Part shown: positions 1 through 58,067 of the stretch, piece after piece
Layout of the letters: every line of letters starts with the position of its first letter
Position numbering within the stretch: position 1 is the first letter of the stretch
Origin: Candidatus Methylomirabilota bacterium
GTDB taxonomy: Bacteria > Methylomirabilota > Methylomirabilia > Methylomirabilales > Methylomirabilaceae
DNA: 58,067 nucleotides
Assembly: GCA_016207095.1 (NCBI GenBank)
Contig: JACQQF010000074.1
Coordinates: 1 to 58,067, forward strand
Direction: 5' to 3'
Position numbers and translations under genes: made by a program
The notes under the pieces: generated by a model
What the model saw: only the letters and a program-made list of their open reading frames with translations
What the model was told of the DNA's origin: nothing
Database searches by the model: none

Positions 1-124
1 GGAACGGCACCAGGGAAAGCGATAGTTCTTAGCACGACACCTGTCGACAGTTAGTGCCGTTCCAACCGTTTGGGCAAAAGAATATTTGTTGGCGATTAGG
101 CGAGAAGAGTTGGAACGGCACTAG
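1..124. repeat. Dispersed repeat, left copy (inverted partner at 24262-24392)
   Basis: This stretch holds three copies of a 13-nt core, GTGCCGTTCCAAC or its complement (1-10 truncated by the window edge, 54-66, 109-121). Read on the other strand, the whole 124 nt matches 24262-24392 at roughly 90% by eye, including an internal CTGTCGACAG palindrome. No gene is seen from 1 to 277. A TTGACA hexamer lies at 149-154 but has no good -10 partner. Confidence 0.85.
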
Positions 125-277
125 CTTGCCTCGACTTTCAAAAATCGCTTGACAAGTGAACCGCTTCCGAATGACCCTTCAGCGAACTCAACCTCTTGCT
201 GAGAGTCGATGGTTGAGCGCCGACGGCTGAACGCCTCGCGCTGACAGGGACGTCACCGCGGCGACGAGGGGATAGAT

Positions 278-1441
278 GTGGACATTCTGATCGCGGGCGT
301 CAGTGTGCGCGGCTTCGTCGAGTCAGCCGTTCGCAGTGGGCTGGGGCATCGGATTGTTGCGGTCGATCACTTTGGAGATTTCGACCTGCGACTTCTCTGT
401 GAACATCGCTCGATCAAGAGAGACCTCGGCCTCTCATATGACGTCCGGCACCTGATGACGGCCTGTCACGATCTGACGTTCGATACCGTCGCCTATACCG
501 CGAACCTCGAAAATCATCCGTCGGCGGTGGAGGCGTTGCGCCGTGGGAAGCCGGTCTTGGGAAATAGCGCCTCGGTGCTGTCATCGGTGAGGAATCCGGC
601 GCGCCTCTTCAATTTCCTTGCGCGATCAGCCATTCCGGCGCCGGAGATCGCCTTCTCCTCGAAGGTGCTTGAGCTCGAGCCCGACACCACATGGCTCCGC
701 AAGCCTCTGAGGAGCGGGGGCGGCCACGGGATCGCTGTTCATGCTCCGGGTGATCGCCTCGAGCGAGATGCCTATCTTCAGGAGCACCTGAACGGGACGC
801 CATGTGGCGCGGTGTTCGTTGCGGATGGTCGGGATGCTCGTCTGTTAGGCGTCTCAGAACAGTTGATCGGCCGGAAGGAGTTTGGGGTAGACGGCTTTCG
901 CTATTGCGGCAGCATCCTGGGGCGGGTGGGGGCGGGACAGATGGCATGGGGCGACCTCATTGGTCGCGTGGAGCAGATCGTTGGCGCGATTGTGCGAGAG
1001 TTCCACCTCGTTGGCGTGAACGGGATGGATTTCATCCTGACAAGCGGCACCGCCTATCCGCTTGAGATCAATCCGCGCTACACAGCCTCGATGGAGCTTG
1101 TCGAGCAGGCCTATGGCATCAATATCTTCGACGCGCATCTGGCAGCCTGCCAGGGGAGGCTCCCCGCGTTCGACCTCAGGGGGCAGTCCAGCGCAGGCTT
1201 CTTCGGCAAAGCGATCCTGTTCGCCACCGACCGTGTGGTGTTCCATCATCCTCAGTGGTGGTTCGATCGCGGCGCAAGAGACCTGCCGTGTGACGGAGAG
1301 CGGATCGGAGTCGGCAGGCCGATCTGCACCGTCTTCTCTCGGGGATCCAGTCGCGGGGAGTGTTACGACGGAGTGATCGAGGCCGCCGCTGCCATGTATC
1401 GAGCTGCGCGGGAGAAGGATCCACCCAGGGAGGACGGGTGA
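278..1441 (+). CDS. ATP-grasp ligase, predicted carboligase family (COG2232-like)
   Basis: A 387-residue protein with an ATP-grasp layout: an N-terminal Rossmann-like part (DILIAGVSVRGFVESA), a lysine and glycine-rich nucleotide loop near residues 141-150 (RKPLRSGGGHG), and the metal-binding end NGMDFIL...YPLEINPRYTASME near residues 250-275. GTG is the likely start, with GAGGGG seven bases upstream. ATP-grasp ligases join a carboxylate to an amine or thiol using ATP. Proteins of this type occur in methylotroph H4MPT gene islands and in archaea, where a related ligase (MfnD) joins tyramine to glutamate in methanofuran synthesis. The stop overlaps the start of the decarboxylase gene by one base, so the two are co-translated. 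The substrate is not shown by the sequence; a role in a C1 cofactor or a small peptide-like metabolite is inference. Confidence 0.75.
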   Translation: MDILIAGVSVRGFVESAVRSGLGHRIVAVDHFGDFDLRLLCEHRSIKRDLGLSYDVRHLMTACHDLTFDTVAYTANLENHPSAVEALRRGKPVLGNSASVLSSVRNPARLFNFLARSAIPAPEIAFSSKVLELEPDTTWLRKPLRSGGGHGIAVHAPGDRLERDAYLQEHLNGTPCGAVFVADGRDARLLGVSEQLIGRKEFGVDGFRYCGSILGRVGAGQMAWGDLIGRVEQIVGAIVREFHLVGVNGMDFILTSGTAYPLEINPRYTASMELVEQAYGINIFDAHLAACQGRLPAFDLRGQSSAGFFGKAILFATDRVVFHHPQWWFDRGARDLPCDGERIGVGRPICTVFSRGSSRGECYDGVIEAAAAMYRAAREKDPPREDG

Positions 1442-2751
1442 TGATGCGGGATGGACATCGCTTGGCGTCTTCGGCCACGCGCCGGCTCCTGAGCCGGAAT
1501 GGCTCGCTCCGGACCGAGGGCGGGCAACTGTGGATCGAGGGACTTTCCTCCCGGGAGCTCGTGGAGCGGTTGGGCACGCCGATCCTGGTCTACTCCTCAG
1601 CCCGTCTGCGCGATAATATCGAACAGGCCATCGAGGCGACCAGGGCCTGCGCCTTTCCGATTCGCATCCACTACGCCCTGAAGGCCTGCTATCTGGTCGG
1701 GGTTGTCGGGCTCGTGAGAGAGGCCGGATTGAATGTGGAGGTCATGTCCGAATTCGAGTATCTCCTGGCCCGGAGGATCGGATTTGCTCCGGATCAGGTC
1801 ATCGTGAACGGCCCGGCAAAGCGGCCGGAGTTTCTGGAGCGCGTGGTGACCGATGGCGTGGCCCTCATGAATGTCGAGTCGCTGCCAGAGATCGCCTTCC
1901 TGGATGCCCTTGGCCGGAGGCTGGGGAAGGCGATCCAGGTGGGCCTCAGGATCAACCCACTCCCGTCACGGCACCTTCGAGGCCCGTTTGCTCCGCCGGG
2001 GTCGAAGTTCGGTTTTGACGTGCCCACCGGAGAGGCGGCCGAGGCGGTCAGGCGGATCGTTCGCTCTCGCGCCCTATCGCTCCGTGCCGTGCACTGCCAC
2101 AGCTACACCAGGCAGTACTCCCCTGAGGCTCATCGAGCCCATGTTGCATCGGTGGTGAAATTCGTCCGACAGGTCGAGCGGAAGCTGGGCATCCGAATCC
2201 CGGTCCTCGATTTCGGAGGAGGGTTCGGCAGCCGCTCCATCATGGAAGCCAATGGTGGCCCACTGCGGAGCTTCATTGCCAAAATGACCGAGCCGCTCGC
2301 CGGCCTCTCAGGGGACCGAGAGATCGTCATTGAACCTGGGCGATACCTCGTCAACGACGCCGCTGTCTGCCTGACTACCGTTCTGTCCTGCAAGCGGAAC
2401 GGCCGCAGACGCTGGGTGTTGGTCGATGGGGGCCGGAACATCCTTCCCCCACGCAAGAATGCCGAGTATGCGGTCGTTCCCTGCGAGGTTCGACCGGGAC
2501 GGATGCTGTACCATGTCGGCGATTTCCTCTGCATGCCGTCGGAGCCCATTCCACTCTCGTTCGTGAGCGGACCGATAGAGCTCGGCGATTGCCTCGCTGT
2601 GTTCAATGCCGGGGCGTATACCTTTTCGATGGCTCAAAGCTTCGGGGAGCCGATCCCCAACGCGATCCTTGTTGAGAAGGCCGAGTGGACCTGGCTGTAC
2701 CGCAAGAGGTCGATCGATGAGCAATGCAGGGATTTGAGCGGTCACACGTAG
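1441..2751 (+). CDS. Fold-type III PLP-dependent decarboxylase (Orn/Lys/DAP family)
   Basis: A 436-residue protein. The start chosen is the ATGATG overlapping the ATP-grasp stop codon, with GGGAGG upstream; an upstream extension to 1360 lies inside the previous gene. Family marks include the PLP lysine in IHYALKACYL (about residue 76), the glycine-rich phosphate loop DFGGGFGS (about residues 256-263), EPGRYLV, and the C-terminal active-site segment GDFLCMPSE with its conserved Cys. These enzymes (LysA, SpeA/SpeC-like, siderophore-pathway decarboxylases) remove the alpha-carboxyl of basic or diamino acids. The N-terminal extension of about 30 residues is basic. Its tight coupling to an ATP-grasp ligase suggests that a decarboxylated amino acid is then ligated. 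The exact substrate is unknown. Confidence 0.8.
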   Translation: MMRDGHRLASSATRRLLSRNGSLRTEGGQLWIEGLSSRELVERLGTPILVYSSARLRDNIEQAIEATRACAFPIRIHYALKACYLVGVVGLVREAGLNVEVMSEFEYLLARRIGFAPDQVIVNGPAKRPEFLERVVTDGVALMNVESLPEIAFLDALGRRLGKAIQVGLRINPLPSRHLRGPFAPPGSKFGFDVPTGEAAEAVRRIVRSRALSLRAVHCHSYTRQYSPEAHRAHVASVVKFVRQVERKLGIRIPVLDFGGGFGSRSIMEANGGPLRSFIAKMTEPLAGLSGDREIVIEPGRYLVNDAAVCLTTVLSCKRNGRRRWVLVDGGRNILPPRKNAEYAVVPCEVRPGRMLYHVGDFLCMPSEPIPLSFVSGPIELGDCLAVFNAGAYTFSMAQSFGEPIPNAILVEKAEWTWLYRKRSIDEQCRDLSGHT

Positions 2752-2849
2752 CGCGGCCGTGTTGCCCGACGGCTTCTCTCATGGTGAGAAAGCCTGCGCG
2801 GCGTCAGGGCCATCGCCGGCGCCCGTGTCATCGCGGCCGGTGAGGAATC

Positions 2850-3194
2850 ATGGCGAACATCGTATTGTACAATCGCGCGGGGTGACCTGCCTGCGATAGC
2901 GCGAGGGAGTTTCTCTCGCGGTACGGGATTACCTACACCGATCATAACGTCGAGCGCCATCCGATCGGCGGCACCGAGGCGATCGAGCTCGCCCGGCGTT
3001 TCCGGACACTGTATGTCAAGATAGGCGGTGCAATCGTGAAGTGGGATCGGGATCCAGCAGAGATTCCGGAGACCGACCTGAGGCGTGCTTTTGTCCATGA
3101 AGATGGCCAACTGAAGATCCCTGTCCTCCTGATAGATGATATCGTTGTTCGAGGATTTGACGAGCCGACCTACGCCATGCTCTTGACAGAATAA
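2850..3194 (+). CDS. Glutaredoxin-like protein with in-frame TGA, candidate selenoprotein (UPAC)
   Basis: Read through TGA at 2883-2885, the frame from ATG 2850 (GAGGA 4-5 bases upstream) to TAA 3192 encodes 114 residues. It starts MANIVLYNRAG, then the TGA, then PACDSAREFLSRYGITY, and ends with a typical glutaredoxin/thioredoxin-fold tail (IPVLLIDDIVVRGFDEP). The TGA takes the place of the first cysteine of a CPxC redox motif, and the second cysteine (residue 15) is kept. No other stop interrupts the frame. Directly after the TGA is a stem-loop resembling a bacterial SECIS. Selenocysteine at this position is known in other glutaredoxin-like selenoproteins. The alternatives are a recent nonsense mutation or a sequencing error. 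The middle segment (about residues 45-85) is longer than in classic glutaredoxins. The gene follows the decarboxylase by about 100 bases and could belong to the same unit. Confidence 0.65.
2894..2925 (+). promoter_or_regulatory. Candidate bacterial SECIS stem-loop
   Basis: Pairs run 2894-2895 with 2924-2925, 2897-2898 with 2922-2923, and 2900-2905 (CGCGAG) with 2915-2920 (CTCGCG). A bulge at 2896 and a G/G mismatch interrupt the stem. The 9-nt apical loop starts with GG (2906-2907), about 20 nt after the TGA. Known bacterial SECIS elements have a short upper stem and a G at the start of the loop, within about 16-37 nt of the TGA. Pairing was judged by eye. Confidence 0.55.
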
Positions 3195-3365
3195 CTCGCC
3201 ATTGGGCAGGGACCAGGCGCAGAAACATTGGGCGATCTCGCCGCCTGTCTGTGTCATTTGCCCCAGTACCGCCGGATCAAGGGGCAGCCCGCTGGCTGAC
3301 ACGGGCCGCGGAACGTTTTGTGTGAGTGGTTTCGCGGGTTCGTCACCGAGGTTCTGTGCGCTGAT

Positions 3366-3382
3366 CTGGCACGGGGAATGCT
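3366..3382 (+). promoter_or_regulatory. Sigma-54 promoter upstream of first TonB receptor
   Basis: CTGGCACGGGGAATGCT matches the sigma-54 consensus YTGGCACGRNNNTTGCW at all but one defined position. The invariant GG (3368-3369) and GC (3380-3381) are exactly ten bases apart. The expected transcription start is near 3392, about 57 nt before the ATG at 3449. The neighbouring NtrC-family regulator has the sigma-54 contact motif GAFTGA, which supports the call. No cobalamin-riboswitch B12 box was seen between 3195 and 3448. Confidence 0.75.
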
Positions 3383-3448
3383 TTCGCGAGGAGAGCCTGG
3401 AAGGTGATCCGCCGTCAGTGGACCGAAGGACCAAGGCTTGGAGGAGAT

Positions 3449-5626
3449 ATGAGACTGATTGGCAGACAACCCTCGGGAAGGTATCTCGCTATCTGTGTCG
3501 TCGCTGGCGTTGTGACGATCTGGCCCGTCACATGGCTGTCAACCTCATCGTGGGGGGCCCCTCCCCCGTCGCCAACAGAGAAATCGGCAGAGGCGGTGCG
3601 TTTGGAGCCGGTCGTGGTCTCGGCCAGCCGGATCGAGCAGAAGTTGCGAGACGTCCCGGCGAACGTCACGGTCATCACGAGGGAGGAGATCCAGCAGTCG
3701 CCGGCGCGGACCGTGGACGACCTGTTGCGACAGATTCCTGGATTCAGCTTGTTCCGTCGGAGCAGCAGCCTCGTGACTCACCCTACGGCACAGGGGGTCT
3801 CGCTTCGCGGGATCGGGCCGAGCGGCGTCAGTCGGACCCTGGTCTTGCTGGACGGCGTGCCACTGAACGATCCGTTCGGGGGCTGGGTCTATTGGAGTAA
3901 GGTGCCGCTTGAGAGTATCGAGCGGATCGAAGTGGTTCGTGGCGGCGGCTCGGGCGTCTATGGAAACTACGCGCTGGCCGGGGTGATCAACATCATTACG
4001 AGACGGCCGGAGGCCAGGGTGGCGCAGGCGAAGCTCGATCTCGGGACGCGCAACACGGTGGACGCCGATCTGATGGCCAGCCACGTCAGGGGCCCCTGGG
4101 GGGCCTCTGTCGAGGGGAGCTTCTTCCGCACCGACGGCTACAAGATCGTCCGTGAAGACCAGCGGGGAAAAATTGACATCGACGCCGACTCCAGTCACGA
4201 GACCTTTAACGGCCGGGTGGAATACACACCTTCACTGGCTTCATCCCTCTTTCTCGCCGGCAGCTTCTTCCACGAAGATCGCGGCAACGGCACCCCGCTC
4301 CAGAAGAACTCGACGGAGGCCGGGTATATCGCGACCGGGGGCCGGCTTGGGACTGCGGACGGGAGCACCTGGCAGTTCACACTGTTCTCCCATCTGCAGA
4401 CCTTTAACAGCACCTTCTCGGCCGCCGCGCCTGATCGGAACTCCGAGACCCCGGCGCTCGATCAGTTCGACGTGCCCTCAACTGCCGTAGGAGCCAATCT
4501 TCAGTGGTCGAGACAGGTCCATCCGGCCCATCTGCTGACGGCTGGAACCGATCTCCGATGGATCGATGGAGACACCAACGAAGACTTCCGGTTCGCCTCG
4601 GGACAGCTCACTCGACGGCGCAAGGCCGGGGGTGAGCAACAGTTGGTCGGGGTGTATGCCCAGGACATCTTCACCCTCATTCCGCGATTGCAGGTGACCA
4701 TCGCAGGAAGGCTCGATTATTGGCGGAGCTTCGATGCCTCCCGCGTCGAGCAGGACAAACCTGGTGTGCCCCCGACCGGGATTCCCGCCAGGGACACACC
4801 TTTCCCTGATCGGGATGAAGCCGCGTTCAGCCCCAAGGTGGCCCTTCTCTATCATGCCACCGATGAGCTCTCCCTGAGAGGCTCCTTCTACCAGGGCTTT
4901 CGGGCCCCAACCATCAACGAACTCTTCCGGCCGTTCAGGGTCCGGAACGACATCACCGAGGCCAACGAGAATCTTAAACCGGAGCGCCTGATTGGCGGAG
5001 AGGTCGGGATGGATTACACCATCGCCAAGAACCTCCTTGGGCGGCTGACCGCGTTCTGGAACGAGGTGGAGGATCCTATTGCCAACGTCACGAAGGGGGT
5101 GGGGCCGGGGACCATCGATCCCTGCGGCTTTGTTCCGGCCGGAGGCGTCTGTCGGCAGCGACAGAATTTAGGGCGGACGCAGATCAGAGGGGTGGAAGCT
5201 GAACTGGAGTACCACCCGTTCGTTCCCTGGACCTTGTCGGGAACGTATCTCTTTAACGATACAGAAGTCTTGAGCGCTCCAAATCAACCGGTGCTGGAAG
5301 GCAAGAGGATCGCCCAGGTTCCCGAGCACCAGTTCACCCTGAAACTGACCTATACTAACCCGGCTTTGGTGAACGTGTCCGTTCAGGGGCGGTATGTGGG
5401 AGATCAGTTCGAGGACGACCTCAACTCGCTGAAGCTCGGGGACTTCTTCGTAGTGGACCTGATGCTTTGGCGCCCGATCGCCATCCCCAAGGTGTCTGCA
5501 GGTGAAGTGTTCCTCGGTGTGGAGAATCTCTTCGACAGGACGTACGAGGCCGGCAAGACAACCGATGGCATCGTCACCATTGGCGCCCCTGTCCTGGTCC
5601 ATGGCGGCATCAGGGTCCGCTTCTGA
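3449..5626 (+). CDS. TonB-dependent outer-membrane receptor
   Basis: A 725-residue receptor. ATG 3449 is chosen because GGAGGA precedes it at the right distance and a signal peptide follows (basic start, hydrophobic stretch to about residue 35, ending SWGAPPP). A TonB-box-like segment (LEPVVVSAS) leads into a plug domain (NVTVITREEIQQSPARTVD, VSLRGIGPSGVSRTLVLLDGVPLNDPFGG, VVRGGGSGVYGNYALAGVINIITRR). The C-terminal barrel ends with aromatic-rich strands (GVENLFDRTYEAG, final F). It moves a chelated metal, cofactor or similar ligand into the periplasm with energy from TonB. The ligand cannot be read from sequence. A strong sigma-54 promoter candidate precedes it and a two-component system follows. 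Being about 15 kb from XoxF, it could handle a lanthanide or copper chelate, but that is inference. Confidence 0.9.
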   Translation: MRLIGRQPSGRYLAICVVAGVVTIWPVTWLSTSSWGAPPPSPTEKSAEAVRLEPVVVSASRIEQKLRDVPANVTVITREEIQQSPARTVDDLLRQIPGFSLFRRSSSLVTHPTAQGVSLRGIGPSGVSRTLVLLDGVPLNDPFGGWVYWSKVPLESIERIEVVRGGGSGVYGNYALAGVINIITRRPEARVAQAKLDLGTRNTVDADLMASHVRGPWGASVEGSFFRTDGYKIVREDQRGKIDIDADSSHETFNGRVEYTPSLASSLFLAGSFFHEDRGNGTPLQKNSTEAGYIATGGRLGTADGSTWQFTLFSHLQTFNSTFSAAAPDRNSETPALDQFDVPSTAVGANLQWSRQVHPAHLLTAGTDLRWIDGDTNEDFRFASGQLTRRRKAGGEQQLVGVYAQDIFTLIPRLQVTIAGRLDYWRSFDASRVEQDKPGVPPTGIPARDTPFPDRDEAAFSPKVALLYHATDELSLRGSFYQGFRAPTINELFRPFRVRNDITEANENLKPERLIGGEVGMDYTIAKNLLGRLTAFWNEVEDPIANVTKGVGPGTIDPCGFVPAGGVCRQRQNLGRTQIRGVEAELEYHPFVPWTLSGTYLFNDTEVLSAPNQPVLEGKRIAQVPEHQFTLKLTYTNPALVNVSVQGRYVGDQFEDDLNSLKLGDFFVVDLMLWRPIAIPKVSAGEVFLGVENLFDRTYEAGKTTDGIVTIGAPVLVHGGIRVRF

Positions 5627-5627
5627 A

Positions 5628-5722
5628 GGAAGCATTCAGCATTCAGCCAAAACATTTTTGCTGAGTGCTGACTGCTGATCGCTGATTGCTACTACGCTGA
5701 TAGCTGATGGCTGTTTCAACAC
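5628..5722. repeat. CTGA/AGCTGAT-type short repeat cluster
   Basis: The gap between the receptor and the kinase gene is made almost wholly of short degenerate units such as TCAGC, GCTGAT and GCTGATAGCTGATGGCTG on both strands. Similar clusters lie at 30046-30117, 31955-32097 and inside the cheR reading frame at 57903-57937. Confidence 0.7.
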
Positions 5723-5723
5723 C

Positions 5724-7202
5724 ATGTTGATCCGAACGAAGCTCCATATCGGGTATCTGGTCATCTTCATCCTTGCGGTCTGCATCGGCATTGCCATGAT
5801 CTGGGCGGTGCGAACCTGGCAAGCGGCAACGGATGACTTTACGTACTCCCACGCTCAAAGCCTGAGGGCCGAGAGGCTGAGGGGAGATATGTATCGGCAC
5901 ATCAAAGAGATCCTTGATCGCCTTGTGAGTGGGGACAGGCTCGCCCAACAGGAGTTCGAGAGCCTGGGAATACGATTGGAGGAGGAGTTCGCAGATCTCA
6001 GGACTCACGCCAAAACCAAGGAAGAGACGGAGCTGATCAACAGCCTGGAGATGGCGCATCGACGGGTCTCCCTTCTCGTGAGAGAGACCTTCGCGCTCCT
6101 GGCAAAGGGGGCTCGTGACCTTGCCGTCCAGAAGGTTGAGGCGGAGCTGGAACAGATTGCGTTCAAGGAACAGGACGAGCAGATCAATCGGCTCCGCGCC
6201 TACTATGACGCGGCGTCGGCGCGATCGAGGCGTCAGACGCTTGCAATCGGCGCGAGGGGAGAGCTCTTGGCCGGGATCATCATGCTCCTTGGCCTCATAT
6301 GGGGAGGTGGGTTGCTCTTCGGAATTCAACGCTGGCTCGTCAAGCCGCTTCAGACCATCGGTCGCTCCACCACCATCATCAGCACGGGGGACCTGAACCA
6401 TCACATAGAGGTCAGGTCGGAGGATGAATTGGGCGACCTCGCTGTCTCCATCAACAGCATGGCCGAGGCCCTCAAGCGGATCCAGGAGCGAGTGCTTCAA
6501 GCCGAACGGTTGGCGGCGGTAGGGGAGCTCTCCTCGTATGTCGCGCACAATATCCGCAACCCATTGGCCAGCATCCGGTCCTCTGCCCAGGCGGCGTTGG
6601 AAGACGCGCACGTGTCAGAGGAGAGTCGAGCGACTCTGAAGGGGATCGTTGACACAGTCGATCATTTGAAGCAGTGGGTCCATAACTTTCTGTTCGCCTT
6701 TAAACCGATCACACCGACCTTGGCTCCCGGTGATCTGAACCGGGTGATCACGGAGGCGCTAGACGTCGTTCGTCCCATGATCGAGGCAAAACGGATTGAC
6801 GTCGAGATGAACCTTGACACGACACTCCCGTTGGCGCCGCTCGATGAGGGGTATCTGGAACAGGCGCTGGTGTCTCTCCTGACGAACGCGTGTGACGCAA
6901 CCCCTCCAGGGAAAACGATCTCGATCAGGTCGAGGCTGATCCAGGAGGGTGAGAGGCCATGGGCCATCTCCGTCGATCTCGATGACGATGGCGGCGGAAT
7001 CCCGCCCGATCTGCTCCAAAAGGTTTTCACCCCCTATTTTACGACGAAGAGTGACGGGGTAGGCCTTGGTCTCACGATGGCGCAAAAGATCGTCAGTTCT
7101 CACAGCGGGAGCCTTATCGTCTCGAACCGACCAGAGGGCGGGACCACAGTTCAAGTCCTTCTTCCGCTGTCTCATCCCACGGGAGTAGTTCGCGATGGCT
7201 AA
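5724..7202 (+). CDS. Membrane sensor histidine kinase (NtrB/AtoS-like)
   Basis: A 492-residue kinase. Transmembrane segments are at about residues 9-29 and 182-200, and they enclose a helical extracytoplasmic sensor of about 150 residues rich in E, L and R. A HAMP linker follows (about 205-258). The dimerisation and phosphoacceptor helix has His275 in the segment VAHNIRNPLASIR. An HATPase domain has the N box (LTNACDAT), G1 (DDDGGGIP) and G2 (GVGLGLTMAQKIV). Its stop overlaps the start of the response-regulator gene by eight bases, so the pair is one operon. This type of kinase usually phosphorylates an NtrC-family regulator. The sensor part resembles four-helix-bundle domains that respond to small molecules, but no ligand is evident. 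Confidence 0.88.
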   Translation: MLIRTKLHIGYLVIFILAVCIGIAMIWAVRTWQAATDDFTYSHAQSLRAERLRGDMYRHIKEILDRLVSGDRLAQQEFESLGIRLEEEFADLRTHAKTKEETELINSLEMAHRRVSLLVRETFALLAKGARDLAVQKVEAELEQIAFKEQDEQINRLRAYYDAASARSRRQTLAIGARGELLAGIIMLLGLIWGGGLLFGIQRWLVKPLQTIGRSTTIISTGDLNHHIEVRSEDELGDLAVSINSMAEALKRIQERVLQAERLAAVGELSSYVAHNIRNPLASIRSSAQAALEDAHVSEESRATLKGIVDTVDHLKQWVHNFLFAFKPITPTLAPGDLNRVITEALDVVRPMIEAKRIDVEMNLDTTLPLAPLDEGYLEQALVSLLTNACDATPPGKTISIRSRLIQEGERPWAISVDLDDDGGGIPPDLLQKVFTPYFTTKSDGVGLGLTMAQKIVSSHSGSLIVSNRPEGGTTVQVLLPLSHPTGVVRDG

Positions 7203-8598
7203 GATACTGATCATCGATGATGAGGCGGTATTTGCGCGTTCGGCAGCCCATTTCCTGAGCCGGAACGGCCACGAATGCTGGAGTCTGTCGAGCGCGGAGG
7301 AGGGACTCGCAATCATCGAGAAGGAGCGGCCGGACCTCGTCCTGCTGGATATCAAGCTGGCCGGAATGAGCGGGCTCGAGGCGCTCAAGCGGATTGCCAG
7401 CCTCGACCCGAACGCCATCGTCATTATCATGACCGCCTATAGCAGTGTGGAAAGCGCGGTCGCGGCCATGAAGGATGGGGCATACGACTACATCCAGAAG
7501 CCGATCGATCACGACGAGCTGAAATTTACCATCGAGAAGGCGCTGGAGACCCGTCGTCTGCGGGAACGCCTCTCATATTTTCAGCGGAAGGAAGTCCAGC
7601 AGTCCGCCCACCGCGATATCATCGGCGCATCTCCTCAGATGAAGCAGGTTACTGAGCTGATCGAGCGGATTGCCCACCTCGAGCCCGGACCGGCTGGTGA
7701 CCTTCCGACGGTGTTGCTCTTAGGAGAGACCGGAACGGGCAAGGATCTTGTAGCCAGGGCGATCCATCACAGGGGCAGCCTCGCCGGGCAGCCGTTCGTC
7801 GAGGTCGAGTGCACGTCGATCCCGAAAGAGCTGGCGGAGGCGGAGCTGTTCGGGTACGAGAGAGGGGCATTCACGGGAGCGTCGGCGGCGAAGCCTGGCC
7901 TGATCGAGGCCGCCGATGGCGGGACCCTCTTCTTGGACGAGGTCGGCGAGCTTGGCCTGGACCTTCAGGCGAAATTCCTGAAGGCGATCGAGCGGAAGCA
8001 GATCCGGCGGCTGGGCAGCCTCCGGGAGCGAAGGATTCATGCCCGCATTATCGCGGCAACGAATCGCGACCTCGAGGCGGCCGTCAGAGCCGGCCTGCTC
8101 CGTCAGGACCTCTACTATCGCCTGAAGGTCCTCACCATCGAGCTGCCGCCTCTGAGGGAGCGTGGCGAGGACGTGGTGCTTCTGGCGAACCATGTTTTGA
8201 AGAAACTGACCCATAAATATTCGTTCCCAGAGAGGCGTTTCACGGAGACAGGTCTCGACGCCCTCAGAAAGTACCGCTGGCCTGGAAATGTTCGAGAACT
8301 CGCGCATGTGGTGGAGCGGGCCCTGTTGGTCTCCGATGAGATAGAGATCGGCCCGTCAGCCCTCGGTCTCGAGACCTCTTCGGTGCCGATTCGGGTCGGC
8401 GACGATGGGCGCTTGGACGTGGAATTTCCCGAGCGGGGCGTCGATCTGGAAGAGATCGAGCGACAGTTGATCGAGCGGGCACTGGCACTGACAGAATGGA
8501 ACGTCACCGAGGCTGCCAGAAAGTTGGGGATCGGCAGGGAGGCGCTTCGCTATCGCATCCAGAAGTATTGCCTCGTCCGCCCGCCTGCGGTGAGCTGA
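7195..8598 (+). CDS. NtrC-family sigma-54-dependent response regulator
   Basis: A 467-residue regulator. The receiver domain (1-120) has the acidic pair (IIDDE) and phospho-acceptor Asp52 (VLLDIKLAG). A sigma-54 AAA+ domain (about 140-380) has Walker A GETGTGKD, the sigma-54 loop GAFTGA, Walker B GTLFLDEVGEL and the R-finger segment. A C-terminal Fis-type helix-turn-helix follows (NVTEAARKLGIGREALRYRI). It should activate sigma-54 promoters on phosphorylation by the kinase encoded just upstream. Two sigma-54 promoter candidates lie in front of the TonB receptor genes on each side, making them its likely targets. The last codons and the stop fall inside a 24-bp tandem repeat, so the natural C-terminus may have been altered by repeat growth. 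Confidence 0.93.
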   Translation: MAKILIIDDEAVFARSAAHFLSRNGHECWSLSSAEEGLAIIEKERPDLVLLDIKLAGMSGLEALKRIASLDPNAIVIIMTAYSSVESAVAAMKDGAYDYIQKPIDHDELKFTIEKALETRRLRERLSYFQRKEVQQSAHRDIIGASPQMKQVTELIERIAHLEPGPAGDLPTVLLLGETGTGKDLVARAIHHRGSLAGQPFVEVECTSIPKELAEAELFGYERGAFTGASAAKPGLIEAADGGTLFLDEVGELGLDLQAKFLKAIERKQIRRLGSLRERRIHARIIAATNRDLEAAVRAGLLRQDLYYRLKVLTIELPPLRERGEDVVLLANHVLKKLTHKYSFPERRFTETGLDALRKYRWPGNVRELAHVVERALLVSDEIEIGPSALGLETSSVPIRVGDDGRLDVEFPERGVDLEEIERQLIERALALTEWNVTEAARKLGIGREALRYRIQKYCLVRPPAVS

Positions 8599-8729
8599 GT
8601 CGAACCACCTGTCCTGAGCCAAGTCGAAGGGCCGGTGGTGAGCTAAGTCGAACCACCTGTGGTGAGCTAAGTCGAACCACCTGTGGTGAGCTGAGTCGAA
8701 CCACCTGTGGTGAGCTGAGTCGAACCACG
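8590..8729 (+). repeat. 24-bp tandem repeat, about five to six units
   Basis: Units close to GTGAGCTAAGTCGAACCACC plus TGTG repeat head to tail with one or two base changes (G or A at one position). The second unit is a variant (CCTGAGCCAAGTCGAAGGG) that matches a repeat core seen again near 34730 in reverse (CGACCGGGCTCAGGACAGG). The first unit includes the stop codon of the response regulator. There is no unique spacer between units, so it is not a CRISPR. Confidence 0.9.
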
Positions 8730-8876
8730 CCTGCCGCGCTTGGATGGTTGAGATCAACCAGCGGTTGATTTCAACGACGATTGTCCCACACATGGAGCCT
8801 TCGTAGAGCCTTCGTATTCCCGACAATTCCTCAAGTAATTCAAGGTGTTTCAAGTCCCATCTCATCTGAAAAACTC

Positions 8877-8893
8877 TTGGCATCGTAGTTGCC
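8877..8893 (+). promoter_or_regulatory. Sigma-54 promoter candidate upstream of second TonB receptor
   Basis: TTGGCATCGTAGTTGCC has GG (8879-8880) and GC (8891-8892) ten bases apart and the TGGCA and TTGC blocks. Three consensus positions differ. The expected start is near 8904, about 50 nt before the ATG at 8956. The rest of 8730-8955 holds no gene that I can recognise. Confidence 0.6.
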
Positions 8894-8955
8894 ATGTGAA
8901 GGGAAGCCTTTCAAAGGGGCAGCTTGTTCACGCTCCCTCCTCAGGAGGTTTTCCT

Positions 8956-11190
8956 ATGCCATGGGATCGGAATTGGTGGTCGGGTGTCTTCGCGAGTCTG
9001 CTCCTTCTCACTTCTGTTGAGGCCTTCGCTCAGCAGCCTGGAGCGCAGCCCGAGATCGTCCGCCTTCCGGAGGTTCTCGTGACAGCCCCTGCCAGACTTC
9101 CGGAGATTCCTCTTTCACCCGCCGAAGTCCCGGCCAACGTCCAGGTGATCACCGGTGAGGAGATCAGGCGGTCCGGGGCACTGACCCTCCAGGACTTCAT
9201 GCAGCAGCTTCCCGGTGTGCATCTGAATGACGAGCAGGGGAACTCCTACCAGCCCGACATTTCGTTTCGTGGCTTCAGCGCGACGTCGGTGACCGGGGTC
9301 CCCCAGGGGATCAGCGTCTTTGTCGATGGCGTTCGGGTGAACGAGCCGGCCGTCGAGGAGATCAACTTCGATCTTCTCCCCCTCGACGATGTCGAGCGGG
9401 TCGAGCTGATCCGGGGGCCGATAGCCGTATTTGGCAGGAACACCCTGGCCGGCTCGCTCAACATCATCACCAGGCGTGGCGGCGCGGAGCGAGAGATCGT
9501 CCCAGAGGTCTCTGGCGGCAGCTTCGGGCGCCAGAAATACCGGGTCCATCTCAGCGGGACCGAAGGGCCGATCGATTACTACTTTGCCGGTAGCCAGTTT
9601 ATGGAAGATGGCTTCCGCAATGAAACCGACAGTCGCCTCTCGCACGTCTTCGGCAAGCTTGGGTACCGCGAGGGTGGCACCGACATCACCCTTTCCTACC
9701 AGTACCGGAACAACAATATCAGGCAGGCCGGTTCGCTGCCCCTCAGCATCCTGCAGGTCGATCGGGAACAAAACTTTACTGCCGGTGATTTCTTCAAGCC
9801 AAATCTTCATCAGGCGACCCTCAACGCCCACCAGGCACTTGGAAGCGGCGTCTCTCTCGCCCTGAATGGCTTCGTCAGAAGTCTCGATGCCGAGCAGTTC
9901 AACGTCAGCCTGATCGGGCAAAACAGCCGGCTCTTTAACGACACCCTCTCGGGAGGAGGGACGCTCCAGCTTACGCACGAAGGCCGATTTTTGGGACGAA
10001 AGAACCTGCTGACGATGGGAGCCGAGTACGCCCGGCACGAGGTGGATATCCGGGTCTTCGAGGAGCAGAATGAGCGGAGCCTTCGGGCATGCATCGAGGA
10101 GGCGATAGCGAGGGGGGAAGACCCGGCCGAGGAGTGCTCGAGACTATCAGAGCTCGAGTCGGTGCTCTCTGACACCCAGGATACGGTCGGCTTCTTCATC
10201 CAGAATACAGCGGAGCTGGGCCGTGGTCTGTTGCTGTCCGGCGACAGCCTCACCCTAACCGGGGCGCTCCGGTATGATTATGTCCGGCACGACATCACCG
10301 ACAGGAGCCCCGAAGAGCCGGGGAAGGCGACGGGGCGCGCCACATTCGATCGATTCACGCCGAGGGCCGGTTTCAACTACAACCTTTCGGACAACTACGG
10401 GATCTACCTGTCATACTCGGAGGGGTTTCGCGCCCCGGCCTTCTTGGAGTTGACCTGTGCCGACCCCGCAGCCCCGTGCGTCGGCATCCAGGCCGGCGTG
10501 GCCCCGGATACCAGCTTCTTCAATCTCCGGCCGGTGAACGCAACAAACTACGAGCTGGGCTTCAGGGCCCGTCCGGCCCCCTGGCTCGAGGGGAGCCTCG
10601 CCATCTACCGGACCGACGTGCGGGATGACATCTTCTCAGTGTCGCCCGCGGGGACGATCACCATCTTCTTCCAGAACATCGGCGACACCAGGCGAGAGGG
10701 GATCGAGCTGGCGCTTCGCGGGGTCTATGAGCGTCTGGAGGGATATGTGAATTACGCGTATACCCGCGCGACCTTCGAAAGTGATATCGAGCTGGCCTCG
10801 CCGAGGACACCAGGCGTCACTGAACAGGTGCGAAAAGGGGATGAGATCCCGCTCACGCCCAACCATCGGCTCAACGCCGGCCTCCGCTACCGGCTCCATG
10901 AGTGGGTTACACTCTCCCTGAATCTGACCTATGTCGGCGACCAGTTCTTCCGGGGCGACGACGCGAACACCCAGCCGAAGCTTGACGACTACATCGTTGT
11001 GAACGCCGGCATCGATGTCCGCTGGCAGCGCTTCGCTGGGTTCATGAAGATCAACAATCTGCTCAACAACGACTATGAAACGTTTGGGACCTTTGCACCC
11101 AACGCCAAGGTCCCGGGGAACCCCATCGAACCATTCCTGACGCCCGCCCCGCCGATTAATCTGATTGTCGGGGTCAGTTACCGGTATTGA
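8956..11190 (+). CDS. TonB-dependent outer-membrane receptor
   Basis: A 744-residue receptor. ATG 8956 follows AGGAGG at good spacing; an upstream extension to 8845 lacks a ribosome site. A signal peptide (to about residue 28, AFAQQ) is followed by a TonB-box-like segment (PEVLVTAPAR) and the plug (NVQVITGEEIRRSGALTLQDF, DISFRGFSATS, GISVFVDGVRVNEP, VELIRGPIAVFGRNTLAGSLNIITRR). The barrel ends GVSYRY with a C-terminal aromatic residue. The extracellular loop near residues 370-400 carries two cysteines (ACIEEA...EECSRL), and another pair is near residue 505 (TCADPAAPCVG), possibly disulfides. The ligand is unknown. It differs clearly from the first receptor, so the two probably recognise different chelates. 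A TonB gene follows about 100 bases downstream. Confidence 0.9.
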   Translation: MPWDRNWWSGVFASLLLLTSVEAFAQQPGAQPEIVRLPEVLVTAPARLPEIPLSPAEVPANVQVITGEEIRRSGALTLQDFMQQLPGVHLNDEQGNSYQPDISFRGFSATSVTGVPQGISVFVDGVRVNEPAVEEINFDLLPLDDVERVELIRGPIAVFGRNTLAGSLNIITRRGGAEREIVPEVSGGSFGRQKYRVHLSGTEGPIDYYFAGSQFMEDGFRNETDSRLSHVFGKLGYREGGTDITLSYQYRNNNIRQAGSLPLSILQVDREQNFTAGDFFKPNLHQATLNAHQALGSGVSLALNGFVRSLDAEQFNVSLIGQNSRLFNDTLSGGGTLQLTHEGRFLGRKNLLTMGAEYARHEVDIRVFEEQNERSLRACIEEAIARGEDPAEECSRLSELESVLSDTQDTVGFFIQNTAELGRGLLLSGDSLTLTGALRYDYVRHDITDRSPEEPGKATGRATFDRFTPRAGFNYNLSDNYGIYLSYSEGFRAPAFLELTCADPAAPCVGIQAGVAPDTSFFNLRPVNATNYELGFRARPAPWLEGSLAIYRTDVRDDIFSVSPAGTITIFFQNIGDTRREGIELALRGVYERLEGYVNYAYTRATFESDIELASPRTPGVTEQVRKGDEIPLTPNHRLNAGLRYRLHEWVTLSLNLTYVGDQFFRGDDANTQPKLDDYIVVNAGIDVRWQRFAGFMKINNLLNNDYETFGTFAPNAKVPGNPIEPFLTPAPPINLIVGVSYRY

Positions 11191-11236
11191 TATCCTTGCA
11201 TCGAAAGAAAAAATTCTCGCCCACCTCGGGAACACT

Positions 11237-11245
11237 TGGTATAAT
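11237..11245 (+). promoter_or_regulatory. Extended -10 promoter for tonB
   Basis: TGGTATAAT is a perfect TGN plus TATAAT box about 50 bases before the tonB frame. The -35 region is weak, as is common for extended -10 promoters. A small hairpin (ACAGC/GCTGT around AGGA/TCCT) lies in the leader at 11254-11283. Confidence 0.5.
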
Positions 11246-11295
11246 GAAAGGTCTGCGACAGCAGGAGGTTCCTGCCGCTGTGCAGTGGCATCTCC

Positions 11296-12384
11296 TTGGG
11301 GGTACGGGTGGTCGTTCACCGTAAGAGACAAAATACTGAGGTCGGTCCGGCCCTCGGGTTGGTCCGTCCTCGCACCACTTGCCTAAGCCGTTCATCTGAA
11401 AGCCCGCTGGAGCTTGGTCGCTTCTTCCTCAGTTCGGCCGGTCTCCACCTGGTCCTGGCCTGGGCCGTGATGACTGTTGGGCTTCACCGACCCCCGCTTC
11501 CCGAGAGGCCACTTGTCGTGAGGCTCGTCCAGGCCGAGGCCCCACGCTCATTTCCCCCAACCCCACAGCCGGTGCGGCCGCGCCCCGGACAACAGGTAGC
11601 GGCTGGTCAGCCGTCTGAACCCAGGAGGGAGTGGGAGATCGCCCCTCGCGACGTGATCCCTCCATCGATCGCCCGTCCGGCGGCGATAGCCCCTAGGGCG
11701 CTGGAGATCGCGAAAACCGCCGACCCGGATGAGCGCCGCCAGATCGGCTCTCCACGTGCTGCGGCAGAGCTCGTCAAAGAGCTTGGTCTGCCCGGCGGCA
11801 TCGCTCCCTCCTCCGGTGTGCGGATCGTGGATGGTGCTTGGATCGATGGACCAAAGGCCGTAGGCACGCGGGGCAGGGTCGCGATGGTTCCTGGGACGAG
11901 GACGGGAGCCGGCTCGGGTGCCGGCCCCGCTCTGATTGGAGATGGGGCGGAAGGGGCGCGCCAGGGCAGCAGTGGTGCGGATGGCCGGGGACGTGCTCGG
12001 CGGCTGGGCGCGGAGATCAGCATTCCCGTTGCTCCGACGGTGATCGTGGGTCCTCGGCAGCGGGGCATCGGACGGGGCGGCAGCGGGGCAGAAGCCCGTG
12101 CGACAGGGGGCGGATTCGCTCGACCGGATTATGGAGCGAATTCGCCGCCGAAGTATCCCCCTCTTGCGAGAGAGAAGGGTTACGAGGGGACGGTCTACCT
12201 TCGGGCCATGATCGAGCGAGATGGTCGCGTGGGCAATCTCGCCATCGATCGCTCCTCGGGTTACGAGATCCTGGATCGGGCCGCGGTCGATTCAGTTCGG
12301 GAGTGGACATTCCTGCCTGCACAGAAGGATAAGAAGCCGGTGTCAAGTTGGGTGCTCCTCCCCGTACGGTTCGTGCTGAAGTGA
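11296..12384 (+). CDS. tonB: TonB energy-transducing protein
   Basis: About 362 residues if the TTG at 11296 is used; a GTG at 11308 is an alternative, and the true start is uncertain. A single membrane helix (about residues 42-62, FLSSAGLHLVLAWAVMTVGL) is followed by a proline-rich spacer (PPTPQPVRPRPG), a long Gly/Arg/Ala-rich stretch, and a TonB C-terminal domain (YPPLAREKGYEGTVYLRAMI...SSGYEILDRAAVDSVREWTFLPA). It would span the periplasm and transfer proton-motive energy to the two TonB receptors upstream. ExbB and ExbD are not in the window, so it must share them with another locus. The Gly-rich spacer (about residues 185-285) is unusual for its low complexity. Confidence 0.87.
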   Translation: MGVRVVVHRKRQNTEVGPALGLVRPRTTCLSRSSESPLELGRFFLSSAGLHLVLAWAVMTVGLHRPPLPERPLVVRLVQAEAPRSFPPTPQPVRPRPGQQVAAGQPSEPRREWEIAPRDVIPPSIARPAAIAPRALEIAKTADPDERRQIGSPRAAAELVKELGLPGGIAPSSGVRIVDGAWIDGPKAVGTRGRVAMVPGTRTGAGSGAGPALIGDGAEGARQGSSGADGRGRARRLGAEISIPVAPTVIVGPRQRGIGRGGSGAEARATGGGFARPDYGANSPPKYPPLAREKGYEGTVYLRAMIERDGRVGNLAIDRSSGYEILDRAAVDSVREWTFLPAQKDKKPVSSWVLLPVRFVLK

Positions 12385-12480
12385 GTTGGCGGGGGGCGTC
12401 CGACCACGCCTTCGTCACCGAAACCCATCGCGCATGGTGAGGGGGGATTCTACGAAGAGAAGAAGAGAGGGGACTGTGGC

Positions 12481-13704
12481 ATGTCGCAATTGAGATCGAG
12501 AGCATGGGAGATCGGCCTGTCGTTGGCCATTCTCGGCGTTCTGGTGGCGACGCCGCCGACAACGGCAGCCGACCCAGCGAGCAAGTATTTTTACGATGAT
12601 AAGGGGCAGATCGTCCGCGAGGAGGTGGATAGCACAGGGTCCGGGCGGACTGATACGTGGATCACCTATAAAGATGGTAAACCGGTTCTCCAGGCGGTGG
12701 ATACGGGTAAGCATGGCAAACCTGATACCTGGTACCATCTGACTCCCGATGGACAGGTTGCACGGGCGGAAAAAGACCAGAACTTGGATGGGAAGCCGGA
12801 TGTCTGGACCATCTATGAGAAGGAGGTTCCGGTCAAGGCTGAGCAGGACCTAGACTTCGATGGAAAGCCGGACCGATACATCTACTTTGAGAAGGGGAAG
12901 CCTGTCCGAGCCGAGGAGTCGGTGAAGCGGGATGGAAAGATCACCCTTTGGCTCTACTACGATGAGGCTGGAGTGCTCATCCGGGATGAGGAGGACACGA
13001 AAGGAATCGGGCGGGCGACGGTCTTTTCTTACTACCAAGACGGCAAGCTGATCCGGCGAGAGGAGGATACGAAGGGCACAGGGCGTGTCGATCGCTGGTC
13101 GTACTACGACAAGGAGGAGCGACTGATCCGCCGGGAGGTTTCCCGGAGCGGATCGGGGCGGCCTGATGTGTGGGCCCATTTCGAGAACGGCAAGATCGTC
13201 AAGCAAGAAGAGGATCTCCTTGGGCGCGGACGGCCCAACGTCACCTATTTCTTTCAGGCGGGTGCGCTCGGGCGGCGCGAAGAGGACACTCAGGGGGTCG
13301 GCAGAGTGGACCTCATCGAGTGGTACGAAGACGGCAAGCCGGTGAAGCGACAGCAGGACAGCCGTCAGCAGGGAAAGATCGATGTCGTCAGCTACCTCCG
13401 GCAGGGCCAGATCGAGCGCCAGGAGGTTGATACGAAGTACGAGGGGCGATACGACCTCGTGAGATTCTATACGAACGACCGCCTTGTGAAAGAAGAGTAC
13501 GATACCAACGGCGACGGGCGGCCGGACATCTGGGCGTACTACGACGAGAAGGGCGACAAGGTCCTTCAAGAAGAGGACACCGAGTACGACGGCAAGGTGC
13601 ATGTCAGGTTTCGCTTTGAGGGGGGGCGCGTCGTGAGCAAGGAGGTGGTGAGCGCCAGAAAGTCCGACGGACCGCCTCGTCTCCTGACGCCGAAGAGCTG
13701 GTAA
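12481..13704 (+). CDS. Secreted protein of about 14 acidic 24-residue repeats (DxNxDGxxD-like)
   Basis: A 407-residue protein with a signal peptide (about 1-29, ending PPTTAADP), followed by about 14 tandem units of 24-25 residues. Each unit has the pattern W-x-Y-Y-x-D-G-K-L-[IV]-R-x-E-E-D-T-x-G-x-G-R-x-D. Several units carry a compact acidic loop such as DTNGDGRPD, DQNLDGKPD or DLDFDGKPD, which resembles the calcium loops of EF-hand-like and thrombospondin type-3 repeats; other units are degenerate (DTKGTGRVD). No enzyme motif is visible. It probably forms an extended beta-rich periplasmic or surface protein, perhaps metal-binding. It sits just downstream of tonB on the same strand, about 100 bases away. 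I do not recognise a named family. A role in binding calcium or lanthanide ions is inference from the loops and from nearby XoxF. Confidence 0.75.
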   Translation: MSQLRSRAWEIGLSLAILGVLVATPPTTAADPASKYFYDDKGQIVREEVDSTGSGRTDTWITYKDGKPVLQAVDTGKHGKPDTWYHLTPDGQVARAEKDQNLDGKPDVWTIYEKEVPVKAEQDLDFDGKPDRYIYFEKGKPVRAEESVKRDGKITLWLYYDEAGVLIRDEEDTKGIGRATVFSYYQDGKLIRREEDTKGTGRVDRWSYYDKEERLIRREVSRSGSGRPDVWAHFENGKIVKQEEDLLGRGRPNVTYFFQAGALGRREEDTQGVGRVDLIEWYEDGKPVKRQQDSRQQGKIDVVSYLRQGQIERQEVDTKYEGRYDLVRFYTNDRLVKEEYDTNGDGRPDIWAYYDEKGDKVLQEEDTEYDGKVHVRFRFEGGRVVSKEVVSARKSDGPPRLLTPKSW

Positions 13705-13834
13705 CGGTTCGCCGCACCGTCAGGCCATCCCGACAAAACAGGCATTTTCACCCCTTCATCCTTCATCTCCCTCCCGTTTTTGCGCCCAACCTCTCCCCTA
13801 GAATGATGTCATCAGAACTATGAGAAAAAATCAC

Positions 13835-13863
13835 TTGACAGGCTTCCATGACTGGGATATACC
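13835..13863 (+). promoter_or_regulatory. Sigma-70 promoter, TTGACA-N17-TATACC
   Basis: A perfect -35 (13835-13840) and a 4-of-6 -10 (13858-13863) lie 17 bases apart, about 120 bases upstream of the 13986 start. The rest of 13705-13985 holds no gene. Confidence 0.6.
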
Positions 13864-13985
13864 CTCAACATCAAACGCCGTTCTGTTAACATCGTTGTAA
13901 GGCTTTGTAAGGTGTTGGTGTCTCTTCAGATCCCCGGCGCCCCGCGACGTCCACCCAGGAGTTCCGTCCGGGAGAGAGAGTTCAG

Positions 13986-16181
13986 GTGAGGCGAAGGCTA
14001 CACGTGCATCGGACTATGAGGATCCCTGCTCTCATTGCACAGATGGTCAGAGGGCTTCTGACGCGGTCCGGCCTCGGATTCGTGTTGGCGTTCGTCGCAT
14101 CATCTGTGCTGGTCGTCGCCCGCTCTCCCGCCGCGCTCGCGCAGGAGATGGCTTCCAGTCGGGCGGCCGAAGAGGCGGCGGCTCGCCTTGTCCAGGCATT
14201 TCCGATCGTGCAGGCATCGGTTGTCGGGATCGATGGGGACAGGATACTGATCGACCTGGGATCGAGGCAGAAGGTCTACCAGGGAATGGAGTTGCAAGTC
14301 TATCGTGAGGGAGAGGATGTCAAGCACCCGGTGAGTGGCCAGATCCTTGGAAAGCGCGATAGGCGGCTTGGCCTTCTCAGGGTCGTTGAGGTGAAAGAAG
14401 GGTTTTCTGAGGCAACCGCTATTGCTCGCCAGGAAGGGTCGACCATCACGGCCGGAGATCTGGTCAGGGTGAGTCACGACCGCCTCGTGGTGGCGCTGCC
14501 CACTATCGATGCGGGTGAGGTCAAGGGGGCCAATGTCTCCTCCCTCACAAAGGATGTGGCGATTGCCCTGGCAAAGACCGGCCGGTTCATCGTGATTGAA
14601 GAGCATCTCATCAGGGCTACCCTCATGGGGGAAAAACCTTCCCGATCCGAATCCTTCACCGACCCCTCCACCCTCAAGGTGCTGTCTGAAAGGGCCCGTG
14701 CTCAGCTTCTGGCCCTGGGAAAGCTTAGCGCCACCGACCAAGGCCTATTTCTGGATTTGCAGGTGATATCGGTATCCTCTGGAGCGCCCCTGACCGTGGC
14801 AAGCGTCGAGGTAGCAGGATCCCAGCCGGGCAGGATCGCGGCGCCCTCAGCCACTCCAGCGCCGGTTCTTTCCCAGAAGAGCGCGCCTGCCTTTGTCCGT
14901 GTGCAACCGCAACCCGGCGAGACCGCCAAAGCTGCAGAACAGGCGAAACGCCCCCTCCTGGAGACAGCGCCCGCCCAGAAGCGTACAGTTGCCGGGGTTG
15001 CCGCAGACGTTCAGCGAACGCCCGGCACCCCGTCGTTCCTCGTCAAGGGTCAGGACGCATCGGGACAGTCCGGAGATCAGGGTTCAAAGGACCATCTGAC
15101 CTTCGACCTGACCGACGCGCTTCTCGCGGTTGCAGCCGGAGACCTCGATGGGGATCGGCGCCCTGAAGTGGTTGGGATCACCGACTCCGAGGTCATCGTG
15201 TATCGCTGGAAGGATCGGCAACTCACACCGATCGCCAGGATCGGCGGCCAGTCGTTTGTCCGCAACCTCCACCTCGATGTCGGGGATGTCAACGGCGGCG
15301 GGAGGGCGCAGATCTTCGTGACGGCGCTCTCGAGCGTGCCGGAAGGCCTCAAGCTCCGGAACTCCCTCCGCTCATTTGTCCTTGAGCTTCGCGGGGACAA
15401 GCTTGTCCGGATCGCCGATGGACTGGACTATTTCCTGCGGCTCCTTGCAGGGCCTGGGATCGACGCGCCGATGTTGATCGCGCAACGCATGGGCAACCCT
15501 GCCCCGTTTGAGGGGCCGATCGTCCGTCTGTCCTGGAGCGGTGAGCGGTATGTCGAGGAGCGGCCTCTTTCCCTTCCGGCGCAGGTGAAGAGCCTCTACG
15601 ACTTTGCGCCCCTCGAGATGGTCGGCGACCAGGTCTTGGAGGTGGCGGCCATCGCGGAGCAACGGATCAGAACCTATGGCCGTGGTGGGGGATCGCTCTG
15701 GGAGGGCAAAGATGACCTGGGGGAGGTGGATCACCTCGCCTTCTTCCACATTCCTGATCTCCAGAACGTCCGGCCGAAACACGGGATCAGGTCGGGAATC
15801 CCGGCCAATCCGGAGGAGTATGCCGACCGCTTGGTCCTGCCTCGGCGGATCCTGGTCGAGGCCTCGCCACTATTCGGCGGCGCGAAGGCCCAGCTCCTCA
15901 CACTTGCCAACTCGACGAAGTACGGCGTCCAGGTGGCGCTCGGGGGCGAGCCGCCTGCATCAGGGCGGGTCATCGCGTATGATCGACACGATGGGACCAT
16001 CACCAGGGGGTGGGAGACCGTTCCGGTGGAGGGGCAGGTGCGCGATATGACCGTCCTCGATCTGAACGGCGCAGGACGGCGAGACCTCGTCCTTCTCTCC
16101 GCGGTCAAGGAGAAAGGGTTTGCGGCGTCGCTGAAGGGAACATCCCGGGGAATCATCAATGTCTTTTCGTTTACCCGGTAG
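13986..16181 (+). CDS. Exported protein with FlgT-like and VCBS/FG-GAP-like parts
   Basis: A 731-residue protein with a GTG start preceded by GGGAGAGA. A long basic N-terminus is followed by a hydrophobic signal segment (about 32-52, ending ALAQE). Residues 70-160 (VVGIDGDRILIDLGSRQKVYQGMELQVYR) look like the small beta domain found at the end of FlgT-type and related envelope proteins. Residues 165-270 (VSSLTKDVAIALAKTGRFIVIEE) resemble CsgG/curli-type domains. An Ala/Pro-rich linker leads to a C-terminal propeller-like part with an FG-GAP signature (GDLDGDRRPEVVGI near residue 382; a second, degenerate unit GDVNGGGRAQIF). It is probably periplasmic or outer-membrane associated. The combination is unusual and no specific role can be assigned. 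Confidence 0.65.
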   Translation: MRRRLHVHRTMRIPALIAQMVRGLLTRSGLGFVLAFVASSVLVVARSPAALAQEMASSRAAEEAAARLVQAFPIVQASVVGIDGDRILIDLGSRQKVYQGMELQVYREGEDVKHPVSGQILGKRDRRLGLLRVVEVKEGFSEATAIARQEGSTITAGDLVRVSHDRLVVALPTIDAGEVKGANVSSLTKDVAIALAKTGRFIVIEEHLIRATLMGEKPSRSESFTDPSTLKVLSERARAQLLALGKLSATDQGLFLDLQVISVSSGAPLTVASVEVAGSQPGRIAAPSATPAPVLSQKSAPAFVRVQPQPGETAKAAEQAKRPLLETAPAQKRTVAGVAADVQRTPGTPSFLVKGQDASGQSGDQGSKDHLTFDLTDALLAVAAGDLDGDRRPEVVGITDSEVIVYRWKDRQLTPIARIGGQSFVRNLHLDVGDVNGGGRAQIFVTALSSVPEGLKLRNSLRSFVLELRGDKLVRIADGLDYFLRLLAGPGIDAPMLIAQRMGNPAPFEGPIVRLSWSGERYVEERPLSLPAQVKSLYDFAPLEMVGDQVLEVAAIAEQRIRTYGRGGGSLWEGKDDLGEVDHLAFFHIPDLQNVRPKHGIRSGIPANPEEYADRLVLPRRILVEASPLFGGAKAQLLTLANSTKYGVQVALGGEPPASGRVIAYDRHDGTITRGWETVPVEGQVRDMTVLDLNGAGRRDLVLLSAVKEKGFAASLKGTSRGIINVFSFTR

Positions 16182-16203
16182 ACCTCCTCTCATCCCTTCT
16201 TAC

Positions 16204-16260
16204 TCCCCTCACCCCAGACCCTCTCCCACGGTGGGGGAGAGGGGGAGGGAGAGGGGGAGA
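16204..16260. repeat. CCCTCTCCC/GGGAGAGGG palindromic repeat
   Basis: CCCTCACCCC then CCCTCTCCCACGGTGGGGGAGAG can fold into a GC-rich hairpin just after the stop of the preceding gene. Relatives lie at 18228-18280, 29062-29115 and 32971-33066. It may end transcription, but it lacks a T-run. Confidence 0.75.
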
Positions 16261-16394
16261 GGCGATTTCTGATAACTCAACGCGACGAGGGAGAAAGGGG
16301 GGATGGAGAAAGCGAAACCACAGCAGCGAAGAGGGCAACGCTGAAGCACTGAAGATCGCGGCCCATTAACATTCTTACTAGGGGGGGCGATTCA

Positions 16395-18179
16395 ATGAAA
16401 AGATTGCTGATCGTTCTGCTGGCACTGACGCTGGCGATGAGTTGGCTGCCCATGAAAGCGGCCCAGGCTGCATCGCTTCTAAAGACCGATGATGGCCTTG
16501 AGTTCCAGTTCGGGATGGCGCAGAAGGTGCAGTTCCACACCATCTCGGGACTTGACTTCACGGACAACCCCGAGAGGAATTTCAGGAGCCTGAGTGTCCC
16601 GGATATCACCATCGGGAACCAACCGCTTTCAATTTGGAACTTCACAAACCTGCTCTTCACCCTATCCAAGGGTCCAGTCTCTGTGCACGCAAACCTCGAA
16701 GTTGAGGCGGCGATGGATGAGCGGGTCGCCGACGTCAACCACCTCAACCTCGAGCGGGCCAACCTGACCTGGAAGACCGGCGTGATCGGTGACCTGGTCG
16801 TCGGCTTTGACGTTCACCTTTTCGACCCGGAAGGCGGGTTGATCTACCAGGATGAGGATCCCGGGATCTGGCTGATCGGAAGCAATGGCCCCTTCTCCTG
16901 GAACGTCGGCTATCACAAACGGCTCCAGAAGAACCGCGGTAACCAATTGGGCCTCGGAGGGGTCGCAGCGCCCTTCTCGATTGCCACGAACCCAGCCAAC
17001 CATGACGCCAACATCGTTGAGGCGCGAGTGGGATTCAATCTTCCCGTCCCTGGAGGGAATCTGAGCATCTCCCCCCTGTTCCTCTACTATGGCCGCCACG
17101 TCCCACAGGGGGGCACTAATCCTGATGATCTGGCTGTGGGCACTGTTGGCAACCTAGCGGCCTGCCCCTCGGGGGCGACGGGGAGCCCCTGTACCAGTGG
17201 GGCGTTCAACCCTAATGTCGCTGATAACTCTAAAGCGGACATTTACTTTCCCGGGATAGTTCTTGGGGGGAAGCTGGGGCCGCTCAACGTGACGGTTGAA
17301 GGGGTTGGCCAGTTCGGTGACATTGAAAATCTGAGCGCGGCCAATTTCGGTTTCTCTAAGATGAATTTCCAGAGCTTCGCCGCTTTTGGCGAGGTCTCCT
17401 TGGACCTGACAGCTCAGGGGATCGGACTTACCCCCTTTGTCAACGTCGATTACCGCAGTGGAGACGACAACCCCTTTGATGACGAACTCAAGGGCTACGT
17501 GGCAATCTCCGACCTCAGCTCCGCGCTGCGAAAGGACGGGGCCAAGTTCCAGTCGATCAGCTCGCTCGGGCCTCCAACCCTCGGGGCCGGTGGTGAGGCG
17601 GCATGGGGCTTTAATACGGGCGGACGTGGCACCGGTCCCACCATCGGGAGCATCATCGACGACATCAGCCTTGGCTCGTCAGTCTTCTTCAACAACCGGT
17701 TCGGAAAGGCAGACAACCCCGGGTTGATCAAGATCTCCGGCGGCGTGCTTGGGAAGATCACCCCGCAGGTGGATATGAAGGCGAGTGTCTCCTACCTCCG
17801 TTTCGACACGACCGAACCGATTAGGGCGGAGGCTGCAATCAACCGACTCTCCCGCGGGATTACCGACGGCAGTGTTGGTGTCGGCGGCTGTGCCGGTGTG
17901 TCGGCAGTAGGTGGTCCGCGCTCGGACCGAGTGAAGTGTGTGGTAGACAATCTGGAAGTCGACCACGACATGGGCATCGAGGTCAACTTCAACATCGGGT
18001 GGAGCCCCGTGCCGGCTTTCCGGATTCAGCCCTTTGCCAGCTTTTTCATCCCATTGCATGGGGCGGACGATATCAACGGGTTGTTCCTTGGTTCGACCCC
18101 CGTCGTCAAGGGGCAGGAAGCCGGTAAGGAAACCCGCGCGGCGTACATCGCGGGAATTGAGTTCCGGGCCCAGTTCTAA
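16395..18179 (+). CDS. Outer-membrane beta-barrel / porin-like protein
   Basis: A 594-residue protein with a classic signal peptide (KRLLIVLLALTLAMSWLPMKAAQA). The mature part alternates polar and hydrophobic residues (LEFQFGMAQKVQFHTIS, VSVHANLEVEAAMD, LTWKTGVIGDLVVGFDVHLFD) and ends with QF, as outer-membrane barrels do. No TonB plug is present. It looks like a large porin-type channel similar in layout to those annotated as DUF1302- or alginate-type porins, but I cannot fix the family. Two cysteine pairs occur in loops (ACPSGATGSPC; GCAGVS...VKCVVD). It lies 430 bases upstream of xoxF on the same strand and may help methanol-related or metal solutes across the outer membrane, which is inference. 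Confidence 0.7.
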   Translation: MKRLLIVLLALTLAMSWLPMKAAQAASLLKTDDGLEFQFGMAQKVQFHTISGLDFTDNPERNFRSLSVPDITIGNQPLSIWNFTNLLFTLSKGPVSVHANLEVEAAMDERVADVNHLNLERANLTWKTGVIGDLVVGFDVHLFDPEGGLIYQDEDPGIWLIGSNGPFSWNVGYHKRLQKNRGNQLGLGGVAAPFSIATNPANHDANIVEARVGFNLPVPGGNLSISPLFLYYGRHVPQGGTNPDDLAVGTVGNLAACPSGATGSPCTSGAFNPNVADNSKADIYFPGIVLGGKLGPLNVTVEGVGQFGDIENLSAANFGFSKMNFQSFAAFGEVSLDLTAQGIGLTPFVNVDYRSGDDNPFDDELKGYVAISDLSSALRKDGAKFQSISSLGPPTLGAGGEAAWGFNTGGRGTGPTIGSIIDDISLGSSVFFNNRFGKADNPGLIKISGGVLGKITPQVDMKASVSYLRFDTTEPIRAEAAINRLSRGITDGSVGVGGCAGVSAVGGPRSDRVKCVVDNLEVDHDMGIEVNFNIGWSPVPAFRIQPFASFFIPLHGADDINGLFLGSTPVVKGQEAGKETRAAYIAGIEFRAQF

Positions 18180-18227
18180 CCCGAACTTCCATGGGCCATT
18201 GGCCCGCCTGAAACACCGTTTGAAAAC

Positions 18228-18280
18228 CCCCCGCACCCCGAACCCTCTCCCCACCTGAGGAGAGGGCAAGGGGTGGGAGG
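18228..18280. repeat. CCCTCTCCCC/GGGGAGAGGG-type palindromic repeat
   Basis: ACCCTCTCCCC, then an ACCTGA loop, then GGAGAGGGCAAGGGG, forms a hairpin 50-100 bases after the porin-like gene. It belongs to the same family as the copy at 16204. Confidence 0.7.
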
Positions 18281-18394
18281 GATTCTCGCATCACAGGCAT
18301 ATCGTGTGAATGGCGGCGAACGAAACAGCGTTTTAGCTCTTGACAAGATCAGGCCAGCTATGAGAACGTAAGGCTCCCCACGGACCCAACACGG

Positions 18395-18484
18395 GTGGTT
18401 CATGAGGATACAGTCGCAAGCACCCCGCAGCAATTCCCACTTAATGAACCACGCGGCCTGGTTGCCTATATAGCACCCTATAAT
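18395..18484 (+). promoter_or_regulatory. xoxF upstream region: inverted repeat and TATAAT box
   Basis: GTGGTTCAT (18395-18403) and its exact complement ATGAACCAC (18444-18452) form a 9-bp inverted repeat with a 40-base spacer. A perfect TATAAT lies at 18479-18484 with no good -35, which suggests an activator-dependent promoter. An AAGGAGG-like string at 18490 has no coding frame that I can support. The rest of 18281-18611 shows no gene. The leader to the xoxF ATG would be about 120 nt. Confidence 0.45.
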
Positions 18485-18611
18485 TCTCGGAAGGAGGTGA
18501 GGCGGAGTAGGCGGGAAACATGCAGGGGGATGTCAAGGCATGTTGTAAGGGCTTTTCACTGGTAAGCAGTAAGCAGACTGATAACCAGGAGTACCTAGAG
18601 GGAGGGGTTGA

Positions 18612-20426
18612 ATGAGCGCGAAACGATTCATGATGCTGATCGGGGTCATAATGCTCCTGGTCGGCGGGCTCGTGGTGGCGCCGTTCGTGGTTTCCGCCAA
18701 CAACGATCTGTTGAAGCTGCAGAACGACGACACCCAGTGGGTGATGCAGAGGAAAAACTACTCGAACTGGGGTTACAGCACACTGAACCAGATCAAGCGC
18801 GACAATCTCAAGGACCTCCATGTCGCTTGGTCATTCTCGACCGGCGTCAACCAGCCGAGAGGGCATGAGGGTGGGCCGCTGGTGGTCGGCACCACGATGT
18901 ATGTGCACAGCTCCTATCCCAATCATGTCTACGCCCTGGACCTGACGAAGGAAGGGGCGCCCATCAAGTGGAAGTACACGCCGAAGCAGAGTGATAAGGC
19001 GCTTCCAGTCGCCTGTTGCGACTGGGTCCACCGAGGCGTGCAGTATGCCGAGGGCAAGATCCTGATGGCCACCCTGGACGGCCAGATCATCGGCCTCGAT
19101 GCCAACACCGGGAAGGAGCTTTGGAAGACCAAGAGTGCCGACCCTTTGAAGGGGGAGACGATCACTGGGGCCGGCATCGTGATCCATGACAAGTACATTC
19201 AGGGGGTCTCGGGCGCTGAGTTCGGTGTCCGCTGCTGGGTGGATGCCTACAACATCAACACCGGCAAGCGGGTCTGGAGATCTTACAGCATGGGGCCGGA
19301 TGCGGATGTGAATCTCGCCCCTGACTTCAATTCCGCCAACCCCCACTACGGGCGATTCGGCCTGGGCACCTCCACCTGGCCTGGTGATCAGTGGAAGGTG
19401 GGCGGCGGCAGCACCTGGGGCTACTGGTCATATGATCCCGAGCTGAACCTCGTCTACACCTCGACCGGCAACCCCGGAACCTGGAACCCCACCCCTCGGA
19501 AGGGTGATAACAAGTGGTCGATGACCATCTTCGCCCGCAATCCTGACACTGGCGCGGCGAAGTGGGCCTACCAGATGACTCCGTGGGATGCCTGGGACTA
19601 CGACGGCGTCAACGAGACGATCCTCACCACTCAGATGTTCGGTGGCAAGGCGACCAAGGTTCTGACCCACTTCGACCGCAACGGCTTCGCCTACACGCTC
19701 GATCGCACCAACGGGACACTCCTCGTGGCTGAGCCCTTCGTGTTTTTGAACTGGGCGAAGGGGATCGACATGAAGACGGGGCGGCCCATCGAGAATCCTG
19801 AGAAGCGGACCAAGCAGGGCGTGGACACCAAGGACATCTGCCCCTGCGCCATGGGGGGGAAGGACCAGCAGCCCGCTGGTTACTCTCCGAGGACGAACCT
19901 CTTCTACTCCCCCACCAACAACATGTGCATGAACTATGAAGGCGTCCTGGTGCAGTACACGGCCGGGGCTCCGTACGTGGGTGCCAACCTGCTGATGTTC
20001 CCGGGCCGAGGCGGCAACTGGGGTGAGTTCATCGCCTGGGATGGTGTCAAGGGGAAGAAGGTCTGGGGCGTCAGGGAGCCGTTCCCTGCCTGGGGTGGGG
20101 CCCTCGTGACCGCCACTGATCTGGTGTTCTACGGCACCATGGACGGGTGGTTGAAGGCGGTTGACGCTGTGAGCGGCCAGGTCCTGTGGAAACACAAGGT
20201 CGGCTCGGGCATCATCGGCAACCCGATGACCTACATTGGGCCTGACGGCAAGCAGTATGTCGCCGTCCTCTCCGGGGTCGGAGGGTGGTTCGGTGCCATC
20301 GTGTCGCTCGACATCCCACCTGACGATCCGTTCGGCGCGTTGGGCGAGGTTGGCGCGGCCTACGCCGCAGGCCTGGACAAGGCCACGACCAAGGGCGGCA
20401 TTCTGTACGTGTTTGGCCTCGACTAA
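18612..20426 (+). CDS. xoxF: XoxF-type lanthanide-dependent methanol dehydrogenase
   Basis: A 604-residue PQQ quinoprotein with a signal peptide (1-29). It should oxidise methanol in the periplasm and pass electrons to cytochrome XoxG. Visible active-site marks are the vicinal disulfide Cys135-Cys136 (VACCDWVH), the metal ligand Glu203 (SGAEFGVR), Asn287 (TSTGNP), the catalytic Asp329, and Asp331 two residues on (WDYDGVNE). That extra Asp is the accepted sign of lanthanide-using XoxF as against calcium-using MxaF. Trp-docking propeller repeats (DANTGKELWKTK, NTGKRVWR, DAVSGQVLWKHK) are present. The usual HDEWD is WDAWD here. The ATG follows GAGGGAGGG. A strong terminator follows the gene, so xoxF is largely its own transcript, with xoxJ and xoxG driven by a second promoter. 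Confidence 0.97.
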   Translation: MSAKRFMMLIGVIMLLVGGLVVAPFVVSANNDLLKLQNDDTQWVMQRKNYSNWGYSTLNQIKRDNLKDLHVAWSFSTGVNQPRGHEGGPLVVGTTMYVHSSYPNHVYALDLTKEGAPIKWKYTPKQSDKALPVACCDWVHRGVQYAEGKILMATLDGQIIGLDANTGKELWKTKSADPLKGETITGAGIVIHDKYIQGVSGAEFGVRCWVDAYNINTGKRVWRSYSMGPDADVNLAPDFNSANPHYGRFGLGTSTWPGDQWKVGGGSTWGYWSYDPELNLVYTSTGNPGTWNPTPRKGDNKWSMTIFARNPDTGAAKWAYQMTPWDAWDYDGVNETILTTQMFGGKATKVLTHFDRNGFAYTLDRTNGTLLVAEPFVFLNWAKGIDMKTGRPIENPEKRTKQGVDTKDICPCAMGGKDQQPAGYSPRTNLFYSPTNNMCMNYEGVLVQYTAGAPYVGANLLMFPGRGGNWGEFIAWDGVKGKKVWGVREPFPAWGGALVTATDLVFYGTMDGWLKAVDAVSGQVLWKHKVGSGIIGNPMTYIGPDGKQYVAVLSGVGGWFGAIVSLDIPPDDPFGALGEVGAAYAAGLDKATTKGGILYVFGLD

Positions 20427-20441
20427 CCATGTGAAGTTCAT

Positions 20442-20478
20442 CGGCGCCGGAGGGCAAACCTCCGGCGCCGTTTTTTTT
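20442..20478 (+). terminator. Rho-independent terminator after xoxF
   Basis: A perfect 12-bp stem (CGGCGCCGGAGG, 20442-20453, with CCTCCGGCGCCG, 20459-20470), a GCAAA loop and eight T's. It is the strongest terminator in the window. Confidence 0.95.
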
Positions 20479-20524
20479 GGCTGCGATGAACGGCACACAG
20501 GCTATCTTCATTGGTGTATGCGGC

Positions 20525-20553
20525 TTGACAGTTTTGGCGTCCATCCATATACT
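20525..20553 (+). promoter_or_regulatory. Sigma-70 promoter for xoxJ
   Basis: TTGACA (20525-20530), 17 bases, then TATACT (20548-20553). The near-consensus promoter lies between the xoxF terminator and xoxJ, so xoxJG can be expressed independently of xoxF. Confidence 0.75.
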
Positions 20554-20658
20554 TTACGTGTTTCTTGATCGGGTCTGACATGCCACAATGGGTAGTTCCG
20601 ACGGATGGAACAAGAATGGGGTAAGTGTAACCGAGCGATCGGAAGCAGAGGGAGGATT

Positions 20659-21516
20659 ATGGGTCGAAGGTTAGTAATTCTTCTCGGGTTGTTCTCGATG
20701 ACGATCTCGCCATCCCTTGTGGGAAGCGCTTGGGGAGCCGAAACGAAGGAGTTGCGAGTCTGCGGCGATCCGGACAACCTTCCTTTTTCGAATAAGAAGC
20801 GGGAGGGATTTGAAAATAAGATCGCTGAGGTGATCGCCAAGGAGTTGGGTGCTGAGCTCACCTATTACTGGTGGCCGCACCAGCGGGGGATGGTCAGGAG
20901 GACGCTGAAAGCGGGGCAATGTGATGTCCTGATCTCAGTCCCCCACGGGTGGGAGCCGGTCCTCTGGACCAGGCCGTACTACCGTTCCGGGTACGTGATC
21001 GTCTATTCGAAGGAGCGAGGACTGAAGATCACATCCCTGGATGACCCGATCCTGAAGCAACTCAAGATCGGTGTCTATATCAATTCCCCGCCTGCGGAGG
21101 CACTCGCCGAAAACGGCATTGTGAAAAACGTGGTCGGTTACAATCTCCTGTATGACTACCAACAGGATCGCCCGGGGAAGATCATCGAAGATCTGATCGC
21201 CGGTGACATCGGTGTGGCTGTGGTCTGGGGCCCGGTAGCTGGCTATTATACAAGAAAGCTGAACGCGTCCCACCTCGACATTGTGCCGCTTCAGGGCGGG
21301 GGCCCATCGATCCCCTTCACGTTCGAGTTCTCCATGGGAGTCAGAGAGGGCAATAAGGCACTGAAGGCGCAACTGGAAGGGGCGCTCAGCAAGAGACAGA
21401 CCGAAATCCAGAAGATCCTTGAGGATTACGGCGTGCCACTCCTGCCCCTCCTGGCTAAGGGGCAGTTTGGTCCGGTCAAAGACCAGCCGGGCCAGATCAT
21501 CTATCATCGCGATTAA
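20659..21516 (+). CDS. xoxJ: XoxJ, periplasmic solute-binding-like partner of XoxF
   Basis: A 285-residue protein. ATG 20659 follows GGAGGA. A signal peptide (about 1-27, SAWGAETKE) is followed by a type-2 periplasmic binding fold: LRVCGDPDNLPFSNKKREGFENKIAEVIAKELGA at the N-terminus, a central LKIGVYINSPPAEALAENGIV, and DLIAGDIGVAVVWGPVAGYY. MxaJ/XoxJ proteins share this fold, sit beside the methanol dehydrogenase gene and are thought to help activate or assemble it. The gene order xoxF-xoxJ-xoxG supports the call. Similar binding proteins occur in other quinoprotein loci, so the name rests partly on context. Confidence 0.88.
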   Translation: MGRRLVILLGLFSMTISPSLVGSAWGAETKELRVCGDPDNLPFSNKKREGFENKIAEVIAKELGAELTYYWWPHQRGMVRRTLKAGQCDVLISVPHGWEPVLWTRPYYRSGYVIVYSKERGLKITSLDDPILKQLKIGVYINSPPAEALAENGIVKNVVGYNLLYDYQQDRPGKIIEDLIAGDIGVAVVWGPVAGYYTRKLNASHLDIVPLQGGGPSIPFTFEFSMGVREGNKALKAQLEGALSKRQTEIQKILEDYGVPLLPLLAKGQFGPVKDQPGQIIYHRD

Positions 21517-21589
21517 AGACGCTCAGTACCTCTCCCTCCTTTCAAAGGAGAGGTGCTGAAGGTGAGGGCAGCGGTTGACAGGAGGAACC

Positions 21590-22201
21590 TTGACGACGAG
21601 ACGAAGCATGTGGCTTGTTGCCGCCGTGGCTCTGGGCCTTATGCTCGTGCGCCCTTGGGCTCCGGCAGCCGAGGAACAGGAACAACCGAAGAAGGCGCAG
21701 GGTCCACAGCCAAAGGCCCCCGAGGCTCCGGCTCCGACGCCTCAGGTGCCGCAAGAGCCGCAGAGGGCACAAGAACCGACTCAACCACCCACAACCCCCG
21801 AGGCTCCACCTGCTCCAGCGCCGCCACCCGCGCTGGCGTCACCGCCTGGGGTGGCCTGTAACAACACTCCGGCAGCAGCTTCGAACTCGGGGACGCCGAA
21901 GAAGCTTAACCCATGCATGGGCATCCCCGAAGCGATCGCGGAAGGGAGGACGATCTGGATGCAGACCGGATGCAGCGGCTGCCACGGGATGGGCGGAGGC
22001 GGGATGGGCCCGTCGGTCATGGACGACCAGTGGAAGTTCGGCGGCGACGACGAAACCCTTTTCAAGTTGATCAAAGGGACCTACCCAGGCCAGACTATGC
22101 CTAGCGTCTTCGGGATGCTTCTGAAGGATGAGCAGGTCTGGAAGATCCTCGCCTGGGTCCGGTCGATTTATAAAGGCGACCCCAGCGGGATCGTATGGTA
22201 G
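21590..22201 (+). CDS. xoxG: XoxG-type cytochrome c with proline-rich linker
   Basis: About 203 residues. TTG 21590 is preferred because AGGAGG lies four bases upstream and it keeps the basic RR in front of the signal helix (MWLVAAVALGLMLV); ATG 21608 is the alternative. After the signal peptide comes an unusually long Pro/Ala/Gln linker (about residues 30-85), then a single c-type haem site, CSGCH (near residue 130), with a likely distal Met in PGQTMPSVFGM. It should accept electrons from XoxF and pass them to the respiratory chain. Usual XoxG proteins lack so long a linker. Two further cysteines (VACNN, NPCMG) precede the haem site. A terminator follows at 22294. Confidence 0.85.
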   Translation: MTTRRSMWLVAAVALGLMLVRPWAPAAEEQEQPKKAQGPQPKAPEAPAPTPQVPQEPQRAQEPTQPPTTPEAPPAPAPPPALASPPGVACNNTPAAASNSGTPKKLNPCMGIPEAIAEGRTIWMQTGCSGCHGMGGGGMGPSVMDDQWKFGGDDETLFKLIKGTYPGQTMPSVFGMLLKDEQVWKILAWVRSIYKGDPSGIVW

Positions 22202-22293
22202 AACCGAGCAGAGGGAGTGACGCTATAGGTTGAGGGTCATTGACAGAACAGTTCATGATGCCAAAGCCGGTCCACCGGGCCTCCATCCCCAAG

Positions 22294-22328
22294 AAACGCC
22301 CCTCTCCCGCCAGGGAACGGGGCGTTTT
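22294..22328 (+). terminator. Rho-independent terminator after xoxG
   Basis: AAACGCCCC (22294-22302) pairs with GGGGCGTTT (22319-22327). An inner TCCC/GGGA helix extends the stem and a short T-run follows. It closes the xoxJ-xoxG unit about 90 bases after the stop. Confidence 0.8.
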
Positions 22329-22424
22329 CACTTAAGAAGGTGACGAAGGGTTTGCCGTCATAATCCTCGCGCTCCGCGTCAACGATCGCGTGTCAGGCAT
22401 CTCGAAATCACACTGAGACAAAAG

Positions 22425-22838
22425 GTGCTGAATAGCAGAGTTTCAGTGAAGCGACCCTTAGCGGTCACGATACCAGCGGCGCTTCTTCTCGCCGCGCCGC
22501 TTCTGCAACTCGGCTCCGTCCACTTCGGCGTGCCGTTTCTCGGTTTCGGAGAGCCGCGGCTCCGTGCTCACCTGATCTACGGTGTCGCCGCGCCAGTCGT
22601 CGGGTGGCTCCTCTGGAGGATGCGCCCTCGTGCTCGCTTCGCCTTCTACGTCTTCGCCTCCTGTGAGCTGGTCCGATTCTGGCTCCACGGGCGTGTTCAC
22701 TGGGAGGTCCCGCTCCTCTACGCTGGCCTGATCGCCTGGCTCTTCACGCCTTCCGCCCGCGCCGCGCTTCCGCTGGTCAAAGACACCGAGCGGTTTGACG
22801 CCGTCGCCGGGCCGCAGCGAGGGATCTGGCGTTCCTGA
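22425..22838 (+). CDS. Small integral membrane protein, unknown
   Basis: A 137-residue protein with three to four hydrophobic helices (about 12-30, 46-64, 70-88, 93-110) and basic loops (WRMRPRARF). The start is uncertain (GTG 22425 or GTG 22446); no strong ribosome site is seen. I do not recognise a family. It lies after the xoxG terminator and so is a separate unit. A long frame on the opposite strand (22458-22889) is a shadow of this gene joined to the TolC remnant. Confidence 0.55.
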   Translation: MLNSRVSVKRPLAVTIPAALLLAAPLLQLGSVHFGVPFLGFGEPRLRAHLIYGVAAPVVGWLLWRMRPRARFAFYVFASCELVRFWLHGRVHWEVPLLYAGLIAWLFTPSARAALPLVKDTERFDAVAGPQRGIWRS

Positions 22839-22840
22839 CC

Positions 22841-22998
22841 CCATCTCATTACCAATCTGGATCCGCACAGCCTGGGCCAGCGAGGCCATGCCAGTCGCCT
22901 CCGCCCTGGTCCGTGCGATCTCTCCTTCGTTTCGGTCGAAGATTCAGATAGGGAAGCTCACGCCAAGCCCGACGCTATCTTCTGGGGGGCTTTGCGGA
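22841..22998 (-). pseudogene. Remnant of a TolC/CzcC-type outer-membrane efflux protein
   Basis: Read on the minus strand, this stretch encodes PPEDSVGLGVSFPI, a stop (22944-22946), then IFDRNEGEIARTRAEATG. This is very close to the conserved motif of heavy-metal efflux outer-membrane proteins (P-x-P-x-F-D-R-N-x-G-E-I-A). The frame is broken by the stop and cut off at both sides, by the membrane-protein gene on one side and non-matching DNA on the other. It is a gene fossil and implies that an efflux operon once lay here. Confidence 0.6.
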
Positions 22999-23159
22999 AA
23001 GAGTGGCTGAATCCATGTGGGCAGTGATGGTTCGGCATGGTGGTATCCGATGGGGCGAACGAGGCTGATCTAAAGGCGTTGACTTCCTCGAGGAGAGGCA
23101 GTAAGCTGTGGTGCCTGAATCAGCCGTTCACTGACAGGTGCCGGCATAAGGAGTTCGTG

Positions 23160-23555
23160 ATGCGAAACATTCATGGCGTTGTTGTGCGAATGACCCTCGT
23201 GCTGCCGCTCTGTGCGCTTCTTGCTTCGCAGGCCGTTGCCGAGACCGATATCGGCGTCCCGATTCACCCCAAAGCGATCCCTTCAAGTCTTGTTCGCCAG
23301 TCCGGCAAGGGAGAGGGGACCGAATGGGTCCAGGTTCACTTCAAGACCCAAGCGCCCTACGAGCAGGTGATACGTTTCTACCGGGAGAAGACCGGACGGA
23401 ACGTTCAGGTATCTCAGATCGAGTCCGGGGCGTTGCTGAACACACTCATTCTATACGCCACAAAACCCCAGGACCAGATTAACATCAATATCAGCAGCGA
23501 AGTGGGCAAGAAGGTGACGCAAGTCGAGATCTCCCGAAACCGGGTCCCCCAGTAA
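23160..23555 (+). CDS. Small exported protein, unknown
   Basis: A 131-residue protein from ATG 23160 (AAGGAG eight bases upstream; GTG 23157 is also possible). A signal peptide ends near residue 27 (ASQAVAETD). The mature part has the pattern HPKAIPSS...VQVHFKTQAPYEQVIRFYREKTGRNV, similar in shape to small periplasmic proteins or lipoproteins of unknown function that begin with a 'YP.A' segment and contain an FYR helix. No cysteines or enzyme motifs. It lies upstream of fae on the same strand, about 200 bases away. Confidence 0.65.
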   Translation: MRNIHGVVVRMTLVLPLCALLASQAVAETDIGVPIHPKAIPSSLVRQSGKGEGTEWVQVHFKTQAPYEQVIRFYREKTGRNVQVSQIESGALLNTLILYATKPQDQININISSEVGKKVTQVEISRNRVPQ

Positions 23556-23752
23556 GTTCTTGCTGTAACAGATTTGTTGCGTGTCGCTCCGCTATAACCG
23601 GAATTCATCCAAATGTGTCGATCAGAAATGGGAAAAGGGTTGACACCTGGACGCTTTTGGACTACTTAGAAAGGGTGCTTCTAGCTACGCGTGGGCAGGG
23701 AGTTTTCATGGGCGGCAACCTTAACCGGTAAAGGGGAGAAGGGAGGATGTCA

Positions 23753-24247
23753 ATGCGCGAAATCATGGTTGGTGAGTCGTTGGTGGGTGATGGCAACGAG
23801 GTGGCCCACATCGACCTGATGATCGGCCCGAAGAATGGCCCGGTCGGTGCGGCGTTCGCAAGTCGTCTCGCGGAGCAGACCGCAGGCCACAATGGCCTGT
23901 TGGCGGTCCTGGCGCCGAATGTCCCGGCGAAGCCCTCGACGGTTATGTTCAATAAGGTCACGATCAAAGGGGCGACCCAGGCGGTTCAGATGTTCGGTCC
24001 TGCCCAGGCGGCGGTGGCGAAAGCAGTGGTGGACAGCGTATCTGAAGGGGTGATCCCAAAAAAGGATGCAGAAGACCTGGTGGTGGTTGTCGGGGTCTTC
24101 ATCCATTGGGAGGCCACGGACAATAAGAAGATCTACGACTTCAACTACCGGGCGACGAAAGAGTCGATCCAAAGGGCGTTGACGGAGAAGCCTTCCATGG
24201 ATGAAATCCTGGCGCAGAAGGATAAGGCCAAACATCCCTTCGCCTAG
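23753..24247 (+). CDS. fae: Formaldehyde-activating enzyme
   Basis: About 164 residues. ATG 23753 is preferred over ATG 23747 because GGGAGG then sits six bases away instead of touching the start codon. The sequence (VGESLVGDGNEVAHIDLMIGPKNGPVGAAFA, then HNGLLAVLAPNVPAKPSTVMFNKVTIKG) is typical of Fae, including the His in the VAHIDL segment that acts in catalysis. Fae condenses formaldehyde with H4MPT to methylene-H4MPT in the cytoplasm, the entry step from XoxF. Its stop codon TAG is also the first part of the dispersed repeat that follows. A TTGACA is present at 23640-23645, but its -10 is weak. Confidence 0.95.
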   Translation: MREIMVGESLVGDGNEVAHIDLMIGPKNGPVGAAFASRLAEQTAGHNGLLAVLAPNVPAKPSTVMFNKVTIKGATQAVQMFGPAQAAVAKAVVDSVSEGVIPKKDAEDLVVVVGVFIHWEATDNKKIYDFNYRATKESIQRALTEKPSMDEILAQKDKAKHPFA

Positions 24248-24522
24248 TGCCGTTCCAACTTGTTGCGGCTAATGCCGTTCCAACTCGTCTCGGCTAACCG
24301 CCAACAGATGTTCTCTTGCCCAAATAGTTGGAACGGCACTAACTGTCGACAGGTGTCGTGCTAAGAACTATCGCTTTCCCCAGTGCCGTTCCAACTTGTT
24401 CGGATAAACGACGAGGTCTTGCGACGGCCGATCCAGATGCCTGCGGGTCATTGTGATGTTAGGCAGGTCAGGTTGGAACGGCACGAGCCTTGCCATTTAG
24501 GCGTAAATAGTTGGAACGGCAC
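24247..24522. repeat. Cluster of six 13-nt GTGCCGTTCCAAC repeats, right copy of the 124-nt element
   Basis: Cores lie at 24247-24259, 24273-24284, 24327-24339 (inverted), 24383-24395, 24472-24484 (inverted) and 24510-24522 (inverted). The part 24262-24392 is the inverted partner of 1-124. The 549 bases from 24248 to 24796 hold no gene; beside this cluster they contain one large palindrome and about 150 bases in which I see nothing. Confidence 0.88.
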
Positions 24523-24555
24523 TAGTTGGATCAACAGAGGCAGGGTCGGGTATAT

Positions 24556-24640
24556 CCAAGGAGCTGGTGGGCGGGGTCCGAGGGATCGAGGCGTGGCAAG
24601 CCAAAGGCTAGATCCCTTTCTGACCCATCAGCTCCTTTGA
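24556..24640. repeat. 84-nt near-palindrome upstream of mtdB
   Basis: Outer arms AAGGAGCTGGTGGG and CCCATCAGCTCCTTTG pair with one wobble or mismatch. Inner arms GGGATC and GATCCC pair, and the tip has TGGC-AA-GCCA. As RNA this could be a long hairpin about 150 nt before mtdB. It may be a palindromic repeat unit or a structured leader. Confidence 0.6.
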
Positions 24641-24796
24641 GCTTTCTCACTTGCCCACTGCGAGCCCGGGCCGAGCATTCGGCCTACTTCAGCTCTCTTC
24701 CTGCTTGGGGAGTCGGCGGTGCCGAGGGTGGGCGGTTCGCTCTTCAGAATATACGGTCACCCGTCCCCACAGGATCGATGACCTTCGTGAGGGCCT

Positions 24797-25681
24797 ATGG
24801 CAACGGAGCGAAAACACCTACTCTATTTCTTGACCACTGAGCAGCACCCCAGTCCATTCGACATCAACATGGCGTATGATGCGGGCTTTCACGCCGTGAT
24901 TCCGTATGGCGGTGTGACTGAGGAGATAGCGGCGCTCCTGGTTCAGGACATCATCTTCTCCAGGGGCCCGAAGGGGGCCAAGTTCTCGGCGATCTTCATC
25001 GGCGGCAACGATGAGGATCTCGCTGAGCGGATTCGAGAGACGGCCGTCAAAAACATGTTCCCGCCATTCCAGTGCTCGATGATGATCGATCCTAAAGGGG
25101 CCTACACCACCGCCGTGGCCCTTGTCGCCAAAGTGGACAAGGCGTTGGGCGGGCTCAAGGGCAAGAAGGTGGCGATCCCGGGAGGGACGGGACCGGTCGG
25201 GAGAGTCGCGGCCACCCTGTGCGCGAAGCTGGGCAGTGAAGTGATCATCGGTTCCCGGCGATTGGCCGAAGTAGAAAAATTGGGGCAGCAACTTTCAGAA
25301 CGCACAGGTGGAAACGTCAGGGGCGTGCTTATGGCGACGGACGAGGGGAAAATCCCACACCTTCGCGACGTGAATCTGATTCTTACGACTGGCAAGGCGG
25401 GGATCGAGATGATCTCTGAGACAGTCCTGAAAACGCTTCGGCCCGGTACCTTTGTGGCCGATGTGAATGCCGTGCCTCCCACGGGCATTCATGCCCTCTC
25501 GGTAGACGATGACATGAAGGTGATCGCCCCCGGCATTAGGGGAATCGGGGCGCTTGCTATCGGCGTGTTGAAGTACGATGTTGAGATGGAGATGCTCGAA
25601 ACGATTCGAACCTCCGAGAAGTTTACTGTCCTTGATGAGAATGCCGCCCTGGAGATCGCCAGAAGGCGGCTCTCCGCGTAG
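24797..25681 (+). CDS. mtdB: NAD(P)-dependent methylene-H4MPT dehydrogenase
   Basis: A 294-residue protein. GTGAGG precedes the ATG. The N-terminal catalytic part (LYFLTTEQHPSPFDINMAYDAGFHAVIPYGGVT) carries the pattern typical of MtdA/MtdB. The Rossmann domain has KVAIPGGTGPVGRVAATLCAKLGSEVIIGSRR (about residues 119-150), and a C-terminal HALSVDDDMKVIAPGIRGIGALAIGVLKYDVE follows. It oxidises methylene-H4MPT to methenyl-H4MPT, the step between Fae and Mch. MtdA uses NADP with methylene-H4F or H4MPT; assignment to MtdB rests on the H4MPT gene context beside fae and fhc and is not certain from residues alone. Confidence 0.9.
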   Translation: MATERKHLLYFLTTEQHPSPFDINMAYDAGFHAVIPYGGVTEEIAALLVQDIIFSRGPKGAKFSAIFIGGNDEDLAERIRETAVKNMFPPFQCSMMIDPKGAYTTAVALVAKVDKALGGLKGKKVAIPGGTGPVGRVAATLCAKLGSEVIIGSRRLAEVEKLGQQLSERTGGNVRGVLMATDEGKIPHLRDVNLILTTGKAGIEMISETVLKTLRPGTFVADVNAVPPTGIHALSVDDDMKVIAPGIRGIGALAIGVLKYDVEMEMLETIRTSEKFTVLDENAALEIARRRLSA

Positions 25682-25701
25682 CATGGACGCGCTAGAACCG
25701 A

Positions 25702-25710
25702 TGCTATAAT
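25702..25710 (+). promoter_or_regulatory. Extended -10 promoter for the fhc operon
   Basis: TGCTATAAT is a perfect TGN-TATAAT. A start near 25717 would give a leader of about 20 nt before the GTG at 25738. The -35 is poor. Confidence 0.5.
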
Positions 25711-25737
25711 CCGTTTGAAGATAGGAGTTCCCTTCAC

Positions 25738-26076
25738 GTGTCTGAAAGACGCTTCACCCTGATCACAGGGCGGACGACGAAGCAAGGACGATCGGTCCAC
25801 CTCGGCAAGGGGGCCAGGGAGTTTCTGGATGAGATCTCAACCTTGCAGATGAACCCCAAGGATATCGAGGTCCTGGGGCTCCAGGAGGGGGATCAGGTCC
25901 GGTTATCGACGCGCGACGGTTCGGCGGTGGTCAAGTGTAAGAAAGGGGACATCCCCCAGGGTCTCGTCTTCATTGCCTATGGGGGATTTGTCAATGCCCT
26001 TGTCGGCTCGGATACCCAGGCGACCGGGATGCCGAATACGAAAGGGATCGAGGTGGAGGTTGAGCGCCATGGCTGA
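25738..26076 (+). CDS. FwdD/FmdD-like molybdopterin-dinucleotide-binding subunit
   Basis: A 112-residue protein from a GTG start (AGGAG about ten bases upstream). It has the short beta-barrel layout of formylmethanofuran dehydrogenase subunit D: an N-terminal FTLITGRTTKQG, DIEVLGLQEGDQVRLSTRDGSAVVKCKK, and a final FVNALVGSDTQATGMPNTKGIEVEVE. In archaeal Fwd/Fmd this subunit cradles the tungsto- or molybdopterin. Its last eight bases overlap fhcB, so the two are translationally coupled. The best studied bacterial Fhc complex (Methylobacterium) is known as FhcABCD without FwdD, so its presence here is unusual. Confidence 0.8.
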   Translation: MSERRFTLITGRTTKQGRSVHLGKGAREFLDEISTLQMNPKDIEVLGLQEGDQVRLSTRDGSAVVKCKKGDIPQGLVFIAYGGFVNALVGSDTQATGMPNTKGIEVEVERHG

Positions 26077-27415
26077 GAGCGTTGGTGTGAAAGAGGTAAA
26101 GGTCATCGAAGGCGTCACCTGCCCGTTCTGCGGCGTCACCTGCGACGACCTTGTCGTTCACGTCGAGAACGGCAAGATCAAGGAGGTCAAGAACGCCTGC
26201 GTCCTGGGTAAGGACACGTTCATGCATCACCTGGAGGGCTGGGCGACGCCGAGGATTCAAGGGAAACCGGCGACCATCGATCAGTGCATCGATGCGGCCG
26301 CAGAGATCCTCGCCAAGGCCAAGTACCCCCTCATTTATGGGCTCGACTCGACTGAACTCCAGGCCCAGCGAAAGTCAATCGAGCTGGCCGACTTGATCGG
26401 CGCGAATATCGACCACACCTCCTCCGTCTGTCACGCGCCGAGCCTGCAGGCGGTCCAGACGGTCGGCATCTCCTCCTGCACCGTGGGGGAGGTGAAGAAC
26501 CGGGCAGATCTGGTCATCTTCTGGGGGTGTAACCCAGCGGAGGCGCACCCCAGGCATCCCAGCCGTTACTCTGTGACCGCCAAAGGGCTGTTCACCCCGA
26601 AGGGAAAGAAAGATCGGATGGTCATTCATGTGGACGTCAGGCCGACGCCCACTGCCCGAATGGCCGACGCCTTCATCCAGATCAAGCCGAACTCCGACTA
26701 TGAGATCTTCTCGGCCCTCAGGGCCCTGCTCAAGGGCCACGAGCTCGACCAAGCCGAGGTGGGAGGGGTGGCGATCGACGAGTGGAAGACGCTTCTCGAA
26801 AAGATGAAGAGCAGCAAGTTCGGGATACTGTATTGGGGGATGGGTCTCACCATGACCCGCGGCAAGTATCTGAATATCGTCGCGCTCCTGACGCTCACCC
26901 AGGAGCTGAACAGGTTCACGAAGTTCCAGGCTGCGCCGATGAGGGGCCATGGCAACGTGGTGGGCATGGCCCAGGTCCTGACGTGGCAGACAGGCTTTCC
27001 ATTCGCCGTCAATATGAGCCGCGGCTATCCGCGCTTCAACCCGGGGGAGTACTCGGTGGCGGACCTCTTGGCCCATGGAGAGGTCGATGCCGCGCTGATC
27101 CTTGCGGCCGACGCCATCGGCAACTTTCCCGCGAAGATGGCGGAGCATCTGCGATCGATCCCGATGATCGCCGTCGATCCGAAAGAGAGCGAGACGACCA
27201 AGGTGGCCACCGTGGTGATCCCCACAGCGCAGGCCGGGATCGCCGCCGGCGGGATGGCCTACCGGATGGACCATATCCCGCTGGTCATGAAGAAGGTGGT
27301 TGACTCGCCCTATCCGTCGGATCGGGAGGTCCTGGAGCGGATCATCGCGAAGGTCGTGGCGATGAAGAACGGCGGCAACGGCGCTCCAGTGCGAGCCGGC
27401 GGGGCCAGAGGCTAG
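26069..27415 (+). CDS. fhcB: FhcB / FwdB-like catalytic subunit with intact [4Fe-4S] and metal-ligand Cys
   Basis: 448 residues from ATG 26069, which overlaps the FwdD-like stop. The N-terminus has a C-x2-C-x3-C-x18-C cluster motif (Cys18, Cys21, Cys25, Cys44: CPFCGVTCDDL...NACVLG). Cys121 in SSVCHAPS sits where archaeal FwdB has its tungsten or molybdenum ligand. The molybdopterin-oxidoreductase core follows (FWGCNPAEAHPRHPSRY, APMRGHGNVVG, AVDPKESETTKVATVVIP). In Methylobacterium FhcB these cofactor sites are reported as lost, and the complex works as a formyltransferase/hydrolase. Here the ligands are kept, so redox chemistry (formyl-methanofuran to CO2 or back) is possible. The gene is part of the D-B-A-fhcD-C operon. 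Confidence 0.9.
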   Translation: MAESVGVKEVKVIEGVTCPFCGVTCDDLVVHVENGKIKEVKNACVLGKDTFMHHLEGWATPRIQGKPATIDQCIDAAAEILAKAKYPLIYGLDSTELQAQRKSIELADLIGANIDHTSSVCHAPSLQAVQTVGISSCTVGEVKNRADLVIFWGCNPAEAHPRHPSRYSVTAKGLFTPKGKKDRMVIHVDVRPTPTARMADAFIQIKPNSDYEIFSALRALLKGHELDQAEVGGVAIDEWKTLLEKMKSSKFGILYWGMGLTMTRGKYLNIVALLTLTQELNRFTKFQAAPMRGHGNVVGMAQVLTWQTGFPFAVNMSRGYPRFNPGEYSVADLLAHGEVDAALILAADAIGNFPAKMAEHLRSIPMIAVDPKESETTKVATVVIPTAQAGIAAGGMAYRMDHIPLVMKKVVDSPYPSDREVLERIIAKVVAMKNGGNGAPVRAGGARG

Positions 27416-27420
27416 GTCCG

Positions 27421-29061
27421 ATGGGACGTTCTCTTAAGATCGTGGGCGGCGAGGTCTACGATCCGGCCAACGGGGTCAATGGGGCCGTCAGAGAGATCTG
27501 CGTCCAGGACGGCAAGATCGTCGAGTCCTGCACTGGCGCCGCCGAGATCATCGAGGCGAGGAACCTGGTGGTGATGCCGGGCGGTGTCGATATCCATACC
27601 CATATTGCCAGCCCTGCCGTTAACGCAGCCCGTGGCTTCAGGCCGGAAGACCACCGACACGGGCTGATGAGCAAGAGGCCCGGCATCAGGTCCGGCGTCG
27701 GCTTTACGGTCCCCTCCACCTTCGCGACCGGCTATCTCTACACGAAGATGGGCTACACCACAGTGATGGAGGCGGCCAATGCCCCGATCGGTGTCCGCCA
27801 CACCCATGAGGAATTGATCGATATCCCGATCCTGGACAAAGGAATCTATGTCCTCATGGGGAACAACGAGTTCATCTTGAAATACCTCAAGGCGGGCGAG
27901 ATGGAGAAGGTCAAGCGGTACGTTGCCTGGCTCATCCGGTCACTCAAGGGGTACGGCATCAAGCTGGTCAACCCGGGCGGCGTAGAGCAGTGGAAGTATG
28001 GGAAAGATGTTGAGAGTCTGGATGACAAGGTCTACTACTTCGACGTCACACCGCGCCAGATCCTGAAGGCGCTCTCCTGGGCCAACGAAAGCCTCGGCTT
28101 GCCGCATCCGATCCACCTGCACGCCAACCGCCTGGGGATTCCCAATAACTACCTGACCACGCTGGAGACGATGCACGCCCTGGACGGCTCCAGGCTTCAT
28201 ATGGCTCACATCCAGTTCCATAGCTACGGTGGGGAGAACTGGGGTGGCTTTTGTTCTAAGGCTGTTGAGATTGCCGAGTACATCAATGCCCATCCCAACG
28301 TCACGACGGACATCGGCCAGGTCGTCTTCGGCGACGCCACCACCATCACGGCTGACGGTCCATGGCAGTACCGGCTCTACAAGCTGAGCAAGAACAAATG
28401 GTACAACCAGGACATAGAGGTGGAGACGGGATGCGGGATCGTCCCCTACGTCTATCGAGAGAAGAATTATGTCAACGCCATCCAGTGGGCCATTGGCCTG
28501 GAGCTGTTCCTCCTGATCCGCGATCCCTGGCGGGTGTTCCTGTCCACCGACCATCCCAACGGCGGCCCCTTCATCTTCTATCCGTGGATCATCAAGCTGC
28601 TTATGGACAAGACGTTTCGTGCCGAGATGCTCAAGCGCGTCCACAAGCGGGTGCTGTCGGACACCACCCTGCCCAAGCTCGATCGCGAGTACACCCTCTC
28701 CGAGATCGCCATCATTTCCCGAGCCGGCCCGGCCAGGGCGCTTGGGCTTCAGCACAAAGGGCATCTGGGGATCGGGGCGGATGCCGACATCGCCATCTAC
28801 CCGAAGGATGACGATCGGGAGCAAATGTTCGAGCACCCCGTCTGTGTCATCAAGGACGGGGAGACGGTCCTGCAAGAAGGCGAGATCGTTGGTTCCCGGG
28901 ACGGGAAGACCCTGTTCGTGATTCCTCCTGAGGTGGGCGAGATGGACCCCGAGTTCAAGACAGAATTCGAAAACTACTACACCATCGAGTACGAGAACTT
29001 CCCGATTGACGTCGAGGACATCCCCAACCCCGAGGCGATTCCCGCAGGAGCCGCTCGCTAA
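27421..29061 (+). CDS. fhcA: FhcA / FwdA amidohydrolase subunit
   Basis: A 546-residue amidohydrolase, starting five bases after the fhcB stop. Metal-site segments are clear: GGVDIHTHIASPAVN (His-x-His near residues 58-60), HPIHLHANRLGIP, RLHMAHIQFHSYGG, TDIGQVVFGDATT and LSTDHPNGGPF (catalytic Asp). It should cleave or form the N-formyl bond of formyl-methanofuran, giving or using formate at a dinuclear metal centre, joined to FhcB by an internal tunnel in known structures. Length and motifs match archaeal FwdA and bacterial FhcA. Confidence 0.95.
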   Translation: MGRSLKIVGGEVYDPANGVNGAVREICVQDGKIVESCTGAAEIIEARNLVVMPGGVDIHTHIASPAVNAARGFRPEDHRHGLMSKRPGIRSGVGFTVPSTFATGYLYTKMGYTTVMEAANAPIGVRHTHEELIDIPILDKGIYVLMGNNEFILKYLKAGEMEKVKRYVAWLIRSLKGYGIKLVNPGGVEQWKYGKDVESLDDKVYYFDVTPRQILKALSWANESLGLPHPIHLHANRLGIPNNYLTTLETMHALDGSRLHMAHIQFHSYGGENWGGFCSKAVEIAEYINAHPNVTTDIGQVVFGDATTITADGPWQYRLYKLSKNKWYNQDIEVETGCGIVPYVYREKNYVNAIQWAIGLELFLLIRDPWRVFLSTDHPNGGPFIFYPWIIKLLMDKTFRAEMLKRVHKRVLSDTTLPKLDREYTLSEIAIISRAGPARALGLQHKGHLGIGADADIAIYPKDDDREQMFEHPVCVIKDGETVLQEGEIVGSRDGKTLFVIPPEVGEMDPEFKTEFENYYTIEYENFPIDVEDIPNPEAIPAGAAR

Positions 29062-29115
29062 TCCCCCTCACCTTTCCTCTCCCCCCACGTGGGGGAGAGG
29101 GCGAGAGTGGGGGGT
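29062..29115. repeat. CCTCTCCCC/GGGGAGAGG palindrome inside the fhc operon
   Basis: CCTCTCCCCCCACG then TGGGGGAGAGG forms a near-perfect hairpin in the fhcA-fhcD gap. It is the same family as at 16204, here inside an operon, so it is more likely a repeat or a polarity/mRNA-stability element than a full terminator. Confidence 0.75.
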
Positions 29116-29139
29116 CATTGTCGACCTGACGGAGCCTTC

Positions 29140-30051
29140 ATGGAGATCAACGGCGTCCCTATCGATCAGACGTATGCCGAGGCGTTCACCATGTACGCCA
29201 GCCGGGTGCTGATCACCGCCATCAACCTGCGGTGGGCCATGGAGGCGGCCAGGAGCATGGCGGGCTTCGGCACCTCGGTTATCGGCTGCGGGTGCGAGGT
29301 CGGCATCGAGGGCACTGAGCCCCAGGAGACCCCGGACGATCGCCCAGGCGTACGCGTCCTGCTGTTCGCCCCGTCGAAGAAGGCCGTTCAGGAGCACCTG
29401 ATAAAGCGGATCGGCCAAAGCGTGATGACCTCTCCTACGTCGGCCTGTTACAACGACCTGGAGGCAGAGGACCGCCTTTCCGTCGGGGGGAAGCTCCGAT
29501 TTTTCGGGGATGGATTCCAGATCAGCAAGCGTCTGGAACCGCCGATCATCGGGAACGGGAGCCGCCCCAGACGCTTCTGGCGGATCCCGGTCATGGATGG
29601 AGAGTTTGTGGTGGAGGATCGCTTCGGCGTGCACAAGGGGGTGGCCGGGGGAAATTTCCTCCTGCTAGGAAAGGAGCTGCCGGGCGCGTTGGAAGCGGCG
29701 GAGCGCGCGATCGAGGCGATGCGGAAGGTCAAGGGCGTGATCATGCCGTTTCCGGGCGGCATCGTCCGAAGCGGGAGCAAGGTTGGTTCGCGCTACAAAT
29801 TCCTCAACGCCTCGACGAACACCGCTTTTTGCCCCTCCCTGAGGCGGCAGGCGCAAAGCGAACTGCCAGAGGGGGTGGGGGCGGTTTTGGAGATCGTGAT
29901 CGACGGCCTGACCCCGGAGGCGGTGGCCGAGGCGATGCGCGTAGGGGTCCGGGCCGCCTGCGGTCCTGGCGTTGTGAAGATTTCCGCCGGCAATTACGGC
30001 GGCAAGCTCGGGAAGCACCAGTTTCACCTCCATCAACTCCTCTCAAGCTAA
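29140..30051 (+). CDS. fhcD: FhcD, formylmethanofuran:H4MPT formyltransferase
   Basis: 303 residues from ATG 29140. An upstream extension to 29089 lies in the repeat, and GGAG is seen ten bases before the ATG. The start MEINGVPIDQTYAEAFTMYASRVLITA is typical of Ftr/FhcD, as are GFGTSVIGCGCEVGIEG, RIPVMDGEFVVEDRFGVHKGVAGGNF, and GGIVRSGSKVGSRYKFLNASTN. It transfers the formyl group between H4MPT and methanofuran. The gene order B-A-D-C is the same as in methylotrophic proteobacteria. Confidence 0.95.
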   Translation: MEINGVPIDQTYAEAFTMYASRVLITAINLRWAMEAARSMAGFGTSVIGCGCEVGIEGTEPQETPDDRPGVRVLLFAPSKKAVQEHLIKRIGQSVMTSPTSACYNDLEAEDRLSVGGKLRFFGDGFQISKRLEPPIIGNGSRPRRFWRIPVMDGEFVVEDRFGVHKGVAGGNFLLLGKELPGALEAAERAIEAMRKVKGVIMPFPGGIVRSGSKVGSRYKFLNASTNTAFCPSLRRQAQSELPEGVGAVLEIVIDGLTPEAVAEAMRVGVRAACGPGVVKISAGNYGGKLGKHQFHLHQLLSS

Positions 30052-30114
30052 TCAGCTATCAGCAATCAGCCATAAGCTTTATGCTGAGCGCTGAAAGCTG
30101 ACGGCTGAAAGCTA
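30049..30114. repeat. AGCTGA/TCAGC-type repeat cluster
   Basis: Short units (AATCAGC, GCTGAAAGCTGA) fill the fhcD-fhcC gap, as at 5628-5722. Confidence 0.7.
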
Positions 30115-30117
30115 TCC

Positions 30118-30930
30118 ATGCCACCTGTCATCCTTCGTGTGAAAGAGGCGCCGACCGGCGTTCCGCTCGAGGCCGAGTCGATCTCGCCTGACCTCTTCGC
30201 TGACCGGAGTCGGGAGGAAATCGAAGCCCTTCCGGTGGCCCTGGGGAACGAGTCACACCGGCTTGGCGATTTCTTCCAGGTCGAGGGGGAGCGGTCCGAT
30301 CAGATTGAGGTGGATGGTTCGATTCCTCGGGTCAAGTGGGTCGGCTCCGGAATGACTCGGGGCCGGGTCGTCATCCACGGGGACGTCGGGATGCACGCGG
30401 GATCGTACATGCGCGGCGGCGAGATTCTTATCGAAGGGAATGCGGCCGACTTCCTCGGCGTCGAGATGGAGGCCGGACTCATCCGGGTCAGGGGGAATGC
30501 GGGACATCGGGCTGGCGCCGCCTACCGGGGAAGCAAGTTCGGCATGCGGGGTGGGATCATTCTGATCGAGGGGGACGTCGGACACGAGGTTGGCGCGTAT
30601 ATGCGCCGTGGTCTCGTCGTGATCAAGGGGAACGCTGAGGACTTCCTCGGCGCCCGAATGGCGGCCGGGACGATTTGTCTCTTCGGCCGGGCTGGCCTGA
30701 GAACGGGAGGCGGAATGCAGAAGGGGATGATCGTCTGCATGCACCCCGTCGAACTGCTCCCGACCTTCGCCTACGACTGCATCTACGCGCCGATCTTCCT
30801 CCGCATCCTGTTCAAAGGGCTGAAGCGTCTCGGCGTGCAGCCCACGCCCCAACAGGCAAATGGCCTCTATCGGCGGTACCATGGAGACCTGGCTGAGATC
30901 GGGAAGGGCGAGATCCTGATCCCGGCCTGA
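30118..30930 (+). CDS. fhcC: FhcC / FwdC subunit
   Basis: A 270-residue beta-helix protein with repeating turns: GRVVIHGDVGMHAGSYMRGGEILIEGNA, LIRVRGNAGHRAGAAYRG, IILIEGDVGHEVGAYMRRGLVVIKGNA, TICLFGRAGLRTGGGMQKG. This is the FwdC/FhcC pattern, related to the glutamate-synthase C-terminal domain. It is a structural part of the Fhc/Fwd complex. No strong ribosome site is visible; the gap before it is all repeat. Confidence 0.95.
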   Translation: MPPVILRVKEAPTGVPLEAESISPDLFADRSREEIEALPVALGNESHRLGDFFQVEGERSDQIEVDGSIPRVKWVGSGMTRGRVVIHGDVGMHAGSYMRGGEILIEGNAADFLGVEMEAGLIRVRGNAGHRAGAAYRGSKFGMRGGIILIEGDVGHEVGAYMRRGLVVIKGNAEDFLGARMAAGTICLFGRAGLRTGGGMQKGMIVCMHPVELLPTFAYDCIYAPIFLRILFKGLKRLGVQPTPQQANGLYRRYHGDLAEIGKGEILIPA

Positions 30931-30943
30931 GGACCAAACAGTC

Positions 30944-31894
30944 ATGTCTATCAGCATGAATCGACGGGCGCATGAGACCCTGGACAGGATGGTGGATCAG
31001 GCGGTGGCGCTCGGGCTCTCAGCCTCGAGGTTGGCGAACGGGGCTAGGGTGGTCGATCTCGGGGTGAAGGTGCAGGGAGGCCTCCTGGCGGGGAAGGGGC
31101 TCGCGGAGATCTGCCTTGGCGGGCTTGGCGAAGTCGCGTTCCTGCCGCTTGGCTATGGAGACTTCACGCTTCCAGGTATTGGCGTGACGATCGACGGCCC
31201 GCTGCTGGCGTGCCTCGGCTCTCAGTACGCCGGTTGGAAAATTCAGCGCGGGAAGTTCTTTGCGATGGGCTCCGGACCGGCCAGGGCGTTGGCGAGGACT
31301 GAAGAGTTATATGCGAGGATCGGCGTGAAGGATGAGGCCGACGCGGCGGTCTTGGTTCTGGAGAGCGGCCGTCTGCCGAACGAAGAGGTCGCTGACTATG
31401 TGGCCGAGAAATGCGGCGTGAAGCCGCAGCGCGTTTCGCTGGCGGTCGCCGCCACGCGGAGCCTGGCCGGAGGGGTCCAGATCGCCGCCCGCTCCGTGGA
31501 GACGGCCATGCACAAGCTCCTGGAGCTGGGATTCGATGTGGCCAAGGTGGTCAGCGGCTTCGGGACCTGTCCCATCGCCACCCCGGCCGCCGACGACCTG
31601 GCCGCCATCGGGCGGACGAATGATTGTGTCCTGTACGGGAGCGAGGTCTTCTTGACGGTGTCGGCGACCGATGCCGAGATCGAACCGCTGATCGAGAAGG
31701 TCCCTGCTTCATCCTCGCGTGACTATGGCCAGCTATTCGGCGAGCTGTTCAAGCGCTATGATGGCGACTTCTACAAGATCGATCCGCTCCTCTTCAGTCC
31801 GGCGAAGGTCGCCATCACCAATGCGGCCAGCGGCCGGACCTTCCGAGCCGGGCGGTTTGATGCAGCGCTGCTTCGGACCTCCCTCTTCGGCTAG
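30944..31894 (+). CDS. mch: Methenyl-H4MPT cyclohydrolase
   Basis: A 316-residue protein beginning 13 bases after fhcC, with GAGGA upstream. Characteristic segments: ISMNRRAHETLDRMVDQA, GVKVQGGLLAGKGLAEICLGGLGEV, SQYAGWKIQRGKFFAMGSGPARAL, KVVSGFGTCPIATPAADDL, and INDCVLYGSEVFL-like RTNDCVLYGSEVFLT. It hydrolyses methenyl-H4MPT to formyl-H4MPT. Size fits bacterial Mch. Confidence 0.95.
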   Translation: MSISMNRRAHETLDRMVDQAVALGLSASRLANGARVVDLGVKVQGGLLAGKGLAEICLGGLGEVAFLPLGYGDFTLPGIGVTIDGPLLACLGSQYAGWKIQRGKFFAMGSGPARALARTEELYARIGVKDEADAAVLVLESGRLPNEEVADYVAEKCGVKPQRVSLAVAATRSLAGGVQIAARSVETAMHKLLELGFDVAKVVSGFGTCPIATPAADDLAAIGRTNDCVLYGSEVFLTVSATDAEIEPLIEKVPASSSRDYGQLFGELFKRYDGDFYKIDPLLFSPAKVAITNAASGRTFRAGRFDAALLRTSLFG

Positions 31895-31954
31895 CTACCT
31901 GCCGTTGCTGTCCCCGATGTTTCTTGCGGCTGAACTCCATCCTGGCTTGAAGAG

Positions 31955-32097
31955 GAAGCGTTCAGCCTTCAGCAATCAGCGGTCAGTAAGACACGGAAAA
32001 GACCCTGCGATAGAACAAAACATCTGCGTCGGGAGCCGGGACGGTTTCTCGTAACCCATCATGTTAGCTGAAAGCTGACAGCTGATACCTGAGAGCC
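31955..32097. repeat. AGCTGA/TCAGC-type repeat clusters flanking a short unique segment
   Basis: Two clusters (about 31958-31988 and 32060-32095) bracket about 70 bases with no recognisable gene, between mch and the RimK-like gene. Confidence 0.6.
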
Positions 32098-32101
32098 TAC
32101 C

Positions 32102-32971
32102 ATGAAGATTGGGATCCTCGCTGATAGGCAAGGATGGCACGTCGAGGCCTTGGCAAAGGCGCTGGCTCGCCGCGGGTCCGAGGCCGACTTCTTTCCCATC
32201 ACGCGCCTCTCGACCCGAGCCCCGGGCCATCCACTTGCCAGCGTCATCGGACGACCGCTTGACACCTACGACGCCCTGCTGGTCCGGACCATCCCGGAAG
32301 GGTCCCTTGAGCAGATTATCTTCAGGATGGACGTGCTCCACCGACTGGAGGCAGCCGGGGTGCGCATCATGAATCGGCCCGCGACGATCGAACGGACGGT
32401 GGACAAATACTACACGTCCAGCTTGCTGGCCTCCGGCGGATTTCCGACCCCGCGGACGGTGGTGGCCGAGGGGTTCGACGAGGCGATGGAGGCGTTTCGC
32501 GAGTTCGGTGACATCGTTGTGAAGCCGCTCTTCGGCGCCGGTGGCCGTGGAATGGTGCGGATCAGTGATGCCGAGATCGCCTACCGAACCTTTCGGGCGC
32601 TGGCCCTGACGCGAAATATTTTCTATATCCAGGAATTTGTCCCGCACGGTGATTACGATCTCAGGGGCCTTGTCGTAGGGGACCGGGTGGTTGCGGCCAT
32701 GCGGCGCCGATCGGCGGGTTGGCGCCACAACGTCTCCCAGGGCGCGCGGCCGGAGGCGTGTCTGTTGGATGAGGAGGCGATCGGCCTGTGTCTCGGGGTG
32801 AGTAAGCTCCTCGGGACCGATTATGCCGGCATCGATCTGCTGAGGGCCGGCGACGTCTGGACCGTGGTGGAGGTCAACAGCATACCGGGCTGGTCCGGCC
32901 TCCAGCGGACCACCGAGATCGACATTGCGGCCGAGATCGCGGACCACCTGCTGACTCAACTTCAACCCTAG
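32102..32971 (+). CDS. RimK-like ATP-grasp ligase (H4MPT glutamate-ligase type)
   Basis: 289 residues. ATP-grasp core: LEAAGVRIMNRPATIERTVDKYYTS, DIVVKPLFGAGGRGM (about residues 140-154), FYIQEFVPHGDYDLRGLVVG, GIDLLRAGDVWTVVEVNSIPGWSG (metal ligands E and N). Archaeal MptN is a RimK-family enzyme that adds glutamate to H4MPT. Methylotroph H4MPT islands carry a similar ATP-grasp gene (often called orf17). Placement right after mch supports a cofactor role. The exact reaction is inferred. Confidence 0.85.
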   Translation: MKIGILADRQGWHVEALAKALARRGSEADFFPITRLSTRAPGHPLASVIGRPLDTYDALLVRTIPEGSLEQIIFRMDVLHRLEAAGVRIMNRPATIERTVDKYYTSSLLASGGFPTPRTVVAEGFDEAMEAFREFGDIVVKPLFGAGGRGMVRISDAEIAYRTFRALALTRNIFYIQEFVPHGDYDLRGLVVGDRVVAAMRRRSAGWRHNVSQGARPEACLLDEEAIGLCLGVSKLLGTDYAGIDLLRAGDVWTVVEVNSIPGWSGLQRTTEIDIAAEIADHLLTQLQP

Positions 32972-33066
32972 CTCCCCTCACCCAGGCCCTCTCCCCATCC
33001 TGGGGAGAGGGGGCTACAAAAAGGAACTCCTCTCCCCCGGTGGGGGAGAGGATGAAGGTGAGGGGG
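32971..33066. repeat. Double CCCTCTCCCC/GGGGAGAGG palindromic repeat
   Basis: Two copies of the hairpin sequence follow one another between the ligase and CitG-like genes (CCCTCTCCCCATCCTGGGGA and CCTCTCCCCCGGTGGGGGAG). Confidence 0.8.
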
Positions 33067-33087
33067 TGATCCCCTTTATTCGCTAGA

Positions 33088-33957
33088 ATGATGGTATCTT
33101 CCGAACACATCGCGCTCGCCGCAGAAATCGCTTGCCTGCTCGAAGTCAGCGCCCCCAAGCCGGGCAACGTCACGCGCTTCGCCGATTTTTCCGACACGCG
33201 GTACATCGATTTCCTGGCAAGCGCGGCCATCCTGGGTCTGGTCTTGCGAAAGGCCGAGAGGGCGACGACGGGCTCGTTGATTCTTGAGGCGGTCCGGGAA
33301 ACAGCTCGCATCGTTGGCCAAAACACCAACCTTGGCATAGCCCTGCTCTTCGCGCCGCTCGCAAAGGCAGTTCTACTGGGTGGGCGCCGACCCTTGCGAT
33401 CTCGCCTGAGCGCTGTCTTGGATTCCCTGACCCCAACTGATGGCCGGAAGATCTACGAGGCGATTCGCCTCGCAGCGCCAGGCGGGCTTGGGGAGGCGGC
33501 CCAGTTCGATGTCCGGGAGACACATGGCAGGGTCCCGCTGCTCCCGGCGATGCGCTCGGCAATGGAGCGGGATTCGATTGCCAGCGAGTACGCCACGGAC
33601 TTTGAGATCACATTCACCATCGGCGCTCCGGCGCTCACGAGGTTTGTCAAGGAATCGAGCGATCCTGAAGCCTCGATCATCCAGACATATCTCACGCTCC
33701 TGTCCCGGATTCCGGATTCTCTCATCGCGCGCAAATGCGGAGGGCAAGAGGCGAGAAAGGTCTCAAGCCAGGCGGGACAGATCCTTGGGCTTGGGGGGGC
33801 CTTTACTCAGGCGGGGCGCCGGAGGCTCGCGCGCTGGGACCGCGCGCTTCGCAAGGGGGGCAACCGATTGAACCCAGGTACGACAGCGGATCTCACCGCT
33901 GCGGCCCTCTTCGTGGTGATGTTGGAGCGGGGCATCGAATTCACGTTGGGAAGGTAA
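33088..33957 (+). CDS. CitG/MdcB-like triphosphoribosyl-dephospho-CoA synthase family
   Basis: 289 residues. Family marks: an N-terminal ACLLEVSAPKPGNVTRFADF (the KPGNV motif), GRRPLRSRLSAVLDSLTPTDGRKIYEAIRLAAPGGLG, and a C-terminal LNPGTTADLTAAALFV (NPGT-ADL motif). True CitG/MdcB make the prosthetic-group precursor of citrate or malonate lyase from ATP and dephospho-CoA. Copies of this family recur in H4MPT gene islands of methylotrophs with no lyase nearby. Here it likely handles an ATP-derived ribosyl or phosphate transfer in cofactor synthesis. That is inference. Confidence 0.82.
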   Translation: MMVSSEHIALAAEIACLLEVSAPKPGNVTRFADFSDTRYIDFLASAAILGLVLRKAERATTGSLILEAVRETARIVGQNTNLGIALLFAPLAKAVLLGGRRPLRSRLSAVLDSLTPTDGRKIYEAIRLAAPGGLGEAAQFDVRETHGRVPLLPAMRSAMERDSIASEYATDFEITFTIGAPALTRFVKESSDPEASIIQTYLTLLSRIPDSLIARKCGGQEARKVSSQAGQILGLGGAFTQAGRRRLARWDRALRKGGNRLNPGTTADLTAAALFVVMLERGIEFTLGR

Positions 33958-34067
33958 GCAAGGTTAGCGAGAAACGCAGGTTTTTAGACATGTTGGCGAA
34001 GGCCGCTTGACAGTAAATGTTCGCTTGTGAGGAGAAACGCAGGACTCCGCCATTGTCTCGCACGAAC

Positions 34068-34280
34068 TCACTTGAGCCGATTGAACTCCTCTTCGGTAAT
34101 TTCAAGTTGTCGCAGGATCTCATGGAAGAGCCAGCCGCCAATTTCCGCATCCCCGTGCACAGGAATGGTTGTTGCGCGTCCATCTGGATGTTTCCAGCGC
34201 GCGTGACCTCCCTTCTGGCGTGCCTTCGCGAAGCCAAGTTGCTGAGCTACGCGCTGGAGTTCGCGCGCTCTAGTGGGCAT
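34068..34280 (-). CDS. hicA: HicA-type toxin
   Basis: A 70-residue protein with a basic double-stranded-RNA-binding-like fold: RELQRVAQQLGFAKARQKGGHARWKHPDGRATTIPVHG, in which the GHARW-KHP segment includes the active-site His of HicA. HicA cuts mRNA. It overlaps the hicB gene upstream by 11 bases; the order is hicB then hicA. Confidence 0.9.
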   Translation of the reverse strand: MPTRARELQRVAQQLGFAKARQKGGHARWKHPDGRATTIPVHGDAEIGGWLFHEILRQLEITEEEFNRLK

Positions 34281-34494
34281 CCACCACTACAACCTTCACG
34301 TCTGGAGGCAGAGGCCTTCCTTCCTCCTTGTATTCCTCTTTAATCATATCGAAGACATTTACAAGCTCAGCACGCGCCTCGTCTAGTGTCCGGCCCCATG
34401 CATAGCAGCCTTCCATGGCTGGAACGTACGCGACGTACGTCCCATTATCATCGGGACGGATGACGATCGTGTAATCTTCTAATAATCGGGACAT
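34270..34494 (-). CDS. hicB: HicB-type antitoxin
   Basis: A 74-residue protein from the inner ATG at 34494 (an upstream extension to 34548 is less likely). It has the partial RNase-H-like fold typical of HicB: DYTIVIRPDDNGTYVAYVPAMEGCYAWGRTLDEARAELVNVFDMI. No DNA-binding C-terminal extension is present. It neutralises HicA encoded downstream. Confidence 0.9.
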   Translation of the reverse strand: MSRLLEDYTIVIRPDDNGTYVAYVPAMEGCYAWGRTLDEARAELVNVFDMIKEEYKEEGRPLPPDVKVVVVDAH

Positions 34495-34643
34495 CGCGAT
34501 TCTCTCCTGTCCACGGTCCCTCTCTTGTAACGGGCAAGCGCTCAACAAAAGCTAGGACCGTTCTGTGCTCTGCCCTCAGAGTAGGCCCCAGGTTGTTCTT
34601 AGCATAACAGGGTTACAAGTGTGGGGTCAAGGAAGGACAGGTG

Positions 34644-34807
34644 CCCAGGAACAGAGATAGCAATTGTCTTTGCGAGCGAAGCGAAGCAATCTCGCAATCT
34701 TGCATTGGGATTGCCACGCACCCTTCGACCGGGCTCAGGACAGGCCCTTTGGGTGCTCGCAATGACAGATAGAGTAATGGCCTAGAGTGTCTATCTCTGT
34801 TCTTGGG
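34644..34807. mobile_element. MITE-like palindromic element with 17-bp terminal inverted repeats
   Basis: CCCAGGAACAGAGATAG (34644-34660) and its complement CTATCTCTGTTCTTGGG (34791-34807) agree at 16 of 17 positions and enclose 130 bases. Inside are a common GCGAGCGAAGCGAAGC-type repeat and a CGACCGGGCTCAGGACAGG repeat. There is no reading frame. The right arm overlaps the last codons and stop of the beta-RFAP synthase gene. 34495-34643 shows nothing else. Confidence 0.7.
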
Positions 34808-35774
34808 AGGTGCGAATCTCGGCTCCGCGGTTATCGGCTCTCGCCCGAAAGATGGTCGCCTCACCCCTGCCCGATGAGGTGTTTCTCACCTCGTGCTCCA
34901 TGGTGTCGGCCACCTTCTCGCTGGTGGCCATCCCGTAGACCGTTGGGCCCCAGGAGCTCTGTCCCACCCCTAACGCGCCGCCGCGGACCATCGCCCTGGC
35001 AATCCTCGCCCCCAGGGGACTGGCAAAGGTCCCTAACTGGACAGGTCGGAACCACCTTCCAACGATCCGCTGAATGGTCGTGAGGGATTGCCCGAAGGCA
35101 GAGGGGTCGCGCTCCACGAGGGCCGGGAGCATCTGCATCAGGATGGTTCGGCTGAGCCTTCCCGTCCCGCCGGTGTGGCGGGCTGAGAGACGACGAAACG
35201 CGCGACCCTCGGCGTCTCCGGCGAGTCCTCGGCCGACGTTCGGGATCGCCACGACAAAGGTCCAGTCCTCCGGAAAGGGGTGCCGGATGATGACATGGGG
35301 GGGGGAGTCCGGCTTGCGGAGGCGGTCCGTGGTGGTTACCTGTTGCCCTCCGTCCAGGATAAAGCCGCCTCGGTCGAAGGCAGCCACGCCGATCCCAGAC
35401 CGCTTCCCTCTCCCCATCACTGATGCGAGCTCACGGACGCCGGCCTCGATTGAGAAGAGCCGGGCCAGCGCCGTGGCGATGCTCAGCGCGAGCTGCGTCC
35501 CCGAGCCCAGCCCCACGTGGGCCGGGATCATCTGTTGGAGAGCGATGTGAACGTTCTCGCGCAGCCGGTAGTGGCTGAGGAACCGGCGCGCGAGCGCCGG
35601 CGCGCGGCCGCTCTCGTCCCCCGTCACTGACAGGTGGTGTGCCGGCGTCGCCTCCACGATGACCTTGGGTTCATCGATTGCCAGCCCGATACTGCCGAAT
35701 CGCCGACCCGATGAGCCGTCCAGGTCGATGAATCCGAAGTGCAGACGAGCAGGAGCCCTGACCATCACCCTCAT
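34791..35774 (-). CDS. Beta-RFAP synthase (GHMP-kinase-fold)
   Basis: 327 residues: MRVMVRAPARLHFGFIDLDG at the start and a GHMP motif IPAHVGLGSGTQLALSIATAL (about residues 83-105), followed by LARLFSIE and GVAAFDRGGFILDGG. 4-(beta-D-ribofuranosyl)aminobenzene 5'-phosphate synthase joins p-hydroxy- or aminobenzoate-type acids to PRPP in the first committed step of H4MPT synthesis. Bacterial homologues are orf5 of the H4MPT islands. Its start overlaps the DUF447 stop by four bases. The final codons (SQEQR) come from the inverted arm of the palindromic element, so the C-terminus has been remodelled. Confidence 0.9.
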   Translation of the reverse strand: MRVMVRAPARLHFGFIDLDGSSGRRFGSIGLAIDEPKVIVEATPAHHLSVTGDESGRAPALARRFLSHYRLRENVHIALQQMIPAHVGLGSGTQLALSIATALARLFSIEAGVRELASVMGRGKRSGIGVAAFDRGGFILDGGQQVTTTDRLRKPDSPPHVIIRHPFPEDWTFVVAIPNVGRGLAGDAEGRAFRRLSARHTGGTGRLSRTILMQMLPALVERDPSAFGQSLTTIQRIVGRWFRPVQLGTFASPLGARIARAMVRGGALGVGQSSWGPTVYGMATSEKVADTMEHEVRNTSSGRGEATIFRARADNRGAEIRTSQEQR

Positions 35775-36337
35775 GGCTGATGTCGCTCGACGTACTCTTG
35801 AAGAAATCGCATCGCGCGGCTTTCTTGTTCCCCACCCGTCTTCTTGACGATCTCAGCAAAGCGACGATACTCCTGCAGGATAGGCTCAACGCCCAGGAAG
35901 CGCACTCGGGTGGCGAGGATCGCTGCCTCGATGATCGCGTTCCTTGCCCGGTTAAAACCGATGAATTCCCGCAGGATCCCCTTTTTGACCACTCGGCAAT
36001 GGAAGTTGGCGCGCTCTTGCGTGGTGTCGGCCTCCTTCACGGAACACTCGTAATATGAGCACGCGTCTTTAAGAATGAGTCCTCGAATTGTGTCGGCCGG
36101 GAGGGCAGGGAATTGGGGGTTGGAGATGGCGCTTTCGGCGAACAGGCCGGCGTTATCGGTCAGATTGACGACCACGGCTCTGGTCGCCAGGAGATTCCGG
36201 TAGGTGGCCGATTCTTTATATGGTCGGATGAGGATCTCCCCATCTCCGATGGTGACTCCCATCGGCGCGAAATTCGCCCTCCCTTCCTCATTGAGAGTTA
36301 TGACGATCGTCTCGGTGATCATGGCGCTGTCTATCAC
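35771..36337 (-). CDS. DUF447 family protein (COG2457-like)
   Basis: 188 residues from a GTG start (AGGA upstream); ATG 36322 is an alternative. Family pattern: ITETIVITLNEEGRANFAPMGV, RPYKESATYRNLLATRAVVVNLTDNAGLFAESAI, and a central ANFHCRVVKKGILREFIGFNRARNAIIEAAILATR. It resembles split-barrel flavin-binding proteins. The family is found in methanogens and in methylotrophs with H4MPT, always near cofactor genes, suggesting a redox step in H4MPT or methanofuran synthesis. It lies in the middle of the minus-strand operon. Confidence 0.85.
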   Translation of the reverse strand: MIDSAMITETIVITLNEEGRANFAPMGVTIGDGEILIRPYKESATYRNLLATRAVVVNLTDNAGLFAESAISNPQFPALPADTIRGLILKDACSYYECSVKEADTTQERANFHCRVVKKGILREFIGFNRARNAIIEAAILATRVRFLGVEPILQEYRRFAEIVKKTGGEQESRAMRFLQEYVERHQP

Positions 36338-36423
36338 TCTTCGTCCTGGCCCGTGTTTCTCCCATCAACACACCAGATCAATCCATCGCCCGGTCTGGAC
36401 GAAATCGCGATCCTTGGGTGGCC

Positions 36424-37377
36424 TCATCGGTAAATCCAGTCAAGCACTCTGTCTCTCACGTCGCGGAGGCCAAGGTGGGTGACGATCGCGCCATGTCGTC
36501 CGCCGGCGATCCCGTCGGCCAGCATGGCCGCACCGATTGCCGCCTCGAACCCCTTGTCCTCTTGGGGCGCTGCGTCGATCTGAAAGCGTCGCCCAAGGCG
36601 GTCACCGACCTCCCGTTTCCGCCGCCCGGCCACGAGGATCGTCTTGAGGCCGTGGAAGGATAGGAACATCAAGAGATCCTTCTCCAGCTCCTCCCAAAAC
36701 GCGGCATGCCCGTGGTCGCCGAAGCGCGCCTCGACATCCCGCGCCCCGCCATGGTAGATCGACTCTTTGGTGTCCCAATCGTACAGGTAGGCAAGCTCTC
36801 CATCGATGCTTCCGCGACACTCCGGACCGATTCCCCCGGCAGTCCCTCCCAGGCCATCCACGATCCTCCCTCCTCGAATCGCCACGATGGCCCTGAAAGC
36901 GAGGCCCACCTCAAGCACTACGAAATCGAGGGATTCGAGACGCGCGCCTCGCTCGTGCAGTTGGCTCACGAAGAATGCAGTCGCGCAGAGCTTGTCGGAG
37001 GTCCCCATATCCACCCGATTCACCTTTCGGTGGATCGGCACGCTCGGCAGCAGCTTGATGGCGGGAATGCAGTACGCGTTGAGGCGAGAGGCCCGGAGAC
37101 CCGTGAGGAATCGAGAGAGGCCGCGCTCACTTGGGGCGTCCCGGCGGAGTGCGATCTCGAACAGATCGCGATCATCCAGTTCCTGGACCCGTTTGAGCGG
37201 GATGCCGAAGCCGGACGGCAGGACGATCGGGAGCGCAGGGTGCAAGCGGTCCACCTCGGCGATGAAATCACGCACGTCGTCTGCTACACCAAAGCTGCGT
37301 AGTTCAGGAGAATGACCCTCGACCAGGAGGGCAGTCTTCCAGGAGCCGGTGCCGTAGTCAATCCCCAGGGAGGCCAT
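36424..37377 (-). CDS. DUF1464 family protein (acetate/butyrate-kinase-like fold)
   Basis: 317 residues. It begins MASLGIDYGTGSWKTALLVEG, a phosphate-binding loop of the ASKHA (hexokinase/acetate kinase) type. LDFVVLEVGLAFRAIVAIRGGRIVDGLGGTAGGIG follows, then a C-terminal FHGLKTILVAGRRKREVG. DUF1464 is known mainly from methanogenic archaea and was predicted to be a kinase. Here it overlaps the dihydropteroate-synthase-like gene by 20 bases and sits in the H4MPT operon. A substrate-phosphorylating role in cofactor synthesis is plausible but unproven. Confidence 0.8.
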   Translation of the reverse strand: MASLGIDYGTGSWKTALLVEGHSPELRSFGVADDVRDFIAEVDRLHPALPIVLPSGFGIPLKRVQELDDRDLFEIALRRDAPSERGLSRFLTGLRASRLNAYCIPAIKLLPSVPIHRKVNRVDMGTSDKLCATAFFVSQLHERGARLESLDFVVLEVGLAFRAIVAIRGGRIVDGLGGTAGGIGPECRGSIDGELAYLYDWDTKESIYHGGARDVEARFGDHGHAAFWEELEKDLLMFLSFHGLKTILVAGRRKREVGDRLGRRFQIDAAPQEDKGFEAAIGAAMLADGIAGGRHGAIVTHLGLRDVRDRVLDWIYR

Positions 37378-38701
37378 GTTCGAGATACCCCCATTTCAGC
37401 TCCTCCTCCTGGAGGTACTTCTTTCCGAGCAACATCGCGAGCTTGGCCTTCATCAATTCCCGGCCCAGATAAAAGGCATGGCCGATCGGTTCCGGACCGA
37501 GCTGCTCCTTGATCTGGGTGAAGATCCGCTGGATGTCGGTCTCCTTGATGAAGAGATCGTTATTGAAGACGTAGATGGCCGTGCGGTCGGCGAAGATCCG
37601 AAAGTTTCGGTCAGGGATCATCCGGTGCATCTCGCGCAGCTCCTCTTCCGGCGGGCAATCGACCTTGCGGTCCTTGATCGTGAGCAGCCCATCGTCGATA
37701 TCCTTGGGCAGCACTCCCCGACGCCTGGCGTAGTGCATCAGCCGGCGAGCGAGATCCAGCTCTCGGACCGATCCCCTGGCCCACGAGGCGACCTCGGTGG
37801 TGAGGACATAGCGGACCTCCAACTCGGACATCACCCCCGCCAAGAGGGCGTTCATACCGGTGCTATCCGCATCGGTCAGTTCGGTCACGTTCCCGACCCC
37901 CATCAGGATCTCCGCCTGAGGATATCGACGCCGGGCCTCGCTGTACCGCCACAGCGAGTCGGCAAATCCGAAGGTGATCGGCGCCAGGATCGGGTCGATC
38001 AGATAGCGCGTCACGCCCAGCCGCTCCACGGCCTCGATGTTGGCGGCCAGGGAGTCTAGCCCCTTCCCGAAATCGGGGATGATCACGGGGGTGCAAGACA
38101 GATCGGAAGCCAGATGCAGGTTCTGGGAATTCAGACTCAGCAGATACTCGGCTCCGGCCTTGTCTCCGGCGTGGATCTCTCGAATATCGAAGGTGTCAAG
38201 ACTGACGCGAAACCCTTCCGACTTCAGCGCCGATACGATCTCACCGACGTTCTGCGCAGGCTGGCCCGGAGTGCACCCAACGTCGATCACATCCGCGCCG
38301 CAGTGGGCATAATAGCGGGCCCTCCGAATGATCTCCTCCATCGGCAGTGTGGGGGCATCGTTGATCTCGGCCAGGATGGTCAAGTCGTGCTCGCCATACC
38401 CTTCCCGCTTCTTCTCGACGCCGAAATAGTAAGGGAGGTCGCGCAGGTCCTTGGGTCCCTTCTCGACCCTGGCGCCAAGGGATTGTTCGAGCGTTTCAGG
38501 TTCAACGCGGCACAGCCCCGGGATCATGACCAGATCGCATTGGGGGGAAGGGAGAGAACGGAGGAGGAACGGCGTGGTCATTAGAGCGGCGACCGTGATC
38601 TTGAGAACGGCCACCTCGTATTCGAATTCGGTCTCCATTCCAGCAAGCGTCTCTCGTAAGGCCCGTTCCGCAAGCTTGCCGGTCACGAAGAGAATCTTCA
38701 T
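37358..38701 (-). CDS. Dihydropteroate-synthase-like protein (orf7/TIGR00284-type)
   Basis: 447 residues. Near the centre is a DHPS-like TIM barrel: LTILAEINDAPTLPMEEIIRRARYYAHCGADVIDVGCTPG, FRVSLDTFDIREI, ILMGVGNVTELTDADS, which match DHPS strands (AEIND, GADVIDVG). The N-terminal part (MKILFVTGKLAERALRETLAG) and C-terminal part (ILPKDIDDGLLTIKDRKVDCPPEE, an iron-sulfur-free tail) are extra. Such proteins are found in methanogens and methylotrophs and are thought to join the pterin to the RFAP aryl group in place of a standard DHPS. It is the second gene of the minus-strand operon. Confidence 0.88.
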   Translation of the reverse strand: MKILFVTGKLAERALRETLAGMETEFEYEVAVLKITVAALMTTPFLLRSLPSPQCDLVMIPGLCRVEPETLEQSLGARVEKGPKDLRDLPYYFGVEKKREGYGEHDLTILAEINDAPTLPMEEIIRRARYYAHCGADVIDVGCTPGQPAQNVGEIVSALKSEGFRVSLDTFDIREIHAGDKAGAEYLLSLNSQNLHLASDLSCTPVIIPDFGKGLDSLAANIEAVERLGVTRYLIDPILAPITFGFADSLWRYSEARRRYPQAEILMGVGNVTELTDADSTGMNALLAGVMSELEVRYVLTTEVASWARGSVRELDLARRLMHYARRRGVLPKDIDDGLLTIKDRKVDCPPEEELREMHRMIPDRNFRIFADRTAIYVFNNDLFIKETDIQRIFTQIKEQLGPEPIGHAFYLGRELMKAKLAMLLGKKYLQEEELKWGYLEHGLPGD

Positions 38702-38719
38702 GGGCCCCCTACCGGGTTC

Positions 38720-39469
38720 TCAGACCCAGAGGCCGCCGTGCACGTGGAGGACCGCGCCCGTCACGTACTGCGCGTGCTCTGACGCCAGGAACAAGACCGC
38801 CTCGGCCACGTCATTAGGACTGCCGAGCCGCCCCAGCGGGACCATCCGGGCCCAGGCCTCCTTGTGTTCGTCCCGATAGTCACGATAGGCCTCGGTCTCG
38901 ATGAAGCCGGGACTGACGGCGTTGACCCTGATGTTGAATCGCCCCTCAGATCGGGCGAGCGTTCGGGTCAGCATGATCACACCGGATTTGGCGGTGTAAT
39001 AGGCCGGGGCTTCAAAGACTCCGACGGGCGAGTGCTCGACATTCAGGGCGCCGATGTTAATGATGTTTCCCGATCGCCGGTCTCGCATGACTCGCAGCGC
39101 AGCCCTGGTGCAGTAGAACACGCTGCTCAGGTTACTATCCAGGATCGATCGCCAGTCCTCATCTGACGTCTTGACCAGCGGCCGAATCAGGAAGGGACCA
39201 ACGTTGTTGACCAGGATGTCGAGCCGGCCGAAGCAGGCGACCGCCGCCTCGATCAGACGCGATGCGTCATCGGACACGGCAACGTCGGCTTTGATTGCCA
39301 CAGCTTTTCCGGGAAGGCCGTCGAAGTCGCGCAGGGCCGACTGCGCTGCCTGGTCGTCTGACCGATAGTTTAAAACGACATCGCACCCATCCCGTGCGAG
39401 GCGACGTCCGATCGCCTTGCCGATCCCTTTCGTGCTGCCGGTGATCACCGCCACCCGCTGCTCTTTCAC
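38720..39469 (-). CDS. Short-chain dehydrogenase/reductase, possible pterin reductase
   Basis: 249 residues: NAD(P)-binding GSTKGIGKAIGRR, a NNVG motif (DILVNNVGPFLIRP), the catalytic Ser-Tyr-Lys (S in INIGALN region, Y-x3-K in YYTAKSGVIML) and the C-terminal PLGRLGSPNDVAEAVLFLAS. It is close in pattern to FabG, but pteridine reductases (FolM, Ptr1) share the fold. It is the first gene of the minus-strand operon, 18 bases before the DHPS-like gene, so a dihydro- or tetrahydropterin reductase step of H4MPT synthesis is possible. FabG in fatty-acid synthesis is the simple alternative, but no fab genes are near. Confidence 0.75.
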   Translation of the reverse strand: MKEQRVAVITGSTKGIGKAIGRRLARDGCDVVLNYRSDDQAAQSALRDFDGLPGKAVAIKADVAVSDDASRLIEAAVACFGRLDILVNNVGPFLIRPLVKTSDEDWRSILDSNLSSVFYCTRAALRVMRDRRSGNIINIGALNVEHSPVGVFEAPAYYTAKSGVIMLTRTLARSEGRFNIRVNAVSPGFIETEAYRDYRDEHKEAWARMVPLGRLGSPNDVAEAVLFLASEHAQYVTGAVLHVHGGLWV

Positions 39470-39641
39470 TCGACGATCTCCCAGCGGCGGCTCTCATCTT
39501 AGCTAGCTGGATGGACGTAACGTGGTGAAGAGTCACTGGAGCCGCCCAGAATGGCCGTATCTTATGCTCTCACCATCAAAACTTCAAGACGAATCCACCC
39601 CTCATAATGGACGCCGGCGCCCGATAGGCCTTGAGAATTGC

Positions 39642-39669
39642 TTGACTTATATTCGCCCGGATGTAGAAT
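39642..39669 (+). promoter_or_regulatory. tRNA-Val promoter
   Basis: TTGACT (39642-39647), 16 bases, then TAGAAT (39664-39669), about 17 bases before the tRNA. The bases from 39470 to 39641 hold nothing I can identify. Confidence 0.7.
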
Positions 39670-39686
39670 GAGCCCTGCAAACGGGC

Positions 39687-39762
39687 GGGCGGTTAGCTCA
39701 GTCGGTAGAGCGCCGTCTTCACACGGCGGAGGTCGCTGGTTCGATCCCAGTACCGCCCACCA
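39687..39762 (+). tRNA. tRNA-Val (anticodon CAC)
   Basis: A complete cloverleaf: acceptor GGGCGGT/ACCGCCC, D arm GCTC...GAGC, anticodon loop TTCACAC with CAC, T arm GCTGG-TTCGATC-CCAGT, discriminator A and encoded CCA. Length 76. Confidence 0.97.
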
Positions 39763-39817
39763 TCTATTTGTCGCAGCCATGGCAGGATATGGCAGAAAAG
39801 AGATTCAGGAGATGTCG

Positions 39818-40216
39818 GTGAACACTGGAAGGGCCTTGCCCATTCTACTGCCACTTCTCCTCGCAGGACCTGCTTTTGCCGATTCCACTAGTCTTCCGGA
39901 CTACCAACGGGCAGAAAAGAAAGAGTTCAAATGGGCCTGCGACGCGGATGAGACGCGGATTGAGACCGATCTCTACCGCGCCGATACGTATTATGTCGCG
40001 GTCTCAGGTACCGAAAAAAGCCCGACCTTTATGAGTGTGTACTATGTTGCCGAAGGCAGGGCGCAATTTCTGGTGAAACCGAAAGGCTCCCCTGACCCTG
40101 TGGAACTTCCGAGGGAAGTATGGCAAGAAAAAATAAAATCGGACATGAGCCCGAACTACTTCAAGCGGATTCGAAATATGGAAAATGATTGCATCTGTCT
40201 GATCGGATGTGACTGA
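39818..40216 (+). CDS. Small exported protein, unknown
   Basis: 132 residues from GTG 39818, chosen because AGGAG lies six bases upstream; ATG 39812 touches that site. The signal peptide is NTGRALPILLPLLLAGPAFADS. The mature part holds cysteines (FKWACDADE, NDCICLIGCD) that may form disulfides or a metal site, and no recognised domain. It lies 55 bases after tRNA-Val and upstream of bioB. Confidence 0.6.
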   Translation: MNTGRALPILLPLLLAGPAFADSTSLPDYQRAEKKEFKWACDADETRIETDLYRADTYYVAVSGTEKSPTFMSVYYVAEGRAQFLVKPKGSPDPVELPREVWQEKIKSDMSPNYFKRIRNMENDCICLIGCD

Positions 40217-40308
40217 TGCCCTCCATGCGGAGAGCTGATCGCTCTTCTGCGGTATGATCCTCCATGTGAATAGAGATCCTGCGAGATGCCACTCGGAGTT
40301 GTACCGGC

Positions 40309-40324
40309 TGTCCTCTAGAGGACA
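40309..40324 (+). promoter_or_regulatory. Perfect 16-bp palindrome in bioB leader, possible operator
   Basis: TGTCCTCTAGAGGACA is fully self-complementary and lies 19 bases before the bioB ATG. It does not match the known BirA or BioR operator patterns that I remember. It could bind a biotin-responsive repressor, or act as a hairpin over the ribosome site. Confidence 0.45.
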
Positions 40325-40343
40325 CTCACGGTAAGGGGGGTTC

Positions 40344-41417
40344 ATGGTAGCCACGGGATCGGGGGTGCTGACGGAAAGGGTGCGGGAGATAGGGGGCCGG
40401 GTGCTGACCGGCGGGGCGATCACCTTCGAGGAGGCGGTCGAGCTGTTCGAGCGGTCCGACTACGATGTCCACGAGCTGTTCCATGTCGCCAACCGTCTCA
40501 GGTTGAATCAGTTTGGCAACCGGATTCATCTTTGCAGCATCGTCAACGCCAAAAGCGGGAACTGCCCGGAGGATTGCGGGTTCTGCAGCCAGTCGGCCCG
40601 CCACGCCACCGAGATCCAGAAGTACGGCCTGATGTCAACCGAGGAGATGGTGAAGGCGGCCAGGAAGGCCGGCGAGCAGGGCGCCTTTGCCCTTGGCGTG
40701 GTGACAGCGGTGCGGGGCTACTCGGCCTCCTCCAAGGATTTTCAGAATCTGGTCGAGGGGATCCGGGCCATCGTACAGGACGGGCGGGTGGAGGGGCATG
40801 CCTCCCTCGGGATCATGGGCCATGAAGAGTTTCGGCAACTGAAGGCAGCGGGCCTCACGGAGTTCAATCACAACCTGGAGACCGGCCGCTCCTACTTTCC
40901 CAAGGTCTGCACCACTCATACCTACGACGAAAGGGTCAACACCATCAAGGCCGCCAAGGCCATCGGGATCAGGGTGTGCAGCGGTGGGATCATCGGGATG
41001 GGTGAGGAGCCCACTCACCGCGCCGAGCTGGCGTTCGCCCTGAAAGAGCTGGATGTGGACGAGGTGCCCCTGAACTTCCTGGTCTCCGTCGATGGGACCC
41101 GGCAGGAAAACGTGTCCCCATTGCCGCCGATCGAGATGCTGAAGGCGATCGCCCTCTTTCGGTGGATCCTTCCGACCAAGAACATCTTCATCTGCGCCGG
41201 TCGGCAGCACCTGGGCGAGCTCCAGTCGATGATCTTCTTTGCCGGCGCCAGCGGCGCCATGGTCGGTGACTTCCTCACGACGAAGAACCGAAGTGTCAGC
41301 GATGACCTAAAGATGTTCCGCGATCTGGGGCTCGACTTCGATGGGCCCCTCTCCGCTGCTTCGACCCCTCAGCACGGCTCGGGACAGGCCACGCTCACCA
41401 TCGCCTCCGCGCACTGA
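40344..41417 (+). CDS. bioB: Biotin synthase
   Basis: 357 residues, a radical SAM enzyme. AGGGGGG precedes the ATG. The SAM-cluster motif C-x3-C-x2-C is CPEDCGFC in HLCSIVNAKSGNCPEDCGFC (about residues 57-76). EFNHNLETGRSYFPKVCTTHTYDER, GGIIGMGE and the late NIFICAGRQHLGE match BioB. It inserts sulfur into dethiobiotin. It begins bioB-bioA-bioD, all within a few bases of each other. Confidence 0.97.
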   Translation: MVATGSGVLTERVREIGGRVLTGGAITFEEAVELFERSDYDVHELFHVANRLRLNQFGNRIHLCSIVNAKSGNCPEDCGFCSQSARHATEIQKYGLMSTEEMVKAARKAGEQGAFALGVVTAVRGYSASSKDFQNLVEGIRAIVQDGRVEGHASLGIMGHEEFRQLKAAGLTEFNHNLETGRSYFPKVCTTHTYDERVNTIKAAKAIGIRVCSGGIIGMGEEPTHRAELAFALKELDVDEVPLNFLVSVDGTRQENVSPLPPIEMLKAIALFRWILPTKNIFICAGRQHLGELQSMIFFAGASGAMVGDFLTTKNRSVSDDLKMFRDLGLDFDGPLSAASTPQHGSGQATLTIASAH

Positions 41418-41425
41418 CCCTCGCA

Positions 41426-42769
41426 ATGGCCTCCCGCAGCCATCGGCTCCGGCAGGACGACAAACGATACGTCTGGCACCCGTTCACCCAGATGCAGGAC
41501 TGGCTGCGGGAGCGCCACCCGATCATCGAGCGTGGTGAGGGGAGCAGTCTTATCGATGTTGACGGGCGGCGCTACCTCGACGGCGTTTCCTCCCTCTGGG
41601 TCACCGTCCACGGCCACCGGAAGCCTGCGATCGATCGAGCCATCCGCGCCCAACTCGCCAAGATCGCCCACACCACCTTCCTCGGCCTCTCCCACCCTCT
41701 AGCGATCGAGCTGGCCAAGGCGCTCGTCCGGATCGCGCCGGACGGGCTCGCCAAGGTCTTCTATTCCGATAACGGGGCGACGGCTGTCGAGATCGCCTTG
41801 AAGATGGCCTTCCAGTACTGGCAGCAGCAGGGCGGGCGGTGTCTCCGAAAGACCCGGTTCATCGCGCTGGACGAGTCGTATCACGGCGACACGCTGGGCG
41901 CGGTCAGCGTCGGCGGGATCGATCTCTTTCACCGGCTCTATCGGCCGCTCCTCTTCCCGACGTGGAGGATTCCGTCCCCGTACCGGTCGCCCTGGGATCG
42001 CTCTCGCCGGCCCGATTCGCTGGAACGGCTGGAATCCCTTCTCAGGAGACGCCACGACCAGGTGGCCGGCCTGATCATAGAGCCGTTGGTGCAGGCTGCG
42101 GCCGGGATGCTCCCCTCACCGCCGGGCTTCCTGAAGTCGATCCGATCGCTCTGCTCGCAATACAACGTTCTTCTCATCCTGGACGAGGTCGCCACCGGGT
42201 TTGGCAGGACCGGGACGATGTTTGCCTGCGAGCAGGAAGGGGTCACGCCGGACCTGCTCTGTCTAGCCAAGGGAATCACCGGCGGCTACCTCCCGCTTGC
42301 GGCAACCCTGACGACGCAGGAGATCTTCGACGGCTTCTGCGCCCCCTACGGTGAGAAGAAGACCTTCTTTCACGGTCACACCTACACCGCAAACCCGCTG
42401 GCGTGCGCGGCCGCCCTGGCCAATCTCCACTGCTTCGAGCGGGAGCGGACCTTGGATCGGGTCCGGCCAAAGATCGCCCAACTCAGGCGGGAGCTGGAAT
42501 CACTCCGGTCGCTATCGCACGTGGGCGATATCCGACAAGTCGGATTCATGGTCGGGATCGAGCTGATGCGAGACGCGGCTCGCGGGGAGCCGTACCCATA
42601 CGAGGCCAAGATCGGGATGCGGACGATCCTGGAGGCAAGGCGGCGGGGATTGATCATCCGGCCGCTCGGGAACGTCATCGTCTTGATGCCGCCCCTCTCG
42701 ATCTCCAGCAGAGACCTGTCCAGGATGGTCCGGATTGTCGCGGACTCAATCTCGGCGGCGACGGAGTGA
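41426..42769 (+). CDS. bioA: Adenosylmethionine-8-amino-7-oxononanoate aminotransferase
   Basis: 447 residues, a fold-type I PLP aminotransferase. The start KRYVWHPFTQMQDW is typical of BioA. Further marks: VFYSDNGATAVEIALKMAFQYW, DESYHGDTLGAVSVGG, LLILDEVATGFGRTGTMFACE (PLP Asp) and the lysine in LAKGITGGYLPLAATL. It makes diaminopelargonate in biotin synthesis. The start is eight bases after bioB and the stop overlaps bioD by one base. Confidence 0.97.
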   Translation: MASRSHRLRQDDKRYVWHPFTQMQDWLRERHPIIERGEGSSLIDVDGRRYLDGVSSLWVTVHGHRKPAIDRAIRAQLAKIAHTTFLGLSHPLAIELAKALVRIAPDGLAKVFYSDNGATAVEIALKMAFQYWQQQGGRCLRKTRFIALDESYHGDTLGAVSVGGIDLFHRLYRPLLFPTWRIPSPYRSPWDRSRRPDSLERLESLLRRRHDQVAGLIIEPLVQAAAGMLPSPPGFLKSIRSLCSQYNVLLILDEVATGFGRTGTMFACEQEGVTPDLLCLAKGITGGYLPLAATLTTQEIFDGFCAPYGEKKTFFHGHTYTANPLACAAALANLHCFERERTLDRVRPKIAQLRRELESLRSLSHVGDIRQVGFMVGIELMRDAARGEPYPYEAKIGMRTILEARRRGLIIRPLGNVIVLMPPLSISSRDLSRMVRIVADSISAATE

Positions 42770-43515
42770 TGGGCGTTGCCGGACCGACAGGCCTGTTTGT
42801 GACCGGGACCGATACCGGTGTCGGCAAGACGCTGATCACTGCCGCACTTGCCGTCGCCCTTCGCGCTCGCGGGATCGACGTCGGCGTCATGAAGCCGATC
42901 GAGACAGGCTGCCCCACGCGTGGCGGTCGCCTGCTACCTCTGGATGCGCTGACCCTCAAAGAGGCTTCAGGGTCTCGTGACAGCCTCGACCTGATCAACC
43001 CATACCGCTTCCGCGAGCCATTATCGCCGATGATAGCGGCCGAGGTGTCCGGACGGCATATCGATATCGGGAAACTTAGAGAACGCTTCTCCCATCTAGT
43101 TGGTCGGCATCCGGCGATCCTGGTCGAGGGGGCGGGCGGGCTGATGGTGCCGATAACGGAAACCTCCTCATTTCTGGATCTTGCCGGCCTCCTGCGGCTT
43201 CCCCTCCTCGTGGTGATCGGGTCCAGATTGGGCGCGCTGAACCACGCCAGGCTCACCGTGGAGGCGGCCCTCCACGTCCGCCTGCCGGTAGCCGGGGCAA
43301 TTCTGAACCATCCAAACAAGGACCGGTCGCTCGCCCAACGAACGAATCTCTCGGCCCTCCGCCGGGTCTTGCCGGTGCCTGTCTTGGCCCAGATTCCCCA
43401 CCTCATTGCCGGCGAGCGTCAGCCTCTCTGGCGCGATCCGCGCCTCCAGCGCCTGCTGGCCGGCTCTTTGCCGCAGCTCCTGCCGGACCACTTCAAGAGG
43501 AGCGAGGAGACATGA
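42769..43515 (+). CDS. bioD: Dethiobiotin synthetase
   Basis: 248 residues from ATG 42769, overlapping the bioA stop as TGATG. P-loop FVTGTDTGVGKTLIT, then KPIETGC and VEGAGGLMVPI. It closes the ureido ring to give dethiobiotin using ATP and CO2. A frame extension upstream to 42403 is inside bioA and is not used. No bioF or bioC lies in the window. Confidence 0.96.
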   Translation: MGVAGPTGLFVTGTDTGVGKTLITAALAVALRARGIDVGVMKPIETGCPTRGGRLLPLDALTLKEASGSRDSLDLINPYRFREPLSPMIAAEVSGRHIDIGKLRERFSHLVGRHPAILVEGAGGLMVPITETSSFLDLAGLLRLPLLVVIGSRLGALNHARLTVEAALHVRLPVAGAILNHPNKDRSLAQRTNLSALRRVLPVPVLAQIPHLIAGERQPLWRDPRLQRLLAGSLPQLLPDHFKRSEET

Positions 43516-44159
43516 ACGGGCGACGGCAAGCGATGCTCTTGATCTTCTTGCTCCTGGTGGCGGCCTGCGCCGCCCCTCAGCTACGACCTCGGGCATGGGA
43601 GGACCTGTCCGGCGAGACGGGGTTGGCTTCCTGGTACGGGGTGCCGTACCATGGTCGGCGGACCAGCAGCGGCGAGGTCTATGATATGTACCAGGTCTCG
43701 GCCGCGCACCGCGAGATACCGCTCGGGAGCTGGGTTGAGGTGACCAATCTCAACAATGGTCGCTCCCTCACCGTCAGGATCAACGATCGCGGACCGTTCA
43801 TAGAGGGTAGAATCATTGACCTCTCGTATGCCGCGGCCTCCCTACTCGGGGTGACAGGGCCCGGGGTCGTTCCCGTCAGGGTGCGCCTCTCCCACCCCCC
43901 ACCGGGTGGCCCCGGCCCTGTGCGGTACTCGGTTCAGGTGGCCTCGTTCACCGCAGAGTCGAGCGCCCGGGCGTTCAAAGCAGAGCTAGAGCCGAAGGTC
44001 GCCGGCGTCCAGATCGTGAAGGCGCTCGTCGGTGGCGAGACCTACTACCGGGTTCGCGTGGGCAGTTTCGCCTCGCGCACCGAGGCTCAGGGAACGGCAG
44101 AGCGCCTCGCCGCACTCGGGTATCGGGTCCTGATCATGGAATCCACCGACCGCCCGTGA
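43512..44159 (+). CDS. rlpA: RlpA-family lipoprotein with SPOR domain
   Basis: 215 residues. A lipobox (LLLVAAC, Cys19) gives an outer-membrane lipoprotein. The double-psi beta-barrel domain (about 37-125) has GLASWYGVPYHGRRTSSGEVYD and VRINDRGPFIEGRIIDLSYAAA, whose Asp acts in peptidoglycan cleavage. A SPOR domain (about 138-210, YSVQVASFTAESSARAF) binds denuded glycan at the septum. The start overlaps bioD by four bases, so it is cotranscribed with biotin genes, which is not obviously functional. Confidence 0.9.
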   Translation: MNGRRQAMLLIFLLLVAACAAPQLRPRAWEDLSGETGLASWYGVPYHGRRTSSGEVYDMYQVSAAHREIPLGSWVEVTNLNNGRSLTVRINDRGPFIEGRIIDLSYAAASLLGVTGPGVVPVRVRLSHPPPGGPGPVRYSVQVASFTAESSARAFKAELEPKVAGVQIVKALVGGETYYRVRVGSFASRTEAQGTAERLAALGYRVLIMESTDRP

Positions 44160-44188
44160 GCGGCACTACTCCAAAGGCGCCTTGACGC

Positions 44189-44245
44189 TTGACTCTTCGT
44201 GAAGGGAAGGATAAAATGACTATGGTCAGATAGACATGGTCATAG
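44189..44245 (+). promoter_or_regulatory. Promoter and operator of toxin-antitoxin pair
   Basis: TTGACT (44189-44194), 17 bases, TAAAAT (44212-44217). Directly after lie two ATGGTCA direct repeats (44222-44228, 44236-44242) flanked by CTATG/CATAG inverted ends (44220-44245), a likely site for autoregulation by the antitoxin. Confidence 0.6.
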
Positions 44246-44260
44246 AATTGGAGGTGCGGG

Positions 44261-44485
44261 ATGAAGACCATAGCGGCCGGGAAGTTCAAGGCACAGTGTT
44301 TGGCGTTGTTGGACGAGGTTGCGCGCGAGCATGAAACCATCGTTGTGACAAAGAGAGGTAAACCGGTCGCCAAGATCACTGCGGTGACCGAGGAGAAGGT
44401 GGACCTGCGCGAGCGGCTGAAGGGAAGCATCTTGCGCGAAGAGGACATCGTCAGCCCCGTGCCCTTCACGTGGGAAGCCGCCTGA
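44261..44485 (+). CDS. Phd/YefM-type antitoxin
   Basis: A 74-residue protein: MKTIAAGKFKAQCLALLDEVA, then ETIVVTKRGKPVAKITAV, the Phd/YefM fold, with an acidic C-terminal tail that binds the toxin. GGAGG precedes the ATG. Its stop shares bases with the start of the PIN toxin. It likely represses its own promoter. Confidence 0.88.
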   Translation: MKTIAAGKFKAQCLALLDEVAREHETIVVTKRGKPVAKITAVTEEKVDLRERLKGSILREEDIVSPVPFTWEAA

Positions 44486-44871
44486 TGATCGTCCTGGATA
44501 CCCACGCCTGGGTATGGTGGGCTACCTCCTCTCCACGTCTGTCGAAGAACGCCGCCAAGGCCATTCACGCGGCGCGCGGGGTCTACGTCAGCGCCATCAG
44601 CTGCTGGGAGGTGGCCATGTTGGTGGCGAAAGGACGCTTGATCTTCGATCGAGACGTGGAGCGCTGGTTGGAGCTGGCGTTGAAACTTCCCGGCATCGAA
44701 CTGGTTCCACTCTCCCTGCGGATCGCGGTCCGTAGTGCCAGTCTGGAAGAGGGGTTCCTCGGAGACCCCGCGGATTGCATCATCGTGGCGACGGCGTTGG
44801 AATATGGTTGGGTGATCGTGAGCAAAGATCAGCGAATCCGTAGCTACCCGCATGTGCGGGCGATTTGGTGA
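44485..44871 (+). CDS. PIN-domain toxin (VapC-like)
   Basis: 128 residues from ATG 44485. PIN marks: MIVLDTHAWVWW (Asp5), SAISCWEVAMLVAKGRL (Glu), and GDPADCIIVATALEYGWVIVSKDQRI (Asp104 region). It should be a magnesium-dependent RNase held in check by the upstream antitoxin. Paired with a Phd-type rather than VapB-type partner, a common mix. Confidence 0.9.
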   Translation: MIVLDTHAWVWWATSSPRLSKNAAKAIHAARGVYVSAISCWEVAMLVAKGRLIFDRDVERWLELALKLPGIELVPLSLRIAVRSASLEEGFLGDPADCIIVATALEYGWVIVSKDQRIRSYPHVRAIW

Positions 44872-45018
44872 CTGGAATCGAGTGATTTTGCTTGACAGGG
44901 AGGAGCGAAAGAGGTAGCAGATGACAGACATGGCCCTCCGGCCTAGCGCTGAGGCGCGAGTATACCGGGTTGAGGGACCTGACGTAAGAAAGGCTTTGGT
45001 GGGAATTGTCGATGAAAG

Positions 45019-45053
45019 GCCCTTCGGGAAATTGAATTCCCTGGAGGGCTTTT
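45019..45053 (+). terminator. Terminator-like hairpin before the MEDS kinase
   Basis: GCCC/GGGC and GGGAA/TTCCC helices with a small internal loop, then TTTT. A short frame at 44921-45112 overlaps it and is not supported as a gene. The hairpin could end the VapC transcript or attenuate the kinase gene. Confidence 0.5.
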
Positions 45054-45104
45054 CCTTTTCGCAGGTCCGCTGTTGCGGCACCGCGTCTCAACCAAGAGGT
45101 CTGT

Positions 45105-48100
45105 ATGGGTAGTGACCTGGAGCGGCAGCTCGCCGGACTCAAGCAGGGCGACCACCTCTGCCTGATCTACGAGACCGTCGCCGAACAGTGGTCGGCCATC
45201 ATTCCGTATATGAAGGCTGGCCTCGACCGAGGTGAGTGCTGCGTCTATATCGCTGACGACGCCACCACCGAGCGGGCGGCTCAGGCCCTGGCCGGCGCCG
45301 GGGTGGATGTCCCAACGGCCCTCGAGCGGGGCGCACTCGTCCTGTTGACCAAGAAGGACGCCTACGTGCGCGGGGGGCGGTTCGATCCCGAGGCAATGCT
45401 CGGGCTCTGGCGCCAGTTGATTGAGCGGGCCCTCGCGAACGGCTTTACGGGGGTTCGGGCCACCGGCGAGATGACCTGGGCGCTGGGGCCGGAGGAGGGT
45501 TGCACCCGGCTGATCGAGTACGAGGCCAAGCTGAATGCATTTTTCCCAGGCAGCAACGCACTCGCCGTCTGCCAGTATCACCGACCCCGGTTCGCACCAG
45601 CCGTCATTCGCGATGTGCTGCGTACCCATCCATTGGCCGTTCTGGGTGACCAGGTGTGCCCAAACCTGTACTACGAATCGCCCGATCTGGTGCTTGGCCA
45701 GCTCTCCGAGGCGGATCGGGTGGACCGGATGATTGCGAACCTGCAGCGGGTGCGGATTGCGGAGGAGACGCTGCGGGAGAGCGAGGATCGCTACCGGGAC
45801 CTGGTGGAGCACAGCCACGACCTGATCTGTACTCATGACCTGGAGGGCAATATTCTCTCTGTGAACCAGCGGGCTGTAACCGGTATGGGTTATGACCCAA
45901 GCAAGCTCCTGATGAAGAATATCAGCGACTTCTTGGCACCCGAGGTCAGAGACAAGTTTCATGCCTACTTGGTCAGAATCCGGTCGGACGGTGCCGCCAG
46001 CGGGCTGATGCGGGTTCAGACGAGCGCGGGCGAAAGACGAGTCTGGGAGTACAATAACACCCTGCGCACTGAAGGAGTCGCCGCACCGATCGTGCGGGGC
46101 GTGGCGCGCGACATCACCGATCGCATGCGGCTGGAGAAAGAGCTCAAGCGGACCCTGTCGCTGTTGAATGCCACGCTTGAATCCACCGCCGACGGCCTCC
46201 TCGTGGTGGATCAAACGGGAACAATCGTGAGCTTCAATCACACATTCGCGGACATGTGGCGCATCCCCGAGAGCATCCTCGCCTCGCGCGACGACAACGC
46301 GGCGCTGAACTTCGTCCTCGATCAGCTCGAGGATCATGAGACGTTTCTCAGAAAAGTCCGGGAGCTCTACGACCAACCGGAGACTGAAAGTTTTGATGTC
46401 TTGAGATTCAAGGATGGCAGAGTCTTCGAGCGCTACTCGCAGCCGCAGCGGGTCGGCGCGAAGAGCGTGGGACGAGTCTGGAGCTTCCGAGATGTTACCA
46501 AGCGCAAGCGCGCGGAGGCAGCACTGCGGGAGAGCGAGGCTCGGTTCAGAAGCGCCTTTGAGGATGCGGCGATCGGCATGGCCCTGGTGGCGACCGACGG
46601 CCGGTTCTTGCAGGTCAACCGGTCCCTCTGCGAGATCGTCGGCTACGCCGAGTCGGAGCTGCTCGCCACGAACTTCCAGGCCATCACTCATCCAGATGAC
46701 CTGGCCCCCGGTCTCAACTATGTCCGCAGAACACTCGCCGGCGAGCTCCACTCCTTCCAGATCGAGAAGCGCTACATCCACAAGCTCGGGCACGTGGTGT
46801 GGGCCCTGTTGACCGCCTCGCTATTGCGCGACGCGCACGGGAGCCCCATATACTTTGTCGCCCAGGTTCAAGATGTCACCGACAGCAAGCAGGCGGAGCA
46901 ATCCCTTGAACACAGCCGCGCGCTTCTGCAGTCTTTCGTCGAGCATACCCCCGCCGCCGTCGCCATGTTCGACAAGAGCCTGCGGTACGTGGCCGTCAGC
47001 AGGAGATGGCTTTACGACTACCGGCTGGGCGATCAGAACATCATCGGGCGGCACCACTACGATGTCTTTCCGGAGATCAGGAACCTGAAGGAGTGGCAAG
47101 AGGTTCACCAGCGCTGCCTGGCTGGCGCGGTCGAGCGACGAGATGAGGATCGCCTCGTGCGGCAGGACGGCAGCGAAGACTGGCTGTGTTGGGAGGTTCG
47201 GCCGTGGTACGACGTAGGCGGAGAGATTGGCGGGATCATCATGTTCACCGAGGTCATCACCGAGCGCAAGCAGGCCGAACAACGGCTGGCCGCCCGGCAC
47301 GCGATCACACGCATTCTGGCAGAGTCCACGACGCTTGCCGCTGACTTGCCAAGAATCCTTAAAGCCATCTGCGTAGGGTTAGGATGGGATCTGGGCGAGA
47401 TCTGGAGCGTGGACCAGGATGCCGATGTCTTGCGGTGTACCGAGGTCTGGCATGCACCGTCCGCTCACCTCTCAGCCTTTGCGGCGCTCGGTCGGCAGGC
47501 GACCTTTGCTCCCGGCGTGGGCCTGCCCGGCCGCGTCTGGGCCAGCGGAAAACCCGCATGGATTGCGGATGTCGTCGAGGATGCCGACTTCCCCCGCGCG
47601 GCCATCGCGGCCTCGGCGGGATTACACGGTGCCTGTGCCTTTCCGATCCTGCTTGGGACTAACATCCTTGGCGTCATCGCGTTTTTTGACCGCAGGATCC
47701 GCCAGCCCGATGAACCTCGGCTCCAGATGCTCGGCGACATCGCCAATCAGGTTGGCCACTTCATCGCCGCGAAGCGGGGAGAGGCAGCACTTCAGGAGAG
47801 CGAGGCCCGCTTCCGGAGCGCGTTCGGAGATGCGGCGGTCGGCATGGCGCTGGTCGACCGGAGCGGCCGCTTTCTACAGGTAAACCCTGCCTACAGCGCG
47901 ATCACGGGGTACACGGAGCAGGAACTGAGGGCAACCGACTTTCAGTCTATCACGCACGCGGATGACCTCGAGGCCGGCATGCGCCTCATTCGTCAACTGG
48001 TGGCCGGCGAAATACCGAGTTTCGTCTTTGAGAAGCGGATCATGACGAAGAGCGGTGCCGTCGCCTGGGTTCGGAACAGCGTCTCTTTGATGCCTCACGA

Positions 48101-49358
48101 TGAGGGAAGACCAGGGAGCTTCATCATGCTCGCTGAGGACATCAGCGAGCGCAAGCGGGCGGTGGAGACGCTCCAGGCGCTCTATCGGGCGAGCCTGGAG
48201 ATCCAGGCGCCGCTGGGCCTGAAGGAGCGGCTCAACCGCCTGCTGCGGACCGCCCAGACCGTGCTGGAACTGGAGCGCGTCAACATCCTCCTCGCCGACC
48301 CGGAGGGGGCGATGCTCCAAGCTGTGGCGAGCCTGGGGGTCGATGATCCCCTGGAAGCGATCCGGGTCCCGACCGGACCGGCGGGAGGGGGCCTCGCGCA
48401 GGCCTACCGCACCCAGCAGATGGTCACCTGGGATGGCCAGGGCCCGGTCCCGGAGGCCCTCCGGCTGCGCCCTCCTTACGACCAGATCGGTGCCCTCCGG
48501 TCCCAGGTCTTTGCCAACGTGCCTTTGATCGTCCAAGGGCAAGCGATCGGGGTCCTGGGGGCCGATCGGAAGCACAGCAGGCAGCCGCTCGATTCTTCCA
48601 CGTTGGACCTGCTCCACCTCTTCGCCGCCCAGGCGGCAGTTGCCATTGAAAATTCCCGGCTGTTCGAGCAGATACAGAGCGGGCGAGAGCGTTTGCAGGC
48701 TCTCTCCCGCAAGTTGGTAGCAGTGCAGGAGGCCGAGCGCCAGCACCTCGCGCGCGAACTCCACGACGAGATCGGCCAGATGCTGACCGGGATCAAACTC
48801 ACTCTGGAAATGAGCATGCGCTCATCGCCTGACGCGATCAGGACCACCCTTGGCGAAGCACAGGGACAGCTCAATGACCTGATGGCGCGGGTTCGCACGC
48901 TCTCGCTCGATCTACGTCCCGCGATGCTGGACGATCTTGGCCTGGTGCCCGCGCTGCTCTGGCACTTCGAGCGGTATGCTGCTCAGACCTCTGTGCGTGT
49001 GGATTTCAAACAGGCTGGGCTCGAAGGACGCGTTCGGCCAGAACTAGAAACGGCCGTCTACCGTATCGTGCAAGAAGCGCTGACTAATGTCGCCCGTCAC
49101 GCCGGGGTGAACGAGGCGACGGTGATCCTCTGCGGCGGCCAGGACATCCTTGGCGTCCAGATCCAGGACCAAGGCAGGGGTTTCAACCCTGCGGCTGCCC
49201 TAGCTGCGACCATCAGCAGCGGCTTGGCCGGGATGAAAGAGCGGGCGGAATTGTTGGGCGGTCACCTGGCGATCGAATCCGCCCCAGGGGCCGGCACCAG
49301 TGTGACAGTCAAATTCCCCGTGACAGGTCGAATCGACAAGCGAAAGAAACCAAGATGA
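45105..49358 (+). CDS. Large hybrid sensor kinase: MEDS-PAS-GAF-HisKA_3
   Basis: A 1417-residue soluble kinase. The N-terminal MEDS domain (about 1-190, [38 protein letters not shown]) is the type found in methanogen/methylotroph DcmR sensors. Then come PAS domains (about 222-340, 345-460, 475-590, 600-720), a GAF domain (about 725-880), another PAS (about 890-1010), and a second GAF (about 1020-1180). The NarL-type phospho-acceptor helix ([16 protein letters not shown], His in ELHDE) and an HATPase end ([24 protein letters not shown]) follow. No membrane segments. Its stop overlaps the LuxR-type regulator gene, its partner. It could sense one-carbon or redox signals. The MEDS role in C1 sensing is known from family context, not from this protein. 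Confidence 0.88.
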
Positions 49359-50011
49359 CCGGAACGACAATCGCGTTGGCCGATGACCATATTGTTGTCC
49401 GACAGGGCTTGCGGGCTTTGTTGGAAACCGAGCCGGATTTCCGCATCGTTGGCGAGGTGGGCGACGGTCTGGAAGCGGTTCACCTGGTCGAACGGCTGCA
49501 GCCAGACGTGCTGGTGCTTGACCTGATGCTGCCTGGCCTGAGCGGCCTGGAGGTCACGCGGCTGGTCCGCCAGGGTTCACCGAAAACCCGTATTCTCATC
49601 CTCTCGATGTATGCCGATGAAGCCTACGTACTGAGAGCGCTGAAAAATGGGGCCGCCGGGTATGTCCTCAAAGATTCTAGCGCTGCCGACCTGGTGCAAG
49701 CCGTGCGCGAAGTGGCCGGCGGCCGGCGCTACTTGAGCCCGCCGCTTTCTGAACGCGCCATCGAGCGCTACGCGGAGAGAGCTGAAGGCGTCACCGAGGA
49801 TAGCTATGAGATGCTTACGACGCGCGAGCGGGAGGTCCTGCACCTGGCGGCCGAGGGCCACACGAGCGCCGAAATTGCCGCTCGGCTGGGGATCAGCCCA
49901 CGCACTGCTGAGACCCACCGGGCCAACCTGATGCGCAAACTTGGCCTGGAGTCCCAGACGGACCTGGTCCGGTACGCCCTGCGACGCGGGATCCTCCCGA
50001 TGGAAGATTGA
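49355..50011 (+). CDS. NarL/FixJ-type response regulator
   Basis: 218 residues. The receiver has Asp54 in [12 protein letters not shown]. The LuxR helix-turn-helix is [44 protein letters not shown]. Start ATG 49355 overlaps the kinase stop. It should bind target promoters when phosphorylated by the MEDS kinase. Confidence 0.95.
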
Positions 50012-50075
50012 GCAGAGGAGTAAGGGAGGTCACACGTGTATTCGAGGGACAGGGCAAACAAAAAGGGCTGTCTAG

Positions 50076-50231
50076 ATGGACTATGGCGAGATCCGTCGGT
50101 GCCTCGTCAATTGCCGCTTCAGTGATCACGCCCGAACGGAAATGGAAGCGGAGCCTCTGGCCAGCCAGACCCAGAGCTGTGGGAGCCGGATTTCAGAAGG
50201 AGGAAGCGGTGATGCAATGTGCGATCTGTAA
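50076..50231 (+). pseudogene. Truncated DUF4258-like toxin gene
   Basis: The frame MDYGEIRRCLVNCRFSDHARTEMEAEPL fits the N-terminal half of DUF4258 proteins (FSDHAR-x-E/RM motif). After residue 28 the frame runs into unrelated residues and stops at 50229-50231 within the next gene. It is probably cut down or frameshifted, so the zinc-finger partner may be orphaned. Confidence 0.45.
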
Positions 50232-50442
50232 ACGGGGAGACGTCAAGCCGGCGGCCGTTGAGGCGGAGCTTAAGGTAGGGGGTGACCATCTCCTCGTGCT
50301 CGTGGACGCCGAGGTGTGCGTCGAATGCGGCGAGGCGTATTACTCGACTAAGACGATGCGCTACCTGGAGCATGTAAGGGAAGCCTTCGAGCAGAAGGTC
50401 TTGACCCCGACATCGATCGGCCAGGTGTATCAGGTTTCATAA
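50212..50442 (+). CDS. YgiT-type zinc-finger protein (antitoxin-like)
   Basis: 76 residues from ATG 50212 (AGGAGG upstream). Two CxxC pairs (MQCAICKRGD, EVCVECGEAYYS) bind zinc, as in the N-terminal half of MqsA-type antitoxins and YgiT-family proteins. It lacks an obvious DNA-binding C-terminal domain. It usually pairs with a DUF4258 gene, and here a truncated copy overlaps it. Confidence 0.75.
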   Translation: MQCAICKRGDVKPAAVEAELKVGGDHLLVLVDAEVCVECGEAYYSTKTMRYLEHVREAFEQKVLTPTSIGQVYQVS

Positions 50443-50509
50443 GGACCCCGAACCCCCCTTGGTTTAGCACGCCGTCGAAAGTCTTTTTCCAATCGTTAAT
50501 ATCAACTGA

Positions 50510-50599
50510 ACCCACCTGATGCGCAAATTTGGCCTGGAGAGCCAGACCGACGTGGTCCGTTACTCCATCCGTTGCGAGATCATCCAGATGGACCCATAA
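50510..50599 (+). pseudogene. Fragment of a LuxR-type response regulator C-terminus
   Basis: Encodes THLMRKFGLESQTDVVRYSI then RCEIIQMDP and stop, nearly the same as the C-terminus of the 49355 regulator ([20 protein letters not shown]). No upstream part remains. It marks a partial duplication. From 50443 to 50767 nothing else is recognised. Confidence 0.8.
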
Positions 50600-50767
50600 C
50601 CGGCGGCGGCTGGCAGTCAAGAGCCAAGGAAAAGAAATCACGGGGTTGCGACGGCCTCATTGCCTCGAAAGAGAGGCGGGGCTGGATCAGGTGGCGTTAG
50701 CGATGCGCAACATCCAGCAGGCCTCCACTCAGAACAAGGTTTCGACCCATCAAGTGGAACGGATAGC

Positions 50768-51121
50768 TCAAAGACCGAAAGATGATTTGAGACGGGAATC
50801 TAACTCGGCGAGCAGCAAAGGCCCGAGGTGACCAAGCCGTCGGCGAACCCGAGACCGGGAAATGGTCATGAGCTTATCGAGTCGAATGAGCGAACCTTGT
50901 TTAAGCCCGGTGCCGCGAAACTCAGGATGGACAGAAGAAACCAGGAAGTGGCTGGGAGGCAGAGGTTCCTCGGGGATAACGGAGGAGAGATACGCAACAA
51001 CAAGATCCGGTCCAGTTGGTTCTGGGGTGAGGATTACCGCTGGGCGGTACTTCACGGCTGTCAGATCAGTGAACGGAAACGGGACGAGGATCAAATCCCC
51101 TTTGCACAGTGGGCGAGTCAA
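50768..51121 (-). CDS. MazF/PemK-like toxin
   Basis: 117 residues: LCKGDLILVPFPFTDLTAVKYRPAVILT, then LIRLDKLMTISRSRVRRRLGHL. This is the CcdB/MazF beta-barrel with the RPAVIL motif. An mRNA interferase. It overlaps the antitoxin gene upstream by four bases. Confidence 0.9.
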   Translation of the reverse strand: MTRPLCKGDLILVPFPFTDLTAVKYRPAVILTPEPTGPDLVVAYLSSVIPEEPLPPSHFLVSSVHPEFRGTGLKQGSLIRLDKLMTISRSRVRRRLGHLGPLLLAELDSRLKSSFGL

Positions 51122-51342
51122 ACAGCCTCCCCGTCGTTGGGGGAGTAGAGGTCTTCCGCATGCGCTGTCAGAAACGCGAAGCTTCCATCATTCTCCGCTA
51201 CCCTGGCAAGCAGTTGCGCGGGCAGGTCATCTTTTACAGTAATCACGATCGAGACCTGCTGATGCTCCGGAAGCTTGACCTTGGCAAGCGGCCTGAACAC
51301 ACCGTCCTCAAAGACAGCCTCGATCGCATGGTGTTTCGACAT
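51118..51342 (-). CDS. AF2212-type antitoxin (DUF104)
   Basis: 74 residues from the inner ATG at 51342. HAIEAVFEDGVFRPLAKVKLPEHQQVSIVI is the AF2212/DUF104 pattern. The acidic tail and gene order (antitoxin before toxin) fit a type II pair. Confidence 0.82.
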   Translation of the reverse strand: MSKHHAIEAVFEDGVFRPLAKVKLPEHQQVSIVITVKDDLPAQLLARVAENDGSFAFLTAHAEDLYSPNDGEAV

Positions 51343-51449
51343 GTAGCGCCCTCCCTTTGCGGGCATTTGATCTTGCTCGCATGGCTTGGCTGGGTGAAGA
51401 GAATAACATCTAAAACATATCATAACTGGGTGACTCGACAACGTCAAGG

Positions 51450-51830
51450 GTGCTCTCAGTTCTGGCGATTCGTGGTGTTGACATCCACAATGGATGTACT
51501 TTCATCAATGCAGCTCGGACAGTCTTGGGGCTGGACCGCATCACCATCCTCCTCGCCGACCCGGCCGAGCAGTGGCTGGAAGCGGTAGCGAGTTTCGGCG
51601 TGGAGGAGCCCCTCGCGGTGATCCGGGTCCGGATCGGGCCAGCGGGGGGCGCGCTCGTGGAGGCGCATCGGCTGAAAGCCTACGATGCCGTCCACCTGGC
51701 CTCCGCGGCAGCCATCCATGGGCGGCTCGCCGAGCCTATCCGCTTCGCCTCATGGGATCTCGGGCTAGAAAAAGCTGCAAGACGTGAAGGGCTTGACTCG
51801 CTGCGAAGTATCAAGGGGGTAGGGGAATAG
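51450..51830 (+). pseudogene. Mosaic remnant: GAF-domain piece joined to PIN-domain piece
   Basis: The middle (residues about 21-72: ARTVLGLDRITILLADPAEQWLEAVASFGVEEPL...RIGPAGGALVEAHR) is a copy of part of the GAF domain of the 52503 kinase. The end (LKAYDAVHLASAAAIHGRLAEP...FASWDLGLEKAAR) is the C-terminal half of a PIN-domain toxin. No normal start or complete domain is present. It is best read as two gene scraps joined in frame by a deletion. Confidence 0.7.
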
Positions 51831-52080
51831 CGAAGCACTCACGTCTAGTCCGCTGCTCCCCTGCTCTCATCCTCCCTGGACCCCTGCTCCCTTTCACCCC
51901 CCTTCCCCCCTACTTCCAGAGATCGTCCCCAAAAAACTCCTAAAAATACAGGCCTTTTCTGCTGAAACTCCGTAGAAATACGGATAGACAGACCCGCCAA
52001 GAGCGCGCAGCATACGATTTACATTTGCCAACCTGATCGAATCTGTTTTTCCATTGGCCAACCTTCACTCTGGGAGAGAG
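51831..52080. other. Intergenic, no gene seen
   Basis: Pyrimidine-rich, C-heavy runs (CACCCCCCTTCCCCCC) and no motif or frame that I can support. Confidence 0.6.
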
Positions 52081-52506
52081 ATGGGTCCTATTTCCGTGCT
52101 GCTGGTGGACGATAACCTGACCTTTCTGGGCATTCTCACACGCTTCTTGCACGAGCACCACCAGAACGAGGTGACGGTCATCGGCACAGCCGGTGGGGGT
52201 GCGGAGGGCTTGGACAAAGCCTGGGAATTGCGACCGGACATTGTTCTGCTCGACCTGCACATGCCCGCCTTGTCCGGCCTGGAGACCATCCCCCTCCTGC
52301 GGCGTATGCTGCCAGATGTGGGCATCATCGCGCTGACTCTGTGGCATGCCAACGGCTACCTGGAAGCAGCGCTGGCATCCGGCGCGGATGATTTCCTCTC
52401 CAAGTTCGCACTGAGTACCGACCTCTTGCCGGCTATCCGGCGGGTGGCACAAACCAAACGGTCACAGGAAAAGCCCGTAGAAAAGGCTAGAGGGGTCCCG
52501 CAATGA
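52081..52506 (+). CDS. Single-domain response regulator (receiver only)
   Basis: 141 residues from ATG 52081 (GGGAGAGAG upstream). VLLVDDNLTFLGILTRF and VLLDLHMPALSG (Asp near residue 54) are the receiver marks. A short basic tail follows and there is no output domain. The stop overlaps the kinase start by four bases. It may pass phosphate to other proteins or be a partner of the adjoining kinase. Confidence 0.88.
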   Translation: MGPISVLLVDDNLTFLGILTRFLHEHHQNEVTVIGTAGGGAEGLDKAWELRPDIVLLDLHMPALSGLETIPLLRRMLPDVGIIALTLWHANGYLEAALASGADDFLSKFALSTDLLPAIRRVAQTKRSQEKPVEKARGVPQ

Positions 52507-55500
52507 TCCCCAGCCCGCCGAACCCAACCCTTCAGAGCCCCGTTCTCCAGGCTGCGCTAGAATCGGCTGGGAACGCCATTATCATCACCCACCGTGAGGG
52601 CCGCATCATCTGGGTGAATCCGGCCTTTACCCGCCTTACCGGCTATACCACCGAGGAGGTTCTCGGACAAAACCCGCGCCTGCTCAATTCGGGCAAACAG
52701 GATCGGTCGTTCTATCAGCATCTCTGGGAGACGATTCTCTCCGGGCAGGTCTGGCACGGGGAGATGATCAATCGGCGGAAGGACGGAAGCCTCTATACCG
52801 AGGAACAAACCATCACCCCGGTGTGCGACGAGCGAGGCGACATTACTTATTTCATCGCCATCAAGCAGGACATCACCGAGCGCAAGCACGCAGAAAAAAT
52901 GCTGCAGGAGAGCGAGGAGCGCTATCGCGACCTGGTGGAGAACAGCGAGGATCTCGTCTGCACCCACGATCTGGAAGGGACGTTCCTCAGCGTCAACAGG
53001 GCCTTGGTGCGGCGGTTCGGGTATGAACGTCCAGAAGATATCGTTGGTCGCAAGATCAGTGACTTCCTTGCCCCCGACACGAGCCACTTGTTTGCAGACT
53101 ACCTCGAAACAATCATGAAGGAGGGCCGCGCCCACGGGCTTATGAAAATCCTGACCCGGGACGGCGAGAAAAGGATTATTGAGTACCAAAACTCCATCCG
53201 GTCGGAAAGAGTGGAGACACCCGTCGTGCGGAGCATCTCTCACGATGTCACAGAGCGTGAACGGGCTGATGCCGCCCTTCGCAAGAGCAAGAAGCGATAT
53301 AGCGACCTGGTCGAGAACGCGAACGACATTATCTACACCTACGATCTGGCGGGTAACTTCACCTCCCTCAACCAAGCCGGTGAAAGGATCACCGGCTACT
53401 CTCGGAACGAGACCCCCACGATGAAATTGGCCCAGGTGATCGCCCCGGAGTACCTCGACCTTTCCCGCCAGATGCTGGCGCGCAAGCTTACGGAAGGCGG
53501 ACCGACCACCTATGAACTCGAGATCATCCGCAAGGACGGGCGCCGTGTCCCGCTGGAGGTCAGCAACCTGCTGATCTATGAACACGGAAGGCCTGTGGGA
53601 GTTCAGGGCATCGCCCGCGACATCACCGAACGCAAGCAGGCGGAGGAGGCGCTCCGGGAAACGCACGACATGCTCACAGCGGTGATTCAAGCCTCGCCGA
53701 TGGGCATCACCATTCTCGATACTGATGGGAATGTCAAGCTGTGGAACCCTGCAGCGGAACGAATCTTCGGCTGGCGGCAAGACGAAGTCCTCGGCCGCCC
53801 GCTTCCCACCATCCCATACGACAAACATGAAGAACACCGTGCGCTTCGCGAACGTGTGCTAAGAAACGAAGCCTTCGCCGGCATCGAGATCGCTCGCCAG
53901 AGGAAAGATGGGTCCGCGATCGACATCAGTCTGTCCACAGCGCCGCTGCGTAACGTCACAGGCAACATCTGGGGCGCAATGGGCATCATGGTTGACATCG
54001 GTGAGCGCAAGCGGGCAGAGGAGGGCCGGGCGCGGCTGAGTGCAATTCTTGAGGTGACGACGGACTTCGTTGGCATCGCCGACATACACGGCAAGGCGAT
54101 CTACCTCAACAACAGTGGCAGGAAGATGCTGGGGATCGAGGAGGATGAGGATTTCGCAAATCGCGATATCGCCGACACCCATCCCGAGTGGGCCAAAAGG
54201 ATCATTTTGGACGAGGGAATCCCAGCCGCAATCCGAGATGGCGTGTGGAGCGGCGAGACCGCTTTCCTGAGCCGTGATGGCCGGGAGATTCCGGTTTCAC
54301 AGGTAATACTCGCGCACAAGGCGCCGGACGGAACCGTGCAGTTCCTCTCAACCATTGCGCGCGACATCACCGAGCGCAAGCGGGAGGCGGCGACCCGTCA
54401 CGCCCTCTACCAGGCGAGCCTCCAGATCCAGGAGCCGCTGGGACTGCAGGAGCGGCTCGACCGCCTCCTCCAGACCGCCCAAACAGTCTTAGCCCTCGAT
54501 CGCATCAACATCCTCCTCGCCGATCCGGCGGGGCAGTGGTTAGAGGCGGTGGCGAGCCTCGGGGTGGAAGAGCCTCTCGAGGCAATCCTGGTCCCCATCG
54601 GGCCTGCAGGGGGAGCGCTGGCGGAGGCCTACCGCAGCCAGAAGTCTTTGTTATGGGAGGGCCGGAGCCCCGTCCCTGAGGAGCTCAGGCTCCAGCCCCC
54701 CTATGACCGGATCGCGGCCTTGCGGTCCCGGGTCTTCGCCATCGTCCCCCTGGTCGTCCAGGGCCGGGCGATCGGGGTCTTGGGTGTGGACCGGAAGCAC
54801 AGCCGGCGGCCGCTCGAGCCGGCCACGCTGGAGTTCCTGCAACTCTTCGCCGCCCAGACGGCCATCGCCATTGAGAACTCGCGGCTCTATGAGGCGCAGC
54901 GCAAGGCGGCTATCCAACTCGAAGCCGCGGTGGAGGACCGAACCCAGGAACTTAAGGCGGCCAACGTCCGCCTGGAGGAGGCCTCCCGCCACAAGTCCCG
55001 GTTCCTGGCCAACATGTCCCATGAGCTGCGCACGCCGCTCAATTCGGTCATCGGCTTCTCCCAGCTCCTCCAGGACCAGACCCTCGGCGCCCTCAGCGAG
55101 AAGCAGGGTCGTTACGTGGCCAACATTGAGACGAGCGGCCAGCACCTCCTCACCCTAATCAACGACCTTCTCGATCTCTCGAAGGTGGAGGCCGGGAAGC
55201 TGGAGCTGCGGCCCGAACCCCTAAACTTCGCAGACGTCCTCGAGGCATCCCTCGCCAGCATCCGTCCCCAGGCCGAGGTGAAGGGCCAGACGCTCCATCT
55301 CAATTTTGAGTCGGTCCTCCCACCCCTCACCGCCGATCCGGTCCGGCTCAAGCAGATCCTCTTCAACCTTCTGTCGAACGCCGTCAAGTTCACGCCTGAC
55401 GCCGGGCGGGTGCTTGTGACCGCCCGCGGAGTGTCGAGTGCCGAGTTTGGAGTGCGGAGTGGGGTCGATAGCACGTCGCACGTCGCACGTCGGACCCTGG

Positions 55501-55780
55501 CGAGTTCATCGAGATCGCCGTGGCCGACACCGGGATCGGGATCACGGCCGAGGACCTGCCCCGCCTCTTCCAGGAGTTCGTGCAGCTCGAGGCCACGGGG
55601 ACCCAGCATGCCGAGGGGAGTGGCCTCGGGCTCGCCCTGACCCAGCGCCTCGTGGAGCTGCACGGGGGCCGGATCTGGGCCGAGTCCGCGGGCGAGGGTT
55701 GCGGGAGCACCTTCACGGTCGTCCTGCCGTTCGCCGGACCTGGCAAAGGGCCAGACGCGTCGGCGGGGGCCCCGACATAA
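52503..55780 (+). pseudogene. PAS/GAF histidine kinase disrupted in its ATPase domain
   Basis: The frame from 52503 encodes at least four PAS domains (starts near residues 12, 140, 260, 385; NifL-like IIITHREGRIIWVNPAFTRL first), a GAF domain (about 650-800) and HisKA (FLANMSHELRTPLNSVIGF). The N box (LKQILFNLLSNAVKFTPDAG) follows. At about 55427-55497 the sequence is a low-complexity GAGTGTCGAGTGCCGAG and GCACGTC repeat patch, after which the frame changes. The rest of the ATPase domain (ADTGIGITAEDLPRLFQEFV, GSGLGLALTQRLVELHGG) is found in another frame to 55780. Read as a kinase broken by repeat insertion; two separately made halves or a sequence error are alternatives. Confidence 0.8.
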
Positions 55781-55837
55781 GGGCGCTTCGAGCAGTCATG
55801 CACGACGGGGATTCAACGAGAGCGGGGAGGTAGAGCG

Positions 55838-56217
55838 GTGAGCCTGCGCGTGCTGGTGGTGGAGGACAACCCGGTGAACCTGGAACTGGTCACCGAGGTG
55901 CTGGCACAGGAGGGCTGCCAGGTGCTCACGACTCAGTCCGCCGAGGCCGGCCTTCGCCTCGCGGCCGCCGAGCGCCCGGACCTGATCCTGATGGATTTCC
56001 AACTCCCGGGAATGACGGGGTACGAAGCCACCCGTCGGCTCAAGGCGCATCCAGCGCGGCGGCCATCCCCGTCGTGGCCCTCACGGCCTTCGCCATGCGC
56101 GGCGATGATCTCAAGGCCCGTGAGGCCGGGTGCGATGCATACCTAACAAAACCGCTGGAGCTGCGTGCCTTGCGGGACACCCTGGGCCAGTTGCTTCCAC
56201 CAGGCGCTGCGCGGTAG
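55838..56217 (+). pseudogene. Response-regulator receiver with frameshift
   Basis: MSLRVLVVEDNPVNLELVTEVLAQ and LILMDFQLPGMTGYEATRRLKAH are a normal CheY-like N-terminal part. At about 56045-56060 the frame shifts; in the next frame the rest is clear (AIPVVALTAFAMRGDDLKAR, AGCDAYLTKPLELRALRDTL, stop 56215-56217). The intact gene would have been about 125 residues and paired with the kinase upstream. Confidence 0.8.
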
Positions 56218-56489
56218 CAATTCGGCGTGAGGAGTCAGCTCCAACGTGTTCTGGCCGTCACCTCATCTCAGACGGTCGAACTACATAGCCCAGGACGGTT
56301 GTCTCGCAAAGATGGACCGCTTTGACTTTCCGGTGGACGGGAGAGCTGTGACTGACCGGCCACAGGTCATGTTCAGCAAGGTCGTAATCACGAAACAGGG
56401 GGCGCCGCCCTCTGGATCATCTGCGGCTGCATCAAGCGGTGAAGGCTCTAAACGAGGAATCCATGACTCACGTGTCCTTAATCTGCACT

Positions 56490-56563
56490 TGCCCCCCGTG
56501 CTTGTGGCATGAACCAAATGGTGACAGGAAAAGCCTGTAGAGAAAGGTTGAAGAGGTCTCCCA
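56490..56563 (+). repeat. Copy of the receiver 3' end and kinase start (partner at 52440-52530)
   Basis: TGGCATGAACCAAATGGTGA and ACAGGAAAAGCCTGTAGA followed by a similar leader match the end of the 52081 receiver gene and the first codons of the 52503 kinase. The N-terminus of CheW (SPLAPTLRSPVLQ) resembles that of the kinase (SPPNPTLQSPVLQ). From 56218 to 56489 no gene is recognised. Confidence 0.7.
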
Positions 56564-57058
56564 ATGAGCACTAGCCCGCTGGCCCCCACCCTGCGGAGCC
56601 CGGTTCTCCAACTGGTCGTCTTCGACATCGAGGGGCAGCGCTATGCCTTGCTTCTCAACGACGTTGAGCGGGTCTTGCCGATGGTCGCGGTATCGCCGCT
56701 CCCGCAGGCCCCGGCGGTGGTCCTCGGCGTGATTAACCTCCATGGCCAAGTCATCCCGGTCCTCGACCTCCGGCGTCGCTTTGGCCTGCCCCTCTGCGAC
56801 TACGGCCTGACCGCCCGCCTGCTGGTGGTCCGGACGAGCCGGCGAATCCTAGCCTTGGCGGTCGATGAGGTGTTAGGGGTGAGGGAGATTGCACAGGAGA
56901 CCATCACCCGGCCGGACGCGCTCCTCCCAGGGATCGGGCACGTCGCGGGGATTGTGACGCTCCCCGACGGCCTCCTCTTCATCCACGACCTCGAGGTCTG
57001 CCTCTCGCTCGAGGAGGAACGGCGGCTGACCGACGCCCTCCAGGAGGTGGAGGCATGA
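56564..57058 (+). CDS. cheW: CheW-like chemotaxis coupling protein
   Basis: 164 residues: LVVFDIEGQRYALLLNDVERVLPMVAVSPLP, then VVLGVINLHGQVIPVLDLRRRFGLP and ILALAVDEVLGVREI, the standard CheW beta-barrel. It links receptors to a CheA kinase. No CheA is in the window. Its stop overlaps cheR (ATGA). Confidence 0.95.
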   Translation: MSTSPLAPTLRSPVLQLVVFDIEGQRYALLLNDVERVLPMVAVSPLPQAPAVVLGVINLHGQVIPVLDLRRRFGLPLCDYGLTARLLVVRTSRRILALAVDEVLGVREIAQETITRPDALLPGIGHVAGIVTLPDGLLFIHDLEVCLSLEEERRLTDALQEVEA

Positions 57059-58067
57059 GGCTCTCGAACGAACTGTGCATTCAGGCGCAGGCGCTGATTG
57101 CCAGCCGCTTGGGCCTGGACTTTTCCAAAGGACGCCAAGCCGACTTGGAGCGGGGTCTCGTTGGAGCCTGTCGAACCTCATCCGTCTCCGTGCCGGAGAC
57201 GTATCTGGCCTGGCTCGCGACCTTACCGGATGAGAGCACGGAGTGGAGGCGGCTGGTCGGTCACCTTACCGTGGGCGAAACCTATTTCTTCCGCGACCGC
57301 GCCCTCTTCGAGGCGCTGGAGCAGCACGTTCTGCCGTCACTCATTACCGCCCGCCGGACGGAGAGAAACCTGCGGCTCCGGCTCTGGAGCGCCGGATGCG
57401 CCACGGGAGAGGAGCCCTACTCCCTCGCCGTCCTGCTGGATCGCCTCCTCCCCGATCTCTCCGAATGGGCCCTCACGATCCTGGCCACAGACATCAACCC
57501 AGACGCCCTTGAGGCGGCCCGGAGGGGGTGCTACCGGGAATGGTCGTTCCGGGAGACTCCCCAGTGGACCCGGGATCAGTACTTTCACCGCCGGAACGCG
57601 GAGACTTTCGAGGTGTCACCGAGGATTCGGCGGATGGTTACCGTTGCGCCGCTCAACCTGGCCGAGGACGGCTACCCGGCCGTAATGACCAACACAAGCG
57701 CCATGGATCTGGTCCTCTGCCGGAACGTCCTGATGTACTTCACCCGGGACGCCCAACGCGCGACCGTGGCCCGGCTCCAACGAGCGCTGGTGAGCGAAGG
57801 ATGGCTGGCGGTGAGCCCCGCCGAAGCCTCCGCCGAACTTTTCCAACCTCTGGTGTCTGTCAATTTCCCTGGCGCCATCCTCTACCGGAAGGGGGGGGAC
57901 TCAGCCGTCAGCTATCAGCCGTCAGCCGTCAGCGAATGGGAGATCGAGGACAGGGGTCAGGTCTCGGGGGACAGGGGACAGACGATTGTGGAGAAGAGTT
58001 GGAGCCTGGTCCCCGACCTCTGGACCCCGGCCCCCACCCTCCCGCCCCCATCCCCCATCCCCCAACC
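57055..58067 (+). CDS. cheR: CheR chemoreceptor methyltransferase, partial (runs off the window)
   Basis: At least 337 residues with no stop before the window end. An N-terminal helical domain (1-70) is followed by VGHLTVGETYFFRDRALFEAL. The SAM-binding part is LRLWSAGCATGEEPYSLAVLL, LTILATDINPDALEAARRGCY and MDLVLCRNVLMYFTRDAQR. It methylates glutamates of chemoreceptors using SAM. After residue 275 the frame crosses a TCAGC-type repeat (SAVSYQPSAVS) and then a Pro-rich stretch, so the linker is built from repeat DNA. A further domain (for example TPR) may follow. Confidence 0.92.
   Translation, partial: MRLSNELCIQAQALIASRLGLDFSKGRQADLERGLVGACRTSSVSVPETYLAWLATLPDESTEWRRLVGHLTVGETYFFRDRALFEALEQHVLPSLITARRTERNLRLRLWSAGCATGEEPYSLAVLLDRLLPDLSEWALTILATDINPDALEAARRGCYREWSFRETPQWTRDQYFHRRNAETFEVSPRIRRMVTVAPLNLAEDGYPAVMTNTSAMDLVLCRNVLMYFTRDAQRATVARLQRALVSEGWLAVSPAEASAELFQPLVSVNFPGAILYRKGGDSAVSYQPSAVSEWEIEDRGQVSGDRGQTIVEKSWSLVPDLWTPAPTLPPPSPIPQ

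Follow-up and report, generated by a model that had tools for sequence, protein, structure and literature searches.

The window analysed here, a stretch of 58,067 nucleotides from a Candidatus Methylomirabilota bacterium (contig JACQQF010000074.1), carries on its forward strand a small gene that looks at first sight to be broken by a stop codon. The gene (2850-3194) opens with the ATG at 2850-2852 and closes with the TAA at 3192-3194; sequence and translation show a single interruption, a TGA at codon 12 (2883-2885). The predicted product, of 114 residues, begins MANIVLYNRAG-U-PAC. The TGA therefore stands where a U-P-x-C motif begins (G-U-P-A-C in full), and the original prediction, which had proposed just such a frame, was right in both coordinates and motif. 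Four further parts lie on the same strand. A GAGGA at 2842-2846 is possibly a Shine-Dalgarno element, as judged from the sequence, with a short spacing of 3 nt to the ATG. The TGC at 2892-2894 specifies Cys15, the proposed resolving cysteine of UxxC, and is followed at 2900-2920 by a hairpin of the bacterial SECIS type (stem 2900-2908 with 2912-2920, loop GUU at 2909-2911). Finally, the codon at 3120-3122 encodes Pro91, presumed by analogy with the fold family to adopt the cis conformation and to face the selenocysteine (Sec). Upstream, at 278-2751, an ATP-grasp frame overlaps a frame for a PLP decarboxylase of the diaminopimelate/ornithine type.

Comparison between genomes establishes the conservation of the UGA. 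Homologues of nearly full length, with E values no higher than 8.3e-16, are present in 35 of the 95 genomes of the phylum that were searched. Exactly one TGA interrupts 33 of these homologues, at the identical codon in every one of the sequences inspected; the other two are free of TGA and have Cys at the site. Three more genomes contribute fragments, at contig ends, in which the motif reads UPTC. The codon for Pro91 is invariant in all 35 homologues, and Cys15 is retained in all 33 with a TGA, while both Cys-type homologues have Ser there.

The machinery required to read such a codon is found in the same genome (here G000; 2.9 Mb, 94.9% complete, the gene being on its contig C49), again by comparison with known families. 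SelA (503 bits) is encoded without internal stop, SelB scores 367.1 bits, SelD (397.7 bits) has one TGA of its own, and a tRNA-Sec with anticodon UCA reaches 71.4 bits. SelA was searched, within the genus, in G000 alone, and in 14 control genomes. SelB and SelD are above cut-off in all 15 genomes of the genus and tRNA-Sec in 13, the exceptions being G003 and G008. G003 is the closest relative that bears the gene, and its best tRNA-Sec match has 40.5 of the 47 bits needed, in an assembly that is 80% complete. Among the 14 controls, SelA, SelB and SelD each exceed their cut-offs in two genomes, and tRNA-Sec in five.

A stem-loop about 20 nt after the TGA had been predicted, and it is indeed there. 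Its stem has 9 bp, its loop lies 23 nt after the UGA and its energy is -12.8, which places it within the limits published for bacterial SECIS elements (PMC13188914): a loop of 3-9 nt, a stem of 4-16 bp, a G as first or second nucleotide of the loop, a distance of 16-37 nt to the UGA, and a minimum free energy of at most -7.5. The GG that had been claimed for the start of the loop is absent: the loop begins with G-U, and 8 of the 32 other members have GG there. Taken at a fixed place, 32 of the 33 hairpins fall within the published limits; the exception (L044) fails that for energy. When 54-nt segments are folded, the hairpin comes out as the structure of lowest energy in 26 of the 33, including the gene under study, another fold being preferred in seven, and the mean probability of the core pairs in the 54-nt folds is 0.80. 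Folding energy is moderately unusual against plain shuffles (z = -3.81 over 31 nt, with none of 200 shuffles as stable; z = -2.05 over 54 nt, with 7 of 200). Against shuffles that keep the encoded residues by using synonymous codons it is unremarkable (z = -1.25 here, a mean of -1.04 over the 33 members and of -0.30 over 152 other sequence windows), and is weak evidence for the hairpin. A scan of positions 1-20000 with Rfam returned no relevant RNA family. It did give, at 16185-16263, weak matches to several microRNA models, far under their gathering scores, at what is probably a plain long hairpin.

The strong argument for the hairpin comes from codon choice, not from energy. The codons that make it, encoding an AREFLS stretch, follow the pattern GYG-AGR-GAG-NNY-CTC-TCG in all 33 members with a TGA: Glu is always GAG, Leu CTC and Ser TCG, and Arg is always AGA or AGG, codons chosen for only 22 of the 375 Arg residues in the rest of these genes. 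Both Cys homologues have CGG or CGC, and CTG, at the corresponding places, and no AGR. Overall, when two members share a residue, its codon differs in 12.2% of pairs within the hairpin, against 43.5% at the other codons compared, in counts that ignore the kinship of the sequences. Comparison of this kind shows the hairpin to be under selection.

Covariation adds to this picture at the level of several families. Within the family itself it is not convincing: the stem is nearly invariant, with one pair showing double changes, and the score of 0.083 against 0.069 for shuffles (3 of 500 as high) is exceeded when the partners are slid by -2 or +2 positions (0.100 and 0.089). Now, the genus encodes other selenoproteins, of the ArsC_rel_Se_1 and UXX-star-like types, whose hairpins have the same spacing from UGA to loop and the same type of loop, with different stems. 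Taking these together with the family (39 sequences), covariation rises to 0.319 against 0.138 for shuffles, none of 500 reaching the observed score, and slid partners give at most 0.177. Both partners are altered at three pairs of the stem, in 6, 8 and 14 of the 39 sequences; the stem changes mostly follow the three families and so represent few events. By two further measures the set is unremarkable: 63 of 500 shuffles have as many doubly changed pairs, and 260 of 500 as many pair types. In addition, the outermost pair of the stem fails in 27 of the 39 sequences. A covariance model built from this set scores 61.5 bits at the hairpin, which belongs to its training set, with a runner-up of 15 bits within the window. 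Run on the whole genome, it finds four places, three of which are training members, this hairpin included. The fourth is new (G000:C100:88573-88626; about position 1501 of L103, minus strand) and falls in a UXX-star-like frame of 77 residues with VYSATGUGSC, hence GUxxC. Two other UXX-star-like selenoprotein genes, L014 (G000:C48) and L018 (G000:C9), are present in the same genome, the protein of L014 being under every NCBIfam cut-off displayed. Since spacing and type of loop are shared with these two families of the lineage while stems differ, a single covariance model can find further selenoproteins.

That a TGA and a hairpin should occur together had been thought unlikely by chance. As a matter of folding energy the hairpin is only moderately unusual; what takes it beyond chance is comparative: a TGA at one codon in 33 genomes, fixed codons in the stem and covariation across families. 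With the machinery, the homologues, the published SECIS limits, codon choice and covariation all in its favour, the selenocysteine reading of the original prediction is well supported. The gene that seems broken by a stop almost certainly reads its TGA as selenocysteine to make a small redox protein, and we put at about 95% the probability that this is a genuine bacterial selenoprotein gene, with the UGA at 2883-2885 decoded as Sec. SelB and the Sec-tRNA with anticodon UCA would decode this codon under the direction of the hairpin loop 23 nt downstream, and translation would run on to the TAA at 3192.

How widespread is the family? Within the genus (15 genomes) the gene is present in G000 and G003 only. 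Beyond the phylum, its distribution is judged from a single scan of 84,980 species with a sequence pattern, which returned 90 stretches. Relatives number 21, every one on a record titled Rokubacteria or Rokuibacteriota; 20 of these have TGA and one has TGT, and all belong to the 35 homologues. Having missed 14 of those 35, the scan is of a sensitivity that divergent members elsewhere can escape. Viral contigs gave four pattern matches and no relative, and plasmids a single weak glutaredoxin match, none spanning 80%.

The two Cys homologues are instructive. They read CDCPSS and CDCPAS, with Cys in the place of Sec, Ser in that of the resolving Cys, and an additional, new Cys two residues upstream of the Sec position. 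On a tree which is midpoint-rooted for drawing, and of which the bootstrap had not settled, they make one clade (100/100) amid Sec sequences (forks at 98/94 and 96/93); from this nested position the Cys form looks derived from the Sec form. The same tree does not recover the family as a single clade, the UXX-star sequences falling, on a long branch, amid those of the family in an unresolved fork. A more daring view, unlikely in our opinion, would have an unnamed family of this phylum, ancestrally with Sec, its Cys forms made by Sec-to-Cys replacement, in which the SECIS codons and the resolving Cys disappeared and the upstream Cys was acquired, and its protein, in the boldest version, acting as an Spx-like Sec switch rather than as a reductase.

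What kind of redox protein is made? It had been called glutaredoxin-like, and this holds for its core: the glutaredoxin model PF00462 matches with 34.4 bits over a cut-off of 22.9, across residues 4-43 only. Over its whole length it resembles YffB, Spx and proteins related to ArsC. When the 35 sequences are made into a profile, nearly all of it aligns with YffB (1rw1, at E 1.4e-9) and with Spx (1z3e, at E 5.2e-9); the match to the best glutaredoxin (7c10, at E 5.9e-10) is split into two stretches, of which the better has 41 residues. The predicted structure, of mean pLDDT 95.2, has two strands (53-58 and 61-65) following helix 2. In Foldseek searches with it, Spx-type proteins come first (3l78, E 1.0e-5; 3gfk, E 3.0e-5; TM 0.55-0.57, rmsd 5.7-7.8), followed by ArsC-related proteins, YffB (TM 0.60, E 1.0e-3) and glutaredoxins. 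Normalised by the length of the query, TM is 0.55-0.60 for Spx, YffB and most ArsC-related proteins, against 0.44-0.54 for most glutaredoxins; normalised by the target, it goes up to 0.77 for glutaredoxins and NrdH-like proteins, a figure which reflects how short these chains are. Comparison thus assigns the fold class, and the protein, as sequence profiles and the predicted model describe it, is a redoxin of the ArsC/Spx branch with a glutaredoxin-like core. As for its chemistry, we propose that Sec12, in the UPxC at the start of helix 1, would most likely provide the selenolate that attacks a disulfide or another oxidised substrate, that Cys15 would resolve the intermediate via a Sec-S bond, that Pro91 would position the substrate, and that recycling would call on a thioredoxin-type reductant rather than on glutathione.

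Among competing views, the one that fares best would see here the Sec version of an ordinary glutaredoxin that depends on glutathione, comparable to the Sec glutaredoxin known from Clostridium. The PF00462 score, the CPxC-like motif and the Foldseek matches to the short glutaredoxin and NrdH-like chains would fit it. We nevertheless hold it decidedly unlikely: PF00462 stops at residue 43, the sequence matches over the whole length are to YffB and Spx, and glutathione synthetase (TIGR01380, the only step of the pathway covered) is above cut-off in none of the 15 genomes of the genus, with weak matches in 14, and in 3 of the 14 controls. This speaks against a glutathione enzyme and is not decisive.

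Less probable still is a Sec-containing arsenate reductase related to ArsC. The fold is ArsC-like, the ArsC model PF03960 matches 19 of the 35 members at E 0.01, and the nearest NCBIfam model is ArsC_rel_Se_1; the protein of 2850-3194, for its part, has no PF03960 match at that threshold. Arsenate reductases are known to have an arginine before their cis-proline, a place where all 35 members have Ile or Val before Pro91. Lower again we would rank a selenium version of Spx, namely a transcriptional redox switch that would bind RNA polymerase and sense oxidants through a Sec-Cys bond. The whole-length match to 1z3e and the top Foldseek places of 3l78 and 3gfk would agree with this idea, as would the UxxC, which presumably stands at the place of the CxxC of Spx. 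Yet YffB, which to our knowledge is not a known regulator, fits about as well, and the structural matches to Spx have rmsd values of 5.7-7.8. As for a pseudogene or a sequencing error, that is, a Cys redoxin gene with a nonsense change, a single point change would give one TGA in an otherwise open frame, but the idea is scarcely credible, refuted as it is by 33 assemblies with TGA at the same codon, and opposed by the conserved hairpin codons and by a dN/dS of about 0.31 after the UGA (dN 0.13 and dS 0.42 when 100 codons are compared with those of the G003 homologue), which implies that this part of the frame is under selection as protein.

A selenium redoxin of the ArsC/Spx branch is not without known relatives. 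No NCBIfam model covers the protein of 2850-3194. The nearest is NF041106 (ArsC_rel_Se_1), an 'ArsC family (seleno)protein' which a 2026 review lists as 'Arsenate reductase-like protein' with UxxC (PMC13188914). The two align over their whole length (residues 6-108 to 4-107 of 107) and share UxxC, the spacing from UGA to loop and a GUU loop at that place. Yet our protein scores 47.7 bits, under the cut-off of 85, where a real member from the genus has 138.2, the best of the other 34 members reaches E 7.5e-16 (about 59 bits by conversion), and a branch of length 2.7, supported at 100/100 on the midpoint-rooted tree drawn as above, separates both. With YffB (1rw1) and Spx (1z3e, 3gfk) the protein has in common the whole-length profile match, the fold and a redox motif that starts helix 1; it differs by Sec for Cys, by a TM of only 0.55-0.60 and by the strands 53-58 and 61-65 after helix 2. 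Sec glutaredoxin (PF00462) is named in the same review, which has C. oremlandii in its reference list (PMC13188914); the UPxC-type motif and the N-terminal half are shared, whereas the C-terminal half and the length are ArsC/Spx-like, in a genus without glutathione synthetase above cut-off. Finally, the UXX-star proteins (NF041114, NF041211, NF041212) are also small Sec redoxins, and include paralogues in the same genome with the same class of SECIS, from which the tree does not cleanly separate the family. Their models, by contrast, have 70-71 positions and lack the inserted segment, and our protein scores 36.2 of 66 bits with NF041212, 17.3 of 100 with NF041211 and 20 of 72 with NF041114.

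Selenoproteins of the ArsC/Spx type have already been described, as 'Arsenate reductase 2' (cd03032, UxxC; PMC2398784). Compared by name and motif, the rows of the review's table of selenoproteins (PMC13188914) include none specific to this protein. Titles and the openings of abstracts on selenoproteins of Methylomirabilota or Rokubacteria, on NF041106 and on Spx-type selenoproteins gave no description of it, and passages of the deep-Sep paper (PMC12013277) mention neither glutaredoxins nor Methylomirabilota. The sequences thus point to a new subfamily within the known thioredoxin-fold selenoproteins with UxxC. It adds to the selenoproteins of a phylum in which one metagenome-assembled genome has 63 predicted selenoprotein genes, according to the review, which cites a 2026 Cell Reports paper (PMC13188914); these 63 may include the family described here. 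Gene callers for which TGA is a stop would presumably truncate or overlook such a gene. The family also provides a clean test set for bacterial SECIS elements, with a near-invariant hairpin in synonymous codons which is lost in the two genomes with a Cys codon.

The neighbourhood of the gene differs between subgroups, and the context names no substrate. A PLP decarboxylase gene lies upstream in both G000 and G003. At 5 of the 21 named Rokubacteria loci, a frame of 114 residues, of one type, begins within about 30 nt of the end of the gene; the one scanned is a Cupin_7 protein. Clustering of neighbours at 30 of the 32 loci shows, among the 13 clusters listed, recurrence at no more than 8 loci and no family-wide partner, the recurring ones being ThiC, HAD, D-Ala-D-Ala carboxypeptidase, ABC transport and luciferase-like proteins. 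Elsewhere in the window, a 24-bp unit is repeated six times in tandem (8584-8728) by the end of a response-regulator-like frame, and 32237-32950 gives a weak match to glutathione synthetase (73.9 bits, with a cut-off at 299). PF02461 (pmoA/amoA, of the AMO/pMMO family) matches in 10 of the 15 genomes of the genus, which is probably Candidatus Methylomirabilis, and none was found in G000 or G003, the two that carry the gene; both are drafts, and the sequence may simply be absent from them.

A last observation concerns tRNA-Sec. Two genomes of the genus hold, besides an ordinary tRNA-Sec, a second gene of this kind (L007:2142-2239 on the plus strand in G014, L008:1083-1180 on the minus strand in G013), with a UCA anticodon loop, 57.9 bits over a gathering score of 47, and no call by ARAGORN. 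It is located about 320 nt from an ArsC_rel_Se_1 gene, on the opposite strand. Additional tRNA-Sec matches, of 54 and 48 bits, are found in G006, and the sole match above cut-off in G011 (56.4 bits) has the same length of 98 nt as this second gene.
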